From positions 3,410,001 to 3,474,000 of the forward strand of contig NZ_CP041247.1 of NCBI RefSeq assembly GCF_006711645.1: a stretch of 64,000 nt of DNA, read 5' to 3'. Below are positions 1 through 64,000 of the stretch, piece by piece. Within the stretch, counting starts at the first letter, position 1; each line of letters begins with the position of its first letter. Position numbers and translations under genes: made by a program. Under the pieces are notes generated by a model that worked only from the letters and a program-made list of their open reading frames with translations, had not been told where the DNA came from and searched no databases. Source of the DNA: Klebsiella electrica. GTDB lineage: Bacteria > Pseudomonadota > Gammaproteobacteria > Enterobacterales > Enterobacteriaceae.

Positions 1-1
1 C

Positions 2-364
2 GGCGCGCTGCTGGTCAGGCGCGGTAGCCGCGGATTTGTCCGCGACTGGGGCGTTTTTTTGCAGGATCAGATTATCTATCAAATTCACTTCCCGGAGAGC
101 GATCGGATCATCGGCTGCCGCGAACAGGAGCTGATCCCCATCGCTCAGCCGTGGCTGGCCGGGAACTTGCAATATGGCGATAGCGTCACCTGCCTGATGG
201 CGCTCTCGGTCAACGGCGATGTGGTCGTGACCGCGGGCCAGCGGGGACACATTGAGGCTACCGATCGGGGTGAGTCCGGCGACTGCTACACCGTCGATTT
301 TAGCGGCCGCTGGTTCAGAGTCCCGGCACAGGCCATCGCCCTTACAGAGGAGAGAGAACAGTGA
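2..364 (+). CDS. nifZ: NifZ, 3' part (nitrogenase maturation)
   Basis: The frame is open from the first bases of the window, so the gene is cut at its 5' end and only the C-terminal ~120 residues are present; enteric NifZ is about 148 residues. NifZ is a small protein known to help mature the MoFe protein, in particular formation of its second P-cluster. The visible part holds the NifZ pattern of short beta-rich repeats (RRGSRGFVRDWGVF, then GDVVVTAGQRGHIEA). A TTG at 59 lies inside this reading frame and is not a sensible start. The stop overlaps the nifM start by 4 bp (GTGA), so the two are translationally coupled at the end of the nifUSVWZM operon, whose promoter is outside the window. Confidence 0.93.
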   Translation, partial: GALLVRRGSRGFVRDWGVFLQDQIIYQIHFPESDRIIGCREQELIPIAQPWLAGNLQYGDSVTCLMALSVNGDVVVTAGQRGHIEATDRGESGDCYTVDFSGRWFRVPAQAIALTEEREQ

Positions 365-1161
365 ACGCATGGCAACGTTTTGGTCGGCAACGGCTGGCGC
401 GCACGCGCTGGGACAGCGATCCGGCAACATTGAATGCTGCCGATACGCTGGCCTTTGAGCAGGCCTGGCAACGCCAGTGCCAGATGGAGCAGACGATAGT
501 CGCGCGGGTTCCGGAAGGCGCTGTTCCGCCGACGTTAAGGGATAACATCGCCGCCTCCCTTGCCGTCTGGCTCGCTGAAGGTAACTTTACGCCGCCAGAA
601 CGCGCGGCTATCGTGCTGCATCACGCCCGGCTGGAAATCGCCTTTGCCGATATCGCCCGTCAGGCGCCGCAGCCGGATCTCGCCACGGTCCAGGCCTGGT
701 ATTTGCGCCACCAGACGCAGTTTATGCGCCCGGAACAGCGTCTGACCCGCCATCTGCTGCTGACTGTCGAGAATGACCGTGAAGCCGTTCATCAGAAAAT
801 CCTCGGCCTCTATCAGCAAATTAACGCCTCCCGGGACGCTTTCGCCCCGCTAGCCCGCCGCCATTCTCAGTGTCCGAGCGCCCTGGAAGACGGGCGTTTA
901 GGCTGGATTAGCCGGGGTTTACTCTATCCGCAGCTCGAGAGTGCGCTGTTTGCGCTGGCGGAAAACGCGCTGAGTCCGCCCGTCGCCAGCGAACTGGGCT
1001 GGCATCTTTTATGGTGTGAAGCGATTCGCCCCGCCACGCCGATGGCGCAGCAGCAGGCGCTGGAGAGCGCGCGCGATTATCTTTGGCAGCAGAGCCAGCA
1101 GCGCCACCAGCGCCAGTGGCTGGAACAGATGATTTCCCGTCAACCGGGACTGTGCGGGTAG
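361..1161 (+). CDS. nifM: NifM, putative peptidyl-prolyl isomerase for NifH maturation
   Basis: A 266-residue protein matching the usual NifM length. NifM is needed for stable, active Fe protein (NifH) and carries a C-terminal parvulin-type PPIase domain. That domain is visible at about residues 126-224, with the signatures RLTRHLLL, GRLGWISRG and ELGWHLLW. The N-terminal ~120 residues are helical and lack a signal peptide, so the protein acts in the cytoplasm. The start is GTG at 361, preceded by a purine-rich AGAGGAGAGAG and overlapping the nifZ stop. It is the last gene of the nifUSVWZM transcription unit and runs convergently into nifF. Confidence 0.95.
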   Translation: MNAWQRFGRQRLARTRWDSDPATLNAADTLAFEQAWQRQCQMEQTIVARVPEGAVPPTLRDNIAASLAVWLAEGNFTPPERAAIVLHHARLEIAFADIARQAPQPDLATVQAWYLRHQTQFMRPEQRLTRHLLLTVENDREAVHQKILGLYQQINASRDAFAPLARRHSQCPSALEDGRLGWISRGLLYPQLESALFALAENALSPPVASELGWHLLWCEAIRPATPMAQQQALESARDYLWQQSQQRHQRQWLEQMISRQPGLCG

Positions 1162-1177
1162 CCTCGGCGGCTACCCG
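1155..1177. terminator. Hairpin at the nifM/nifF convergent junction
   Basis: A perfect 9-bp stem (CGGGTAGCC / GGCTACCCG) with a 5-nt loop overlaps the nifM stop codon and lies 8 bp beyond the nifF stop. It could end transcription from both sides, but no clear T-run follows on either strand, so a role as an intrinsic terminator is inferred. Confidence 0.55.
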
Positions 1178-1184
1178 TTAACGC

Positions 1185-1715
1185 CTACAGCACGGTGCGT
1201 TTAATCTCCTCAAGCCAGCTCGCCAGCCGCGCTTCGGTCTGGTCGAACTGGTTATCCTGATCCAGTGCCAGCCCAACGAAGCGTTCCCCTTCCAGCGCCA
1301 AAGAGGCGCTGAATTCATAACCCTCATTCGGCCAGCTGCCAATCATCTGCGCGCCGCGTGCGCGCAGGGCGTCGTAGAGCGGGCGCATGCCGCTGACGAA
1401 GTTGTCCGGATAGCCTCTCTGATCGCCGAGGCCGAACAGCGCCACGGTTTTCCCTTTCAGGCTGGCGTCGTCGAGGCCGCTGATAAATTCGCTCCATGAT
1501 TCGCTTTCGCATCCGGCCTCCAGCCCCGGCAGTTGGCCGTCGCCGAGCGTCGGCGTGCCCAGCAGCAGCACCGGATAGGCCATAAAGTCGTCCAGCGTCG
1601 TGCGGTTAATGTTGACCGGGGCATCCGCCAACTCGCCGAGCTGCTTGTGGATCATTTTCGCGATTTTGCGGGTTTTACCGGTATCGGTGCCAAAGAAAAT
1701 ACCAATGTTCGCCAT
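1185..1715 (-). CDS. nifF: NifF, flavodoxin electron donor to nitrogenase
   Basis: A 176-residue flavodoxin. In Klebsiella NifF carries electrons from the NifJ pyruvate oxidoreductase to the Fe protein NifH. The FMN phosphate loop GTDTGKT is at residues 9-15, followed by flavin-contacting segments GTPTLGDG and GLGDQRGYPDNFV, typical of long-chain flavodoxins. The ATG at 1715 is preceded on its strand by an AGGAGCGC-like ribosome site. The gene is transcribed divergently from nifLA and convergently with nifM. Its sigma54 promoter lies about 55 bp upstream of the start, so expression should need RpoN and NifA. Confidence 0.97.
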   Translation of the reverse strand: MANIGIFFGTDTGKTRKIAKMIHKQLGELADAPVNINRTTLDDFMAYPVLLLGTPTLGDGQLPGLEAGCESESWSEFISGLDDASLKGKTVALFGLGDQRGYPDNFVSGMRPLYDALRARGAQMIGSWPNEGYEFSASLALEGERFVGLALDQDNQFDQTEARLASWLEEIKRTVL

Positions 1716-1768
1716 GTTGCGCTCCTGTCGGAAAAGGGGGTTGAAAATACGCGTTCTCGCAGGGGTAT

Positions 1769-1785
1769 TGCGAAGGCTATGCCAG
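1769..1785 (-). promoter_or_regulatory. Sigma54 promoter of nifF
   Basis: On the minus strand TGGCATAGCCTTCGCA has the invariant GG and GC separated by exactly 10 bases (GG at 1783-1782, GC at 1771-1770), the -24/-12 pattern of RpoN promoters. It faces nifF and lies 54 bp from the start codon. Confidence 0.88.
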
Positions 1786-1937
1786 GTTTCACTGCCCTGC
1801 GACAGTTCATCCCTGCCCCATCACGATCGCTCCAGCGCCGTTCCGCCGCGCGCGGCGGGCCTGGTGAGCCGGGAAGTATGACGCAAACGCCGGTTTTACC
1901 CCTGCCGGATCAATGTTTCTGCCGGTCGCTTCGATAA

Positions 1938-1953
1938 GGGCGCACGGTTTGCA
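1938..1953 (+). promoter_or_regulatory. Sigma54 promoter of nifLA
   Basis: GGGCGCACGGTTTGC has GG at 1939-1940 and GC at 1951-1952, spaced by 10 bases, which matches the well-known nifLA promoter as I remember it. Transcription would start near 1964, about 73 bp before the nifL ATG. The known activator here is nitrogen-regulated NtrC. I could not identify NtrC sites with confidence. Confidence 0.88.
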
Positions 1954-2008
1954 TGGTTATCGGGGTTCGGATAAAACCGCGCGATCCCTGTCGCGGTGTC
2001 GGACAAAT

Positions 2009-2024
2009 TGTCATAACTGCGACA
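2009..2024. promoter_or_regulatory. NifA upstream activator site in the nifF-nifL region
   Basis: TGT-N10-ACA, the NifA binding consensus, is exact here. The site is about 250 bp upstream of the predicted nifF transcription start, a normal distance for an enhancer site, but lies inside the transcribed leader of nifL, ending 13 bp before its ATG. A second half-matching element just to its left has TGT and ACA separated by 11 bases. Confidence 0.75.
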
Positions 2025-2036
2025 CAGGAGTTTGCG

Positions 2037-3524
2037 ATGACCCTGAATATGATGCGCGATAACGCCGTGCCGGAGGCGATTGCCGGCGTGCTGACTCAAC
2101 AACATCCGGGGCTGTTTTTTACGATGGTCGAACAGGCATCGGTGGCGATTTCCCTCACCGATGCCCGGGCGAATATTATTTACGCCAACCCGGCTTTTTG
2201 CCGTCAGACCGGCTATTCGCTGGCGCAATTGTTAAACCAAAACCCGCGCCTGCTGGCCAGCAGCCAGACGCCGCGAGCAATCTACCAGGAGATGTGGCAC
2301 ACCCTGCTTCAGCGCCAGCCATGGCGCGGTCAGCTGATTAACCAGCGCCGCGACGGCGGCCTGTATCTGGTGGATATCGACATCACCCCGGTGCTGAATC
2401 CGCAGGGCGAGCTGGAACATTATCTGGCGATGCAGCGGGATATTAGCGTCAGCTATACCCTGGAACAGCGGCTGCGCAATCATATGACGCTGATGGAAGC
2501 GGTGCTGAATAATATCCCCGCCGCCGTGGTGGTGGTGGATGAGCACGATCGGGTGGTGATGGATAACCTCGCCTACAAAACCTTCTGCGCGGACTGCGGC
2601 GGGAAAGAGCTGCTGGTTGAGCTACGGGTTTCCCCGCAGGCGATGGGGCCCGGCGCAGAGCAAATTCTGCCGGTGGTTATCCGCGGCGCGGTCCGCTGGC
2701 TGTCAGTGACCTGCTGGGGGTTGCCCGGCGTCAGCGAAGAAGCCAGCCGCTATTTCGTCGACAGCGCCCCGGCGCGAACGCTGGTGGTGATCGCCGACTG
2801 CACCCAGCAGCGTCAACAGCAGGAGCAGGGCCGCCTCGACCGACTGAAACAGCAGATGACCGCCGGAAAGCTGCTGGCCGCCATCCGCGAATCGCTGGAC
2901 GCCGCGCTGATCCAGCTTAACTGCCCGATCAATATGCTGGCAGCGGCCCGTCGGCTGAACGGTGAAGGCAGCGGCAACGTGGCGCTGGACGCGGCGTGGC
3001 GTGAAGGCGAAGAGGCCATGGCGCGCCTGCAGCGCTGCCGCCCCTCCCTCGAGCTGGAAAGCAACGCCGTCTGGCCGCTGCAGCCCTTCTTTGACGACCT
3101 GTGCGCCCTATACCGCACCCGCTTTGACCACCGCGCGAAACTGCATATTGATATGGCGTCGCCGCATCTGGTGGGCTTTGGCCAACGCACGCAGCTGCTG
3201 GCCTGCTTAAGTTTATGGCTCGACCGCACGCTGGCCCTCGCCGCCGAGCTGCCCTCCGTACCGCTGGAGATAGCGCTTTATGCCGAAGAGGATGAGGGCT
3301 GGCTCTCGCTGTATCTCAACGACAATGTGCCGCTGCTACAGGTGCGCTATACCCACTCCCCCGATGCCTTGAACGCTCCCGGCAAAGGGATGGAACTGCG
3401 GCTGATCCAAACCCTGGTCGCCTACCATCGCGGCGCGATTGAACTGGCTTCGCGCCCGCAGGGGGGGACCAGCCTCGTCATGCGTTTCCCGCTCTTCAAT
3501 ACCCTGGCCGGAGGTGAGCAATGA
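2037..3524 (+). CDS. nifL: NifL, redox/fixed-nitrogen anti-activator of NifA
   Basis: A 495-residue flavoprotein that inhibits NifA when oxygen or fixed nitrogen is present. PAS1, the FAD-binding redox sensor, spans about residues 26-140 and includes ANIIYANPAFCRQTGY; PAS2 covers about 145-260. The C-terminal part resembles a histidine-kinase transmitter, with a glycine-rich nucleotide-binding segment (GKGMELRLIQ, then RPQGGTSLV), but the usual phosphoacceptor H-box is not apparent, as is known for enteric NifL. The ATG at 2037 has AGGAG six bases upstream. An in-frame ATG at 1953 is rejected because it lies upstream of the predicted transcription start. The stop overlaps nifA (ATGA), which couples synthesis of the two partners. 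Confidence 0.97.
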   Translation: MTLNMMRDNAVPEAIAGVLTQQHPGLFFTMVEQASVAISLTDARANIIYANPAFCRQTGYSLAQLLNQNPRLLASSQTPRAIYQEMWHTLLQRQPWRGQLINQRRDGGLYLVDIDITPVLNPQGELEHYLAMQRDISVSYTLEQRLRNHMTLMEAVLNNIPAAVVVVDEHDRVVMDNLAYKTFCADCGGKELLVELRVSPQAMGPGAEQILPVVIRGAVRWLSVTCWGLPGVSEEASRYFVDSAPARTLVVIADCTQQRQQQEQGRLDRLKQQMTAGKLLAAIRESLDAALIQLNCPINMLAAARRLNGEGSGNVALDAAWREGEEAMARLQRCRPSLELESNAVWPLQPFFDDLCALYRTRFDHRAKLHIDMASPHLVGFGQRTQLLACLSLWLDRTLALAAELPSVPLEIALYAEEDEGWLSLYLNDNVPLLQVRYTHSPDALNAPGKGMELRLIQTLVAYHRGAIELASRPQGGTSLVMRFPLFNTLAGGEQ

Positions 3525-5092
3525 GCCATAAATTCGATTCGGATACCACCGTCAGGCGCTTCGATCTCTCCCAGCAATTTACCGCCATGCAGCGGATAAG
3601 CGTCATTTTGAGCCGCGCCACCGAAGCGAGTAAAACGCTGCAGGAGGTATTGAGCGTGTTACATAACGACGCGTTTATGCAGCACGGGATGATTTGCCTG
3701 TACGACAGTCAGCAGGAGATTTTGAGCATCGAAGCACTGCAGCAAACGGAAAATCAGACGCTGCCCGGCAGTACGCAAATTCGCTACCGGCCCGGGGAAG
3801 GCCTGGTTGGTACCGTGCTGGCGCAGGGCCAGTCGCTGGTACTACCGCGCGTGGCCGACGATCAGCGGTTTCTCGACCGTCTCAGTCTGTACGATTATGA
3901 CCTGCCGTTTATTGCCGTACCGCTCATGGGCCCCCATTCCCGGCCTATCGGCGTACTGGCGGCGCAACCGATGGCTCGTCAGGAAGAGCGGCTACCGGCC
4001 TGTACCCGGTTTCTCGAAACTGTCGCCAATCTGATAGCCCAGACGATTCGCCTGATGATCCTGCCGGCCTCTGCCTCACAGCCGCCGCAGGTCGCCAGAA
4101 TTGAGCGGCCGCGCGCCTGTACGCCATCGCGCGGTTTCGGCCTCGAGAATATGGTCGGTAAAAGCCCGGCGATGCGGCAGATTATGGAGATTATTCGTCA
4201 GGTTTCGCGCTGGGATACTACGGTACTGGTACGCGGCGAAAGCGGTACCGGGAAAGAGCTTATCGCCAATGCCATTCACCATAATTCACCGCGCGCCGCT
4301 GCGGCTTTCGTCAAATTCAACTGCGCGGCGCTGCCTGATACTCTGCTGGAGAGCGAGCTGTTCGGTCATGAGAAAGGCGCGTTTACCGGCGCGGTGCGCC
4401 AGCGGAAAGGCCGCTTTGAACTGGCGGATGGCGGGACTCTGTTTCTGGATGAGATCGGCGAAAGCAGCGCCTCGTTTCAGGCTAAGCTGCTGCGAATTCT
4501 GCAAGAGGGAGAAATGGAGCGCGTCGGCGGCGATGAAACCCTGCGCGTCAACGTGCGCATCATCGCGGCGACCAATCGCCATCTGGAAGAAGAGGTGCGG
4601 CTGGGCCATTTCCGCGAGGATCTTTACTATCGCCTGAACGTGATGCCCATCGCCCTGCCCCCGCTGCGCGAACGTCAGGAGGATATCGCCGAACTGGCGC
4701 ACTTTCTGGTGCGTAAAATCGCTCAGCACCAGGGGAGAACGCTGCGTATCAGCGATGGGGCCATTCGCCTGTTGATGGAGTACAGCTGGCCGGGCAACGT
4801 CCGCGAACTGGAAAACTGCCTTGAGCGTTCGGCGGTGATGTCGGAGAGCGGCCTGATAGACCGTGACGTGATCCTGTTCAACCATCGCGATAATCCGCCG
4901 AAAGCGCAACCCATCAGCGGTCCGGCGGAGGACGGCTGGCTCGATAACAGCCTTGACGAGCGCCAGCGGTTGATTGCGGCCCTCGAAAAAGCCGGCTGGG
5001 TGCAGGCCAAAGCGGCGCGACTGCTGGGGATGACGCCGCGCCAGGTAGCGTATCGGATTCAGATAATGGATATCACCATGCCGCGACTGTGA
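3521..5092 (+). CDS. nifA: NifA, sigma54-dependent activator of nif genes
   Basis: A 523-residue enhancer-binding protein. An N-terminal GAF domain (about 36-180) is followed by an AAA+ domain with Walker A GESGTGKE (239-246), the sigma54-contacting loop GAFTGA (286-291) and Walker [11 protein letters not shown]-terminal helix-turn-helix contains [17 protein letters not shown]. The linker between the AAA+ and DNA-binding domains lacks the Cys-x4-Cys motif of oxygen-sensitive rhizobial NifA, which fits control by NifL. It binds TGT-N10-ACA sites such as those at 2009 and 5099. It overlaps nifL by 4 bp and is followed by the nifBQ promoter region. Confidence 0.97.
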
Positions 5093-5098
5093 GCCTTG

Positions 5099-5114
5099 TG
5101 TGAGGTTGTGAACA
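5099..5114. promoter_or_regulatory. NifA upstream activator site of nifBQ
   Basis: TGT-N10-ACA is exact here. It lies about 90 bp upstream of the nifB -24/-12 element and 6 bp after the nifA stop, a standard enhancer position for NifA. Confidence 0.85.
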
Positions 5115-5204
5115 TTGTCGCCAGCACGGCGGAATTACGACAATTCAGGGCGACGGGTTACTGGTTAAAGATTTTATGTTTCATAGAGTTGCAAAATTCA
5201 CCGC

Positions 5205-5220
5205 TGGTATAGCATTTGCA
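5205..5220 (+). promoter_or_regulatory. Sigma54 promoter of nifBQ
   Basis: TGGTATAGCATTTGCA has GG at 5206-5207 and GC at 5218-5219 with 10 bases between, a strong RpoN match. The nifB ATG follows 35 bp later. Confidence 0.92.
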
Positions 5221-5255
5221 GCAGGAAGGTATCGCCCAACCACGAAGGTACGACT

Positions 5256-6662
5256 ATGACTTCCTGCTCTTCTTTTCCTCGCGGCACAGCCTGCCACTCA
5301 GCGGACGATGGCGCACTCACGCCGATCGTTGCCGATAAAGTCGCCGCGCATCCCTGCTACTCTCGTCATGGGCATCACCGTTTTGCACGGATGCATCTGC
5401 CGGTCGCGCCCGCCTGCAATTTGCAGTGCAACTACTGTAATCGCAAATTTGATTGCAGCAATGAATCCCGCCCCGGGGTATCGTCAACGCTGCTGACGCC
5501 TGAACAGGCGGTCTTAAAAGTGCGTCAGGTCGCGCAGGCGATCCCGCAGCTGTCGGTAGTGGGCATCGCCGGGCCCGGCGACCCGCTCGCCAACATCACC
5601 CGCACCTTTCGCACCCTGGAGCTGATCCGTGAGCAGCTACCGGACCTGAAATTATGCCTGTCGACCAACGGACTGATGCTGCCTGACGCGGTAGATCGCC
5701 TGCTGGATGTCGGCGTTGACCACGTCACGGTCACCATTAATACCCTCGACGCGGAGATTGCCGCGCAAATCTACGCCTGGCTATGGCTGGACGGCGAACG
5801 CTACAGCGGGCGCGAAGCGGGAGAAATCCTGATTGCCCGTCAGCTTGAGGGCGTGCGCAGGCTGACCGCCAAAGGCGTGCTGGTGAAAATAAATTCCGTG
5901 CTGATCCCCGGCATTAACGATAGCGGCATGGCCGACGTCAGCCGCGAACTGCGAAGCCGCGGCGCGTTTATCCATAACATTATGCCGCTCATTGCCCGAC
6001 CGGAGCACGGCACGGTGTTTGGCCTCAACGGCCAGCCGGAGCCGGACGCAGAACTGCTTGCCGCGACCCGCAGCCAGTGCGCAGAGGTGATGCCGCAGAT
6101 GACCCACTGCCACCAGTGCCGCGCCGATGCCATCGGAATGCTCGGCGAAGACCGCAGCCAGCAGTTTACCCAGCTTCCGGCGCCAGAGAGCCTCCCGGCC
6201 TGGCTGCCGATCCTCCACCAGCGCGCGCAGCTTCACGCCAGTATCGCGACCCGCGGCGAATCGGAAGCCGATGACGCCTGTCTGGTCGCCGTAGCGTCAA
6301 GCCGTGGGGATGTGATTGATTGCCACTTTGGCCATACCGACCGGTTCTCTATTTACAGCCTGTCGGCCGCCGGCATGGTGCTGGTCAACGAACGGTTTAC
6401 GCCGAAATATTGCCAGGGGCGCGATGACTGCGAACCGCAGGATAACGATGCCAGATTTGCGGCGATCCTCGACCTGCTGGCGGACGTGAAAGCCGTATTT
6501 TGCGTGCGTATCGGCCACACGCCGTGGCAAAAGCTGGAACAGCAAGGCATTGAGCCGTGCGTTGACGGGGCATGGCGGCCGGTCTCCGAGGTGTTGCCCG
6601 ACTGGTGGCAACAGCGCCGCGGGAGCTGGCCTGCCGCGTTGCCGCACAAGGGGGTCGCCTGA
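5256..6662 (+). CDS. nifB: NifB, radical SAM synthase of the FeMo-co precursor
   Basis: A 468-residue protein that fuses two [4Fe-4S] clusters with an SAM-derived carbide to make the 8Fe core (NifB-co) of FeMo-cofactor. The radical SAM motif CNLQCNYC supplies C54, C58 and C61; further cysteines nearby (C4, C13, C34, C67) and the C-x2-C pair HCHQC can serve the substrate clusters. The C-terminal ~110 residues form a NifX-like domain (DCHFGHTDRF), as in the long enteric form of NifB. The start is the ATG at 5256 with GAAGG upstream. The stop overlaps the nifQ start by one base (TGATG). Confidence 0.97.
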   Translation: MTSCSSFPRGTACHSADDGALTPIVADKVAAHPCYSRHGHHRFARMHLPVAPACNLQCNYCNRKFDCSNESRPGVSSTLLTPEQAVLKVRQVAQAIPQLSVVGIAGPGDPLANITRTFRTLELIREQLPDLKLCLSTNGLMLPDAVDRLLDVGVDHVTVTINTLDAEIAAQIYAWLWLDGERYSGREAGEILIARQLEGVRRLTAKGVLVKINSVLIPGINDSGMADVSRELRSRGAFIHNIMPLIARPEHGTVFGLNGQPEPDAELLAATRSQCAEVMPQMTHCHQCRADAIGMLGEDRSQQFTQLPAPESLPAWLPILHQRAQLHASIATRGESEADDACLVAVASSRGDVIDCHFGHTDRFSIYSLSAAGMVLVNERFTPKYCQGRDDCEPQDNDARFAAILDLLADVKAVFCVRIGHTPWQKLEQQGIEPCVDGAWRPVSEVLPDWWQQRRGSWPAALPHKGVA

Positions 6663-7165
6663 TGGCGCCGCGCGACTGGCTAAGACGCCTGTGGCTACTG
6701 TATCACGCGGGCAAAGGCAGTTTTCCGCTGCGCATGGGGCTGAGTGCGCACGACTGGCAGGCGCTGAGGCGACGGTTGGGCGAGGAGGAAACGCCGCTGG
6801 ATGGCGAGGTGCTACTCCGTCGTCGCCTGATGGCGGAACTGAATGCCACCCGCGAAGAGGAACGTCAGCAGTTGAGCGCATGGCTGGCGGACTGGATGCA
6901 GCAGGGAGCCGGACCGATGGCGCAGATTATCGCCGAGGTTTCGCTGGCGTTTAACCATCTCTGGCAGGACCTTGGCCTGGCGTCGCGCGCCGAATTGCGC
7001 CTGCTGATGAGCGACTGTTTTCCGCAGCTGGTGGTGATGAACGAACACAATATGCGCTGGAAAAAGTTCTTTTATCGTCAACGCTGTCTGCTGCAGCAAG
7101 GAGAAGTTATCTGCCGCTCGCCAAGCTGTGACGAGTGTTGGGAGCGCAGCGCTTGTTTTGAGTGA
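6662..7165 (+). CDS. nifQ: NifQ, molybdenum donor for FeMo-cofactor
   Basis: A 167-residue protein that delivers molybdenum to NifEN/NifH during FeMo-co assembly. The C-terminus carries the family's cluster motif C-x4-C-x2-C-x5-C (CRSPSCDECWERSAC), which binds a Mo-Fe-S cluster. A longer frame begins upstream within nifB, but the ATG at 6662 overlaps the nifB stop and gives the standard length. Translation is probably coupled to nifB. It is the last gene of the nif cluster on this side. Confidence 0.95.
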   Translation: MAPRDWLRRLWLLYHAGKGSFPLRMGLSAHDWQALRRRLGEEETPLDGEVLLRRRLMAELNATREEERQQLSAWLADWMQQGAGPMAQIIAEVSLAFNHLWQDLGLASRAELRLLMSDCFPQLVVMNEHNMRWKKFFYRQRCLLQQGEVICRSPSCDECWERSACFE

Positions 7166-7434
7166 CGGATATGTTCAGGCCGTTCAAACTGGTTTGTTCA
7201 AGATATGCGGTTTTCATCAGGGGAATCGACCAGGCGTTGCAGGGTGTGGAGAGGCAGCCCAACGGGTTTTACCCAGTCAGACCTGTCAGCGATAGCCCGG
7301 CAATGGGTGAGTGAATCCCCGCTGCCACCGGCATGAACGCTTTGGCTGAAAGACGTATGGATTCGGTGTCGTGTCCTCCTGTTGATTGACTCCGCCTGCG
7401 GCGCAGCCGGTCACCACTCAGCAAGCGCGGAGCG

Positions 7435-7463
7435 AAAAAAAACCCGCAGAGATAGGGCGGGTT
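7435..7463 (-). terminator. Rho-independent terminator-like hairpin, minus strand
   Basis: Read on the minus strand, AACCCGC and GCGGGTT form a 7-bp stem with a 9-nt loop, followed by eight T. It probably ends the tetR/efflux operon, about 140 bp past the permease stop. Confidence 0.75.
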
Positions 7464-7544
7464 GATTCAAATACAAATCCATTGCGTGCAAATAACATCA
7501 CAATAACCGGGCGTTATTTTATGACGTCCATCACAAAAACGTCA

Positions 7545-7562
7545 CCCCCCAGTTCGGGGGGG
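7545..7562. repeat. GC-only inverted repeat
   Basis: Six C (7545-7550) and seven G (7556-7562) flank AGTTC, forming a short, very stable hairpin 38 bp beyond the efflux permease stop. It may act as an early terminator or mRNA 3' stabiliser; no long T-run follows. Confidence 0.5.
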
Positions 7563-7599
7563 AACTCTGCTCGCGTTGTTCATCCCGCGCGCTACGAAG

Positions 7600-10500
7600 T
7601 TATGCCCGTTGTTCCGCATGGGGCTGAATCTCAGGGCGGATCCGGAACCAGATCGCATACATCGCCGGCAAGAAGACCAGCGTCATGATGGTGCCTCCTA
7701 ACGTTCCGCCAATCAGCGTATAGGCAAGGGTTCCCCAGAACACCGAATGGGTCAGGGGAATAAACGCCAGCACCGCGGCCATTGCCGTCAGGAGTACGGG
7801 TCTTGCCCGCTGTACCGTAGCTTCTATCACCGCATGATACGGATCGAGACCTTCCCGCTCGTTATGATGGATTTGGCCGATAAGAATCAGCGTATTACGC
7901 ATAAGGATGCCCGAAAGCGCGATCAGACCGACAAGAGCATTGATGCCAAACGGCTGATTGAACAGCAGCAGCGCAGGAACCACGCCGATCAGCCCGAGCG
8001 GAGCGGTAAGAAACACCATCACCATGGCCGACATGGAACGTACCTGCAAAATGATGATCAGCAGCGTCAGGGCGACCATTATGGGGAACAACGGCATCAT
8101 CGCCTGAGTGGCTTTGCCCGACTCCTCAATCGAGCCCGCCATGTCGATGCGGTATCCGGGCGGGAGCGAATCCACAATCGGCTGAAGCTGCTTCATGATG
8201 GCGGCGGAAACGTCCGGCGGCTGAAGATTATCGGCAATGTCGCCCCGCACGGTAATGGTGGGCGTGCGATCGCGACGGCGCAGCAACGGGTCTTCCATTG
8301 TGACCTCAACCTCCCCGATTTGAGCCAGAGGAATGCGCTGTCCGGCATTGCCTGCCAGGGTCAAACCCGCAATTTTCTCCGGATCCAGACGGATATCGCC
8401 CGCGGCGCGCCCCATCACCTGAACCGAACGAATATCTTCCCGTACCGAGGTCACGGGAATACCCGATAACAGGAACTGGAGCTGCTGGGCCACGGCATTG
8501 GAGGTTAAACCGGTTGCCTGCAGACGGTCCTGATCGAGGGTGAAATGTAAGACCGGAACCTTCGACCCCCAGTCGGTGTTGACGGTCCTCATCATCGGGC
8601 TTGCCTGCAGCACGGCCTTAACCTTATCGGCGATATCGCGCAATTTATCGCTATCGGGCCCCATCACTCGCCATGCCACCGGGAACGGTGAATAGGGGCC
8701 AAACACCAGTTGCGTCACGCGCACGCGCGCTTCAGGCGCCAGCCCGTTGGCCACGGCTTCCCGCAGTCGGAGTTTGAGCGCATCGCGTGATTGCTGACTG
8801 TCCGTCAACACCACTATCTTTGCAAACGACGGGTCGGGTAGCTCGGGCGCCATCGCCAGATAAAAACGCGGCGAGCCCTGGCCAATATAGGCGGTAACCA
8901 TTTTCGCTTCCGGCTGTTTTTGCAAAAACGCCTCTATTTTGGCCGCTGCGGCGCTGGTCTGGCCAATAGAGGTACCGTAGGGCATCTGCACTTCGACCAG
9001 AACTTCCGGCCGGTCAGAGGTGGGGAAAAATTGTTTTTTCACCAGCCCCATTCCGAGGATGGCCAGAACGAAAATAGCGACGACGGAACCGGCCACGCCC
9101 CATTTCCTTGCGATAACGCGGGCCAGCATACGGCGGAAGCGGTTGTAGCGCGGCGTGTCATAGATGGCGCTATGGCCGCCTTCCACTTTGGCAATATCCG
9201 CCAGCATCTTCACCCCCAGATACGGCGTGAAAACAACGGCAACCAGCCACGAGGCGATCAGGGCGAGGCCGACAATCCAGAACATATTGCTGGTGTATTC
9301 CCCGGCGGTGGACTGGGCAAAGCCATTAGGCATAAAGCCAATGGCCGTCACCAGCGTTCCGGCCAGCATCGGCGCGGCAGTATGGCTCCAGGCGTAGGCC
9401 GAAGCGTTAATTCTGTCGTAGCCCTCCTCCATTTTCACCACCATCATTTCGATGGCGATAATGGCGTCATCGACCAGCAGCCCCAGCGCCAGAATGAGCG
9501 AGCCGAGGGTGACGCGGTCAAAGTTGATCCCGGCGGCTTCCATCACCACAAAAACAATCGCCAGCGTCAGGGGGACCGCCGCCGCAACCACGACGCCCAC
9601 GCGCCAGCCCATGCTGACAAAACAGACCATCATCACAACCAGCAGGGCGGCGAAGAACTTGATCATGAATTCGTCGACCGACGCGCTGATATTCACCGCC
9701 TGATCGGTGACTTTCGTCAGGGTCATCCCCAGCGGCATACTGGCATTGATTTTTGCCGCTTCGCCATCCAGCGCTTTCCCTAACGCCAGGCCATTCCAGC
9801 CTTCGCGCATGACAATCCCCAGCAGCAGCGCCGGCTGATCCTGGTTACGAATCTGCAAAGTGGGAGGGTCTTCGTAACCTCGCTCAACCGTTGCCACATC
9901 GGACAACTTGAGTGTCTTACCCTGAGCGATCAATGGCGTATCGCGGATCTTCTGCAATTCATCGAAAGCGCCATCGAGGCGGATAAAAATTTGCGCGCCG
10001 CGAGTCTCAATGGAACCCGCCGGGGTTAAGGTGTTCTGGCTGTTCAGCGCATCGAAAATATCCTGCGCAGAGAGCCCCAGCGTCGCCAGACGCTGATGCG
10101 AGAAGGAGATATAAATCCGTTCAGCCTGCTCGCCGATAATATTCACTTTCTTCACGCCAGGGACGTGCAGAAACTGCTGGCGTAATCGTTCGGCATCACG
10201 AACTAACAGACGCTGCGGCTCTCCTTTCGCTTTCAGCGCAAAGAGCGCGAAGGTCACGTCGGAGAATTCATCGTTGATCATCGGCCCCAGCACGCCGGCG
10301 GGGAGATTTTTGGCTTCATCGCCCAGCTTTTTTCGCGCCTGATAGAACTCTTCCTGCACCTGAGACGGCGGCGTGCTGTCCTGTAATGACAGCGTGATAA
10401 ACGCCATGCCGGGGCGGGTATAGGTTTCCGTGCGGTCATACCACTTGAGCTCCTGCAGGCGTTTTTCCAGCGGCTCGGCAACCTGATCCTGGATTTCCTG

Positions 10501-10683
10501 CGCCGTCGCTCCGGGCCAGACGCTGATAATGGTCATCTGCTTGACCGTAAAGGGCGGATCTTCCGCTCGCCCGAGGCCAAAAAACGCGTAAATACCGGCA
10601 ATCGTCAGCAGAATAATCAAAAACAGGGTGATCGAGCGCTCGCGTACCGCCAGCGCTGACAGATTGAAGCGTTTTGCGCTCAT
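7600..10683 (-). CDS. RND efflux pump permease, HAE-1-like
   Basis: A 1027-residue inner-membrane proton/drug antiporter of the resistance-nodulation-division superfamily. The family plan is visible: one transmembrane helix at 17-36, a large periplasmic loop, helices from about 340, then the second half of the repeat (helix near 540, periplasmic loop, C-terminal helices). The proton-relay aspartate pair lies in helix 4 (GLLVDD, D405-D406), as in drug exporters. It overlaps the adaptor gene by 4 bp (ATGA). No outer-membrane channel gene is present, so TolC is the likely partner. The substrate cannot be predicted. It is not a clear AcrB, MdtB/C or OqxB orthologue from the motifs I can recall. 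Confidence 0.9.
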   Translation of the reverse strand: MSAKRFNLSALAVRERSITLFLIILLTIAGIYAFFGLGRAEDPPFTVKQMTIISVWPGATAQEIQDQVAEPLEKRLQELKWYDRTETYTRPGMAFITLSLQDSTPPSQVQEEFYQARKKLGDEAKNLPAGVLGPMINDEFSDVTFALFALKAKGEPQRLLVRDAERLRQQFLHVPGVKKVNIIGEQAERIYISFSHQRLATLGLSAQDIFDALNSQNTLTPAGSIETRGAQIFIRLDGAFDELQKIRDTPLIAQGKTLKLSDVATVERGYEDPPTLQIRNQDQPALLLGIVMREGWNGLALGKALDGEAAKINASMPLGMTLTKVTDQAVNISASVDEFMIKFFAALLVVMMVCFVSMGWRVGVVVAAAVPLTLAIVFVVMEAAGINFDRVTLGSLILALGLLVDDAIIAIEMMVVKMEEGYDRINASAYAWSHTAAPMLAGTLVTAIGFMPNGFAQSTAGEYTSNMFWIVGLALIASWLVAVVFTPYLGVKMLADIAKVEGGHSAIYDTPRYNRFRRMLARVIARKWGVAGSVVAIFVLAILGMGLVKKQFFPTSDRPEVLVEVQMPYGTSIGQTSAAAAKIEAFLQKQPEAKMVTAYIGQGSPRFYLAMAPELPDPSFAKIVVLTDSQQSRDALKLRLREAVANGLAPEARVRVTQLVFGPYSPFPVAWRVMGPDSDKLRDIADKVKAVLQASPMMRTVNTDWGSKVPVLHFTLDQDRLQATGLTSNAVAQQLQFLLSGIPVTSVREDIRSVQVMGRAAGDIRLDPEKIAGLTLAGNAGQRIPLAQIGEVEVTMEDPLLRRRDRTPTITVRGDIADNLQPPDVSAAIMKQLQPIVDSLPPGYRIDMAGSIEESGKATQAMMPLFPIMVALTLLIIILQVRSMSAMVMVFLTAPLGLIGVVPALLLFNQPFGINALVGLIALSGILMRNTLILIGQIHHNEREGLDPYHAVIEATVQRARPVLLTAMAAVLAFIPLTHSVFWGTLAYTLIGGTLGGTIMTLVFLPAMYAIWFRIRPEIQPHAEQRA

Positions 10684-11789
10684 GGTTTGCTCCCGGCCTG
10701 AACAGCATCGTGTTGTTCAGCCAGGCGGACGGCTTCGCCTTCGTGCAGCAGATGTGCCCCTAACGCCACAATCTTCTCGCCCGGCAGCACATCGCCGGTC
10801 ACCTGCACCGCTTCCTCACCCACGCTAAGCACCTTGACGGGCTGCCAGACGACCGTTGTCGGCGGCGCGGTAATTCGCCAGATGCCGGGCCCTTTGCCCG
10901 CATCGTAAAGCGCAGCCAGCGGCACCTGCATCACCGGGCGTTCCTCGCTATTTTTTGGGATTTGCAGCGTCACGGTGGCTCCCAGCGGGGCGTTCGCCAG
11001 AGGGCCCTCCAGCACATATCGCGCCTCGAATGTGCGGGTCGCCGCATCGGCCGAATCGGACAGCAGCCGCAGCCTGGCGACGACAGGCTGTGTTTCGTTG
11101 CCATAGCGCGTGGCCTGCGCTTCGCTACCGATGGCGGGACGCAACGTTTCCGGCAGTTGCACCAGCGCTTCGCGCTGCCCCGCTCTCGCCAGCCGGATCA
11201 CCGCCTGCCCGGCGCTGACCACCTGGCCGGGTTCGCCGAGCGTCTCCATTACCACGCCGTCGGAATCGGCCAGCAGTACAGCATAGCCCGTCGCGTTTTG
11301 CGCCACGTTTGCCTGAGCCTGGGCGGCGCTGAGATCCGCTGTAGCAGAATCGGCCGTCGCTTTAATCTGGTCATACTCAGCTGCGGAGACGGCGCCGGAG
11401 GCAACGAGGCCGCGATAGCGTGCCTCATCGCTGGTGGCTTTTCTTGCGCGCGCCCTGGCGGCATCAACGGCCTGGCGCTGAGCCAGTGCCTGCAGCTTCA
11501 GGTCGGCAGGGTCCAGCCGCATCAGCGGCTGACCGCGTTTAACGGTCTGGCCGGTATCAACAACGCGTTCGAGGATCTTACCCTGCACCCTGAAACCAAG
11601 ATCGCTTTGCGTTCTTGCGACGACCACGCCGGTGAAGGTACGAGAAGTCTTGTTTGCAAGTTCTACGGCCGCGACTCTGACGAGCGGCGGCCGCGTGCGC
11701 GGATCGTCATTCGCGGAATTGTCGCCGCAGGCCCCCAGGATGAACGGCAGGAGGCAAACGGCAAAACGGGCTGAATTAAGCCTGAGCAT
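10680..11789 (-). CDS. RND efflux membrane-fusion (adaptor) lipoprotein
   Basis: A 369-residue periplasmic adaptor that links the RND permease to an outer-membrane channel. The N-terminus has a lipoprotein signal with lipobox LGAC (Cys21). It then shows the adaptor order: beta segment LGFRVQGKI, lipoyl half GQTVKRGQPLMRLDP, a long alpha-hairpin (about 85-160, rich in Ala, Arg and Gln), the second lipoyl half GEPGQVVSAGQAVIRL, and beta-barrel and membrane-proximal domains. The stop overlaps the permease start. It is expressed from a promoter region that contains the TetR palindrome at 11836-11859. Confidence 0.9.
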   Translation of the reverse strand: MLRLNSARFAVCLLPFILGACGDNSANDDPRTRPPLVRVAAVELANKTSRTFTGVVVARTQSDLGFRVQGKILERVVDTGQTVKRGQPLMRLDPADLKLQALAQRQAVDAARARARKATSDEARYRGLVASGAVSAAEYDQIKATADSATADLSAAQAQANVAQNATGYAVLLADSDGVVMETLGEPGQVVSAGQAVIRLARAGQREALVQLPETLRPAIGSEAQATRYGNETQPVVARLRLLSDSADAATRTFEARYVLEGPLANAPLGATVTLQIPKNSEERPVMQVPLAALYDAGKGPGIWRITAPPTTVVWQPVKVLSVGEEAVQVTGDVLPGEKIVALGAHLLHEGEAVRLAEQHDAVQAGSKP

Positions 11790-11835
11790 GGGAACCTTTG
11801 TGAATTATCAGGATGGGATCCGTATTCTCAGACTA

Positions 11836-11859
11836 GTGACCAATAAAGTCAATGGTCAC
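11836..11859. promoter_or_regulatory. Palindromic operator overlapping the efflux operon promoter
   Basis: GTGACCA and TGGTCAC are perfect 7-bp inverted arms separated by 10 bases in the 73-bp gap between tetR and the adaptor gene. On the minus strand a -35-like TTGACT sits inside the palindrome, with a weak -10 (GAGAAT) 17 bases on. Binding of the adjacent TetR-family protein here would block transcription of the pump genes. The assignment to that regulator is inferred from position. Confidence 0.72.
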
Positions 11860-11862
11860 AAA

Positions 11863-12477
11863 TCAGGGGGCGAGGCTTCTTAAAATCAGTGAGGAAAGCA
11901 GTACCGCTGCTTTGGGAGCCGCTTCGAGATTGAACTGCAGCTGCACGGGGTTAACGAAAGGACACATCACCAGATATACCGCATTGGTGGCCTCATCCAG
12001 CGGCGTTTTCCTTTCAAACTCCCCGTTCTTCCTGCCTTCAGCCAGAATGCTCTCAATCAGTTTCAGCAGATGCGCTGCATACTTTTCCGTTGAAGGCCAC
12101 TTTTCCCGCGCGGCTACGGCGGCTATGTCGTAAAGCTTGCGATCGTGGAAAAACAGTTCACTCCCCGCCTCGGTGAGTGCCCCGAAGAGACGACGGAGTT
12201 TCTCGCTGGCTGACGGCGCATCGGCGATTGCGGAATCGACCACCTCCATGATCAACGACAGGCGGTTAGCACAGATCACCTCGCCGATAGCCTGTTTGGA
12301 ATCAAAAAATTTATAGATATAGGACTTTGAAAAACCTATAGATTTAGCAAGTTCTGCCACGGTGGTTTTTTCATAGCCGTAATGGCCGAAATGCGCAAAA
12401 GCAGCTTCGACAATTTGCTCTCGCACGCTGTGATCAAGTGGACCACGTGATGGTGGGACGTTCATATTCTTAGTCAT
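11863..12477 (-). CDS. TetR-family transcriptional repressor of the efflux operon
   Basis: A 204-residue regulator. The N-terminal helix-turn-helix covers about residues 18-62, with TTVAELAKSIGFSKSYIYKFF as recognition region. The rest is a helical ligand-binding domain without close relatives I recognise. The ATG at 12477 is used; a second ATG three codons later is also possible. It sits upstream of, and in the same direction as, the adaptor and permease genes, with a 24-bp palindrome in between, which is the usual layout of a local efflux repressor. Two ATGGTTA repeats (minus strand) occur in its own upstream region and might contribute to autoregulation. Confidence 0.88.
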   Translation of the reverse strand: MTKNMNVPPSRGPLDHSVREQIVEAAFAHFGHYGYEKTTVAELAKSIGFSKSYIYKFFDSKQAIGEVICANRLSLIMEVVDSAIADAPSASEKLRRLFGALTEAGSELFFHDRKLYDIAAVAAREKWPSTEKYAAHLLKLIESILAEGRKNGEFERKTPLDEATNAVYLVMCPFVNPVQLQFNLEAAPKAAVLLSSLILRSLAP

Positions 12478-12830
12478 GTTTTCAGCTTAGCGTGATAACC
12501 ATTGATTGACAACGCGTAACCATTTTAGAAATTAGTCACAACCTCAGCTTGTTTCAAGGTCGCGCAATGTTCTCCTCGTAGGTGACTGCTGGTACGCAGA
12601 GCCGCGGTTTCTCGTGGGATAAGCGGTTGGATCGGCTACGGATGCTCCAGTATCGAAATTGTACCAGACAAACCGCCCTGCCAGTAAAAGCGCCGAATCC
12701 CTGTCTCAAAGCTTATCTCAATGGCAGAAGTGAATGCCACCGCTGGAATGGCCTCTGCCGCGCGGGAGAAGAGTGTCCTGTCGCGACAACCTCAGCGACT
12801 AGCAGGCTTATCAGGCAAACGGTGGCATGA

Positions 12831-13028
12831 TGCAAAGCGGGAAGTGGGCTAAAGATCCCCGGCACCTTACACGACATCAAGGCAAAGGCGATATCAGACT
12901 TTGAAGGGAGCAGCAAAGATAAGCAGTTATTTAGTGGACACAAGACCGAACTGCAGGTGGCAACATATGACAGGAAGGTGAAAATTTCTCCGACTCTCAA
13001 CGTTCCACCGCTGCAGAAAGACGAGTGA
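12831..13028 (+). pseudogene. C-terminal remnant of a phage-type tyrosine integrase
   Basis: Sixty-five codons are open between an in-frame TGA at 12828-12830 and a TGA at 13026-13028, without a start. The translation carries the C-terminal catalytic boxes of tyrosine recombinases: LHDIKAK (an HxxK variant of the HxxR box), then SGHKTELQVATYDRK, with the GH box and the nucleophilic Tyr nine residues after His. The N-terminal two thirds of the integrase are missing; DNA upstream to 12478 shows no intact gene. It lies 103 bp from the 3' end of tRNA-Ser, the usual place for an integrase of a tRNA-targeting phage or island. Confidence 0.82.
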
Positions 13029-13049
13029 TCAGGAGTGCCAAAGCGGGAA

Positions 13050-13081
13050 ATATACCAAGCGAATATACCAACACTATACCA
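13050..13081. repeat. Three short direct repeats between integrase remnant and tRNA-Ser
   Basis: ATATACCA occurs at 13050-13057 and 13063-13070, and CTATACCA at 13074-13081, giving a shared TATACCA at 13- and 11-bp spacing. Short spaced repeats like these beside an integrase gene resemble arm-type integrase binding sites. That reading is inference from position. Confidence 0.45.
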
Positions 13082-13093
13082 GGAGCCCAAAGC

Positions 13094-13122
13094 AAAAAGG
13101 GGCTACCTTTCGGTAACCCCTT
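13094..13122 (-). terminator. Terminator of the tRNA-Ser gene
   Basis: On the minus strand AAGGGGTTACC and GGTAGCCCCTT form an 11-bp stem with a GAAA tetraloop and one mismatch, followed by T residues. It lies 9 bp after the tRNA 3' end. Confidence 0.85.
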
Positions 13123-13130
13123 CTTTTATT

Positions 13131-13218
13131 TGGCGGAAGCGTAGAGATTCGAACTCTAGAACCCTTTCGGGTCGCCGGTTTTCAAGACCGGTGCCTTCAA
13201 CCGCTCGGCCACGCTTCC
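13131..13218 (-). tRNA. serT: tRNA-Ser(UGA)
   Basis: An 88-nt gene with encoded CCA at the 3' end (complement of 13131-13133). It has the long variable arm of class II tRNAs, the D-loop start GGCCGAGCGGTTGAAGGC, the anticodon TGA in the loop CTTGAAAA, and the T-loop GTTCGAATC. In E. coli the equivalent serT lies next to yccA, which is also two genes away here, supporting the orthology. Its 3' end points toward the integrase remnant and the nif side, making it the probable attachment site. Confidence 0.96.
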
Positions 13219-13230
13219 GGTATGGGGCGC

Positions 13231-13259
13231 ACTATAAACACCTCTGTTCAGGCTGTAAA
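13231..13259 (-). promoter_or_regulatory. Promoter of tRNA-Ser
   Basis: On the minus strand TTTACA (-35) and TATAGT (-10) are separated by 17 bases and followed by a GC-rich discriminator (GCGCCCC), typical of stringently controlled stable RNA genes. The tRNA begins 12 bp after the -10. Confidence 0.8.
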
Positions 13260-13362
13260 GCACGAATTTGTTCAACCGCCTTAAAAATAAACAAAACCGT
13301 GTTATTCGTCTGAAATTCAGTCAGTTCGCGCAAAAAATCAACGTCAGTCGGGCTGGCTGTGG

Positions 13363-14991
13363 TTAATGTTTTTTGATGTACATATCTTTAGTGAAATAGT
13401 ACCCCAGCTTATCAGGCGTAAATCCCCCCACCCACGGCTTCACCAGGTGCGTGCGAACATAGTGATAAACCGGAACCGCTGGCACCTCTTTCGCCAAAAG
13501 ATCCTCCGCCTGCTGGTAGTACTTGCCGCGTGCCACCACATCCGACGCTTTGGCGGCATTCTGTAAGGCTTCGTCATAGGCAGGATTACTGTACTGGCTG
13601 GTATTCTCACTATCGCCGGTGCGGAAGTTATTCAGGAAAGTAGCGGCATCGTCATAGTCGGCAATCCACGCATAGCGCACCGCGTCAAAATTGTGCGTGT
13701 GCATGGTGTCGAGCATCGTCTTCCACTCCTGGTTTTGCAGCTTCGCCTCCACACCGAGGTTTTTCTTCCACATCGAACTGGCGGCGATCGCCACGCGCTG
13801 GTGTGATTCCGAGGTGTTGTACAGCAGATTAAACACCAGCGGGTGACTATCCGAGTACCCCGCTTCGCTCAGCAGTTTTTTGGCTTCGGCAATGCGTTTC
13901 TCGCGCGGCCAGCTGGCGTATTCCGGATTTTGCAGTTTTACGCCGCCAATATCAGGCTGGCTAATCAGCCAGGCCGGGCGTTGTCCCTGCCCCAGTACTT
14001 TTTCCGCAATGATGTCTTTATCCAGCGCCATGTTCAGCGCCAGCCGGACACGCGGATCGTTAAATGGCGGCCGGGTGGTGTTGAATTCGTAATAATAGGT
14101 CGCCAGCTGCGGCGCCACGTTCAGCTGATCGCCCATGGTCTTTTTAAGCTGCGCGAACTGGTTAATCGGCAGCGTATAAACAATGTCGATTTCACCCGCT
14201 TTATAACGGTTAACGTCCGCCGCTTCTGAATGAATCGGCAGCCAGGTCACTTCATTGATGACCGTATGCTCATTGTCCCAATAACGCGGGTTACGTTCGG
14301 CCACGATGCGCTCGTTCACGACCCACGCGGACAGCTTATACGGACCGCTGGTCACGATATGCTCCGGTTTGGTCCACTGTTCGCCAAAGCGGTTTACCAG
14401 CACTTTATCAATCGGAACCAGCGAAGGGTGCGCCAGCATCGCTAAAAACGCCGCGTTCGGCTGCGTTAATCTAACTTCCAGCGTCGCATCATCAACCGCT
14501 TTCACGCCTAGCGTCTCCGGCGCTTTTTTCCCCTCGGCAATCTCCTGCGCGTTGACAATATGCATATTGCCCGGGTAGCTGGAATAAGGTGATGCCGTCA
14601 GAGGAGAGACCAGACGCTGCCAGCTCCAGACAATATCCTGCGCGGTAATGGCGGTCCCGTCAGACCAGGTCATGCCCGGACGTAAATGAAAGGTCCAGAC
14701 GGTGTTCTCTTTATTTTCCCACTTTTCCGCCAGCCGCGGCTGTATTTCACCTGCCGGTGAGACGCTGACCAGCCCCTCGAAAAGATCGCTGATAATATTA
14801 AACTCAACGTCACTCTCGACCTTATGCGGATCCAGAGATGCCGGCTCGCTGCCGTTATTTCTCACCAGCTCCTGCTTCTCTGCCAGCACCGTCCCCGGGG
14901 GAACCTGAGCGGCAAATACCGTGGCCGTCGTGCAGAGTAAACCGAGAGCCAGCAAAGCCTGCGTGATGTGATTGTATTTTTGTGATTTCAT
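13363..14991 (-). CDS. Oligopeptide-type ABC transporter periplasmic binding protein (OppA/MppA-like)
   Basis: A 542-residue solute-binding protein of family 5. A Sec signal peptide spans about residues 1-27 (ending TVFAA). The mature start LVRNNGSEPASLDPHK and the internal RPGMTWSDGTAITAQD are classic for the peptide-binding OppA family, and the length matches OppA. The ATG at 14991 has AAGGGAT just upstream; an upstream in-frame start would add 14 residues before the signal and is rejected. No permease or ATPase genes adjoin it, so it probably feeds a transporter encoded elsewhere, such as Opp. E. coli lacks a gene at this position. Ligand unknown: murein tripeptide or other peptides are possible. 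Confidence 0.85.
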   Translation of the reverse strand: MKSQKYNHITQALLALGLLCTTATVFAAQVPPGTVLAEKQELVRNNGSEPASLDPHKVESDVEFNIISDLFEGLVSVSPAGEIQPRLAEKWENKENTVWTFHLRPGMTWSDGTAITAQDIVWSWQRLVSPLTASPYSSYPGNMHIVNAQEIAEGKKAPETLGVKAVDDATLEVRLTQPNAAFLAMLAHPSLVPIDKVLVNRFGEQWTKPEHIVTSGPYKLSAWVVNERIVAERNPRYWDNEHTVINEVTWLPIHSEAADVNRYKAGEIDIVYTLPINQFAQLKKTMGDQLNVAPQLATYYYEFNTTRPPFNDPRVRLALNMALDKDIIAEKVLGQGQRPAWLISQPDIGGVKLQNPEYASWPREKRIAEAKKLLSEAGYSDSHPLVFNLLYNTSESHQRVAIAASSMWKKNLGVEAKLQNQEWKTMLDTMHTHNFDAVRYAWIADYDDAATFLNNFRTGDSENTSQYSNPAYDEALQNAAKASDVVARGKYYQQAEDLLAKEVPAVPVYHYVRTHLVKPWVGGFTPDKLGYYFTKDMYIKKH

Positions 14992-15259
14992 ATCCCTTGC
15001 CTTTATTATGCTTCGTTTGTACCCTCTCCACACTTAGCCACAGAACAGCAATAACGCAATATCTTTCAGTAACCTATCAGATTCCGATCGGGTTCCTGAA
15101 ACCAAACACACAAACACACCACCTTTTCATCATTTATTAGCATAATATGCTGCATGATTGCCTCGGGGGTCTAAGTAAAGATGGGTAAAAGCACTATGGC
15201 TTCCGTCGTGGTTTTTTTATGCTTCATTATTAATTACATCTGTCATAAGAGAGTGACTC

Positions 15260-15919
15260 ATGGATCGTATTATTACGTCGTCGCGTGACCGTTCATCGCT
15301 GCTCAGTACGCATAAAGTTCTGCGGAACACCTATTTCCTCCTCAGTCTGACGCTGGCATTTTCCGCCATTACGGCAACGGCCAGCACGGTGCTGATGCTG
15401 CCTTCTCCAGGGCTGATTCTGACGCTGGTGGGGATGTATGGTCTGATGTTCCTGACCTATAAACTGGCCAATAAGCCGACGGGTATTCTGGCGGCCTTCG
15501 CTTTCACCGGCTTCCTGGGTTATATCCTTGGGCCAATGCTCAACGCCTATCTGTCTGCGGGCATGGGTGACCTGATTGGTCTGGCGCTGGGCGGTACCGC
15601 ACTGGTCTTCTTCTGCTGCTCGGCCTATGTGCTGACCACTCGTAAAGACATGTCCTTCCTCGGCGGTATGCTGATGGCAGGCGTAGTGGTGGTGCTGATC
15701 GGTATGGTGGCTAACATCTTCCTGCAGCTGCCGGCTCTGCACCTGGCCATCAGCGCGGTGTTTATCCTGATTTCTTCAGGCGCAATCCTGTTTGAAACCA
15801 GCAATATCATCCGCGGCGGTGAGACCAACTATATCCGCGCTACCGTCAGCCTGTACGTGTCGCTGTACAACATCTTCGTCAGCCTGCTGAGCATCCTTGG
15901 CTTCGCAAGCCGGGACTAA
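15260..15919 (+). CDS. yccA: YccA, inner-membrane modulator of FtsH (BI-1 family)
   Basis: A 219-residue protein with seven hydrophobic segments after a short cytosolic N-terminus ([20 protein letters not shown]), characteristic of the Bax-inhibitor-1/TMBIM family. In E. coli YccA is both a substrate and an inhibitor of the FtsH protease and protects the SecY translocon when it jams; the N-terminal cytosolic tail is what FtsH grips. The ATG at 15260 follows AAGAGAGTG. It is followed by a strong terminator, so it appears monocistronic. Confidence 0.95.
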
Positions 15920-15940
15920 CCTCTGCCGACGCTGTGCTCA

Positions 15941-15968
15941 GGCCCCGCTTATGCGGGGCCTTATTTTT
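15941..15968 (+). terminator. Terminator of yccA
   Basis: GGCCCCGC and GCGGGGCC form an 8-bp stem around TTAT, followed by TTATTTTTT. Confidence 0.93.
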
Positions 15969-16007
15969 TGCTACACTGCGGCCAGTCTGGACGGTATGTG
16001 AAGAATT

Positions 16008-16337
16008 ATGTTTATCTTTGAAGGCAACGAAATTGAGACCGATAGCGACGGCTATCTGAAAGAGACGACGCAGTGGAACGAAGCCATGGCGGAAGTTATC
16101 GCCGCACAGGAAGGCATTACCCTTGCCGTTGAACACTGGGAAGTGGTGCGCTTTGTACGCGAATTTTATCTGGAGTTCAACACCTCGCCCGCCATTCGCA
16201 TGTTAGTCAAGGCGATGGCGAATAAGTTTGGCGAAGAGAAAGGCAACAGCCGCTATCTCTACCGCCTGTTCCCGAAAGGGCCAGCCAAACAGGCGACAAA
16301 AATTGCCGGCCTGCCTAAACCGGTGAAGTGTATCTAA
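16008..16337 (+). CDS. tusE: TusE, sulfur relay protein for tRNA 2-thiolation
   Basis: A 109-residue DsrC-family protein. TusE accepts persulfide sulfur from TusBCD and passes it to MnmA, which makes the 2-thiouridine at the wobble base of Lys, Glu and Gln tRNAs. The essential C-terminal cysteine is the penultimate residue (PKPVKCI). The N-terminal [14 protein letters not shown] is a family signature. The 3' end overlaps the convergent yccX gene by 4 bp. Confidence 0.96.
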
Positions 16338-16615
16338 TAGAGAATGGCAAATTTTTGCCATTCTCTGGTGGGTTGATGAGGCTCGGTATTCACCCGGTCA
16401 ACCCGCGCGCTGCGCGGCCCGCCGGCTTTCAGCCAGGCGATAAGTGCCGCCACCTGCTCGTCTTCCCCGCAGGCCAGCACCTCCACGCTGCCATCATCAA
16501 GATTACGGGCATAGCCCGCCAGCCCCAGGCGTAGCGCCTCCCGCTGCGTCGAGTAGCGAAACCCCACGCCCTGAACCGATCCATACACCCATGCCATTGT
16601 GCAGATTGTCGCCAT
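16334..16615 (-). CDS. yccX: Acylphosphatase YccX
   Basis: A 93-residue acylphosphatase, which hydrolyses the carboxyl-phosphate bond of acyl phosphates. The signature [18 protein letters not shown] supplies the phosphate-binding loop and catalytic Arg; [13 protein letters not shown] supplies the catalytic Asn, and GGPRSARV is also conserved. The ATG at 16615 gives nearly the E. coli length. The C-terminal codons form part of a perfect hairpin shared with the end of tusE. Confidence 0.93.
16339..16366. terminator. Perfect hairpin inside the tusE/yccX overlap
   Basis: AGAGAATGGCAAA and its exact complement form a 13-bp stem around two bases, starting just after the tusE stop and lying within the last codons of yccX. 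No T-run follows on either strand, so it could be a bidirectional terminator or an mRNA end stabiliser. Confidence 0.6.
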
Positions 16616-16666
16616 CGTTACGCCCCTTTTTTGCCCTGCCCTGATGCAGAGAATAGCAAATTCTCG

Positions 16667-17455
16667 TCAGCGTACATGCTTCGGCAACAGGCCATAGTGC
16701 TGACGAAAACGCGCGGTAAAGCGTGACCCTGACTGATAGCCGCTGTTGAGCGCTATCTCGCCGATGGGCAGCGAAGTTGACTGCAGTTGGCCTAAGGCGT
16801 ACGCCATGCGCACCTCCTCAACAATCAGGCGAAAGCTTTGCGATTCCTGCTGTAAACGGCGGCGCAGCGTCGATTCTCCCACAAACAACATCTTTGCCAC
16901 CCGAGGAACGCTCCACGCTTCCGCCGGCGACAGCATGATAATTTGCCGAACCTGAGCGGTCAGATCCTGCTGTCTTTCGTTCAGCAGCGGCCCGGCATAT
17001 CCCGCCTGCTGCAACGCCAGCAGCAGCCCCATCGTCTGGTGATGCTGCAGCTCCGTCGAGAGTCCCCCTCGCACCGCTTGCAACACGTTCTGCCACATAA
17101 ACGACAGTTCAGGGGTCATCGGCGCGCATAATGACGTCAGCCGGCCGGGAGGCGGCTCGCTCATATAGCGCGCTTTAAAATCCGCGAGCAGGTCTGCGGT
17201 CAATGACAGCAGGTCGGAACAAAATAACCCATTGTCCGGCTGATTAATGACCTCAAGCTCAACGTCGGCGGGCAAAATAATCAGCTGCTGCGGGGTGGCC
17301 TGCATTTGACTAGTCCCCTGCACGATGATTTTACTTCCGCGATTGACCCGGCACAGCGCCGGCGAAAAAAGCCTGACGCGATGCAGTTTGTATAATCGCC
17401 GGGAGGTGATTTCCGCCGCCGATAACGCATTATGCTGAAAGTGAATATTGCGCAT
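16667..17455 (-). CDS. AraC-family transcriptional regulator
   Basis: A 262-residue regulator. The C-terminal AraC/XylS DNA-binding domain (about 165-260) shows both helix-turn-helix units: SVPRVAKMLFVGESTLRRRL and LPIGEIALNSGYQSGSRFTA, followed by FRQHYGLLPKHVR. The N-terminal part resembles GadX/GadW-type acid-stress regulators in length and layout but the ligand is unknown. It lies 20 bp downstream of, and in the same direction as, a PEBP-family gene, so the two are probably co-transcribed. The pair interrupts the yccX-rlmI adjacency of E. coli. Confidence 0.85.
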   Translation of the reverse strand: MRNIHFQHNALSAAEITSRRLYKLHRVRLFSPALCRVNRGSKIIVQGTSQMQATPQQLIILPADVELEVINQPDNGLFCSDLLSLTADLLADFKARYMSEPPPGRLTSLCAPMTPELSFMWQNVLQAVRGGLSTELQHHQTMGLLLALQQAGYAGPLLNERQQDLTAQVRQIIMLSPAEAWSVPRVAKMLFVGESTLRRRLQQESQSFRLIVEEVRMAYALGQLQSTSLPIGEIALNSGYQSGSRFTARFRQHYGLLPKHVR

Positions 17456-17475
17456 TTGAGCTCTCTGTCCGTCGT

Positions 17476-18030
17476 TTAGCGTCCTGACATGGCCGTCAGC
17501 TGCGCGCTGGCGATAGCGTGGCTGCGCAGCATAAAGCCCACCAACGCGCCGCTGGCCTGGGCATCAATCGGTAACGACGGCGTATTCAGCGCCCATACCG
17601 TAAAGTGATAATGATGAGGCTTATCGCCCGGCGGAGGGCAGGCTCCGCCAAACCCCGCATAACCGAAATCATTTCGCCCCTGCACGGCGCCTGCAGGCAG
17701 TTTAGCGTTATTTTTATCTCCGGCACCAGTCGCCAGGCTGGAAACCGTCGACGGTATATTCACAACCGTCCAGTGCCACCACCCGCTACCGCTGGGGGCA
17801 TCCGGGTCGTAGGCGGTCACCGCAAAACTGCGGGTGCCCGTCGGCGCATGTTCCCAGGTCAACTGGGGCGAGACATTCCCCCCGCTGCACCCAAAACCGT
17901 TAAACTGTTGCGATACCGCCAGGCTCTCGCCTTCGCGCATATCGCTGCTGGTGACGCGAAATGGCGCTGCTGCCGCGCTGGTACTGATAACCGCCATCAA
18001 AATGGCTGCTAACTCGGTTCCTGTTTTCAT
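17476..18030 (-). CDS. Secreted PEBP-family protein (YbhB/YbcL type)
   Basis: A 184-residue protein with a Sec signal peptide (residues 1-23, ending AAAA) and a phosphatidylethanolamine-binding protein fold: LTWEHAPTGTRSFAVTAYDPDAP, then WWHWTVVNIP and GYAGFGGACPPPGDKPHHYHF, the ligand-pocket motifs of the bacterial YbhB/YbcL branch. YbcL of uropathogenic E. coli is a periplasmic protein that dampens neutrophil migration; whether this one does so is unknown. The ATG at 18030 has GGAGGA upstream; an in-frame ATG ten codons earlier lacks one and would precede the signal peptide. Confidence 0.88.
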   Translation of the reverse strand: MKTGTELAAILMAVISTSAAAAPFRVTSSDMREGESLAVSQQFNGFGCSGGNVSPQLTWEHAPTGTRSFAVTAYDPDAPSGSGWWHWTVVNIPSTVSSLATGAGDKNNAKLPAGAVQGRNDFGYAGFGGACPPPGDKPHHYHFTVWALNTPSLPIDAQASGALVGFMLRSHAIASAQLTAMSGR

Positions 18031-18220
18031 CGTATTTTCCTCCGTTGGGTGAGGAATCACTGTAAGATCGCGGGAAGGTTTTTATTGTGCCAAAGCGCCT
18101 GCGTTTTGTGCCGAAACGCTCATCTGACGGCGCAGGTGGAATGATGCTTGCGTCGGTCACTTGTGCTAACCTACGCGCCATTTTTCGGTGCCGATATTCC
18201 CGTTGCTTAAAGGTAGCTCC

Positions 18221-19423
18221 ATGACAGATTCCATTTTCCCCCGCTTAGTGTTGACTAAAGGACGCGAGAAATCCCTGCTGCGTCGCCATCCGTGGATTTT
18301 CTCCGGCGCCGTCGCCCGGATGGAAGGTAAAGCTCGTTCCGGTGAAACCATCGATATCGTTGATTCACAGGGAAAATGGCTGGCCCGCGGCGCATATTCG
18401 CCCTCTTCGCAGATCCGCGCCCGCGTCTGGAGCTTCGATCGCAATGAAGCTATCGATAACGCCTTTTTCGAGCGTCGTCTGCAGCAGGCGCAGAGCTGGC
18501 GCGAATGGCTGGCAGCCCGCGATGGCCTTGACAGCTATCGGTTGATCGCCGGCGAATCCGACGGTCTGCCGGGCGTGACCATCGATCGCTTTGGTCACTT
18601 CTTCGTACTGCAGCTGCTGAGCGCCGGTGCTGAATACCAGCGTGCCGCCATCGTCAGCGCGTTGCAAACGCTGTTCCCGAACTGCTCTATCTACGATCGC
18701 AGCGACGTCGCGGTGCGTAAAAAAGAGGGGCTGGAGCTGGCGCAGGGTCCGGTTGTCGGCGAACTGCCGCCGGCCCTGCTGCCGATTACCGAGCACGGTA
18801 TGCAGCTGCTGGTCGACATTCAGGGCGGCCACAAAACCGGTTACTATCTCGACCAGCGCGATAGCCGTCTGGCAACCCGCCGCTATGTCTCCGACAAGCG
18901 CGTTCTGAACTGTTTCTCCTACACCGGCGGTTTCGCGGTTTCCGCCCTGATGGGCGGCTGCCGTCAGGTTATCAGCGTCGATACCTCCCAGGAGGCGCTG
19001 GACGTTGCGAAACAAAACGTTGAGCTGAATAAGCTGGATCTTTCCAGAGCGGAATTTGTTCGTGACGACGTCTTTAAACTGCTGCGTAAATATCGCGATC
19101 AGGGGGAGAAATTTGACGTTATCGTCATGGATCCGCCGAAGTTCGTTGAGAACAAAAACCAGCTGATGGGCGCCTGCCGTGGCTATAAAGATATCAATAT
19201 GTTGGCGATTCAGCTGTTAAATCCCGGCGGGATCCTGCTGACCTTCTCCTGCTCAGGTTTGATGGCGACCGATTTATTTCAGAAAATCATTGCCGATGCC
19301 GCAATTGATGCCGGACGTGATGTACAATTTATAGAACAGTTCCGTCAGGCTGCCGATCACCCGGTGATTGCAACCTACCCGGAAGGGCTGTATCTGAAAG
19401 GGTTTGCCTGTCGCATCATGTAA
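18221..19423 (+). CDS. rlmI: RlmI, 23S rRNA m5C1962 methyltransferase
   Basis: A 400-residue SAM-dependent methyltransferase that methylates C1962 of 23S rRNA. An N-terminal PUA domain (about 5-80, [12 protein letters not shown]) is followed by an EEHEE domain and a C-terminal Rossmann methyltransferase with [13 protein letters not shown] (SAM binding), VMDPPKF and TFSCSG (catalytic Cys). The ATG at 18221 is preceded by AAAGGTAG; an in-frame ATG 11 codons earlier is rejected because orthologues start here. Confidence 0.96.
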
Positions 19424-19482
19424 CTTGAAAAGCGGAACATTGCCCGCATATAGCAGGTAATAACGTTTCCCAGGAGGTGCCT

Positions 19483-19800
19483 ATGATTGCCAGCAAATTC
19501 GGTATCGGCCAGCAGGTACGCCATACGCTATTGGGCTACCTCGGCGTGGTTGTTGATATCGATCCCGTCTACTCGCTCGCCGAGCCGGAAGAGGATGAAA
19601 TTGCGGCCAATGACGAACTGCGCGCAGCGCCCTGGTATCATGTGGTCATGGAAGATGAGGACGGTCAGCCGATCCACACCTATCTTGCGGAAGCGCAGCT
19701 GAGCAGTGAAGCCAGCGATGAACATCCGGAACAGCCGTCGATGGACGAGCTGGCCAGAACGATTCGCCGACAGTTGCAGGCCCCGCGGCTACGTAACTGA
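19483..19800 (+). CDS. hspQ: HspQ, heat-shock protein and Lon specificity factor
   Basis: A 105-residue YccV-like protein, the same length as in E. coli. HspQ was found as a factor promoting degradation of mutant DnaA and acts as a substrate and enhancer of Lon; it binds hemimethylated DNA in older reports. Conserved motifs include [19 protein letters not shown] and PWYHVVMED. The ATG at 19483 has a perfect AGGAGG 5 bp upstream; a GTG at 19477 overlaps that site and is rejected. Confidence 0.95.
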
Positions 19801-19804
19801 TGTC

Positions 19805-19834
19805 AAGAAACCCCGCGCTATCGCGGGGTTTCTT
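19805..19834. terminator. Bidirectional terminator between hspQ and yccU
   Basis: AAGAAACCCCGCG and CGCGGGGTTTCTT form a 13-bp stem around a CTAT loop, with A-rich and T-rich flanks, between two convergent genes. Confidence 0.92.
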
Positions 19835-19836
19835 AT

Positions 19837-20250
19837 TTACTTCGCCAGCCCTAAGCGCGGTATTTCAATCGCCGGGCAGCGATCCATCACCACATTCAGC
19901 CCAGCCTCGCGCGCCAGGACCGCCGCCTGTTCGTTAATCACTCCCAGCTGCAACCACAGCGTTTTCGCCCCAATGGCGATGGCTTCCTGAGCAACGGCCA
20001 GCGCCGCATCGGAGTTGCGGAAGACATCGACCATATCCACTTTTTCCGGCACATCGCCAAGGGTCGCGTAGCCTTTCTGCCCCATCAGCGTGGTGCCCGC
20101 GACTTTCGGCGACACAGGAATAACGTGATACCCCTGTTCAAGAAGGTATTTCATCACCCGATAACTCGGGCGATCCGGTTTGTCGCTCGCCCCGACCAGC
20201 GCAATCGTCTGGGTTGAGGTGAGAATGCCTGCGATATCGTTCTCTTTCAT
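19837..20250 (-). CDS. yccU: YccU, CoA-binding domain protein
   Basis: A 137-residue Rossmann-fold protein of the CoA-binding family (related to the N-terminal part of succinyl-CoA synthetase alpha). The nucleotide-binding [13 protein letters not shown] near residue 20 and the end [16 protein letters not shown] are family hallmarks. No reaction is established. The ATG at 20250 has GGAGGA upstream; four extra N-terminal residues from an earlier start are not supported by orthologues. Confidence 0.93.
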
Positions 20251-20403
20251 TTTATCCTCCACTCTTTAGCCCAAGTGTATGTTAATCAGAACGAACGAGC
20301 CATTCATCCTGACTTACGGATGCGTCAAAAATTTTCACCCGGATGCTTGCAGCAGCAATCACTTCCAGTAATCTGTCTGCAGGTCAAAATGTGGAATGAA
20401 AAT

Positions 20404-20862
20404 ATGGAACTGACGACACGTACGTTACCCGCACGCAAACATATCGCGCTGGTTGCTCACGATCACTGTAAAGATATGCTGATGAAATGGGTTGCGCGCC
20501 ACCAGACGCTGCTGGCCCAGCATGAACTCTATGCAACCGGCACTACCGGTAACCTTATCTCCCGCGCAACCGGGCTGGAGGTTAACGCGATGCTGAGCGG
20601 ACCGATGGGTGGCGATCAGCAGGTCGGCGCGCTAATCGCGGAAGGTAAAATCGATGTGCTGATTTTCTTCTGGGATCCGCTCAACGCCGTACCGCATGAC
20701 CCGGACGTCAAGGCGCTGCTGCGCCTGGCGACGGTGTGGAACATCCCTGTCGCCACCAATGCCTCAACGGCCGACTTTATCATTCTGTCGCCGACCTTCG
20801 GCGAACCTCTCGATATTCTGATCCCGGATTATCAACGTTACCTCGCCGACCGTCTGAAGTAA
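20404..20862 (+). CDS. mgsA: Methylglyoxal synthase
   Basis: A 152-residue enzyme that converts dihydroxyacetone phosphate to methylglyoxal and phosphate, a bypass of lower glycolysis used when phosphate is short or sugar phosphates accumulate. The signature [20 protein letters not shown] contains the catalytic Asp, and [13 protein letters not shown] the catalytic His. The ATG at 20404 gives exactly the E. coli length; an upstream in-frame ATG at 20275 would run through intergenic DNA. Confidence 0.96.
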
Positions 20863-20867
20863 TTCCG

Positions 20868-20888
20868 GCCGGCGGCCCACCCGCCGGC
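20868..20888. terminator. GC-rich hairpin between mgsA and helD
   Basis: GCCGGCGG and CCGCCGGC form a perfect 8-bp stem with a 5-nt loop, just after mgsA and just before the convergent helD stop. No T-run is present. Confidence 0.55.
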
Positions 20889-20890
20889 AC

Positions 20891-22945
20891 TTACGGTTTT
20901 CTCGCCACCGGCACAGCCAATTCTTCTAACATGCCGACAAACGGCGAAGGCCGCGCTTTGTTGAACAATAACCAGACGCGAAGCCGCGCGCGCGTGATAG
21001 CGACATAGAGCAACCGCCGCTCTTCCGCATCCGGAAAATCCTCCGGCTGCGGCAGCAGCGCCTGCTCCATAATGGATTCACGCGCCGGGGCCGGAAACGC
21101 ATCATCGCCATCCTGCAGCCCCAGCACAATAACATAATCCGCCTGCTGGCCCTTACTGGCATGAATGGTCATAAAATCGAGCTGCAGATGCGGCCAGCGC
21201 GTCGCCGCTTTTTCCAGCGCCTCGGGTTTCAAATGATGATAGCGCGCCAGCAATAAAATCCGCTGCTCCGGTTTCGCATAGCCGCTGAGCTTATCGAGGA
21301 GATCGTCGAGCTTATCGTCCGCCAGCAGCGTCACGGCTTTCTTGTCTCCGGCCGTCAGGCTGTTCAATGGTTTGCTCAGCTGATGCGGATTTTGTTGTAT
21401 AAAGCCGTTCGCTACTTCACCAATACGCCCGTTAAACCGGTAGGTGGTATCCAGCGCGCAGCAATCGCCTTCGCCAAAATAGTGATTAAATGCGGTGGTC
21501 AAAGAGAGCTGTGCCCCGCTAAAGCGATAGATAGCCTGCCAGTCATCACCAACGGCGAATAACGTCGTCTGCGTGTTCTGTCGCCGCAGCGCAGCCAGCA
21601 AGGCGGCGCGCTGCGGCGAGATATCCTGAAACTCGTCGACCAGAATATGTTTCCACGGGCTGACGAAGCGCCCTTTGTCCAGAATATTAATCGCCTGGTG
21701 TATCAGCCCGGAAAAATCGACCGCGCCCTCGTCTTTCAGCGCCGTTTTCCATGCCTTCAACAGCGGCGCCATCAGCTTAACGCGCTTGCCGAACAGGTCG
21801 CGCACCTCTTCCGGCGCGCCGGCGATCATCTCCGCCTGCGATCCGCCGTGCATTCGCATCAGGCTCACCCAGCGATCGAGGCGACTGGCCATTCGCCGCT
21901 GAATTTTTTTATCCTGCCAGAATTCGCCATCCGGCACCTGCCAGTCCATCTCTTCTTCCAGCCATTGCCGCCATCCCTTAGCCTGCGCTTTTTTCTCCTG
22001 ACACTGCTGGCGCCAGTTTTGCAGCAGCAGCGTCTGACGAGCCGCGCTGTCGCTCTCCAGCTCGCTGATGGTCGGCACTTTTTTGCTGCCTTGCTGAATA
22101 ATATGTAATGCCAGAGAGTGAAAGGTACGCGCCGCTATCTCTTCTGAGCCCAGCCGCTCACGAATACGTTCATCCATTTCCTGCGCCGCCTGGCGGCCAA
22201 ATGCCAGCAGCAGAATCTGATCGGCGGCGGCTTCTCCCCGCGTTAATAACCATCCGGCTCGCGCCACCAGCACGGAGGTTTTGCCGCTTCCGGCACCGGC
22301 CAGCACCAGCAAAGCGCGCTCGCCGTTGACCACCGCCCGCGCCTGCGCGGGATTCAGTGGCGAGGTTTCGACGCTGGCAAAAAATCCGCGATACTGCTCG
22401 AGCATCGATGCCGTAAAAGCCTGATTATGTACCTGCCGGGCCTCTTCCGTATTGGCCAGCCAGCCCTGGCACTGCCGCCACAGCTCACGGCAGTTGTCGA
22501 AAGCGTCAAGGCGGCTGGTCGGCATCGGCAGGCCGGTCAAGGCGCGGCGAATCTTCACCTGAATGTCAGTCACCTGCTGCCGGGTCAGCCACTTACCCTC
22601 CGCACTGGCGCGGGCGACCTCCTCCAGCTGCTGGCGGAGAACACCGGCGGCAATGTCGCTCATTTCCACGCTCCACTGCTGCCAGAGGGTATTCAGATGA
22701 TGATAAAAACGCTGCGTTTCATTCCACTCGGTACCGTGTAAACGCACAACTTTGCTGTCCGGTAAAACGAACTCCAGCTCACCCCAGACCAGGCCGCGCT
22801 TACATTGAACTGACAATAACTGATTGAAAGGGATAAGATACTCATGGTTATCACCCGAAACTTTTACTCCCGCGTTAAGCAATTGCACCCGGTCGTAGGG
22901 GTGCTGTGCCATACGTTTGCCCAATGTTGTCGCTTTAAGTTCCAT
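20891..22945 (-). CDS. helD: DNA helicase IV
   Basis: A 684-residue superfamily 1 (UvrD/Rep-like) 3'-5' helicase, implicated in RecF-type recombination. Walker A AGAGSGKTS is near residue 217, Walker B ILVDEFQDISPQ near 425, motif III AVGDDWQAIYRFSGA and motif VI ERRLLYVAITRAR follow in order. The N-terminal ~190 residues are the HelD-specific domain. It is transcribed divergently from yccF. Confidence 0.95.
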   Translation of the reverse strand: MELKATTLGKRMAQHPYDRVQLLNAGVKVSGDNHEYLIPFNQLLSVQCKRGLVWGELEFVLPDSKVVRLHGTEWNETQRFYHHLNTLWQQWSVEMSDIAAGVLRQQLEEVARASAEGKWLTRQQVTDIQVKIRRALTGLPMPTSRLDAFDNCRELWRQCQGWLANTEEARQVHNQAFTASMLEQYRGFFASVETSPLNPAQARAVVNGERALLVLAGAGSGKTSVLVARAGWLLTRGEAAADQILLLAFGRQAAQEMDERIRERLGSEEIAARTFHSLALHIIQQGSKKVPTISELESDSAARQTLLLQNWRQQCQEKKAQAKGWRQWLEEEMDWQVPDGEFWQDKKIQRRMASRLDRWVSLMRMHGGSQAEMIAGAPEEVRDLFGKRVKLMAPLLKAWKTALKDEGAVDFSGLIHQAINILDKGRFVSPWKHILVDEFQDISPQRAALLAALRRQNTQTTLFAVGDDWQAIYRFSGAQLSLTTAFNHYFGEGDCCALDTTYRFNGRIGEVANGFIQQNPHQLSKPLNSLTAGDKKAVTLLADDKLDDLLDKLSGYAKPEQRILLLARYHHLKPEALEKAATRWPHLQLDFMTIHASKGQQADYVIVLGLQDGDDAFPAPARESIMEQALLPQPEDFPDAEERRLLYVAITRARLRVWLLFNKARPSPFVGMLEELAVPVARKP

Positions 22946-23067
22946 ATCATGCCGAATTTCAATCAGGTTGGATGTTTTTAAGTTTAACCGCCAGCGACCA
23001 GGTGCTCCAGCGTAAAAAACGTTACAATGGTCAGGTCTTATTATCTCCAGGACTGAACTGAGGGTTT

Positions 23068-23514
23068 ATGCGTACCATTCTGAATATTTTGAACTTTATC
23101 CTTGGCGGTTTCGCCACCACGCTGGGATGGCTGCTGGCAACGCTGGTCAGCATCATCCTGATCTTCACCCTGCCATTAACCCGCTCATGCTGGGAAATTA
23201 CCCGTCTCTCCTTGCTGCCTTACGGTAATGAAGCTATTCATGTCGATGAACTTGAACCGCAAGGCAAAAATAGCCTGCTGAATGCCGGCGGCACGATTCT
23301 GAATATTTTGTGGTTTCTCTTTTTCGGCTGGTGGCTGTGCCTGATGCATATTTTCAGCGGTATCGCCCAATGCCTGACTATCATCGGCATCCCGGTCGGT
23401 ATTGCCAATTTTAAAATTGCCGCTATTGCATTATGGCCGGTGGGACGTAGAGTGGTTTCTGTCGAAACGGCTCGTGCAGCGCGTGAAGCGAATGCGCGTC
23501 GTCGCTTTCAGTAA
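23068..23514 (+). CDS. yccF: YccF, inner-membrane protein
   Basis: A 148-residue protein with two copies of the YccF domain, each pairing a hydrophobic segment with a conserved turn: LNFILGGFATTLGWLL and ILWFLFFGWWLCL, plus GIPVGIANFKIAAIALWPVGR. Function is unknown. It lies 17 bp upstream of yccS and is probably co-transcribed with it. Confidence 0.93.
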   Translation: MRTILNILNFILGGFATTLGWLLATLVSIILIFTLPLTRSCWEITRLSLLPYGNEAIHVDELEPQGKNSLLNAGGTILNILWFLFFGWWLCLMHIFSGIAQCLTIIGIPVGIANFKIAAIALWPVGRRVVSVETARAAREANARRRFQ

Positions 23515-23531
23515 CCGGACGGAACACGACC

Positions 23532-25667
23532 ATGCTTAGCCCCTTGCTACGCCGTTATACATGGAACAGCGCCTGGCTGTACAACGCCAGGATTTTTATC
23601 GCACTCTGCGGCACAACCGCCGTTCCATGGTGGCTTGGCGAAATCAAACTGACCATTCCCCTGACGCTGGGCGTGGTGGCCGCAGCATTGACCGACCTCG
23701 ACGATCGTCTGGCTGGCCGGTTGCGCAACCTGGCCATCACGCTAGTGTGTTTCTTTATTGCTTCCGCCTCGGTGGAGCTGCTGTTCCCCTGGCCCTGGCT
23801 GTTTGCGCTGGGGTTAACCGTATCGACCACCGGATTTATTTTGCTCGGCGGTCTGGGACAGCGTTACGCCACTATCGCATTTGGCGCCTTGTTGATCGCC
23901 ATTTATACCATGCTGGGCGTAACGCTCTACGATCGCTGGTATCTGCAGCCGTTTTTTCTGCTGACCGGTGCGGTCTGGTACAACCTGCTGACGCTCTGCG
24001 GACACCTGATTTTCCCGATCCGTCCTCTGCAGGATAATCTTGCGCGCAGCTATGAGCAGCTGGCGCATTACCTGGAACTTAAATCCCGCCTGTTCGACCC
24101 GGATATTGAGGATGAGAGCCAGGCACCGCTCTATGATTTAGCCATTGCCAATGGTCAACTGGTGACGACGCTCAATCAGACCAAGGTCTCTCTGCTGACG
24201 CGTCTGCGCGGCGACCGCGGCCAGCGCGGCACCCGCCGCACGTTGCAATACTATTTTGTGGCTCAGGATATTCACGAACGCGCCAGCTCATCGCACATTC
24301 AGTACCAAACGCTGCGCGATCATTTCCGCTATAGCGATGTGATGTTCCGCTTCCAGCGCATGCTGTCGATGCAGGCGCAGGCATGCCAGAAACTATCGCG
24401 CGCAATTCTTTTACGCGAACCTTACCAGCACGATGCCCATTTCGAGCGGGCATTTATGCACCTTGACGCCGCCCTCGATCGCGTACGCGCCAGCGGCGCG
24501 CCGGCAGAACAGATGAAAGCGCTGGGCTTTCTGCTGAATAATCTCCGCGCGATTGACGCGCAGCTGGCGACAATTGAGTCGGCGCAAACCAGCGCCCCGG
24601 TGAACAGCGCGACCGAAAACCTGCTCGCGGACGATGGTCTGAACAATTTCAGCGATATTTGGCTGCGGCTGCGCCGCAATATGTCGCCAGAATCGGCGCT
24701 GTTCCGCCATGCGGTAAGAATGTCGTTGGTGCTCTGTACCGGCTATGCGTTTATCCAGCTTACCGGGTTAAACCACGGCTACTGGATACTGCTGACCAGC
24801 CTGTTTGTCTGCCAACCAAACTATAACGCCACCCGCCATCGGCTCGCGCTGAGGATTATCGGTACCCTGATCGGGGTGGCCATCGGCCTGCCGCTATTAC
24901 TGCTTGTGCCATCGGTTGAAGGCCAACTCTTGCTCATTGTCCTGACCGGCGTGCTGTTCTTCGCTTTTCGCAACGTCCAGTATGCCCACGCGACCATGTT
25001 CATCACCCTGCTGGTTCTGCTGTGCTTTAACCTGCTAGGCGAAGGTTTCGAGGTCGCGCTACCGCGTATTTTCGATACCCTGATTGGCTGTGCTATCGCC
25101 TGGGCGGCCGTGAGTTTTATCTGGCCAGACTGGAAGTTCCGCAACCTGCCACGAGTTCTGGATCAGGCTATCAACGCCAACTGTCGCTACCTTGATGCCA
25201 TTCTCGAACAGTATCACCAGGGGCGCGATAACCGCCTGGCCTATCGCGTTGCCCGTCGCGATGCCCATAGTCGGGATGGTGAACTGGCTTCTGTGGTGTC
25301 GAACCTGTCGACGGAACCGCGGGCAAACGCAGCCATGCGCGAAACGGCATTCCGTTTACTGTGCCTGAACCATACCTTTACCAGCTATATTTCCGCGCTC
25401 GGCGCGCACCGGGAAAAACTCACGACTGCGGAAATTCTGGCCCTGCTTGATGATGCCGTCTGCTACGTTGATGATGCGCTGCACCACACGCCCGCCGACG
25501 AACAGCGGGTGCAGCAGGCGCTTAATAGTTTGCAGACCCGGATCCAACACCTTGAGCCCCGGGCAGACAGCAAAGAACCGCTGGTGCTTCAGCAAATTGG
25601 TCTGCTGCTGGCGCTGTTGCCGGAAATCTGCAGATTGCAAAAGCAGGTTGCGGTTCAACCCGAGTAA
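23532..25667 (+). CDS. yccS: YccS, FUSC-family inner-membrane protein
   Basis: A 711-residue protein of the fusaric-acid-resistance-like (FUSC/YccS/YhfK) family. Two clusters of hydrophobic helices (about 15-160 and 385-520) flank a long soluble helical region, the usual duplicated plan of the family. A role as an exporter is suggested by the family but unproven. The stop overlaps the convergent tfoX gene by 13 bp. Confidence 0.93.
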   Translation: MLSPLLRRYTWNSAWLYNARIFIALCGTTAVPWWLGEIKLTIPLTLGVVAAALTDLDDRLAGRLRNLAITLVCFFIASASVELLFPWPWLFALGLTVSTTGFILLGGLGQRYATIAFGALLIAIYTMLGVTLYDRWYLQPFFLLTGAVWYNLLTLCGHLIFPIRPLQDNLARSYEQLAHYLELKSRLFDPDIEDESQAPLYDLAIANGQLVTTLNQTKVSLLTRLRGDRGQRGTRRTLQYYFVAQDIHERASSSHIQYQTLRDHFRYSDVMFRFQRMLSMQAQACQKLSRAILLREPYQHDAHFERAFMHLDAALDRVRASGAPAEQMKALGFLLNNLRAIDAQLATIESAQTSAPVNSATENLLADDGLNNFSDIWLRLRRNMSPESALFRHAVRMSLVLCTGYAFIQLTGLNHGYWILLTSLFVCQPNYNATRHRLALRIIGTLIGVAIGLPLLLLVPSVEGQLLLIVLTGVLFFAFRNVQYAHATMFITLLVLLCFNLLGEGFEVALPRIFDTLIGCAIAWAAVSFIWPDWKFRNLPRVLDQAINANCRYLDAILEQYHQGRDNRLAYRVARRDAHSRDGELASVVSNLSTEPRANAAMRETAFRLLCLNHTFTSYISALGAHREKLTTAEILALLDDAVCYVDDALHHTPADEQRVQQALNSLQTRIQHLEPRADSKEPLVLQQIGLLLALLPEICRLQKQVAVQPE

Positions 25668-26278
25668 GCATCGATTTTTTTGTGCTGGGTGCCGGCCCAT
25701 ACCTTAAGCTCCTGACGCCGCTGCGTCGGGAGCGCTGCGGAATGCACTCCGGCAATCGCCCCTTCCAGCGCATAGAGAACATTCAACGTGAGCGCTTTGT
25801 TCGACTCCCGCAATTTCAGCCAGACTTTCTCCGCACCAAACTGACGCAGCATTTTTTCATCGCTCACCCCCGCGTTAATTAGCAGCAGTTCCATATGAAA
25901 ACTGATATTCGGGAGATCTTTTAATCTTCCGGAAGCGCGTTGTCGTCGCTTTTCATTACGTGCGCTTTGTAATGAGGACGCCGATAGATTGAAAAGCGTT
26001 TTGCTATCACGCCAGAGAGTCTCGTCAACCTGATAATATTTCAGCAAGACCGGGCGACCATTTTTCCGCATCGTCAAAAGAGGGGTGGCATGCACCACAC
26101 GATATTCCGCGCTCTGCTCACAAATTTTAAGATAGATTTCGCCCTCGGCGACCATAGCAAAAACGGTATCGTCGATGGCAAGGCTATAGCCGCCAAAGAG
26201 CGGGCGACAGCTTATTTTACCGAGTGGAGATAAACATTCCTGGAATTGATGGAACCGTAAAGATGAAATTTTCTTCAT
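25655..26278 (-). CDS. sxy: Sxy/TfoX, competence regulator
   Basis: A 207-residue protein with the TfoX N-terminal domain (SCRPLFGGYSLAIDDTVFAMV, about 20-100) and C-terminal helix-hairpin-helix-like domain (LLLINAGVSDEKMLRQFGAEKVWLKLR, about 130-190). Sxy works with CRP to activate CRP-S promoters of natural competence genes in enterics. The ATG at 26278 has AAGGAAT upstream; an earlier in-frame ATG adds seven residues. The 5' region holds a perfect 12-bp palindrome. It ends inside the yccS 3' end. Confidence 0.92.
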   Translation of the reverse strand: MKKISSLRFHQFQECLSPLGKISCRPLFGGYSLAIDDTVFAMVAEGEIYLKICEQSAEYRVVHATPLLTMRKNGRPVLLKYYQVDETLWRDSKTLFNLSASSLQSARNEKRRQRASGRLKDLPNISFHMELLLINAGVSDEKMLRQFGAEKVWLKLRESNKALTLNVLYALEGAIAGVHSAALPTQRRQELKVWAGTQHKKIDAYSG

Positions 26279-26320
26279 GATTATTCCTTTGTTAATCATG
26301 TAAATAGAAGATTATTTGTG

Positions 26321-26332
26321 AACGGATCCGTT
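26321..26332. repeat. Perfect palindrome upstream of sxy
   Basis: AACGGATCCGTT, a 12-bp perfect palindrome, lies 43-54 bp upstream of the sxy start in AT-rich DNA (TTTGTG on its left). It may be an operator or a leader hairpin; no factor can be named. The rest of 26333-26674 shows no gene. Confidence 0.4.
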
Positions 26333-26674
26333 AATATAGAAAGTAAGTGACTTCGTATATTGCAGCAAGATGATTTTGACGCTGTTCAAGATTTAATCAT
26401 CGTTTTGCGAGGTGCTTTCAGAAAACAGTCGGGCGAAAATACTCAATATATAAGTAATAAATACGCCAGCCCTGCTTACTGAAATGCTGGTGAATAGTTT
26501 GGCTATCCACGTGGCAAATCTGCGCGATGTGATTCGACCTATGAACCTGGCGCACGGCTGCCGCCGTGACGATTGGCGATAAAAATCGATCTTCCTCACT
26601 CCCCACCAGAACGGTCTGGCGCGGAATTGACAAAAACCATGTACAATTTTCAACCAACGAAGTGATAAATGAGG

Positions 26675-26717
26675 TTGATCTTTTCCCCTGTCGGATATAC
26701 TGTATATTCATACAGCA
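26675..26717 (+). promoter_or_regulatory. sulA promoter with LexA (SOS) box
   Basis: TACTGTATATTCATACAGCA (26698-26717) contains CTG-N10-CAG with AT-rich spacer, a strong LexA site. It overlaps the -10 (TACTGT), 17 bases after the -35 TTGATC at 26675. The same arrangement is known for E. coli sulA. Confidence 0.93.
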
Positions 26718-26737
26718 ACCCACAGGCGGGATAGACT

Positions 26738-27247
26738 ATGTTTACTTCAGCTTACGCAAATCGTTCATCACTGACTTCTGCTTCAGTACGTCGCCCCTCA
26801 CATGACGTCGCCGAACAACCGGCCAGCGGGCTGATCAGTGAAATTGTCTACCGTGAAGATCAACCGATGATGACGCAATTACTGCTGCTACCTTTATTGC
26901 AGCAACTCGGCCAGCAGTCTCGCTGGCAGCTCTGGCTGACGCCGAAGCAGAAATTGAGTCGCGAATGGGTTCAGTCTTCCGGATTACCGCTGTCGAAGGT
27001 TATGCAGATTAATCAGCTCTCCCCTTACAATACCGTCGAATCGATGATCCGTGCGCTGCGCACAGGGAATTACAGCGTGGTGATTGGCTGGCTGGCCGAT
27101 GAGCTGACGGCGGAAGAGCATGAACGCCTGGTTATCGCCGCGCAAGAGGGTCACGCAATGGGGTTTATCATGCGGCCGGTTGGAAATACGAACCAGGCAG
27201 GGAGACAACTCAGCGGGCTAAAAATTCACTCTAATTTGTACCATTAA
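26738..27247 (+). CDS. sulA: SulA, SOS cell division inhibitor
   Basis: A 169-residue protein, the same length as E. coli SulA. It binds FtsZ and blocks ring assembly during DNA damage, and is removed by Lon. The FtsZ-binding core ([22 protein letters not shown]) and the C-terminal Lon-recognition tail (KIHSNLYH, ending in His) are present. Expression should be LexA-controlled through the box 21 bp upstream. Confidence 0.96.
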
Positions 27248-27434
27248 GCCAAATTAGGATTAATCCTGGAATTTTTTTTGCTTACAGCAATACCCTTTTC
27301 GAAAAAGGGTGATTTGTAGCGGAATGCCTGTCTGATGCGGTTTCGCGGCTTTATCCGCTGATTGAAAATCAACCATATTTGTTAAATGTTGTGTACACAA
27401 CCCTTTTTTTTCATATGCCTGACGGAGTTCACAC

Positions 27435-27462
27435 TTGTAAGTTTCGAACTAAGTTGTAGACT
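27435..27462 (+). promoter_or_regulatory. ompA promoter
   Basis: TTGTAA (27435-27440) and TAGACT (27457-27462) are spaced by 16 bases in a block that closely resembles the E. coli ompA promoter as I remember it. A start near 27469 would give a leader of about 131 nt, similar to the long, stabilising ompA leader targeted by the small RNA MicA. The gap 27248-27434 holds only a small CCCTTTT/AAAAAGGG inverted repeat near 27293. Confidence 0.7.
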
Positions 27463-27599
27463 TTACATCGCCAGGGGTGATCGGCTTACGCTGCATGTAT
27501 CAGCATAGTTAACAACAAGTCACGCCCCGGGTGAAGGATTTAACCGTGAGGTCTTTTGTAACTTCATGGCGAATTTTGGATGATAATGAGGCGCAAAAA

Positions 27600-28673
27600 A
27601 TGAAAAAGACAGCTATCGCGATTGCAGTGGCACTGGCTGGCTTCGCTACCGTAGCGCAGGCCGCACCGAAAGATAACACCTGGTATGCAGGTGGTAAACT
27701 GGGCTGGTCCCAGTATCACGATACCGGTTTCTACGGTAACGGTTTCCAGAACAACAATGGCCCGACCCGTAACGATCAGCTGGGCGCTGGTGCGTTCGGT
27801 GGTTATCAGGTTAACCCGTACCTCGGTTTTGAAATGGGTTACGACTGGCTGGGCCGTATGGCTTATAAAGGCAGCGTAGACAACGGCGCTTTCAAAGCTC
27901 AGGGCGTTCAGCTGACTGCTAAACTGGGTTACCCGATCACTGACGATCTGGACATCTACACCCGTCTGGGTGGTATGGTCTGGCGTGCAGATTCTAAAGG
28001 TAACTACGCTTCTACCGGCGTTTCCCGCAGCGAACACGACACTGGCGTATCCCCGGTATTTGCTGGTGGTTTAGAGTGGGCTGTGACTCGTGACATCGCT
28101 ACCCGTCTGGAATACCAGTGGGTTAACAACATCGGTGACGCAGGTACCGTTGGTACTCGTCCTGACAACGGCATGCTGAGCCTGGGTGTTTCTTACCGTT
28201 TCGGTCAGGATGAAGCACCGGCTCCGGTTGTTGCACCAGCTCCGGCTCCGGCTCCGGAAGTGACGACTAAGCACTTCACTCTGAAGTCTGACGTTCTGTT
28301 CAACTTCAATAAAGCTACCCTGAAACCAGAAGGTCGACAGGCTCTGGATCAGCTGTACACCCAGCTGAGCAACATGGATCCGAAAGACGGTTCCGCAGTG
28401 GTTCTGGGCTACACCGACCGTATCGGTTCTGACGCTTACAACCAGCAGCTGTCTGAGAAACGTGCTCAGTCCGTTGTTGACTACTTGGTGTCTAAAGGTA
28501 TCCCGGCTGGCAAAATCTCCGCACGTGGCATGGGTAAATCCAACCCGGTTACTGGCGCTACCTGTAACAACGTGAAAGCTCGCGCTGCACTGATCGACTG
28601 CCTGGGTCCAGATCGTCGCGTAGAGATCGAAGTTAAAGGTTACAAAGACGTAGTAACTCAGCCGCAGGCTTAA
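27600..28673 (+). CDS. ompA: OmpA, outer-membrane structural porin
   Basis: A 357-residue protein. A Sec signal peptide (1-21, ending VAQA) precedes an eight-stranded barrel (about 22-195), an Ala-Pro-rich hinge ([15 protein letters not shown]) and a periplasmic OmpA-like peptidoglycan-binding domain ([16 protein letters not shown], then the NxxLSxxRAxxVxxYL-type [15 protein letters not shown]). It anchors the outer membrane to murein. The ATG at 27600 follows the conserved GAGGCGCAAAA; the reading frame is open further upstream through the leader but that part is untranslated in E. coli. Extra residues in loop regions relative to E. coli are typical of Klebsiella. Confidence 0.98.
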
Positions 28674-28687
28674 GTTTTACTACCGAT

Positions 28688-28716
28688 AAAAAACCCCGCT
28701 TTGCGGGGTTTTTTTT
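28688..28716 (+). terminator. Terminator of ompA
   Basis: AAAAAACCCCGC and GCGGGGTTTTTT pair around TTT, ending in a long T-run. Confidence 0.95.
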
Positions 28717-28778
28717 GGCCTGAATTCGGATATCAACACAGAGCCAGGCCCAGTACCACTTTGCCCTGTCCTCTGCAG

Positions 28779-29231
28779 CTATTCTTTTCCCAGCAGCACC
28801 TGCAAATCGTGCTTCAGGCTGGACATTTTACTGGCGTACTTCTCTTTATGCTCCGCGTCTTCAATCAACTGTACGATGGTTTCAGACAGGGTTTTCCCAC
28901 GCCGCTGCGCGAGTCCCGCAAGACGCTGCCAGACGATAAACTCCAGGTCGATCGATTTTTTACGCGTATGCAGATGCTCCGCGTTGAAGTGCCGTTTCCG
29001 ACGCGCGCGGATTGTCTGCTTCATCCGGTTCATTAACTCCGGATTCATATGCTGCTCAATCCAGGTATGCACCAGAACAGGTTCATTTTCGAGCGTCAGT
29101 AAGACATCGACCGCGGCTTTCGCTGCGCTGGCTTCAATGTAGCGGGTAATCAACTCACCTTCCCGGTGTTTTTTTACCAGATATTTCCATTTCCAGCCGC
29201 TTTCAAGATTTTCCAGTTGTTGATATTTCAT
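28779..29231 (-). CDS. matP: MatP, Ter macrodomain organiser
   Basis: A 150-residue DNA-binding protein that recognises matS sites in the replication terminus region and tethers Ter to the divisome through ZapB; it also displaces MukBEF. The four-helix-bundle N-terminus begins [30 protein letters not shown], and the ribbon-helix-helix DNA-binding part is around [19 protein letters not shown] saw no convincing matS 13-mer in a partial visual scan. It is divergent from lonH. Confidence 0.95.
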
Positions 29232-29416
29232 TGCGATCTCAATGTGACCGTGTAACTCATTTCAGGATATCAGTTTTTTCCCAATGTGCTGAGAATAAAT
29301 CATCATTCGTGATGCAGGTAACCCGGTAATCACCACGGCAGACGCAATCCCCCGTGTGCTCAGACGCAGCATAAGGTATAATCGCGCGTTTTACATCTGA
29401 CTAAAAAACAGCGACT

Positions 29417-31174
29417 TTGACCATTACGAAACTTACCCGAAACGACCTTGCTCCTGATACGGAAAGTTATCAGGCGCTGTTTGCACAAGCCGATTTATCC
29501 CAGGCAGAAGATGGCCTCTCCGGCGAACTGCAGCCCCGTTTATTCTATGGTCTGGAGCAGCTTCTGGTGACTCCGACCATTTCGCCATTCATGCTGGTGA
29601 AGGCCCCGGAAGAACCGGAATACCTGCAGTGGCTGGCGACGGAAACGCGAACCTTACATGAACCTGCCGCACCGCTCTACGGTGTGCGCTATCAGGTTAA
29701 TGGCGGCAACGTCACCCTCACCCCGGCTAAAGCTGCCGATGATAATTTTGCCAGCTCCGCGCCGGTTGAATCTACCGACTGGGCAGAAGCAGAGCAGCTC
29801 TTTGGCTGCGTACGGCAATTTAACGGCGAAATCACTCTCCAGCCAGGTCTGGTACACCGCGCCAACGGCGGCGTGCTGATTATCTCTTTGCGTGCGTTAC
29901 TGGCTCAGCCGCTGCTGTGGATGCGCCTGAAAAGTATGGTCACTCGCCAGCGCTTTGACTGGTTGTCCATTGATGAGTCGCGTCCTCTGCCGGTCGCGAT
30001 TCCCTCTATGCCGCTCAGCCTGAAGGTGATTCTGGTGGGTGAACGTGATTCATTGGCCGATTTCCAGGAGATGGAGCCCGAACTCTCCGCCCAGGCGATT
30101 TACAGTGAATACGAAGAGAATATCCAGATTGCCGATGCCGACACGCTCAAGCTGTGGTGTCAGTGGGTAGGCAAAAATGCGCAGCAGCTCGGACTACCGG
30201 GACTGGCCGCTGACGCCTGGCCCCTGCTGATTGAGGAAGCCGCGCGTTATACCGGCGATCAGGAGACATTACCGCTGTGCCCGCTGTGGATAGCCCGCCA
30301 GCTGCGCGAGGCTGCGGCGTTTTGCGAAGGTGGCCAAATCACCGCAGAAGAGATGCAAACCATGCTGGCTCGTCGCGAGTGGCGTGAAGGCTACCTCGCC
30401 GAACGGATTCAGGATGAAATCCTGCAAGAACAGATAATGATTGAGACCGAAGGCGAATGCATCGGCCAGATTAACGCCTTGTCGGTCATCGAATTCCCCG
30501 GACATCCGCGTCCGTTTGGCGAACCGTCGCGCATCAGCTGCGTCGTGCATATCGGCGACGGTGAGTTTATCGACGTTGAACGTAAGGCGGAGCTGGGCGG
30601 CAACATTCATGCCAAAGGCATGATGATCATGCAGGCGTTCCTGATGTCCGAGCTGGAACTCGAACAGCAGCTCCCCTTCACGGCTTCGCTGACCTTTGAA
30701 CAGTCCTACAGTGAAGTCGATGGCGACAGCGCCTCGATGGCCGAACTGTGCGCGCTGATCAGCGCTCTCGCTGGCGTGCCGATTAATCAGAGCATTGCCA
30801 TTACGGGTTCCGTCGATCAGTTTGGTCGCGTGCAGCCGGTAGGCGGCCTTAATGAGAAGATCGAAGGCTTTTTCACCATTTGTCAGCAGCGCGGATTAAC
30901 CGGTAAGCAAGGGGTGATTATTCCTGCGGCAAATATCCGCCACCTGAGTCTGGCGGCAGAACTCCGGCAGGCCGTCGCTGACGAGCAGTTTTTCATCTGG
31001 GCGGTGGAAGATGTCACGGAAGCGCTGCCTGTTCTGACCCAGCTGCTATGGGATGGCGAAGGGCAAACTTTACGGCAAACCATTCAGGAACGGATCGCGC
31101 AGGCGACGCAGCAAGAGAGTCGTCATCGTTTTCCGTGGCCGCTACGCTGGTTAGGCGGTTCAGGTTCCAACTGA
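29417..31174 (+). CDS. ycbZ: LonH/YcbZ, Lon-type protease homologue without AAA+ motor motifs
   Basis: A 585-residue protein whose C-terminal third is a Lon protease domain: the catalytic Ser is in DGDSASMAEL and the catalytic Lys in GGLNEKIEGF. No Walker A is visible in the N-terminal part, in contrast to Lon. Its substrate is unknown. The predicted start is a TTG at 29417, the same N-terminus (MTITKL) as E. coli; the ribosome site is weak, so the start is only moderately sure. The last codons contain the FadR-like operator of fabA. Confidence 0.9.
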   Translation: MTITKLTRNDLAPDTESYQALFAQADLSQAEDGLSGELQPRLFYGLEQLLVTPTISPFMLVKAPEEPEYLQWLATETRTLHEPAAPLYGVRYQVNGGNVTLTPAKAADDNFASSAPVESTDWAEAEQLFGCVRQFNGEITLQPGLVHRANGGVLIISLRALLAQPLLWMRLKSMVTRQRFDWLSIDESRPLPVAIPSMPLSLKVILVGERDSLADFQEMEPELSAQAIYSEYEENIQIADADTLKLWCQWVGKNAQQLGLPGLAADAWPLLIEEAARYTGDQETLPLCPLWIARQLREAAAFCEGGQITAEEMQTMLARREWREGYLAERIQDEILQEQIMIETEGECIGQINALSVIEFPGHPRPFGEPSRISCVVHIGDGEFIDVERKAELGGNIHAKGMMIMQAFLMSELELEQQLPFTASLTFEQSYSEVDGDSASMAELCALISALAGVPINQSIAITGSVDQFGRVQPVGGLNEKIEGFFTICQQRGLTGKQGVIIPAANIRHLSLAAELRQAVADEQFFIWAVEDVTEALPVLTQLLWDGEGQTLRQTIQERIAQATQQESRHRFPWPLRWLGGSGSN

Positions 31175-31185
31175 TCGGACTTGTT
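31169..31185. promoter_or_regulatory. FadR-like operator upstream of fabA
   Basis: AACTGATCGGACTTGTT matches the FadR consensus AACTGGTCNGACMWGTT at nearly all positions. It overlaps the lonH stop codon. FadR is a known activator of fabA. Confidence 0.82.
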
Positions 31186-31186
31186 C

Positions 31187-31204
31187 AGCTTACACGTGTT
31201 AGCT
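31187..31204. promoter_or_regulatory. FabR-like palindrome upstream of fabA
   Basis: AGCTTACACGTGTTAGCT, an imperfect 18-bp palindrome, fits the FabR operator known to repress fabA and fabB (core ACACGTGT). It starts one base after the FadR-like site, so the activator and repressor sites are side by side. Confidence 0.82.
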
Positions 31205-31243
31205 ATCCTGCGTCCCGAACTCAAAATAAGGCTTACTGAAAAC

Positions 31244-31762
31244 ATGGTAGATAAACGCGAATCCTATACGAAAGAAGACCTTCTTGCCTCTGGCCGTGGT
31301 GAACTGTTTGGCGCAAAAGGCCCACAGTTACCTGCGCCGAATATGCTGATGATGGACCGCGTCATCAAAATGACCGAGACCGGTGGTAACTACGATAAAG
31401 GTTATGTTGAAGCAGAACTCGATATTAACCCGGACCTGTGGTTCTTCGGTTGCCACTTTATCGGCGATCCGGTTATGCCTGGCTGTCTGGGACTGGATGC
31501 CATGTGGCAGTTGGTTGGCTTCTACCTCGGCTGGTTAGGCGGCGAGGGTAAAGGGCGTGCGTTAGGCGTAGGTGAAGTTAAACTCACAGGCCAGGTGCTG
31601 CCAACGGCAAAAAAAGTGACCTACCGCATTCATTTCAAACGTGTGATAAACCGCCGTTTGATTATGGGCCTGGCGGATGGTGAAGTGCTGGTTGACGATC
31701 GTCTGATCTACACCGCAACCGATCTGAAAGTGGGTCTGTTCCAGGATACGTCTGCATTCTGA
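31244..31762 (+). CDS. fabA: FabA, 3-hydroxydecanoyl-ACP dehydratase/isomerase
   Basis: A 172-residue enzyme that dehydrates 3-hydroxydecanoyl-ACP and isomerises the trans-2 bond to cis-3, the branch point to unsaturated fatty acids. The active site is visible in [19 protein letters not shown], which contains the catalytic His and Asp. The ATG at 31244 gives the E. coli length exactly; an upstream ATG at 31181 lies within the operator region. Regulated by FadR and FabR sites just upstream. Confidence 0.98.
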
Positions 31763-31787
31763 TAAGCAGCGATAGCTTGAAAAAGGC

Positions 31788-31819
31788 GAAGCCCCCGCTA
31801 TGCGGAGGCTTCTTTTTTT
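31788..31819. terminator. Terminator between fabA and rmf
   Basis: GAAGCCCCCGC and GCGGAGGCTTC pair around TAT with one mismatch, followed by seven T on the plus strand. It serves fabA and possibly the convergent rmf. Confidence 0.88.
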
Positions 31820-31829
31820 AAAGAGACAG

Positions 31830-31997
31830 TCAGGCAGTTTGTACCCTGTCCTCCATGGCTTCTCGCCAGCCTCCTAGCCAGTAGGACCTTTGGTTCAAGG
31901 TCTGGTAGGGACACATTTCTTTCGATCTTCCGGTTATCCCGGCCTGGTATCCACGTTGATGTGCCCGTTCCAGGCGATCTCGTTTTTGTCTCTTCAT
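31830..31997 (-). CDS. rmf: Ribosome modulation factor
   Basis: A 55-codon gene on the minus strand. The translation begins MKRQKRDRLERAHQRGYQAG and continues with the invariant KEMCPYQTLNQRS and WLGGWREAMEDR, so it is RMF, which pairs 70S ribosomes into 100S dimers in stationary phase. It is highly basic. The ATG at 31997 is preceded by GGGAAACGAGGC on its strand. A different, longer minus-strand frame overlaps it and is a shadow. RMF genes are normally induced by ppGpp and CRP; no site was identified in 32014-32194. Confidence 0.95.
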   Translation of the reverse strand: MKRQKRDRLERAHQRGYQAGITGRSKEMCPYQTLNQRSYWLGGWREAMEDRVQTA

Positions 31998-32194
31998 GCC
32001 TCGTTTCCCTCATTATTTGATCTGGTGGAAAAGAAAACAGTGGTCACTAAATATGCAACCACGGTTAACGAATACCGCGAATCAGGGGCAACGTCAATGC
32101 GCAAAATTCACGCCATTGTCATAATTGTGAGCTACATGAAAATTCATTTGTACAAAAAATGTGAACCGGCACAAGTAACGACCTGACGAGACAA

Positions 32195-32229
32195 ATAAAA
32201 AACCGCGGTGGTTTTTCAGTCCACCGCGG
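32195..32229 (-). terminator. Terminator of the pqiABC operon
   Basis: On the minus strand CCGCGGTGG and CCACCGCGG form a perfect 9-bp stem with a 9-nt loop, followed by TTTTTTATTTG, 24 bp after the pqiC stop. Confidence 0.92.
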
Positions 32230-32252
32230 CGCTTCATTTTCATTCATTTTAC

Positions 32253-32813
32253 TTATGGCAGGCGATTCAATTCGCTGGCAATTGCCGTGGCTTCCTGAGA
32301 CCAGGCCTGAGCCAGGGTCTTCACCATGGCATCATAGCCATCCTGCTGCTGCTTAAGCTCAATGTTAAACGGGCGCTTAATCAACTGTCCCTGATGCTTC
32401 AGCAGCCACTCGCCGCTGACGATGACCCGCCCATCGTAACGGCCATGAAAGCCATTGACCGCCACGTTGAGCGTATCCTGATCGCTGCCGAGAGGCTGCG
32501 AAGCAACTACCCAACCCGGGAGTTGCGCACTCAGATTCGCCACCAGCGTAGTACGCAGCTGCTGATCGAGCGGGCTGGCCCACAGATTGTTACTGGCTAT
32601 GACATACTGCACGTCGCTGGTCTGATAGACCACACCGTTGCCCGCCAGATAATCCGGGATACTGACCTGTTCAACCCACAGCAGGTTTTTGCTTTGGTGG
32701 GCGGTGCTTTGCGCGCCGCTTTGTCCAACCGGAAGCTGATAGTAGGTTTTATTCTCCCCACTGCTGCAAGCCGCCAGCGCACAGGCCGCAGCCACGATTA
32801 ACCATTTTTTCAT
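32253..32813 (-). CDS. pqiC: PqiC, outer-membrane lipoprotein of the Pqi lipid-transport system
   Basis: A 186-residue lipoprotein with lipobox LAAC (Cys16) and the ABC-type auxiliary lipoprotein fold (YYQLP, then WVEQVSIPDYLAGNGVVYQ). PqiC sits in the outer membrane and receives the PqiB tube, forming a bridge for lipids between the membranes. Its ATG overlaps the pqiB stop by one base (TAATG). Confidence 0.94.
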   Translation of the reverse strand: MKKWLIVAAACALAACSSGENKTYYQLPVGQSGAQSTAHQSKNLLWVEQVSIPDYLAGNGVVYQTSDVQYVIASNNLWASPLDQQLRTTLVANLSAQLPGWVVASQPLGSDQDTLNVAVNGFHGRYDGRVIVSGEWLLKHQGQLIKRPFNIELKQQQDGYDAMVKTLAQAWSQEATAIASELNRLP

Positions 32814-34450
32814 TATTTCGCTCCCTTCGGCTGAGGATCTTTTTTATCCTTCGCCTCAAATACAAGCGCGTTGCTCTTATCATTGAGCGTTTTCAGTACC
32901 GGCTGCAGTTCGCGAAGAACCTGATCCAGGCGCTGCATATCTGCCACCATCTTATTGTATGCCGCCGAACCGGGCTGGAAGCCCTGCATGCTGCGGTTCA
33001 ATTCGCGCAGCGTATTCTGCATATCGGCAGGAAGCTGCTGCATTGACGGGCTTGCCGCTATCTTGTTCAGGCTATCCAGCGTGGTCTGAACGTGCTGCAT
33101 CGTTTTTTCACTTTGCGCCAGCGTGGTGGTCGCTTGCTCCAGCAGCGGATTTATCGGCAGGTTGTTAATCTTATCCAGCGCGTCCATCAGGCGCTGCTGG
33201 ATCTGCGCCAGACCACCGCTGATTGTTGGAATGATCGGATAGGTTCCAAACTCCCGGATCTTGCCGCGCGCAGGCGCTTTCGGATAGAAATCGAGATCGA
33301 TGTACAGCGCGCCGGTCACCAGGTTGCCTGTTTTCAGCGATCCCCGCAGGCCGCGGTTAATCAGATCATCAATATGCGTACGGATATCGAGATCGCCGCC
33401 GAGCTGACTGATCAGCCGTTCTGGTTCAATACGGACTTCCACCGGGATGCGATAGTCTTCGTTCAGGTGCTGATACAGTCCTGGAATAAAGAACGGCACT
33501 TTACCGACGGTACCTAAGCGGATTCCACGGAACTCGACCGGCGCCCCCGGCTGCAGGCCGCGCACGGAGTCTTTAAAGAACATGACGTAATCAATATGCT
33601 GGGTAAAGACGGAATCCTGAATGCTCTTCTGATCGTCGAAGAGATGGTAGCCCGTTTTGTTCGCCACCGGTTCTCCCATATCCAGACCTTCCGGGATATC
33701 AAAGCTGACGCCGCCGCCGAACAGGGTCGCCAGCGATCCCATCTCCACGCGCATCCCGGACGAAGAGAGATCGACCGCAATGCCGCTGTCTTTCCAGAAG
33801 CGAACGTTGGTTGTGACCAGACGATCGTTGGGCGCATTGATAAACAGCTGATAGGTGATGCTGCGCTTTTGCGCATCAAAGGAGCTGGTTTCCACCGAAC
33901 CAACGCGATAGCCGCGGAAGAGTACCGGGTCGCCAGGCGACAGTTGACCCGCTTTATTACTCTCCAGCAGGATACGGATCCCTTTGGCATCCGGCGAAGC
34001 CAGCGGCGGAGAATCCAGCAGCGGGAAACGGGCGGGTTCCCCACCTTTCGTCCCCGGCTGCAGTTCAATGTAGGCCCCGGACAACAGCGTGCCGAGTCCA
34101 CTGATCCCTTCACGTCCTACCTGCGGTTTGACGACCCAAAATACCGAATCTTCATGCAACAGTTTCTTCATGCCGGCGTTCAGCCGGGCTTTAATCTCTA
34201 CGTGCGTCAAATCGTCGGTCAGCGTGGCGCTCTCGACTACCCCGACATCCACGCTGCGGCTTTTAATCCGGGTTTTACCCCCTTCAATCCCTTCAGCATT
34301 GGTGGTGATCAGCGTCACCTCCGGTCCTTGATGGCTGTAGTGATAAAAAAGAATCCACGCGCCGATTAGCACAGTGACGATGGGGAAGATCCACACGGGT
34401 GACCAGTTCTTCACCTTTTGCACTTTCGCTTCTCCGCTCTTATTTTCCAT
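32813..34450 (-). CDS. pqiB: PqiB, MCE-domain periplasmic tunnel protein
   Basis: A 545-residue protein with one N-terminal transmembrane helix (WSPVWIFPIVTVLIGAWILF) and three MCE domains (GPEVTLITTNAEGIEGGKT; SPGDPVLFRGYRVGSVE; LQPGAPVEFRGIRLGTV), followed by long C-terminal helices that form the needle-like tube spanning the periplasm. The ATG at 34450 lies inside the end of pqiA (11-bp overlap). An upstream in-frame start at 34510 lies inside pqiA and lacks support. Confidence 0.95.
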   Translation of the reverse strand: MENKSGEAKVQKVKNWSPVWIFPIVTVLIGAWILFYHYSHQGPEVTLITTNAEGIEGGKTRIKSRSVDVGVVESATLTDDLTHVEIKARLNAGMKKLLHEDSVFWVVKPQVGREGISGLGTLLSGAYIELQPGTKGGEPARFPLLDSPPLASPDAKGIRILLESNKAGQLSPGDPVLFRGYRVGSVETSSFDAQKRSITYQLFINAPNDRLVTTNVRFWKDSGIAVDLSSSGMRVEMGSLATLFGGGVSFDIPEGLDMGEPVANKTGYHLFDDQKSIQDSVFTQHIDYVMFFKDSVRGLQPGAPVEFRGIRLGTVGKVPFFIPGLYQHLNEDYRIPVEVRIEPERLISQLGGDLDIRTHIDDLINRGLRGSLKTGNLVTGALYIDLDFYPKAPARGKIREFGTYPIIPTISGGLAQIQQRLMDALDKINNLPINPLLEQATTTLAQSEKTMQHVQTTLDSLNKIAASPSMQQLPADMQNTLRELNRSMQGFQPGSAAYNKMVADMQRLDQVLRELQPVLKTLNDKSNALVFEAKDKKDPQPKGAK

Positions 34451-35708
34451 GCTGCTGCCTTTCCTCATGGCTTGAATCTGGTTCACGGTCCCACAACAAA
34501 CGAGGGTCAAAGGTCATGGCTGAGAACATTGTCATGACAACAACGAGCGCAAACATCACCGCCCCTATCGCAGGATAGATACTCATCAACCCTCCCATGC
34601 GCACCAGCGCCGAGAGCACCGCGATGACAAAAACATCAATCATTGACCAGCGGCCAACAAACTCCACAATTTCGTAAATCAGGTGCATACGCTCGGAATC
34701 GCGCTGCCCGTTACCGTTGGCGTTCCAGCACAGCCAGGCAATGGCGAGCATTTTCAGCGTCGGCACCATAATACTGGCGATAAATATCACCAGCGCCACC
34801 GGATACGACCCTTCACTCCACAGCAGGATCACCCCCGCCATGATCGTTGACGGCAATTTATCGCCCAGCAAATCGGTAATCATGATGGGCATGATATTGG
34901 CGGGCAGATAAAGAATGCACGAGGTCAGCAGCAGGGCCATCGTCCACTGCAGGCTGTGTTTGCGTCGCGCGGTGCCTTTAGTCTGACAGCGAGGGCAAAC
35001 GGCTTCATCAACAGCTAAAACCGCGGTACAGCACGAGCATGAACGTAGGCCCTGGCGGAGCCCCGTCACGCCGACCTTCAGCGGCTGCCTCACCGCCGGC
35101 ATCGGGGCAATATCGTCCCACAACCAGCGTCGGTCTACGCACTGCAGCGCACGCAGTTGCAGCAGGCAGAACAAACACCAGGGGATAAAGCTTAAGCCGA
35201 CGCCGATATCGCCATATGCCATCAGCTTGACGAAACTCACCAGCACACCGGCGAGAAAAATCTCTGCCATTCCCCAGGTTTTGAGATGAAACAGAATGCG
35301 CGCCAGAAACGCCTTCAGCGCGCGCGGCATACGAATACGGTTGACCAGTAGCAGAATGGTGACCAGACAAAAAGCCGGCACCAGCTGTACAAAGAGTACA
35401 AAGAAGGTGCCGAGGCTGGCGTAATCTTCGCTAAACAGCACGTCGGGGATTTCCAGCAGCTTGATTTCGCTACTGAGACCGCTCACCCGCATATACACAA
35501 AGGGGAACAGGTTGGCCAGCAGCAGCATAAACAACGCCACCAGCGCATAGGCTGTGGGACGCTGCCGGGGCGCGTCCCATGAAGTTGTCAGCGTCGTACC
35601 GCAGCGCGGGCACACGGCTTTCTGGCGATGCTCCAGCTGCGGCAAAGCCACCAGCAAATCACATTGTGGGCACAGAATATGCCGCGCAGCATGATGATTA
35701 TCGCACAT
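34440..35708 (-). CDS. pqiA: PqiA, inner-membrane protein of the Pqi system
   Basis: A 422-residue integral membrane protein with two homologous halves, each made of a zinc-ribbon (CPQC/CPRC near residues 13-37; CSCC/CPRC near 225-242) followed by four hydrophobic helices. It is the cytoplasmic-membrane partner of PqiB. The operon pqiABC is known to respond to paraquat through SoxRS; no SoxS box was identified here. uup lies 14 bp upstream and may be co-transcribed. Confidence 0.95.
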   Translation of the reverse strand: MCDNHHAARHILCPQCDLLVALPQLEHRQKAVCPRCGTTLTTSWDAPRQRPTAYALVALFMLLLANLFPFVYMRVSGLSSEIKLLEIPDVLFSEDYASLGTFFVLFVQLVPAFCLVTILLLVNRIRMPRALKAFLARILFHLKTWGMAEIFLAGVLVSFVKLMAYGDIGVGLSFIPWCLFCLLQLRALQCVDRRWLWDDIAPMPAVRQPLKVGVTGLRQGLRSCSCCTAVLAVDEAVCPRCQTKGTARRKHSLQWTMALLLTSCILYLPANIMPIMITDLLGDKLPSTIMAGVILLWSEGSYPVALVIFIASIMVPTLKMLAIAWLCWNANGNGQRDSERMHLIYEIVEFVGRWSMIDVFVIAVLSALVRMGGLMSIYPAIGAVMFALVVVMTMFSAMTFDPRLLWDREPDSSHEERQQHGK

Positions 35709-35722
35709 GAAAACTCCTCAGC

Positions 35723-37630
35723 TTATGCGCCGTTTTTTAATCCTTCGAGATATTCCCAGCGTTCAAAGGCCGTTTCCAGCGCCTGTTCCGCTTCGGCCAG
35801 CTGTGCCAGCACCTGCTGCGTATGGTCGTGTGACTGGCCAAAGAAAGAAGGGTCGGCAACCTGCTCCTGCAGAGTTTGCAGCCGGGTTTCCAGTTCTTCG
35901 AGCCGTTGCGGCAACTGTTCCAGTTCGCGCTGCAGGTTATAGCTTAGTTTGCCTGACGCTCGTTTGACACTTTCTGCTTTCTGTTGGCTAACTTCTACCG
36001 TCTTTTTGGTAGTCTGCTGCTTTTGCGCCAGATACTGCGCCTGCTGACCGCGGGCGTCGTGGTAGCCGCCGACATATTGCCCGATGCGCCCTTCCCCTTC
36101 GAAGATCCAGCACTCGGTGACGGTGTTATCGACGAATTGACGGTCGTGGCTGACCAGCATCACGGTGCCCTGATAGCCGTCAACCAGCTCTTCCAGCAGT
36201 TCGAGGGTTTCGACATCCAGATCGTTTGTCGGCTCATCGAGGATCAGCAGGTTGCTGGGCTTCAGGAACAGACGCGCCAGCAGCAGACGGTTACGCTCGC
36301 CGCCGGACAGCGCGCGCACCGGGGTCATCGCGCGTTTCGGATGGAACATAAAGTCCTGCAGGTAGCCCAGAACGTGGCGCGGCTTGCCGTTGACCATCAC
36401 TTCCTGCTTGCCTTCCGCAAGGTTGTCCATCACCGTTTTATCCGGGTCAAGCTCCGCGCGGTGCTGGTCGAAATAGGCCACTTCCAGCTTAGTCCCGACG
36501 TGAATACGTCCGCTATCCGCTTTCAGCTGACCCAGCATCAATTTCAGCAGCGTGGTTTTCCCGCAGCCGTTCGGGCCAATCAGGGCAATTTTGTCACCGC
36601 GCTGGATCTGGGCGCTGAAATCCTTAACCAGCACCTTGCCATCAACCTGGTAGTTGACGTCCTCCATTTCGAAGACAATCTTGCCCGAGCGTGCGGCCTC
36701 TTCGACCTGCATCCTGGCGCTGCCCATCACTTCACGGCGCTCGCCACGTTCGCGGCGCATGGCTTTCAGGGCCCGCACACGCCCTTCGTTACGGGTACGA
36801 CGCGCTTTGATCCCCTGACGGATCCACACCTCTTCCTGCGCCAGTTTGCGATCGAACTCCGCATTCTGGAGCTCTTCCACGCGCAGCGCTTCTTCTTTAT
36901 CCAGCAGATACTGATCGTAGTTCCCCGGATAGGTCACCAGCTTGCCGCGATCGAGATCGACAATTCGCGTCGCCATATTGCGAATAAAGGAACGGTCGTG
37001 CGAGATGAAAATAATGGTCCCTTTGAAGGTCTTGAGGAAACCTTCCAGCCAGTCAATGGTTTCAATATCAAGGTGGTTGGTCGGTTCATCGAGCAGCAGC
37101 ACGCGCGGCCCGCTGACCAGAGCACGGCCGAGCGCCGCTTTACGCAGCCAGCCGCCGGAGAGTGAGGAGAGCTCGGCGTTGGCATCGAGATTAAGCTGCT
37201 CCAGCACTTCGTTGATACGGCTGTCGAGCTGCCACAGCCCTAAATTATCCAGCTGCTCCTGCAGACGCGCCAGTTCATTCAGGTTCTTGTCGCTCGGATC
37301 GGTCATCACCAGCTGTGAAACATCGTGATAGCCTTTGAGGTAGGCCGCCTGCTCGGCGATGCCTTCCGCAACGAAATCATAGACGGTGCCGGTCACGTTA
37401 CGCGGCGGATCCTGCTGCAGTCGCGCGACAACCAGATCCTGCTCATAAATAATGCGCCCGTCATCCAGCCCCTGCTCCCGGTTAAGGATTTTCATCAGGG
37501 TGGATTTACCCGCGCCATTGCGCCCGACCAGGCAGACGCGTTCGTTATCTTCGATATGCAACTCGGCATTATCCAGCAACGGAGAGTCGCTGAAGGAGAG
37601 CCAGGCACCATGCATACTAATCAATGACAT
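35723..37630 (-). CDS. uup: Uup, ABC-F ATPase
   Basis: A 635-residue cytoplasmic ABC-F protein with two nucleotide-binding domains: Walker A GRNGAGKST and GPNGCGKTT, signatures LSGGWLRKAALG and LSGGERNRLLLA, Walker B VLLLDEPTNHLD and LLILDEPTNDLD. The positively charged linker (RRTRNEGRVRALKAMRRER) and C-terminal coiled coil that binds DNA are present. It acts on ribosomes and suppresses precise transposon excision. It lies 12 bp downstream of rlmKL. Confidence 0.96.
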   Translation of the reverse strand: MSLISMHGAWLSFSDSPLLDNAELHIEDNERVCLVGRNGAGKSTLMKILNREQGLDDGRIIYEQDLVVARLQQDPPRNVTGTVYDFVAEGIAEQAAYLKGYHDVSQLVMTDPSDKNLNELARLQEQLDNLGLWQLDSRINEVLEQLNLDANAELSSLSGGWLRKAALGRALVSGPRVLLLDEPTNHLDIETIDWLEGFLKTFKGTIIFISHDRSFIRNMATRIVDLDRGKLVTYPGNYDQYLLDKEEALRVEELQNAEFDRKLAQEEVWIRQGIKARRTRNEGRVRALKAMRRERGERREVMGSARMQVEEAARSGKIVFEMEDVNYQVDGKVLVKDFSAQIQRGDKIALIGPNGCGKTTLLKLMLGQLKADSGRIHVGTKLEVAYFDQHRAELDPDKTVMDNLAEGKQEVMVNGKPRHVLGYLQDFMFHPKRAMTPVRALSGGERNRLLLARLFLKPSNLLILDEPTNDLDVETLELLEELVDGYQGTVMLVSHDRQFVDNTVTECWIFEGEGRIGQYVGGYHDARGQQAQYLAQKQQTTKKTVEVSQQKAESVKRASGKLSYNLQRELEQLPQRLEELETRLQTLQEQVADPSFFGQSHDHTQQVLAQLAEAEQALETAFERWEYLEGLKNGA

Positions 37631-37642
37631 TCTTTATTCCTT

Positions 37643-39748
37643 TCAGGCTGCGGTAATCAGCCAGCAGTTGTGGATCTGACGGTTACGGGCGAAATCCTGA
37701 GACAGCGTTTTTTGGCTAATTTCTTGCGCTTTCAGCCCCAGCTGCGCCAGCCCGTCATGATCCATACGGAAACCGCGTTTGTTATTCGAGAACATAATGG
37801 TGCCGCCTTTACGCAGCAGACGTTTGAGATCCGTCATCAGACGCAGGTGATCGCGCTGCACGTCGAAGGCATCTTCCATGCGTTTTGAGTTAGAGAACGT
37901 TGGCGGATCGATAAAGATCAGATCGAACTGTTCATCGCTATCGCGCAGCCAGCTCAGCACGTCAGCCTGCATCAGGCGATGCGCGCGCCCGGTTAAGCCG
38001 TTGAGGCGCAGGTTACGTTCGGCCCATTCGAGATAAGTACGCGACATATCGACGGTGGTCGTCGAACGCGCCCCGCCGAGGCCGGCATGAACGCTGGCGC
38101 TGCCGGTATAGGAAAAGAGGTTGAGGAAGTCTTTCCCTTTGCTCATCTGGCCCAACATACGACGCGCAATACGGTGGTCAAGGAACAGACCGGTATCCAG
38201 ATAGTCGGTCAGGTTGACCCACAGACGCGCGTTATACTCCTGAACCTCAAGGAAATCGCCCTTCTCGGCCATTTTCTGATACTGGTTTTTGCCTTTCTGC
38301 CGCTCGCGGGTTTTCAGCACCAGTTTGTTCGGCGCAATGCCGAGCACGGAGATCGTCGCGGCGATAACATCGAACAGACGTTGACGCGCTTTATGCGCAT
38401 CCACCGTTTTCGGCGGCGCATACTCCTGTACCACAACCCACTCGCCGTAGCGGTCGATCGCGACGTTATACTCCGGCAGATCGGCATCATACAGGCGGTA
38501 ACACTCGATCCCTTCCTGACGTGCCCATTTCTCGTATTTCTTCAGGTTTTTGCGCAGACGGTTAGCGAAGTCTTCCGCCAGGGAGACCGCGCCGCTGCCG
38601 TCGTTTTCCGCCAGGTGGTAGTTCTTCTGTACGCAGTCCAGCGGGCCATTCTTGGCTTTAAACTGCTTGTCCGCGCGCAATTGCAGACAGCTAAGAAGCT
38701 CCGGCGAAGCGCTGAACAGCGACAGATTCCAGCCGCCGAACTGGGTTTTCATCGTCCGCCCAAGCAGGCTATGCAGGGCAATCAGCGCCGGCTCGCTTTC
38801 AAGACGTTCGCCGTACGGCGGGTTGCTGATAACGGTGCCGTACGGGCCTTTTGGCAGCGGGTTGCTGAGTTGGGCAACATCTTTCGCTTCAAATGTAATC
38901 AGTTCGCCGACGCCCGCGCGACGGGCGTTGCTGCGCGCGCGTTCAATGACCCGGGTATCGACGTCAGAACCATAGAAACGCGACTCATAGGCCGCCAGCC
39001 CTTTACGCGCGCGGGTTTGCGCTTCGGCCTTCACCTCTTTCCAGACCGCGTCATCGTGCTGCAGCCAGCCGTTGAAACCCCAGTGACCGCGATGCAGGCC
39101 CGGTGCGCGATCGGTCGCCAGCATGGCGGCTTCAATCAGCAGCGTACCGGAACCGCACATCGGATCGAGCAGCGGCGTTCCCGGAACCCAGCCTGAGCGC
39201 ATAACGATAGCCGACGCGAGCGTCTCTTTGACAGGCGCCATACCGGTGCCGTCGCGGTAGCCGCGCAGATGCAGACCTTCGCCGCTGAGATCGAGTGAAA
39301 TATGCGCCGTTTCTTTATTCAGCCAGACATTAATCCGCAGATCGGGATTTTCACGATCGACGTTGGGCCGCGGCAGATTTTTACGCGTAAAGCTGTCGAC
39401 GATCGCATCTTTAACCTTTAACGCCCCGTACTGACTGTTGCGAATCTCATCGTTCAGTCCGCTAAAATGCACGGCAAAGGTGGCGTCAGGGGTGAAAATC
39501 TCCGTCCATGGAATGGCCTGCACCCCGAGGTACAGATCCAGGTCGCTATACACGCTGCACTGGCCCAGCGGCAGCATGATGCGCGAAGCCAGTCGGCTCC
39601 ACATCAGGCTTTGATACAGCAGGCGCGTATCTCCCTGAAAATGGACCCCGCCCTGGACTACCTGGCAGTCCACCGCGCCAAGTGCTTCCAGTTCAGTTTT
39701 TAACAGCTCTTCAAGGCCACGAGCCGTACTGGCAAACAGAGAATTCAT
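37643..39748 (-). CDS. rlmL: RlmKL, bifunctional 23S rRNA methyltransferase
   Basis: A 701-residue fusion. The N-terminal THUMP domain and RlmL methyltransferase ([14 protein letters not shown], then SNPPYGERL) make m2G2445; the C-terminal RlmK methyltransferase ([13 protein letters not shown], then [10 protein letters not shown]) makes m7G2069. This is the usual gammaproteobacterial fused form. It starts at the ATG at 39748 and heads a probable rlmKL-uup-pqiABC transcription unit; ycbX is divergent. Confidence 0.96.
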
Positions 39749-39846
39749 ATCGTCACTTTTACTAAAAGAAAATTGTTGCGCATTATAGCCAATATGCGCC
39801 TCATGTCATAAAGTTAAAGGCTTATTTTTAAGCCCAGAGGCAGCGC

Positions 39847-40956
39847 ATGATAACGCTATCGCGACTTTTTATTCATCCCGTCAAATCCATGCGTGGAATT
39901 GGTCTGACGCACGCGTTTGCCGATATTAGCGGCCTGGCCTGCGATCGCGCCTTTATGGTGACGGAAACCGATGGCACCTTTATTACTGCCCGCCAGTTTC
40001 CGCAGATGGTGAAGTTTACGCCGTCCCCGTTGCACGACGGTATTCATCTGACGGCGGTAGACGGCAGCAGCGCGATAGTGCGCTTCAGCGATTTTTCGCC
40101 GCAGGGAGCGCCGACCGAAGTCTGGGGCAATCACTTCACCGCGCTGATTGCTCCGCCCGCGGTCAACCAGTGGCTCAGCGGTTTCTTTAACCGCGATGTT
40201 CAGCTCCGCTGGTTAGGCCCTCACCTCACCCGCCGGGTGAAACGCCATGATGCGGTCCCACTCACCTTTGCCGATGGTTTCCCCTACCTGCTGGCCAACG
40301 AAGCCTCGCTGCGCGATCTGCAAAAGCGCTGTCCGGCCAGCGTGCGAATGGAGCAGTTTCGCCCTAACCTGGTGGTGACCGGCGCGGCGGCCTGGGAAGA
40401 GGATACCTGGAAAGTGATTCGCATTGGCGAGGTGGTTTTTGATGTGGCAAAACCCTGCAGCCGCTGCGTGCTGACCACCGTCAGTCCGGAGCGGGGGCAA
40501 AAGCATCCCTCCGGCGAACCGCTGGCCACCCTGCAACGGTTCCGTACCGCGCTGGATAATGGCGATGTCGATTTTGGGCAAAACCTGATTGCCCGCAACA
40601 GCGGCGTAGTGCGCGTGGGCGATGAAGTGGAAGTGCTGACTCGCGGCCCGGCAAAAGCCTACGGCGCAGGCGAAAGCGACGAGAATCCAGAGGTCGTCTC
40701 GCAGCCGGATGCCGTGATTGAAATTGAATGGCAGAGACAGCGGTTTAGCGGCAATAATCAGCAGGTATTGCTGGAACAGCTGGAGCAAAAAGGCATTCGC
40801 ATCCCCTACTCTTGTCGGGCGGGCATTTGCGGCAGTTGCCGCATCAGACTGGAAGAAGGCGAGGTCAGCCCGTTGAAGAAAAACGCGGTCGCTGACGATG
40901 GTACGATTCTGTGCTGTAGCTGTATACCGAAAACGGCCTTACGGCTGGTGCCTTAG
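39847..40956 (+). CDS. ycbX: YcbX, MOSC/2Fe-2S N-hydroxylated base reductase
   Basis: A 369-residue Moco-dependent enzyme that reduces toxic N-hydroxylated bases such as 6-hydroxylaminopurine. An N-terminal beta-barrel plus MOSC domain (to about 270, with the Moco-binding Cys in [14 protein letters not shown]) is followed by a plant-type ferredoxin domain with cluster ligands in [10 protein letters not shown] and LCC. Electrons come from CysJ in E. coli. It ends 6 bp before the convergent zapC stop. Confidence 0.95.
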
Positions 40957-40962
40957 CGCGTT

Positions 40963-41505
40963 TTAAACCGCCTGACCCAGGCTGTAGCTGGTCATACCCT
41001 GTGCCGGTTGCAGCCTGTCGTTCATGATTTTAATCACATCCCCCAGCTGCATGACTCGCCCGGCGACCGTTACCCCTGGCTGCGCCAGCAGGCAGAGCGC
41101 GGCATTTTCGCCCGGTTCAATCACCAGCAGATTCACCTGCTGTCCGCTATCGCTGAGCCAGGCGCTGGCGGCATCGCCGGTGGCGGGCTGCCAGGAGATT
41201 TCATGCGTTGTGAAATGCCAGCTTTTTGGCATTTGCGGTTTCAGGAAGCGAATGGCGACCAGCGCGTTGAGAACTAATTCCGCGCGCTGCTCTTTAGATA
41301 ACTCAATATCGCGACATTTTTCTTCAAAAGAGAAATACAGCGCGGCATCGTCAACACAGAATCCGGAAGGCGCGAAGGCATCGGGCGTCAACATCCGACG
41401 CGCAAACCGCGAACGGAACAACATACCATTGGCCAAATCGAGCATCATGCGATCGTGCTCTTCATCGTAATACCAACGCCAGTTATCGTCAGGTTTAATT
41501 CGCAT
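40963..41505 (-). CDS. zapC: ZapC, FtsZ-ring-associated protein
   Basis: A 180-residue cytoplasmic protein that bundles FtsZ and stabilises the division ring; it is a ClpXP substrate. The N-terminus [19 protein letters not shown] and the end SYSLGQAV are as in E. coli. The ATG at 41505 is chosen by this match; the open frame extends 22 codons further up. It lies downstream of pyrD on the same strand, separated by a terminator. Confidence 0.95.
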
Positions 41506-41619
41506 CGTTTCCCCGTCCTCTTTCCCGTGCATCTGTAATGCAATGGCAGCCTGCAACAGAATAATTTCCAAAATTAAGAAAAGACTAAAATGTCTAAATA
41601 AGCAACAGTGAAGGAATAT

Positions 41620-41650
41620 AAAACAACCAGGGCCGGAAATAAAGCCCTGG
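41620..41650 (-). terminator. Terminator of pyrD
   Basis: On the minus strand CCAGGGC and GCCCTGG form a 7-bp stem with a 10-nt loop, followed by TTGTTTTATATT. Confidence 0.8.
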
Positions 41651-41671
41651 GGGGATCAGAGGGGGAAAAGA

Positions 41672-42682
41672 TTAGATATGGGTAACAATTTCTTTAATCA
41701 GCGGAGGGCCTTTAAAAATAAATCCGGAATAAATCTGGACGAGGCTTGCACCGGCAGCGATTTTTTCCCGTGCCGCGATCACCGAGTCAATCCCTCCGAC
41801 TCCGATAATGGGCAAACGACCATTTAATTCTGTCGCCAGCATACGGATAATTTCCGTACTCTTTAATTGCAATGGACGACCGCTGAGGCCACCCGTTTCA
41901 TCACAGAATTTCATTCCCTGGACCAGCGAACGATCGAGGGTAGTATTGGTGGCAATGACGCCATCAATATTATGCCGAACTAAACTGTCGGCCACCTGGA
42001 TCAATTCCTCAAGAGAAAGATCCGGGGCGATCTTCACCGCGACAGGGACATATTTTTGATGTTTTTGCTGCAGCTCAAGCTGCTTATTTTTAATACCAGA
42101 GAGTAAGTCATCGAGGGCATCGCCGTATTGTAAGGTGCGCAGGCCCGGGGTATTCGGTGAGGAGATATTAATGGCGATATACCCGGCATATGGATAGACT
42201 TTTTCCATACAAATCAGATAATCATCTTTACCCTGCTCAACCGGCGTATCTTTATTCTTACCGATATTAATACCGAGAATACCGTCAAAATGCGCCTTTT
42301 TTACGTTCTCAACCAGGTTATCAACACCGTGGTTATTAAAGCCCATGCGGTTGATCAAACCTTCAGCATCCACCAGGCGGAAGATCCTCGGCTTATCGTT
42401 CCCCGGCTGCGGACGCGGCGTTACGGTACCGATTTCAATGGCGCCAAACCCCATGGCGCCGAGCGCATCAATGCACTCGCCGTTCTTGTCCAGCCCAGCG
42501 GCCAGACCCAGCGGGTTTTTAAACGTGAGTCCCATACAGGTGACCGGTTTGGACGGCACCTTCTGACGGACCAGCATTTCCAGCGGCGTACCTGATACAC
42601 GACGTAATTGTTGAAAAGTAACTTCATGAGCGCGCTCAGGATCGAGCTGAAAAAGGGCTTTACGAACGAAGGGGTAGTACAT
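41672..42682 (-). CDS. pyrD: Dihydroorotate dehydrogenase, class 2
   Basis: A 336-residue membrane-associated flavoenzyme that oxidises dihydroorotate to orotate with quinone as acceptor, the fourth step of pyrimidine synthesis. The N-terminal amphipathic membrane-binding region ([19 protein letters not shown]), FMN-binding [15 protein letters not shown] and the catalytic Ser in [10 protein letters not shown] mark class 2. The ATG at 42682 has AGGAG upstream and matches orthologues. A PurR-like box lies ~100 bp upstream. Confidence 0.97.
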
Positions 42683-42778
42683 GAACTCTCCTGGATTCCC
42701 GGTGTGCAAACCGGGGGCGTATTATGTTCGATCGACGCCGGAAAGGGAATTGACCTGCGACAAAAAATCTCGCATCCA

Positions 42779-42794
42779 ACGCAAACGTTTACTT
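42779..42794. promoter_or_regulatory. PurR-like operator of pyrD
   Basis: ACGCAAACGTTTACTT matches the PurR palindrome ACGCAAACGTTTGCGT in 13 of 16 positions, including the full CAAACGTTT core. pyrD is a known PurR target in E. coli. Confidence 0.82.
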
Positions 42795-42933
42795 TTCTCC
42801 CCCCGCATTATGCAATTTTTGACAAAACAAGGGTGGAAAAATCATTTAGGGAAATAAATCGGCTCTGTCACACTGCCAGCAAATGTTATCAATTATAGAT
42901 AAATGCAAACATTTGGTTATAAGGAGAGAGAAG

Positions 42934-43509
42934 ATGCGTGTTATTACACTTGCGGGCAGTCCGCGTTACCCTTCCCGTTCCAGCGCACTTCTGGAATATG
43001 CCAGAGAGACGCTCTCCGCGGCAGACGTTGAAGTCTGCCACTGGCATCTGCAAAATTTTGCTCCGGAAGACCTGCTGTACGCTCGCTTCGATAATCCGGC
43101 GTTACATACGCTGAACGAACAGCTGGCCGGCGCCGATGGGCTTATCATCGCCACCCCGGTGTATAAGGCCTCTTTTTCCGGCGCGCTGAAGACGCTGCTC
43201 GACCTGCTCCCGGAACGGGCGCTGGAGGGGAAAATCGTCCTGCCGCTGGCGACCGGCGGCACAATTGCCCACATGCTGGCGGTGGATTATGCACTAAAAC
43301 CGGTGCTCAACGCCCTCAAAGCGCAGGAGATTCTGCACGGCGTGTTCGCTGACGATAGTCAGGTCACCGACTATCAACATAAACCGCAGTTTACCCCTAA
43401 TCTGCAGGGGCGACTCGATCTGGCGCTGGAGACCTTCTGGCAGGCGCTGCACCGTCCGACCAGCCGCGCTCCCGCGCTCAAGACTCTCCATGGGGTGGAA
43501 CATGCGTAA
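42934..43509 (+). CDS. ssuE: SsuE, NADPH-dependent FMN reductase
   Basis: A 191-residue flavin reductase that supplies reduced FMN to the monooxygenase SsuD. The flavodoxin-like fold shows [14 protein letters not shown] (phosphate loop) and [21 protein letters not shown]. The ATG at 42934 has AAGGAGAG upstream. It is the first gene of ssuEADCB, the operon for releasing sulfite from alkanesulfonates when sulfate is scarce, known to be controlled by Cbl and CysB; binding sites could not be assigned in 42795-42933. Overlaps ssuA by 8 bp. Confidence 0.96.
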
Positions 43510-44464
43510 CCTTCTCAAAACCCTCGCGCTGAGTGGGTTGCTGACGCTATCGGCCCTGAGCCAGGCGGCACAATCCGCGCCGGATGCGCTGCGCATCGGC
43601 TACCAAAAAGGCAGCGTCAGTATGGTGCTGGCCAAAAGCCATCAGCTGCTGGAAAAGCGCTACCCAAACACCAAAATCTCGTGGATAGAATTTCCCGCCG
43701 GCCCGCAAATGCTTGAGGCGCTAAACGTCGGCAGTATCGATCTGGGCAGTACTGGTGATATCCCACCGATTTTCGCCCAGGCAGCCGGAGCCGATCTGGT
43801 TTATGTCGGCGCGGAACCGCCGAAGCCAAAAGCGGAAGTGATTCTGGTCGCGGAAAACAGCCCGATCAAAACCGTCGCTGAACTGAAGGGGCGCAAAGTC
43901 GCGTTTCAGAAAGGCTCCAGCTCCCACAACCTGCTGCTCAGAGCACTACAGCAGGCGGGCCTGAAATTCAGCGATATTCAACCCGTTTATCTTGCCCCCG
44001 CGGACGCCCGCGCGGCATTTCAACAGGGCAATGTTGATGCCTGGGCTATCTGGGATCCCTACTATTCCGCCGCTCTGCAACAAGCGAGCGCCAGGGTGCT
44101 CAAAGACGGAACCGATCTGAAACAAACCGGCTCTTTCTATCTGGCTTCGCGCCCCTATGCGGAGAAAAATGGCGCCTTTATTAGCGGCGTGCTCGACACC
44201 TTCAGCCAGGCGGATGCCCTGACGCTGAGCCAACGCCCGCAAAGTATTACCCTGCTGGCAAAAACGATGGGACTCCCTGAAGCGGTGATCGCCAGTTATC
44301 TGGACCACCGGCCGCCGACCACCATTACTCCGGTCAGTCGCGAAACCGCCGCCCGGCAGCAGCAAACCGCCGATCTGTTCTACGAGAACAAACTGGTGCC
44401 GAAAAAAGTCGATATCCGTACCCGCATCTGGCAGCCCGCAACCGCACAAGGAGCGAAATCATGA
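43502..44464 (+). CDS. ssuA: SsuA, aliphatic sulfonate-binding protein
   Basis: A 320-residue periplasmic binding protein with a Sec signal (1-23, [24 protein letters not shown]). Mature motifs [35 protein letters not shown] and [17 protein letters not shown] are diagnostic of the SsuA/TauA sulfonate-binding family. It delivers sulfonates to SsuBC. The ATG at 43502 lies within the end of ssuE; its stop overlaps ssuD (ATGA). Confidence 0.96.
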
Positions 44465-45606
44465 GTCTGAATATGTTCTGGTTTTTACCGACCCACGGTG
44501 ATGGTCGCTACCTGGGAACCGAAGAAGGCGCCCGCCCGGTTGATTACGGCTACCTGCAACAAATTGCGCAAACCGCGGACCGCCTCGGTTTTACCGGCGT
44601 GCTGATCCCGACCGGGCGCTCCTGCGAAGATGCGTGGCTGGTTGCCGCTTCGATGATTCCCGTCACCCAGCGCCTGAAATTTCTTGTCGCCCTGCGCCCG
44701 AGCGTCACCTCCCCGACGGTCGCCGCCCGCCAGGCCGCGACGCTCGACCGCCTGTCCAACGGCCGGGCATTGTTTAACCTGGTGACCGGCAGCGACCCGC
44801 AGGAGCTTGCCGGCGATGGGGTTTTCCTCGACCATACCGAACGTTACGAAGCCTCGGCTGAATTTACTCATATCTGGCGCCGCCTGATGGAAGGCGAAAC
44901 CGTCACCTTCGATGGAAAACACCAGCGGGTGCGCGGCGCGAAACTGCTGTTTCCGCCCCTGCAGCAGCCGCGTCCGCCGCTCTACTTTGGCGGTTCGTCC
45001 GATGTGGCGCAGGAGCTCGCCGCCGGACAGGTCGATCTCTATCTCACCTGGGGAGAACCGCCGGAGCAGGTTGCGGAAAAAATCGCCCAGGTGCGTGAAA
45101 AAGCCGCCCGTCACGGTCGTACGGTTCGCTTCGGTATTCGTCTGCATGTCATTGTGCGGGAAACCAATGAAGAAGCCTGGGAAGCGGCCGAAAGCCTCAT
45201 CTCGCATCTTGATGACGATACCATTGCCCGGGCGCAGGCCGCGTTTGCCAAAACCGATTCCGTCGGACAGCAGCGGATGGCCGCGTTGCACAACGGTCGG
45301 CGCGACAAGCTTGAAATCAGCCCTAACCTGTGGGCTGGCGTCGGGCTGGCGCGTGGAGGGGCGGGAACCGCTCTGGTCGGCGATGCGCCTACCGTAGCCA
45401 AACGAATCAATGAATATGCGGCGCTGGGTATCGATAGCTTTATCTTCTCCGGCTATCCGCATCTTGAAGAGGCTTATCGCGTCGGCGAACTGCTGTTCCC
45501 GCTGCTGGATATCACTATCCCGTCGATTCCTCAGCCGCAGCCTCTGCGCCTGCAGGGCGAGGCAGTGGCCAACGAGTTTATTCCGCGCAAAGTCGCACAA
45601 AGCTAA
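44461..45606 (+). CDS. ssuD: SsuD, FMNH2-dependent alkanesulfonate monooxygenase
   Basis: A 381-residue luciferase-like TIM-barrel enzyme that cleaves alkanesulfonates to aldehyde and sulfite using FMNH2 from SsuE. Conserved segments include [15 protein letters not shown], the Cys of [24 protein letters not shown] and the phosphate-binding [15 protein letters not shown]. Size is the same as in E. coli. It overlaps ssuA by 4 bp and is followed by ssuC after 10 bp. Confidence 0.97.
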
Positions 45607-45616
45607 GGAGTACATC

Positions 45617-46408
45617 ATGGCTACGTCCGCGCAAAAACTGCTGCTGCGGGTCGCCCCCTGGCTTCTGCCGGTGGGAACCGTCATCATCTGGCAGCTCGCC
45701 TCTTCCGTCGGCTGGCTATCCACCCGCATCCTTCCCTCTCCGGAAGGGGTACTCAAGGCCTTCTGGACGCTTTCTGCCAGCGGCGAACTGTGGCAACACC
45801 TGGCCATCAGTTCATGGCGCGCTCTGCTGGGCTTCGCCATCGGCGGCTCCATCGGGCTGGTGCTGGGCCTGATAAGCGGCCTGTCGCGTTGGGGGGAGCG
45901 GCTGCTGGATACCTCGATTCAGATGCTGCGCAACGTCCCGCATCTGGCGTTGATTCCGCTGGTTATTTTATGGTTTGGCATTGATGAAAGCGCCAAAATC
46001 TTCCTCGTCGCGCTGGGGACCATGTTCCCTATCTACATCAATACCTGGCACGGCATCCGCAATATCGATCGCGGGCTGGTGGAAATGGCGCGTAGCTATG
46101 GTCTGTCCGGCTTCGCCCTGTTCCGCCATGTGATTCTGCCGGGGGCCCTGCCCTCGATAATGGTCGGCATCCGCTTCGCTCTCGGGCTGATGTGGTTAAC
46201 GCTGATTGTCGCCGAAACCATCTCCGCTAACGCCGGCATCGGCTATCTGGCGATGAATGCGCGGGAGTTTTTACAAACGGATGTGGTGGTTGTCGCCATT
46301 ATTCTTTACGCCATTCTTGGCAAACTGGCCGACGTCAGCGCGCAGCTGCTGGAACGCGCGTGGCTACGCTGGAACCCGGCTTATCATCTTCAGGAGGCCA
46401 ACGCATGA
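45617..46408 (+). CDS. ssuC: SsuC, sulfonate ABC transporter permease
   Basis: A 263-residue inner-membrane permease with about six transmembrane helices and the ATPase-contacting EAA loop ([20 protein letters not shown]). The ATG at 45617 has AAGGAG 7 bp upstream and gives the E. coli length; the frame is open a further 69 codons inside ssuD but that part is not coding in this frame. Its stop overlaps ssuB (ATGA). Confidence 0.96.
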
Positions 46409-47178
46409 CGACTGCCCGTCTGAACCCAGGGATCCCGCTGTTGCTTAACGGCGTGACCAAACGCTACGGCGAAAATACCATTCTTAACGCACTGGATTTA
46501 CATATTCCGACCGGGCAGTTTGTCGCGGTGGTCGGGCGCAGCGGCGGCGGCAAAAGTACCCTGCTGCGTCTGCTGGCGGGGCTCGAAAAACCTAACGGCG
46601 GCGAGCTGCTGGCCGGTTCAACGCCGCTGGCGCAGGTTCAGGATGACAGCCGCATGATGTTCCAGGACTCGCGGCTGCTGCCGTGGAAATCGGTGATCGA
46701 CAATGTCGGTCTTGGGCTGAAGGGCCAGTGGCGTGATGCCGCCCTGCAGGCGCTGGCCAGCGTTGGTCTGGAAAACCGCGCCGGTGACTGGCCGGCGGCG
46801 CTCTCCGGCGGACAAAAACAGCGCGTTGCGCTGGCCCGCGCGCTGATTCATCGCCCTCGCCTGCTGCTACTCGATGAACCGCTGGGCGCGCTCGATGCGT
46901 TAACCCGCCTGGAGATGCAGGATCTGATCGTCTCGCTGTGGGAAGAATACGGTTTTACCGTACTGCTGGTCACCCATGATGTCAGTGAGGCGGTGGCCAT
47001 GGCGGACCGGGTGCTGTTGATTGAAGAAGGGAAAATTGGCCTTGATGTCGCCGTCGATATTCCGCGGCCGCGGCGTACCGGTTCGGCCAGACTGGCTGAA
47101 CTGGAAGCCGAAGTACTGAACAGAGTGATGAAACGTGGTAAGAGCGAATCGGCGCCGCGCTTATTGAGCCACGGTTAA
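46405..47178 (+). CDS. ssuB: SsuB, sulfonate ABC transporter ATPase
   Basis: A 257-residue ABC ATPase: Walker [11 protein letters not shown]-loop [11 protein letters not shown], signature [15 protein letters not shown], Walker [13 protein letters not shown] and switch His in VTHDVSEA. It powers SsuAC sulfonate uptake and closes the ssuEADCB operon. The ATG at 46405 has CAGGAGG upstream, within the end of ssuC. Confidence 0.96.
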
Positions 47179-47224
47179 TCCCGCTGCGCTTACCGGGGCG
47201 GCTACCATCTGAGGTTGTTGATAG

Positions 47225-47257
47225 CCCGGATAAGGCGCATCCTCGCCGTTATCCGGG
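47225..47257. repeat. REP-like palindrome between ssuB and pepN
   Basis: CCCGGATAAGGCG and CGCCGTTATCCGGG pair as an imperfect stem around CATCCT. The sequence is typical of enterobacterial REP elements. It lies between two convergent genes and may act as an mRNA end stabiliser or terminator. Confidence 0.75.
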
Positions 47258-47269
47258 AATGGTATCGCC

Positions 47270-49885
47270 TTATGCCAAAGCCTTACTGATTTTCTCAAAC
47301 AGATCTCCGGAGAGATTCTCCAGACCTTTCAGCTGCTCCAGCGCCGCGCGCATCAGCGCCTGGCGTTTAGCATCGTAGCGTTTCAGGCGAATCAACGGCT
47401 CAATCAAGCGGGAGGCCACCTGCGGGTTGCGGCTGTTGAGCTCGGTCAGCATCTCCACCATGAACTGATATCCGCTGCCATCTTCGGCGTGGAATGCCGC
47501 CGGGTTACTGCCGGCAAACGCGCCAATCAGCGAACGTACACGGTTCGGGTTGCTGATACTAAACGAGCGGTGATTCAGCAGGCCGCGTACCGTCTCCAGA
47601 ACATTGTCCGCCGGGCTGGTGGACTGCAGGATAAACCATTTATCCATCACCAGACCGTCCTGATGCCATTTGTCGTCATACTCCTGCATCAGGGCATCGC
47701 GGCAAGGCAGCTGCGCGGCGACCGCGGCCGACAGAGCGGCCAGCGCATCGGTCATATTGTCAGCCTGATGATACTGGGCGACGACCAGCTTATTCGCCAG
47801 CGCAACGTCGCCGAACGCCAGATAGCGCAGACAGGTATTGCGCAGTGAACGCTTGCCGATATCGGCGTGTTCCACGCGATAGCTCGCCAGCTTGTTGGCG
47901 TTGTAAACCGCGAGGAACTCGTCCGCCAGCTCTTTCGCCAGCGTGCGGGTCAGCGCTTCACGGACCGCGGCAATGGCGATCGGGTCGATGATGGCAAACA
48001 GCTCAGCGATTTCATTGGCGGAAGGCAATGTCAGAATTTCAGCCGCCAGCGCCGGGTCAATCTTCTCATCCAGCAGGATCGCGCGGAATGCGTCGGCCAC
48101 ATGAATCGGCAGCGACAGCGGCTGACCCTGCTGATGGCGGTTGACGTTCAGCCTGATGTAGGTTGCCAGCAGGCTCTGCGCGGCATCCCAGCGGGAGAAG
48201 TCGTTGCGCGCGTGGCGCATCAGGAAGGTGAGCTGCTGGTCGCTCCATTTATACTCCAGCTTCACCGGAGCGGAAAATTCGCATAGCAGCGCCGGTACCG
48301 GCTGGAAGTAGACGTTGTCGAAGACAAAGGTCTGCTCGGCCTGGGTCACATTCAGCACGTGATGCACCGGATGCCCCCCCTTCTGCAGCGGGATCACCTT
48401 ACCTTCGTTATCATACAGTTCTATCTCGAACGGAATGTGCAGCGGCTGTTTCTCCGGCTGTTCCGCGGTCGGCGGCGTGCGCTGGCTGATGGTCAACGTG
48501 TACTGTTCGGTTTCCGGGTTGTAGTCATCATGGACGCTCACCACCGGCGTGCCGGACTGGCTGTACCAGCGGCGGAAATGCGACAGGTCGACGTTAGAGG
48601 CATCTTCCATCGCCTGAACAAAATCGTCGCAGGTGGCGGCGCTGCCGTCGTGGCGTTCGAAGTACAGCTGCATCCCTTTCTGGAAATTGGCTTCGCCCAG
48701 CAGCGTATGGAGCATGCGGATCACTTCGGCGCCCTTCTCATACACCGTCAGGGTATAGAAGTTATTCATCTCGATGACGCTATCCGGGCGAATCGGATGG
48801 GCCATCGGGCTGGCGTCCTCGGCGAACTGCAGACCGCGCATGGTGCGCACGTTGTTAATCCGGTTCACGGCGCGCGAACCGAGATCGGAGCTGAACTCCT
48901 GATCGCGGAACACGGTCAGCCCTTCTTTCAGGCTCAGCTGGAACCAGTCGCGGCAGGTCACGCGGTTGCCGGTCCAGTTATGGAAGTATTCGTGGCCGAT
49001 GACGCGTTCAATATCGAGATAATCTTTATCGGTGGCGGTATCGGTGCGGGCCAGTACATATTTGGAGTTAAAGACGTTCAGCCCTTTGTTTTCCATCGCC
49101 CCCATATTAAAGAAGTCGACGGCGACAATCATATAGATGTCGAGATCGTACTCGAGGCCAAAACGGGTTTCGTCCCATTTCATCGAGTTTTTCAGCGAGG
49201 TCATCGCCCACGGCGCGCGGTCGAGATTGCCGCGGTCAACGAACAGCTCCAGCGCCACTTCACGCCCGGAACGGGTTTTGAAGGTATCGCGCAATACGTC
49301 GAAGTCACCGGCGACCAGCGCAAACAGATAGCACGGTTTCGGGAACGGGTCCTGCCACTGGATCCAGTGACGACCATTTTCCAGCTCGCCCTGCGCCACG
49401 CGGTTGCCGTTGGAGAGCAGGAACGGATATTTCGCTTTGTCGGCGATAATTTTAGTGGTGAAGCGGGCCAGCACATCCGGACGATCCAGATACCAGGTAA
49501 TATGACGGAAGCCTTCCGCCTCGCACTGGGTGCACAGGGCTTCGCCAGACTGATAGAGGCCTTCCAGGGCGGTATTCGCCGCCGGGCTGATTTCATTGAC
49601 GATGGTCAGGGTGAAATGTTCCGGCAATCCGCCGATCGCCAGCTGGTTATTTTCTTCTTTATAGTTGTTCCACGGCTGGCCATCCACCAGCAGGGAGACC
49701 AACGTCAGGTCTTCGCCATCCAGACGCAACGGCACATCGGACGCCGCCGCGTGACGGGAGACTTTGCTCTCAGCCGTAACCACGGTTTTCCCGGCATCCA
49801 GGTCAAAGGTCAAATCGATATCGCTAATGAGATAATCCGGCGCACGGTAGTCGTGGCGGTATTTGGCTTGGGGCTGTTGTGTCAT
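47270..49885 (-). CDS. pepN: Aminopeptidase N
   Basis: An 871-residue M1-family zinc metallopeptidase, the main broad-specificity aminopeptidase of enterics. The exopeptidase motif GAMENKGLN and the zinc motif HEYFHNWTGNR (HEXXH, with a further Glu about 18 residues on) are intact. The N-terminal beta domain, catalytic thermolysin-like domain, beta-sandwich and C-terminal helical superhelix together give the normal length. The gap 49886-50215 to the divergent pncB holds no gene; TATACT at about 50144 is a possible pncB -10. Confidence 0.97.
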   Translation of the reverse strand: MTQQPQAKYRHDYRAPDYLISDIDLTFDLDAGKTVVTAESKVSRHAAASDVPLRLDGEDLTLVSLLVDGQPWNNYKEENNQLAIGGLPEHFTLTIVNEISPAANTALEGLYQSGEALCTQCEAEGFRHITWYLDRPDVLARFTTKIIADKAKYPFLLSNGNRVAQGELENGRHWIQWQDPFPKPCYLFALVAGDFDVLRDTFKTRSGREVALELFVDRGNLDRAPWAMTSLKNSMKWDETRFGLEYDLDIYMIVAVDFFNMGAMENKGLNVFNSKYVLARTDTATDKDYLDIERVIGHEYFHNWTGNRVTCRDWFQLSLKEGLTVFRDQEFSSDLGSRAVNRINNVRTMRGLQFAEDASPMAHPIRPDSVIEMNNFYTLTVYEKGAEVIRMLHTLLGEANFQKGMQLYFERHDGSAATCDDFVQAMEDASNVDLSHFRRWYSQSGTPVVSVHDDYNPETEQYTLTISQRTPPTAEQPEKQPLHIPFEIELYDNEGKVIPLQKGGHPVHHVLNVTQAEQTFVFDNVYFQPVPALLCEFSAPVKLEYKWSDQQLTFLMRHARNDFSRWDAAQSLLATYIRLNVNRHQQGQPLSLPIHVADAFRAILLDEKIDPALAAEILTLPSANEIAELFAIIDPIAIAAVREALTRTLAKELADEFLAVYNANKLASYRVEHADIGKRSLRNTCLRYLAFGDVALANKLVVAQYHQADNMTDALAALSAAVAAQLPCRDALMQEYDDKWHQDGLVMDKWFILQSTSPADNVLETVRGLLNHRSFSISNPNRVRSLIGAFAGSNPAAFHAEDGSGYQFMVEMLTELNSRNPQVASRLIEPLIRLKRYDAKRQALMRAALEQLKGLENLSGDLFEKISKALA

Positions 49886-50215
49886 AAAAAACCTTTAGCA
49901 TGTTCCGTAAAGTGTCAAACCCAGTCTATTCCTGTTGCGTAGATCGCGCTATGCAGAATCTTCATCTTTTCAACGCTAAACACGAAAATTGCTACATATT
50001 GATAACACAAGAGGCACGAAATGCGCTCGACCCGGTGCAAAGCTTGTGGTGTGATCCCTGTTCAATATATTAAACTAGGCCTCGCAAATGACCGTCAGCG
50101 TCGCCATCGGCCGTCACTGCGGGACAGAGTCGGGTAATAAGGGTATACTCCGCCTCCTTTTTTCTGCTTCGGTTTTTGATGGAAACGCTCCAGTGAGAGG
50201 ACGCTACTGCGCACC

Positions 50216-51418
50216 ATGACACAATTCACTTCTCCTGTACTGCACTCGCTGCTCGATACGGACGCCTACAAGCTGCATATGCAACAGGCTGTCTTCCACC
50301 GCTACGGCGATGTACACGTTGCGGCGGAGTTCCGCTGCCGCGGGGACGATCTGCTCGGTATCTATGCCGACGCAATTCGCGAGCAGGTTGAAACCATGCG
50401 CGACCTGAAGCTGCAGGACGATGAATATCACTGGTTGTCTACCCTGCCGTTCTTTTCCCATGACTATCTCGACTGGCTGCGCGACTTCCGCTACGACCCG
50501 GGCCAGGTCACCGTCACCAACGACAATGGCAAGTTGAATATTCGCCTGTCCGGCCCGTGGCGTGAAGTCATCATGTGGGAAGTTCCGCTGCTGGCGGTGA
50601 TTAGTGAGCTGGTCCATCATTACCGCTCGCCGGAAATCGGCGTCGATTTAGCGCTGGAAACCCTCGAACACAAGCTGGCCGGTTTTGCGCAAATCACCGC
50701 CGATCTCGATCTCAGCCGCTTCCGCCTGATGGACTTCGGCACCCGCCGCCGCTTCTCGCGCGAAGTACAGCAGGCCATCGTCAAACGTCTGCAGCAGGAA
50801 CCGTGGTTTATCGGTACCAGCAACTACGATCTGGCTCGTCGGCTTCATCTGACGCCAATGGGCACCCAGGCGCATGAATGGTTCCAGGCGCATCAGCAAA
50901 TCAGCCCCAGTTTAGCCAACAGCCAGCGCGCAGCGCTGGCAGCCTGGCTGGAAGAGTATCCTGACCGGCTCGGCATCGCCCTCACCGACTGCATTACTAT
51001 GGACGCCTTCCTGCGGGATTTCGGCCCGGAATTTGCCAGCCGCTACCAGGGGCTGCGCCACGATTCCGGCGACCCGGTAGAATGGGGCGAAAAAGCCATC
51101 GCCCATTACCAGAAGCTGGGAATCGATCCCATGAGTAAAGTGCTGGTCTTTTCCGATAACCTCGATCTGGCGAAAGCCGTCGATCTCTATCGCCACTTCT
51201 CTTCGCGGGTCAATCTGAGCTTCGGTATTGGCACCCGTTTAACCTGCGATATCCCGCAGGTTAAACCGCTAAACATCGTGATAAAGCTGGTGGAATGTAA
51301 CGGTAAGCCGGTCGCGAAACTCTCCGACAGTCCGGGGAAAACCATCTGCCACGACAAGGCCTTTGTCCGGGCCTTGCGTAAAGCCTTTGACCTTCCGCCG
51401 GTGAAAAAGGCCAGTTAA
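50216..51418 (+). CDS. pncB: Nicotinate phosphoribosyltransferase
   Basis: A 400-residue enzyme that makes nicotinate mononucleotide from nicotinate and PRPP with ATP hydrolysis, the salvage route to NAD. The phosphorylated active-site His is in [16 protein letters not shown], and phosphate-binding segments [11 protein letters not shown] and [10 protein letters not shown] are present. The length is the same as in E. coli. NadR is the known repressor in enterics; I could not pick out its site. Confidence 0.97.
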
Positions 51419-51435
51419 TCACCACATTTATCGCT

Positions 51436-51466
51436 ACAAGGAGCCGTTCTGGCTCCTTGTTGTTTA
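51436..51466 (+). terminator. Terminator of pncB
   Basis: ACAAGGAGCC and GGCTCCTTGT form a perfect 10-bp stem around a 5-nt loop, followed by TGTTTATTT. Confidence 0.9.
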
Positions 51467-51595
51467 TTTATTTCCGAAAACTCCCCTTGATGGTGCGAAA
51501 TCTGCTTGTCTGATGGAAGATGACAGGTAACATAGATATCCCCCATTATCGGGGGAAACAGATTTTTTTATTGGACTACGAATAGAGAGACTATT

Positions 51596-52996
51596 ATGAG
51601 CGTTGTGCCTGTAGCCGACGTACTCCAGGGCCGTGTTGCCGTTGACAGCGAAGTCACCGTGCGCGGATGGGTACGTACCCGCCGAGATTCAAAAGCTGGC
51701 TTTTCCTTCCTGGCCGTCTATGACGGTTCCTGCTTTGATCCTGTACAGGCCGTTATTAATAATTCTCTGCCCAATTACAATCAGGAAGTGCTGCGCCTGA
51801 CCACCGGCTGCTCGGTCGTCATTACGGGTAAAATCGTGGCATCTCAAGGTCAGGGCCAAAGTTTTGAAATCCAGGCCAGTCACGTTGAAGTGACCGGCTG
51901 GGTAGAAGATCCGGATACCTATCCGATGGCCGCTAAGCGTCACAGCATCGAGTATCTGCGTGAAGTGGCGCACCTGCGCCCGCGCACTAACCTGATTGGC
52001 GCGGTCGCTCGCGTGCGTCATACCCTGGCGCAAGCGCTGCATCGCTTCTTTGACGAGCAGGGCTTCTTCTGGGTTTCCACGCCGCTTATCACCGCTTCTG
52101 ATACCGAAGGCGCGGGTGAAATGTTCCGCGTCTCCACGCTGGATCTGGAAAACCTGCCGCGTAACGATCAGGGCAAAGTGGATTTCGATAAAGACTTCTT
52201 CGGTAAAGAGTCGTTCCTGACCGTATCCGGCCAGCTGAACGGCGAAACCTATGCCTGTGCGCTGTCTAAAATCTACACCTTTGGCCCAACCTTCCGTGCC
52301 GAAAACTCCAATACCAGCCGCCACCTTGCGGAGTTCTGGATGCTGGAACCGGAAGTCGCGTTTGCCAACCTGAACGATGTCGCCGGCCTCGCGGAAGCCA
52401 TGCTGAAATACGTCTTCAAGGCGGTACTGGTAGAACGTGCGGACGATATGAAATTCTTCGCCGAGCGCGTGGATAAAGATGCGATCGATCGCCTTGAGCG
52501 TTTCGTGTCTGCCGATTTTGCCCAGGTTGATTATACCGACGCGGTAACCATCCTCGAAAACTGCGGTAAGCAGTTTGAAAACCCGGTTTACTGGGGCGTA
52601 GATCTCTCCTCCGAGCACGAACGCTACCTGGCGGAAGAGCACTTCAAAGCGCCGGTGGTGGTGAAAAACTATCCGAAAGATATTAAGGCGTTCTATATGC
52701 GCCTTAACGAAGACGGTAAAACCGTCGCCGCAATGGACGTTCTGGCGCCGGGTATCGGTGAAATCATCGGCGGCTCTCAGCGTGAAGAACGCCTGGATGT
52801 GCTTGACGCGCGTATGGCGGAAATGGGGCTGAATAAAGAAGACTACTGGTGGTACCGCGACCTGCGTCGTTACGGCACCGTACCGCACTCCGGCTTCGGT
52901 CTGGGCTTCGAACGTCTGATCGCCTATGTCACCGGCGTACAAAACGTGCGTGATGTGATCCCGTTCCCGCGTACTCCGCGCAGCGCCACATTCTGA
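51596..52996 (+). CDS. asnS: Asparaginyl-tRNA synthetase
   Basis: A 466-residue class IIb synthetase. An N-terminal OB-fold anticodon-binding domain (about 15-105, [19 protein letters not shown]) precedes the catalytic core with motif 2 ([21 protein letters not shown]) and motif 3 (GFGLGFERL). The C-terminal segment [16 protein letters not shown] is a strong Asn-type signature that separates it from aspartyl enzymes. Confidence 0.97.
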
Positions 52997-53018
52997 TTAA
53001 TTTTTCTTATCATTGCCG

Positions 53019-53045
53019 AAGGCCAGCGTAAGCTGGCCTTTTTTT
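53019..53045 (+). terminator. Terminator of asnS
   Basis: AAGGCCAGC and GCTGGCCTT pair around GTAA, followed by TTTTTTT. Confidence 0.94.
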
Positions 53046-53389
53046 ATGTCAGATTTTGTTAACGAACATCAATAAATTTAAACATCAACCCTTCCGGTTC
53101 ACATTTATGTTACTCACTATTACGACCTCTTCCCGCACGATAAACCGCACCTTATGTTCATTCACCGACGAAGCGCCTGATAATTTTGTTCATTTTTTAA
53201 CCTGTCGCAGCACAAGATGCAAAGACAAATGCTGAGCGAAAAAAAAGCGAAATGCAGACATAAAATGTACAAATGCGTCTTTATCTAAATTAATCATAAT
53301 TAATTCATATAGATATATATGGTCTGTTTGTTTTACGAGCAAAGTGGAACGGAATTTTGACTGAGTTCACAAAGTTCCCAAAAATACAT
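53046..53389. other. AT-rich intergenic DNA upstream of ompF
   Basis: No gene is supported in this stretch between asnS and ompF. It is markedly more AT-rich than its neighbours, with runs such as TAATCATAATTAATTCATATAG near 53290, and likely forms the upstream part of the ompF control region where IHF and H-NS bind in E. coli. No individual site was assigned. Confidence 0.5.
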
Positions 53390-53485
53390 ATTTAGTTACA
53401 TACTATTTCTTTTTGTTACTCATATGCGACATTGGTAGCATTTTCCGGCTAGCGAAACGCTGGCGCGGATGGAAAGATGCCTTCA
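53390..53485 (+). promoter_or_regulatory. ompF promoter with OmpR-type sites
   Basis: TTTAGTTACATACT at 53390-53403 and TTTTTGTTACTCATATG just after resemble the F1/F2 OmpR boxes of E. coli ompF (core TTACA/TTAC). The segment AGCGAAACGC and the -10-like AAAGAT at 53473-53478 are conserved with E. coli. A start near 53485 gives a ~103-nt leader; the leader end (GAGGGTAATAAATAATG) is the region that MicF small RNA pairs with in E. coli. Site limits are inferred by resemblance. Confidence 0.72.
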
Positions 53486-53587
53486 GGCACCAAACTATCA
53501 TCAATAGTTCTGTAAATTTTTATTGACGGAAATTATTGACGGCAGTGGCGAGTGTTCATATAAAAATATTAATGAGGGTAATAAATA

Positions 53588-54670
53588 ATGATGAAGCGCA
53601 ATATTCTGGCAGTGGTAATCCCTGCCCTGCTGGTAGCCGGCGCAGCTAACGCTGCAGAAATTTATAACAAAAACGGCAACAAACTGGACTTCTACGGGAA
53701 AATGGTTGGTGAGCACGTCTGGACCACCAATGGTAACACCAACAACAGCGACACCACCTATGCACGTATCGGTCTGAAAGGCGAAACCCAGATCAACGAT
53801 CAGCTGACCGGTTACGGCCAGTGGGAATACAACATGGATGCGTCCAACGTTGAAGGTTCCCAGCCGACCAAAACTCGTCTGGCCTTCGCGGGTCTGAAAG
53901 CGGGCGATTACGGTTCATTCGACTACGGCCGTAACTATGGCGCTATCTACGACGTTGAATCCGCAACCGATATGCTGGTTGAGTGGGGCGGCGACGGCTG
54001 GAACTACACCGACAACTACATGACCGGCCGTACCAACGGCGTGGCAACCTACCGTAACTCTGATTTCTTCGGTCTGGTTGACGGTCTGAGCTTCGCACTG
54101 CAGTACCAGGGTAAAAACGACAGCAGCCGTGCAATCCAGAAACAGAACGGCGACGGCGTCAGCACCTCTGCGACCTATGCATTTGGCAACGGTATCGCGC
54201 TGTCCGCAGGTTACTCTGGCTCCAACCGTAGCGTCGCGCAGAAAGCTGACGGCAACGGCAACAAAGCTGAAGCATGGGCAACCTCCGCTAAGTACGATGC
54301 GAACAACGTCTACGCAGCAGTCATGTACTCTCAGACCTACAACATGACCCCGGAAAACCAGGCGAACTTCTTCGCTGGTAAAACTCAGAACATCGAAGCC
54401 GTGGCTCAGTATCAGTTCGACTTCGGTCTGCGTCCGTCCATCGGCTACGTTCAGACTAAAGGTAAAAACCTGCAGGGTCGTACCGGCTTCGGCGGCGGCG
54501 ATGCTGACCTGGTTAAATACATCGAAGTGGGTAGCTGGTACTACTTCAACAAGAACATGAACGTCTACGCAGCATACAAATTCAACCTGCTGGACGACAA
54601 CAGCTATACCAAAGCAGCTAAAGTGGCCACCGATGACCAGGCTGCAGTTGGTATCGTTTACCAGTTCTAA
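53588..54670 (+). CDS. ompF: OmpF-type porin (OmpK35 orthologue)
   Basis: A 360-residue general diffusion porin. A Sec signal peptide (1-22, ending ANA) precedes a 16-stranded barrel beginning [16 protein letters not shown] and ending with the Phe required for outer-membrane insertion (GIVYQF). The constriction-loop sequence around [17 protein letters not shown] fits the OmpF/OmpK35 branch. As I recall K. pneumoniae OmpK35, this protein differs at several surface loops (for example NTNNSDTTY), suggesting a related but different species. The ATG at 53588 follows GAGGG. Confidence 0.95.
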
Positions 54671-54698
54671 TCACTACACCCCTTCGTGATATGCCTAA

Positions 54699-54724
54699 AA
54701 AGCAGGACTTCGGTCCTGCTTTTC
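54699..54724 (+). terminator. Terminator of ompF
   Basis: AAGCAGGAC and GTCCTGCTT pair around a TTCG tetraloop, followed by TTT. Confidence 0.93.
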
Positions 54725-54854
54725 TACATTACTAAGATAAAGATCGTAACTTTCGAAAACCTTCTCGCTTTTTGTCGCAAACGGTTGGCAATTTGCAGAT
54801 CTCCCGTTACCCTGATAGCGAAATTCCCTTCAGTAATCACAATGGAACCTCGTC

Positions 54855-56045
54855 ATGTTTGAGAACATTACTGCCGCCCCTGCCGACCCCATTTTAGGCC
54901 TGGCCGATCTGTTTCGTGCCGATGACCGCCCGACTAAAATTAACCTCGGGATTGGTGTTTACAAAGATGAAACGGGTAAAACCCCGGTCCTGACCAGCGT
55001 TAAAAAAGCAGAACAGTATCTGCTGGAAAATGAAACCACCAAAAACTATCTGGGTATCGACGGTATTGCGGAATTTGGCCGCTGCACCCAGGAACTGCTG
55101 TTCGGTAAAGGAAGCGCAATCGTCAGCGATAAGCGCGCGCGCACTGCCCAGACCCCTGGCGGTACCGGCGCCCTGCGCGTTGCCGCTGACTTCCTGGCGA
55201 AGAACACCGCCGTTAAGCGCGTCTGGGTAAGCAACCCGAGCTGGCCGAACCACAAAAGCGTCTTTAATTCCGCAGGCCTCGATGTTCGCGAATATGCCTA
55301 TTACGATGCGGCCAACCACGCCCTCGACTTCGACGGTATGCTGGCAAGCCTCAATGAAGCGCAGGCGGGCGACGTGGTGCTGTTCCACGGCTGCTGCCAT
55401 AACCCAACCGGTATCGATCCGACGCTGGAGCAGTGGCAACAGCTGGCGCAACTGTCCGTTGAAAAAGGCTGGCTGCCGCTGTTCGACTTCGCCTACCAGG
55501 GCTTTGCCCGCGGTCTGGAAGAAGATGCCGAAGGTCTGCGCGCGTTCGTTGCGCTGCATAAAGAGCTGCTGGTCGCGAGCTCCTACTCGAAGAACTTCGG
55601 CCTGTACAACGAGCGCGTGGGTGCCTGCACGCTGGTTGCTGCGGATGCCGAGACCGTTGACCGCGCCTTTACTCAGATGAAGTCGACGATTCGTGCGAAC
55701 TACTCCAACCCGCCGGCACACGGTGCGTCGGTGGTGGCGACAATTCTCAGCAACGACGCGCTGCGCGCTATCTGGGAACAAGAGCTGACCGATATGCGCC
55801 AGCGTATTCAGCGCATGCGTCTGCTGTTCGTCAATACCCTGCAGGAAAAAGGGGCCAGCCGCGACTTCTCTTTCATCATTAAGCAAAACGGGATGTTCTC
55901 GTTTAGCGGCCTGACCAAAGAGCAGGTGATGCGTCTGCGTGAAGAGTTCGGGGTCTACGCCGTGGCCTCCGGGCGTATTAACGTTGCGGGCATGACGCCA
56001 GATAACATGGCGCCGCTGTGTGAAGCAATCGTCGCCGTGCTGTAA
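54855..56045 (+). CDS. aspC: Aspartate aminotransferase
   Basis: A 396-residue PLP enzyme that interconverts aspartate/2-oxoglutarate and oxaloacetate/glutamate. The PLP lysine is in [15 protein letters not shown]; the substrate-binding Arg lies in [11 protein letters not shown] near the C-terminus, and the cofactor Asp in [13 protein letters not shown]. Length and start are as in E. coli. Confidence 0.97.
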
Positions 56046-56061
56046 TCTCGCCAGCCGACAA

Positions 56062-56087
56062 AAAAGGCCGCTTGCGCGGCCTTTTTA
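56062..56087 (+). terminator. Terminator of aspC
   Basis: AAAAGGCCGC and GCGGCCTTTTT pair around TTGC (56062-56087), ending in a T-run. It lies 17 bp before the convergent gloC stop and may act on both strands. Confidence 0.93.
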
Positions 56088-56103
56088 TCTCCCGTGAAGG
56101 TTA

Positions 56104-56751
56104 TTACCAGACGGGCATTTCATCCTGCAGGAAAGGGTTGTGCAGCCGCTCATAGCCCAGCGTCGACATCGGCCCGTGACCGGGAATAAACGTCACATCA
56201 TCACCCAAAGGCAATAATTTACGTTTAATCGCCTCAATCAGCTGACCGTGATCGCCGCGCGGGAAATCGCTGCGCCCAACGCCACCTTTGAAAATCACAT
56301 CGCCGGAAATCAGCAGCCGGGAAGCCTCGTCAAAAAAGACCACGTGCCCTGGCGTATGCCCAGGACAGTGCAGCACCTGCAGCGCAATATTCCCCACGCT
56401 GACGACGTCGCCTTCATTGAGCCAGCGGTCCGGTTGTAAGGGCTGGCAATCCTCCAGCCCAAACATCCGGCTTTGCGCCGGCAGACCTTCCAGCCAGAAC
56501 TCATCTTCTTTTTCCGGTCCGATAATCGGCACGCCATAGTGTTGCGCCAGTTCCGCCGCCGCACCGACGTGATCGAGATGACCGTGTGTGAGCAAAATCT
56601 GCATCAGGCTGACGCCTGCTGCCGTGACTTCCTGTTTGATTCGCTCAGCGTCACCGCCGGGATCGACCAGCGCGGCAAGCCGGGTTTGTTCGCACCAGAT
56701 TAAAGAACAGTTCTGAGCGAACGCGGTAACCGGAATAATACGATAGTTCAT
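56104..56751 (-). CDS. gloC: GloC/YcbL, type II glyoxalase
   Basis: A 215-residue metallo-beta-lactamase-fold hydrolase that cleaves S-D-lactoylglutathione, the second step of methylglyoxal detoxification. The metal motif THGHLDHVG, then [16 protein letters not shown] and the last His in PGHGPMST are intact. mgsA, the source of methylglyoxal, is also in this window. It forms a probable unit with mepK and ldtD. Confidence 0.95.
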
Positions 56752-56764
56752 GATGCTCCTTTCG

Positions 56765-57316
56765 TTACCAGTGCCTTACCGGACCGGTATCAATATGCAC
56801 AAAGTTGCTACGTGGGTAGTATCCTACACCACCTGCGCCCATAGATAACGCCGCTTTGCGAACATTGCTTAACGAAATGCCTTCTATGTGGAAATCCATG
56901 GCCTGTCCTTTAGTGTGATAGCTATGTTTCGCCACACCGCGGCTTCGGGCGCGAAGCTCTTCATTGGTATCGAGGGAACGATAGCCCGAGATGAGCTGGA
57001 CAGGTTTATTGGTGCCGAGCAATCCCTGCAGACGATAAAGGTGATCGAACAAACTCGGATCGATGGACTTTATTTTATTCGCGCGGAAATCACGGAAAAA
57101 ATGGTTAAGTCTTGCTAATTCATCCTGAATATAGCCTCTGCCATCGAAAAACTCCGCCTTGAGTGATTCACCAGTATGCAGGTTATTCAGCGTCAGAATA
57201 CGCGGTCGGGGGGTCGAGAGGGTGGCAAATGCCGGCGCAGGCAGAATGGCGGCAGCACCGAGCGCAGCCCCACCTAACGCCAGCAATTTGCGGCGATTAG
57301 CGTCAAATTTGTCCAT
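56765..57316 (-). CDS. mepK: MepK/YcbK, murein endopeptidase
   Basis: A 183-residue exported peptidase of the LAS/DUF882 family, known in E. coli to cleave mDAP-mDAP (3-3) crosslinks. The N-terminus is a Tat signal ([10 protein letters not shown], then AFA). Zinc ligands are visible in [15 protein letters not shown] (His and Asp) and [12 protein letters not shown] (His). The ATG at 57316 is used; the open frame extends upstream 29 codons without a signal-compatible start. It lies next to ldtD, whose product makes the crosslinks this enzyme cuts. Confidence 0.94.
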
Positions 57317-57424
57317 GATAATCAGGTCTACAAGTAAATGAATCGAATATATGCACTTCTGGCGCACGAAAGGCACCTTACCGGGCATTATTGCCAACGT
57401 CAAGGTAGCCTAACCCCAGTAAAT

Positions 57425-57455
57425 ACAGGCCCTGTAGAGGATCAGGGCCTGTTTT
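57425..57455. terminator. Hairpin between ldtD and mepK
   Basis: ACAGGCCCTG and CAGGGCCTGT form a perfect 10-bp stem with an 8-nt loop; TTTT follows on the plus strand and TATTTAC on the minus strand. It may end ldtD transcription or reduce read-through into mepK. Confidence 0.65.
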
Positions 57456-57496
57456 CACCAAAAGTTAGGACAACGGGATCCGTTGAACTACTTCAT

Positions 57497-59287
57497 TTAC
57501 CTGATTAATTGTTCAGCTTTCGCAAGGATTTGTGCGCCAGATCGCGCGGTGAGATCGTAATTGTAAATATCTGTTCGATATTGTGTACGTCCATCATCTC
57601 CTACGAAGGCAGTCAAATAATAGAGATTAACCGGGATATTCTGGCGGATATTGACATAGCGGGTATCGCCCTGCTTGAGCGCATCGGAAATCCGCGTATC
57701 GTTCCAGCCGGCATCCTGCAGCAGCATATTCGCCAGCTCCGAGGCTTTGTTGACCCGCACGCAGCCGGAACTTAAGGCCCGCACGTCTTTCTGGAACAGA
57801 TTGTGGTTCGGCGTATCGTGCAGATAGATAGCATCGGAGCTGGGCATATTAAACTTATAGCGCCCCAATGAGTTACGCCCGCCAGGCGCCTGCTGAAAAC
57901 GGAACGGCAGGTTGTTTTCGGTGATTGTCGACCAGTCAACCCGGTACGGATCGATAGCCTCTTTGCTGTTCCAGCCGCGCATCACCGTGTAACCATGCTG
58001 CTCAAGATAGCTAGGGTCATTGCGTACCTTCGGCAGGATATCTTTGCGCGCCAGCGTCGGCGGCACGTTCCACGGCGGGTTAACCACCACGTTGTTTAGC
58101 GCGCTGCTCATCATCGGCGTTTTGCGATCCGGCCGCCCCACAATCACTCGCGATGCCAGCACCTGGCTGCCATCCTGGTAATAGACCAACGAAAAGGCTG
58201 GAATATTGACCATAATGCCGGTAGACAGTTTTCCCGGCAGCAAACGCAAGCGCTGAATGTTCAACGCCAGTACGCCCGCACGCTGGGCCGCAGAAACATT
58301 GAGCCAGTCGCGGGTGGATTGACCAATCACGCCATCGGCGCCCAGCCCCTGCCAGGCCTGGAAGCGCTTAACGCCCTCAACAAGCTGACGATCGTAAACG
58401 CCGCGCGCCGCGGTTTTGCTCTTCTTCCCGGCTGACGGACTCACGACATCCCCCGGCAGCGCAATCTTCGAGGAATCATTGAGCATACCGTTGCGCTGTA
58501 AAATTTCGCGCAGCGCGCCAACGTCGTTACTCCACTCTCCCGGACGCAGCGACGCGTTGCTGGTCAGCTGCGGCCACGGGCGGGAATCGGCCACCAGCGC
58601 CAGCAGCGCCCGGTGCATCGCCTCATATTGCGGATGCTTCGGCGCCAGCCCGGCAATAAACGGCACCAGAGAGCCATTATCCAGCGCCAGCTGCCACTGA
58701 TTGATCACCGACAGCGGCGGCGTCGCCATCGTGTACGGTTTGGTACCGTACAGCCAGCGATTCCCCTGCACCGGAATGCCGCTGATAAAATGCAGGTAGC
58801 CCATCATGGCGTCAGACAGCACGATATCGCGAGCCATGCCGTTCACCGCCGGATCGGTCAGCAGGCTGACCCAGACGGTAAATTGCGGCTGAAAACCGGC
58901 GATGGCGACCTCAGCCAGCTGCTGCTGGAAGGCCTGAACCGCCTCGCGGTTCTCCCACATCGGTTTCATCTCTCTGGCCGCATAGAGCGATACCAGCGGA
59001 TTCATAAACACGGGCTGATAGCCAGCCGGCAACTGCGCCATTATCGCGGCGCGGCTTTTTTCTGCGGCGCCTGCTGCCAGCGGCTGCTCACCGGCCATTT
59101 TCGCCACCGTCGCGGACTGCCCCTCGCTCTGGATAAGCGCGGACGACAGTTCTCCTGTCGTCGCGGAACTGTCGGTGGGTACGATCTCAGGCTCTTCGGC
59201 CTGGACATTGAACAGCGGAGCAAATGCCAAAGCCAGGCTTAAACTCAGCGCTGACAATTGACGACCATAGCGTTTCTTTAGCAACAT
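57497..59287 (-). CDS. ldtD: LdtD/YcbB, L,D-transpeptidase
   Basis: A 596-residue periplasmic enzyme that makes 3-3 crosslinks in murein and can replace penicillin-sensitive transpeptidases. A signal peptide (1-30) is followed by a scaffold domain, a peptidoglycan-binding domain ([24 protein letters not shown], about 310-335) and a YkuD catalytic domain with HDTPNHNLF and the catalytic Cys in SSGCVRVN. It is about 19 residues shorter than E. coli LdtD; the loss lies in the variable linker before the peptidoglycan-binding domain (around [14 protein letters not shown]). Confidence 0.95.
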
Positions 59288-59425
59288 CCCTTGCCCCCTG
59301 TTGTCACATTGCTGCCCGTAAAAACGGGTTTTACTCTCAGTATATAGAGGCGCAAAAGCTTTTGCCTCCCCAAATGTAAAGAAGTTTAAAGATTATAAAA
59401 CGTTAACTTAACCGATTCGCTAACA

Positions 59426-59452
59426 AAAAGGGCGACATCAAGTCGCCCTTTT
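59426..59452. terminator. Terminator of mukB
   Basis: AAAAGGGCGAC and GTCGCCCTTTT form an 11-bp stem around ATCAA. On the minus strand it is followed by T residues (TTTTTGTTAG), 19 bp after the mukB stop. Confidence 0.93.
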
Positions 59453-59471
59453 CTCTATCGATCGATGACCG

Positions 59472-62400
59472 CTAAGAGGCATCCGCCGTTCCAGGCAGCG
59501 TTTCCGGCAACTGGGCGGCAAAACCGCGCAGCCCGACCACATGGACGTGTTCGTGGTTATTAAACACTTTACGCACTAACTTGTAGGTGGTGCCTTTTTC
59601 CGGGCTGATGTTTTCCGGCGCCGCGATGATCAGCTGCATCTCCAGACGTTCACAGAGTTCAAACAGCGTGGCGATAGAACGGGCATCGAGACGCGCCGCT
59701 TCATCGAGGAACAGCAGACGGCACGGTGACAGGTCTTTGCCGCGCAGGCGACGAGACTCATCTTCCCAGCTCTGCACCACCATCACCAGTATCGACATCC
59801 CGGTACCGATAGCTTCCCCGGTAGACAGCGCACCAGATTCTGCGCGCAGCCAGCCGTCGGAGCCGCGGTTCACTTCCACTTCCATCTCCAGATAGTTGCG
59901 GTAGTCGAGCAGCTCTTCGCCAATGGTCTGCGGGGTGCGTTGCCCCATATCGATCTGCGGGTTCAGACGCTGGTACAGCTTCGCCAGCGCTTCCGAGAAG
60001 CTCAGGCGGTTGCTGTTAAACAGATCCTGATGCTGCTCGTGCTGTTCGGACAGCACATCAAGCAGCGTCGAGTGGGTTTCCCGCACGTTGACATTCAAAC
60101 GCACGCTGTTGACCTGGCCGAAGGAGACGCTTTGCAGCCCCTGGTTAAGCATCCGGATACGGTTCTGCTCGCGCTGGATCGTTTTGCGAATAATATTGGC
60201 CACGCTGCGGGAACTGATAGCCAACTTCTGCTCACGGTTGGTCAACTCTTCCGTCAGACGGCTCAGTTCGATTTCCATCTGTTCAATCGCTTCTACCGGG
60301 TCGTCGGTGCGGATAATATCCTGACGGATACGCTCGCGCAGATGCTGGTAAACGGCGACAAAGAACTGAATTTTACGTTCCGGACGCTTCGGATCCTCGG
60401 AGACACGCAGCACATCGCGCAGATGTTCGTTATCCGCTACGGCCAGACGCAGCGCACCGAGCGCTTTATCCGACATCGAACGCAGTTCATCCGCAGAGAG
60501 ATAGGCCAGCTCGCGGCGATGCAGACGCCGTTCGACGCCGTTGTCTTTCACCAGCCGCATGACCGCACACCAGCCCGCCTTGGCGCTCACCACCTGCTCG
60601 CGCATTTCGCAGTAGTCGCGCTCAAGCTTACGCAGCCTGCGAGTCAGGTTGTCCATTTCGGCTTCACAGAAGGTCAGCGCTTTTTCCAGCTGATTCCGGC
60701 GCGAGCGGTTGTTGCTTAACTGCGTATGCAGCTGATCGCGGCGCGCACGGGCACGCTCTTCCGCACCGCTGTCGGCGCGTACGCCGATATCCTGCAGCTC
60801 TTTGTACAGATCGCTCAGCAGCTCTTTTTTGGTATCAAAGGAGCTTTTCAGCGACGCCAGCACCTGATTGTACTGGTTCAGCTGCGCAGAATGGGTACGC
60901 ATCGCGTCGCGGGCGCGGCTACGTTCAGCCTCCGCCTGCTCCAGACGCTGGCGCAGTTTTTCATTGAGATCGCTGTTGCCGCTGAGCATTTCCGCCGAAT
61001 CGGAATAGCTGAAGTGGGCACGACGCTGCACCACTTCGCTCAGCGCAAACGCCTGCTGGCGCGCATCGCGCTGCGTTTGCTGGGAGTAAGCGTAATCTTC
61101 TTTCAGCTGTTCGAACTGTTCCGGGTCGCTTTGCAGGACTGAAACCATCGGCTCCAGCTTCGCCAGCTGATTGCCATGCTGCTGAATAAAGCGCGCCGCT
61201 TCCTGGGCTTCATCCAGCCGTTCCTGAATTTCGTCAACGCGATCGGCCAGCGTATCGTCCGCCAGCAGATTAAGGCGCGGCAACAGGCGGTTGAGGGCGG
61301 AAACCCCCTCTTTCGCCTGCTCATACTGCACCCGGTTCTGCTGGTTATCGCTTTCGTGCGTGTTAAGGGCGCGCTCCAGCTCGCCGCGGCGGCTGTTGAG
61401 CTTACGGATCTCTTCTTCCGGATCGTCTTCAAACGCGACGGCCAGATGGTTGCCGATAAAACGGCTGAAGGCCTGGTGCTGGCGCTGCGTTTTCTGCACG
61501 TCGAAAGAAAGGGTCGCAAAACGCTCTGATAAACTTTCCCGCTCCGCATGCAGCGTTTCAACGCGGCTTTCGCGCGCGGCGCGGCCAAACAGCGGCAGCG
61601 TCGGGAAGCGCGAGTAGCGCCACTGGCGATCGGCCACTTTAACGACCACCGCTTTTTCCAGCTCATCGACGCTGAAGACGCTGTCATCGAAGGATTGCGG
61701 ATCGCCTTCGATCAGATAGAGATCTTCCGGGCAATCTTCCAGCCCTTCCAGCTGTTCGGCGATCTGCGCCAGATTGGGTACCACGATCGCGTGACGCGAC
61801 GGGCCATACAGCGCGGAGAAGTACGGGGCGTCCTCAAGGCTGACATCGTCATAAATTTCCGACAGCAGTACGCCGCCAAAACGTTCCGCCAGCGCGTTAA
61901 GGCGCGGATCTTCAGACCCACCCGGCTGGCTGAGGCGTTCGATCTCTTCGTCGATGGCGCGTTTACGGGCACCCACTTCGTCACGTTCGACGATGGCTTC
62001 ACGCTCGCGCTCCAGCAGTTGCTGGAGATATTCGGTGACATCCTGGCTTGATTCAAACTGCTCGCCGCTCTGCTCGCACAGCTGGTTGAGGCTGTTTTGC
62101 GCGGCCAGCCAGATTGGCGCCCGACGCAGCAGAGACTGGGTGCGCGACTGCAGCTGCTCCAGCTCCTGACGCAGATTCATGCGCTGTTCGCTGGCGGAAG
62201 AGACGCTATCGGACAGGGAGGCGATGCGCGCTTCCAGCTCCTGATGCAGCGCTTCCAGATCGTCAATATCGTAGCGTTTGCCCTGACGCTTGCAGAATTC
62301 GCTCAGCTGGCGTTCGGCGTCCTGCTGCTCGCGCAGACGCTGTTCCAGCTCAGTCAGACGGCTACGCAGCCCGTGCGCCTGATCGGCAAGGTGACGCTGG

Positions 62401-63920
62401 TTGACGCCATCGCGCAACAGCTCGCGCGCCACGTCCCAGGCCTCATTACGCGCCAGCGGACCGTTGATGGCCGCCACCAGCTGATATGCCTGCTCAAACT
62501 GGCCGTGCGCGGTCTGCGCCACGCTCATTTTTTGTTCCAGCGACAGCATTTTTTCCGTCGCTTCTTGCTCTTTAGCCTGGAATGTTTCCAGCCATTCATC
62601 GGCGCTTTCCGGCGTTAAATCCGGCAAATGACACAGCGCCTTCGCCCGCTCCAGCGCCTGCAGCGCCTGGTTGTACTGAATGGCGCGGGTCTGCTGTACG
62701 TCCAGTGCCTGCTGATAGTCGGCGAGCTGGCTTTTCAGCTCATCCACTTCCAGTTCAGCGGCCTCGGCGCGGGCCTCGTTCTCTTCCTGTCGATCGGTCG
62801 CTTCGGCGACGACTTCATTCTGCTCTTCAAGGCGAATCTGCAGTTCATCGAGATCCGCTTCATAGCGCTCGATTTTTTCCTGCTGGCGCAGCGCGGTTTG
62901 TACCAGATTCAGATGATCGCTGGCCGCCTGATAATCGGCTTCCAGATCGCCTTCGGCGCCGTTATGTTCCTGCAGTTCGCGGGCCATATCGACATGCTTA
63001 TACTGCTCTGCCGCCAGCTGCGCCCGCGAGGTAAAGAGATCGCGACGATACTCCAGCGCTTTATCCAGATGCACGCGACGTTCGTTGGCGTGACGCATAT
63101 AGTCCGCCGCGACATAGTTCGTCGCTTCGCTGATCAGATGTTTAAACAGGTCGCGATCGGACTGGGTGACGCGAATGGCTTCGAGCGTCATGCGGTTTTC
63201 ACGCAGCGCGGCTTCCATATCCTGGAACGCTTTACGCACGCCGCCGTTTTCCGGCAGCAGGTAATCGCGCAGCGAGCGGGTGATGGTGTTGGAGATCCCG
63301 CCGTACAGCGAGGCTTCAATCAGGCGATAGTATTTACTGCGGTCTGCCGCCGAACGCAGACGACGAGCCACCACGCCCAGATCGAACATCAGCGAGTGAT
63401 AGTCGGTTATCGAGTTGAACTGCTTAAACTGCACCCCTTCCATCTCTTCAAGCTTGTCTTTCAGCTCGTTGAGGCTCAGCACGCGCGCCTGGCGCTCGTT
63501 AAGGGTTTCCGTCAGCAGCTGGGTCGGCTGAATGGACGTCGGCAGCCCCTGAATCGCAAACGGCTTGATATCCACTTTACGATCGCGACCGGCAATCTGC
63601 TGCAGACGCACGCCCACAACCACCCGCTGGTGATGCGAGTTGACCACATCCAGTACCGAATAACATACCCCGGCCCGCAGCTTACCGTGCAGGCCTTTAT
63701 CGCGCGAACCGCTGGTGGCGCCCGCTTCTGTGGTGTTACGGAAGTGCAGCAGAGTCAGATCCGGAATCAGTGCCGTGACGAAAGCCGCCATGGTGGTCGA
63801 TTTCCCGGCGCCGTTGCCCCCGGACAGCGTGGTGACCAGCTCATCCAGATCAAAGGTGCGGGCAAAAAAACCGTTCCAGTTAACCAGCGTCAGCGAGCGA
63901 AATTTACCGCGTTCAATCAT
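59472..63920 (-). CDS. mukB: MukB, SMC-like chromosome condensin
   Basis: A 1482-residue SMC-family ATPase, the core of the MukBEF condensin that organises and separates sister chromosomes. Walker [10 protein letters not shown] is at residues 34-42; two long coiled-coil arms flank a central hinge (about 660-790). The C-terminal head has the signature [10 protein letters not shown] and Walker [12 protein letters not shown]. It binds topoisomerase IV and is displaced from Ter by MatP, also encoded here. The ATG overlaps the mukE stop by one base (TAATG), showing the usual mukFEB operon order. Confidence 0.97.
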
Positions 63921-64000
63921 TACTCTTCCTCCCCGCTATCCGGCTGATTCTCTTCGTTCTCATCATTGAGCTGCAGATGGTTTTCCAGCGCCATCGCTTC
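63920..64000 (-). CDS. mukE: MukE, C-terminal fragment (condensin subunit)
   Basis: Only the last 26 codons are inside the window. The translation includes [20 protein letters not shown], an acidic tail closely like the end of E. coli MukE. MukE bridges MukF and the MukB head. The stop TAA shares its last base with the mukB ATG. The rest of the gene continues past the window edge. Confidence 0.9.

Follow-up and report, generated by a model that had tools for sequence, protein, structure and literature searches.

A lost prophage, an older efflux-pump operon and a horizontally acquired nif segment probably reached a tRNA-Ser hotspot of Klebsiella electrica separately

In the Klebsiella pneumoniae complex, nitrogen fixation (nif) genes have crossed species lines, as shown by tree conflict, and K. 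variicola is the inferred donor; the accessible part of that report does not mention the chromosomal site of nif (PMC7082575). The classical his-linked position of the cluster lies between fusA-like/sbcB and yeeF-his. The nitrogen-fixation island of Pseudomonas stutzeri is described, in the accessible part of its report, as lacking integrase and transposase genes of its own and as occupying a conserved insertion site that is not a tRNA gene (PMC4174501). The literature searched, which takes in only a minority of subscription papers, yielded no description of a Klebsiella nif cluster placed at serT, which is not proof of absence.

The window analysed here is a stretch of 64,000 nucleotides from the chromosome of K. 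electrica (NZ_CP041247.1, positions 3,410,001 to 3,474,000), in which nif, an RND efflux operon, an integrase remnant and a tRNA-Ser gene follow one another. The original prediction saw in this order an island at serT that had brought at least the RND segment and perhaps the whole of nif. We consider it probable that the hotspot combines three separate histories, namely those of a lost prophage, an older RND operon and a transferred nif segment; what resembles a single island when the sequence is read is thereby resolved into three events. The features around the tRNA gene are as follows.

12759-12830: 72-bp gap between the RND block common to the sister genomes G011 and G017, whose homology stops at 12758, and the integrase remnant
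12831-13028, plus strand: C-terminal remnant of a tyrosine integrase, attributed to a lost prophage by sequence comparisons
13050-13071, plus strand: phage-type att arm with two ATATACCAA units, from alignment of serT flanks
13089-13192, minus strand: integrase-side att region, consisting of a conserved terminator (13089-13130) and the 3' part of the tRNA gene (13132-13192)
13131-13218, minus strand, 3' end facing left: tRNA-Ser(UGA) gene serT (ARAGORN)
13363-15033, minus strand: OppA-like binding protein on the backbone side (Pfam SBP_bac_5)
15260-15919, plus strand: yccA on the backbone side (NCBIfam equivalog)

The tRNA-Ser(UGA) gene is the sole tRNA gene that ARAGORN finds in the window. 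The predicted coordinates of both genes and their spacing are confirmed: the translation of 12831-13028 is that of an integrase C-terminus, its stop codon lies 103 bp from the 3' end of the tRNA gene, and the two genes are convergent. Only the last 65 codons are present, so that the catalytic domain is incomplete; the remnant has no Pfam match at E <= 0.1, and a genome-wide search with the Phage_integrase profile does not pick it up. Its assignment to the tyrosine integrases is supported by a match to PHROG 14425 (E 2.9e-17; label: unknown function), a family also hit by an uninterrupted serT integrase, and by a match of 81% to that integrase across 54 residues (E 3e-27 when the local 651 bases are searched and 5e-23 with 164 kb; best E 4.1 in a control with the reversed 164 kb). 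Relatives of the remnant are annotated as integrases in phage records, for example at 77.8% in Citrobacter phage Chris1 and at 71.7% in Salmonella phage ST64B, and the accessible part of the ST64B paper gives no attachment site. The 72 bp to the left of the remnant are possibly a further prophage leftover.

The integrase family targets tRNA-Ser, which agrees with the proposal that serT is an integration site. Of 24 loci with at least 60% identity, counting the present one, 19 have the integrase gene stopping 67-139 bp from the 3' end of a tRNA-Ser gene, and the wider set has tRNA-Ser at 20 of 30 loci (15 UGA, 5 CGA), tRNA-Leu(UAA) at four and no tRNA in the DNA examined at six. Against this reading stand five loci at 60% identity or more without a tRNA in the DNA examined, one of them at a contig end. 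In genome G029, an uninterrupted relative of the integrase lies inside a 47.6-kb prophage-like element bordered by a 107-bp repeat, the counterpart of which is the integrase-side att region of the window, its extent here being taken from G029. The att arm also resembles the arm beside the uninterrupted integrase of G029, and the arm pattern has one match in 164 kb. A direct repeat of the tRNA-Ser 3' end had been suggested further left, but no copy was detected: a 32-mer occurs once in the genome with up to 3 mismatches allowed, and within 164 kb no 12-mer of the tRNA recurs in the same orientation outside the gene. Since the phage-type arm is kept and a second att copy was not found, the prophage element is taken to be gone, and the most fitting interpretation of the integrase fragment is that of a scar left at tRNA-Ser by a prophage since lost. 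A terminator base (GGGGC versus GGGGT) was rejected as a phage marker because it does not track phage-type arms; it is C in G009 and G014 and T in G005 and G010, though the latter two have such arms.

The two sides of serT differ strongly, in line with the predicted contrast between accessory genes on the left and conserved backbone on the right. At least 1 kb within 8 kb to the left is common to 8 of 190 genome pairs, whereas at least 1 kb to the right is common to all 210 of 210 pairs. The backbone was said to start with yccA; the backbone itself is confirmed, but the OppA-like gene, found in 20 of 20 genomes of the genus, comes first and yccA follows. Collectively, serT is an insertion hotspot in Klebsiella, here with a traceable prophage scar. 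A prophage of the tRNA-Ser-targeting family would have entered the 3' end of serT in the K. electrica lineage, and its later deletion would have spared the att arm, the integrase-side att region and the C-terminal end of the integrase gene, with the tRNA intact.

The part of the nif segment that lies in the window comprises the following features.

1185-1715, minus strand: flavodoxin, nifF by position (NCBIfam flavodoxin)
1953-3524, plus strand: nifL, with the start codon given by the ORF tool (NCBIfam equivalog)
3521-5092, plus strand: nifA (NCBIfam equivalog)
5256-6662, plus strand: nifB (NCBIfam equivalog)
6662-7165, plus strand: nifQ (Pfam NifQ)
7166-7220: right junction of the nif segment, from homology break points in relatives

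The whole segment of ~32 kb (ribE-nifJ to nifQ) lies between an ABC-transporter operon and the RND operon. Homology of nif to relatives stops at 7150-7171, and homology to the left flank of RND in G017 starts at ~7220. The two sister species carry ~4.3 kb of other genes in place of nif, with synteny on both sides. The two ends of the segment share no repeat longer than 13 bases, and a search of the chromosome from 2.92 to 4.11 Mb, with nif at 3.39-3.42 Mb, yielded no Phage_integrase match and thus no integrase tied to nif. The G+C comparison proposed as a check does place nif (58.8-61.5%) above the backbone (55.8-56.1%), but it is not decisive, as the his-linked nif of K. grimontii also has 61.7%.

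Trees were compared in a sample of one genome per species. In nif trees the window groups with K. grimontii (G016) and K. michiganensis (G012) with support of 100/100, and a grouping with G008/G009 is rejected (p-AU 0.0019); in the backbone tree, which represents one 4.6-kb locus, it groups with the sisters G011 and G017, and a grouping with G016/G012 is rejected (p-AU 4e-7). The ratio of nif to backbone distance for the nifU-nifQ block is 0.54-0.60 against G016/G012, compared with 0.83-1.06 in the 16 other between-clade pairs. There are counter-results, in that within-clade ratios scatter from 0.31 to 1.55 and the nifJ-Y block of K. indica gives 0.53 against K. electrica. From this tree conflict, with its single backbone locus, from the unoccupied his site and from the absence of nif at the site in the sisters, nif looks horizontally acquired, as had been proposed. 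The segment would have come from the K. oxytoca group or a relative thereof, a direction that, like date and mechanism, we infer.

An older transfer is possible but rather unlikely, in which nif already stood at serT in the ancestor of K. electrica and its sisters and was lost from the latter. The nif path to G016 is 0.11 and the backbone path to G011 is 0.05, so that, if rates are equal, nif divergence predates the split from the sisters; moreover, the ~4.3-kb replacement DNA of the two sisters is 90% alike and could reflect a single loss. However, blastn against 164 kb of the K. electrica genome reveals no nif remnant in that gap, and a nifHDK probe has no match in 12 of 12 nif-less genomes. 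An ancestral arrangement had also been expected to show no att repeat, which is what was found, together with a conserved nif-RND-tRNA order and a congruent phylogeny, which for nif were not.

Eight of 20 genomes bear nif, at the his site in four, at the Raoultella site in two, at serT in K. electrica and unplaced in one. A third chromosomal site is thereby added in the genus, and the predicted difference in context from his holds, the his flanks of K. electrica being ~50 bp apart with no nif between them. We put forward only tentatively, as rather unlikely, that nif is a discrete wandering cassette found at three sites without a recognisable recombinase, for which the serT hotspot would be one landing place. 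Its bounds would be the nifJ and nifQ ends; ribE stands beside nifJ in three genomes, K. electrica and the two with the Raoultella site. Should other strains also prove to have nif at this third site, a comparison of occupied with unoccupied sites would give a direct test of how 20 nif genes move without an integrase of their own.

Between nif and the integrase remnant lies the RND operon, whose three predicted genes are upheld by profile matches.

7600-10683, minus strand: RND permease of the AcrB/AcrD/AcrF family (Pfam ACR_tran; NCBIfam subfamily matches below cut-off only)
10680-11789, minus strand: RND periplasmic adaptor (NCBIfam RND_mfp above cut-off)
11863-12477, minus strand: TetR-type regulator (Pfam TetR_N)

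RND carried by the prophage should be absent from relatives without the integrase, but the nif-less sisters G011 and G017 have it beside serT, where the integrase fragment is missing. As the RND tree also agrees with the backbone tree, RND needed no such integrase, and its arrival by that of the remnant is not supported. The efflux-pump genes look like older residents to the left of serT, separate from the prophage. Against this, RND itself may be an old serT insertion, with which a relic of a serT-type integrase to the left of RND in G017 (71% over 141 bp) would agree, a match seen at the DNA level and not by tblastn at E <= 0.01.

Since nif looks acquired and RND looks older, prophage, RND and nif were probably not delivered together. 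A single serT island, in which the integrase-bearing element brought RND and nif and later lost its left end, is highly improbable. It would account for the order nif-RND-integrase-tRNA, the tRNA-Ser specificity of the integrase and the relic in G017, but the sisters have RND at serT with neither fragment nor nif, the RND and nif trees disagree, the second att copy was not found, and K. michiganensis has an 85.8% identical RND operon ~30 kb to the left of serT (position by synteny with K. grimontii). An RND-plus-nif island carried by the integrase of the remnant is thus not supported, nor is carriage of nif by it, given the position of nif on the far side of RND and its separate history. Highly improbable, too, is relocation of nif within the genome from his to serT, suggested by the empty his site here and the his-linked nif of four relatives, because it would keep a vertical phylogeny, yet the nif and backbone trees conflict, and G003, G004, G008, G009, G011, G017 and G018 likewise have an empty his site.

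The integrase resembles those of tRNA-integrated prophages and islands of Enterobacteriaceae in lying at a tRNA 3' end, convergent and 103 bp away, and its att arm and terminator are like those of the G029 element; unlike such prophages, it retains 65 codons and no second att copy. The nif segment shares the nifJ-nifQ block with the his-linked clusters of Klebsiella, and NifJ has 1171 aa in both K. electrica and K. grimontii, the larger nif ORFs being closely alike; it differs in its place at serT, in the ribE gene beside nifJ and in having nifY and nifE separated by an insert of 6.2 kb. Whereas K. variicola is the donor described for the K. pneumoniae complex in the accessible part of that report (PMC7082575), the nearest nif among the genomes compared here is that of K. 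grimontii and K. michiganensis. As in the P. stutzeri island, nif is accompanied by no integrase of its own, judged here by the Phage_integrase profile only; in contrast to the conserved site given in the accessible part of that account (PMC4174501), it occupies three sites in one genus.

The layout around serT, the tRNA-Ser(UGA) gene, agrees in its coordinates with the original prediction: the tRNA, an integrase C-terminus, the RND operon and nif stand in that order, and yccA lies beyond the tRNA, where an OppA-like gene precedes it.

7165: end of nifQ
7600-12477: RND operon (TetR regulator, adaptor and RND permease)
12831-13028: C-terminus of a tyrosine integrase
13131-13218, minus strand: tRNA-Ser(UGA)
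Opposite side of serT from RND and nif: OppA-like gene, then yccA

The K. electrica assembly comprises 5.79 Mb, and nif is present in eight of the 20 genomes sampled from the genus, this one included. It lies at his in K. michiganensis (G012), K. grimontii (G016), G013 and G015, the last assigned by coordinates; in G016 and G013, nifQ is followed by yeeF, a LysR gene, yeeZ and hisG (all except hisG recognized by eye), and G012 is collinear with G016. 'Enterobacter sp. 10-1' (G008) and Raoultella terrigena (G009) carry nif at another site, the Raoultella site, with a right flank common to both and ribE beside nifJ, while in K. indica (G014) nif is on separate contigs and is counted with neither site. 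In K. electrica, about 50 bp separate the two flanks of the his site and nif lies by serT, which bears out the expectation of a chromosomal context other than his.

The nearest relatives are the sister species G011 and G017 (95% over 9.3 kb of backbone), in both of which nif was looked for and is absent. Leftwards from -25253 (negative positions lie left of the window), G011 is collinear with K. electrica as far as -62631 and G017 as far as -48699, the end of the stretch compared, except for a 2.7-kb insert. Collinearity resumes at 7287-7292, runs to 12758 and continues from serT onwards; therefore, about 0.3 kb separates the RND operon from serT in each sister, and this interval contains no integrase fragment. 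The proposal that RND had been cargo of the integrase's element is not borne out by this placement. The RND tree joins K. electrica with the two sisters and then with K. michiganensis, and five homologues at 76.5-77.4% identity, located elsewhere in other genomes, stand apart. Identity between K. electrica and K. michiganensis is 85.8% for RND and 84.3% for the backbone; the K. michiganensis operon lies about 30 kb left of serT, as judged by synteny with K. grimontii, in whose corresponding region the regulator survives together with the RND block's left end. Collectively, the sister placement without the fragment, the RND tree and the evidence from these two species lead us to conclude that RND is an older resident, not cargo of the serT integrase element. 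Immediately left of RND in G017 (its locus L066, 10448-10586), a 141-bp stretch matches the integrase fragment at 71%, at the DNA level only. It is possibly a relic of a serT-type integrase and a trace of RND's own arrival, and such a relic would fit successive serT insertions displacing older ones outwards.

The nif cluster is probably an arrival separate from both RND and the integrase element. The nifU-Q block groups K. electrica with K. grimontii and K. michiganensis (support 100/100) and rejects a grouping with G008 and G009 (p-AU 0.0019); the nifJ-Y tree agrees with this placement. The backbone locus groups K. electrica with the two sisters (100/100), and there the grouping with K. grimontii and K. 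michiganensis is rejected (p-AU 4e-7). Uncorrected distances to K. grimontii are 0.162 for the backbone and 0.088 and 0.068 for nif, and those to K. michiganensis are 0.157, and 0.094 and 0.069; the nif/backbone ratio for nifU-Q is 0.54-0.60 in these two pairs, compared to 0.83-1.06 in all 16 other between-clade pairs. In place of a 32.5-kb segment that spans -25253 to about 7220 in K. electrica, the sisters carry 4.2-4.5 kb encoding a LuxR-type regulator and two proteins without a Pfam match, together with, in G011, an acetyltransferase-like ORF recognized by eye. Leftwards, nif homology stops at the nifJ stop codon for G016, G012 and G013, and for G008 and G009 it continues through ribE; rightwards, it stops between 7150 and 7171 in all five. 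No tyrosine-integrase match was found on the chromosome between 2.92 and 4.11 Mb, nor any long repeat at the segment borders, so that nif may have entered by homologous exchange in flanking sequence common to both partners or by an older insertion that has since been erased.

The cluster is split between nifY and nifE by a 6.2-kb block (-13339 to -7093; K. electrica locus L004, 6757-12617) carrying an SbmA/BacA-like ABC transporter and a TonB receptor, with FecR- and FecI-like genes recognized by eye; a 66-70% identical stretch lies left of ribE beside the nif cluster of G008. The ribE equivalog (riboflavin synthase) adjoins nifJ in K. electrica (locus L003, 17111-17719; -22889 to -22281) and in both Raoultella-site genomes, and none of the his-site genomes compared has it there. 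A short SMP-30/royal-jelly-type ORF of 173 aa (L003, 14885-15406), close to the segment's left border, has a partial profile match and looks truncated.

serT is an insertion hotspot. In the 8 kb to its left, at least 1 kb is common to 8 of 190 genome pairs, drawn from 20 genomes (K. electrica and 18 congeners, plus G027 from a different genus, with K. michiganensis excluded because its contig stops 41 bp from serT). To its right, at least 1 kb is common to all 210 pairs of 21 genomes, G027 having been chosen for its match on that side. As a separate observation, both sisters carry a pair of tRNA-Ser(UGA) genes with a separate terminator for each (L065 of G011, 16825-18085; L066, 16543-18092), and the gene between them encodes 392 aa in G017, with no Pfam match at E <= 0.1, and is shorter in G011.

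Relatives of the integrase fragment were matched in 50 of 198 genomes of the family. Among the 30 loci listed from these matches and scanned for tRNA genes, 20 have a tRNA-Ser (15 UGA and 5 CGA) 67-139 bp past the matched stretch, with the 3' ends of integrase and tRNA facing each other in all 20; four have tRNA-Leu(UAA), and in six the available flanking DNA yielded no tRNA. At 60% identity or more, tRNA-Ser is present at 19 of 24 loci, the present one counted, and no tRNA at five. Further fragments adjoining serT were detected by tblastn in G005, G009 and G007.

An uninterrupted integrase of 386 aa adjoins serT in G029, a genome of another genus, and 47.6 kb to the left the tRNA end occurs a second time. 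The two copies of this end share 107 bp, composed of the terminator and the 3' part of the tRNA, at 93.5%, including 65 bp identical in one run; the ORFs between them are phage-like by eye, the family search having covered the integrase alone. An att arm of this type lies beside the integrase stop in the window (13050-13071, the single match in 164 kb), and 304 bp align at 75% with that end of the G029 element which carries its integrase. Since the same arm and this alignment are present, the serT of K. electrica appears, on sequence likeness, to have once received a G029-type element. The direct repeat of the tRNA-Ser 3' end anticipated left of nif was not found: a genome-wide 32-mer search allowing up to three mismatches returned one occurrence, and no tRNA 12-mer is repeated on the same strand within 164 kb. 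The putative serT element is gone.

Transfer of nif between Klebsiella species has already been published (PMC7082575), the presence of nif in K. variicola and K. quasipneumoniae has been given (PMC5541162), and strain 342 is described with nif and MGH78578 without it (PMC2453333). No placement of nif at serT was found in the portions of these three papers available to us. Beside these known systems, the present finding gives a corrected account of how the nif, RND and integrase parts belong together.
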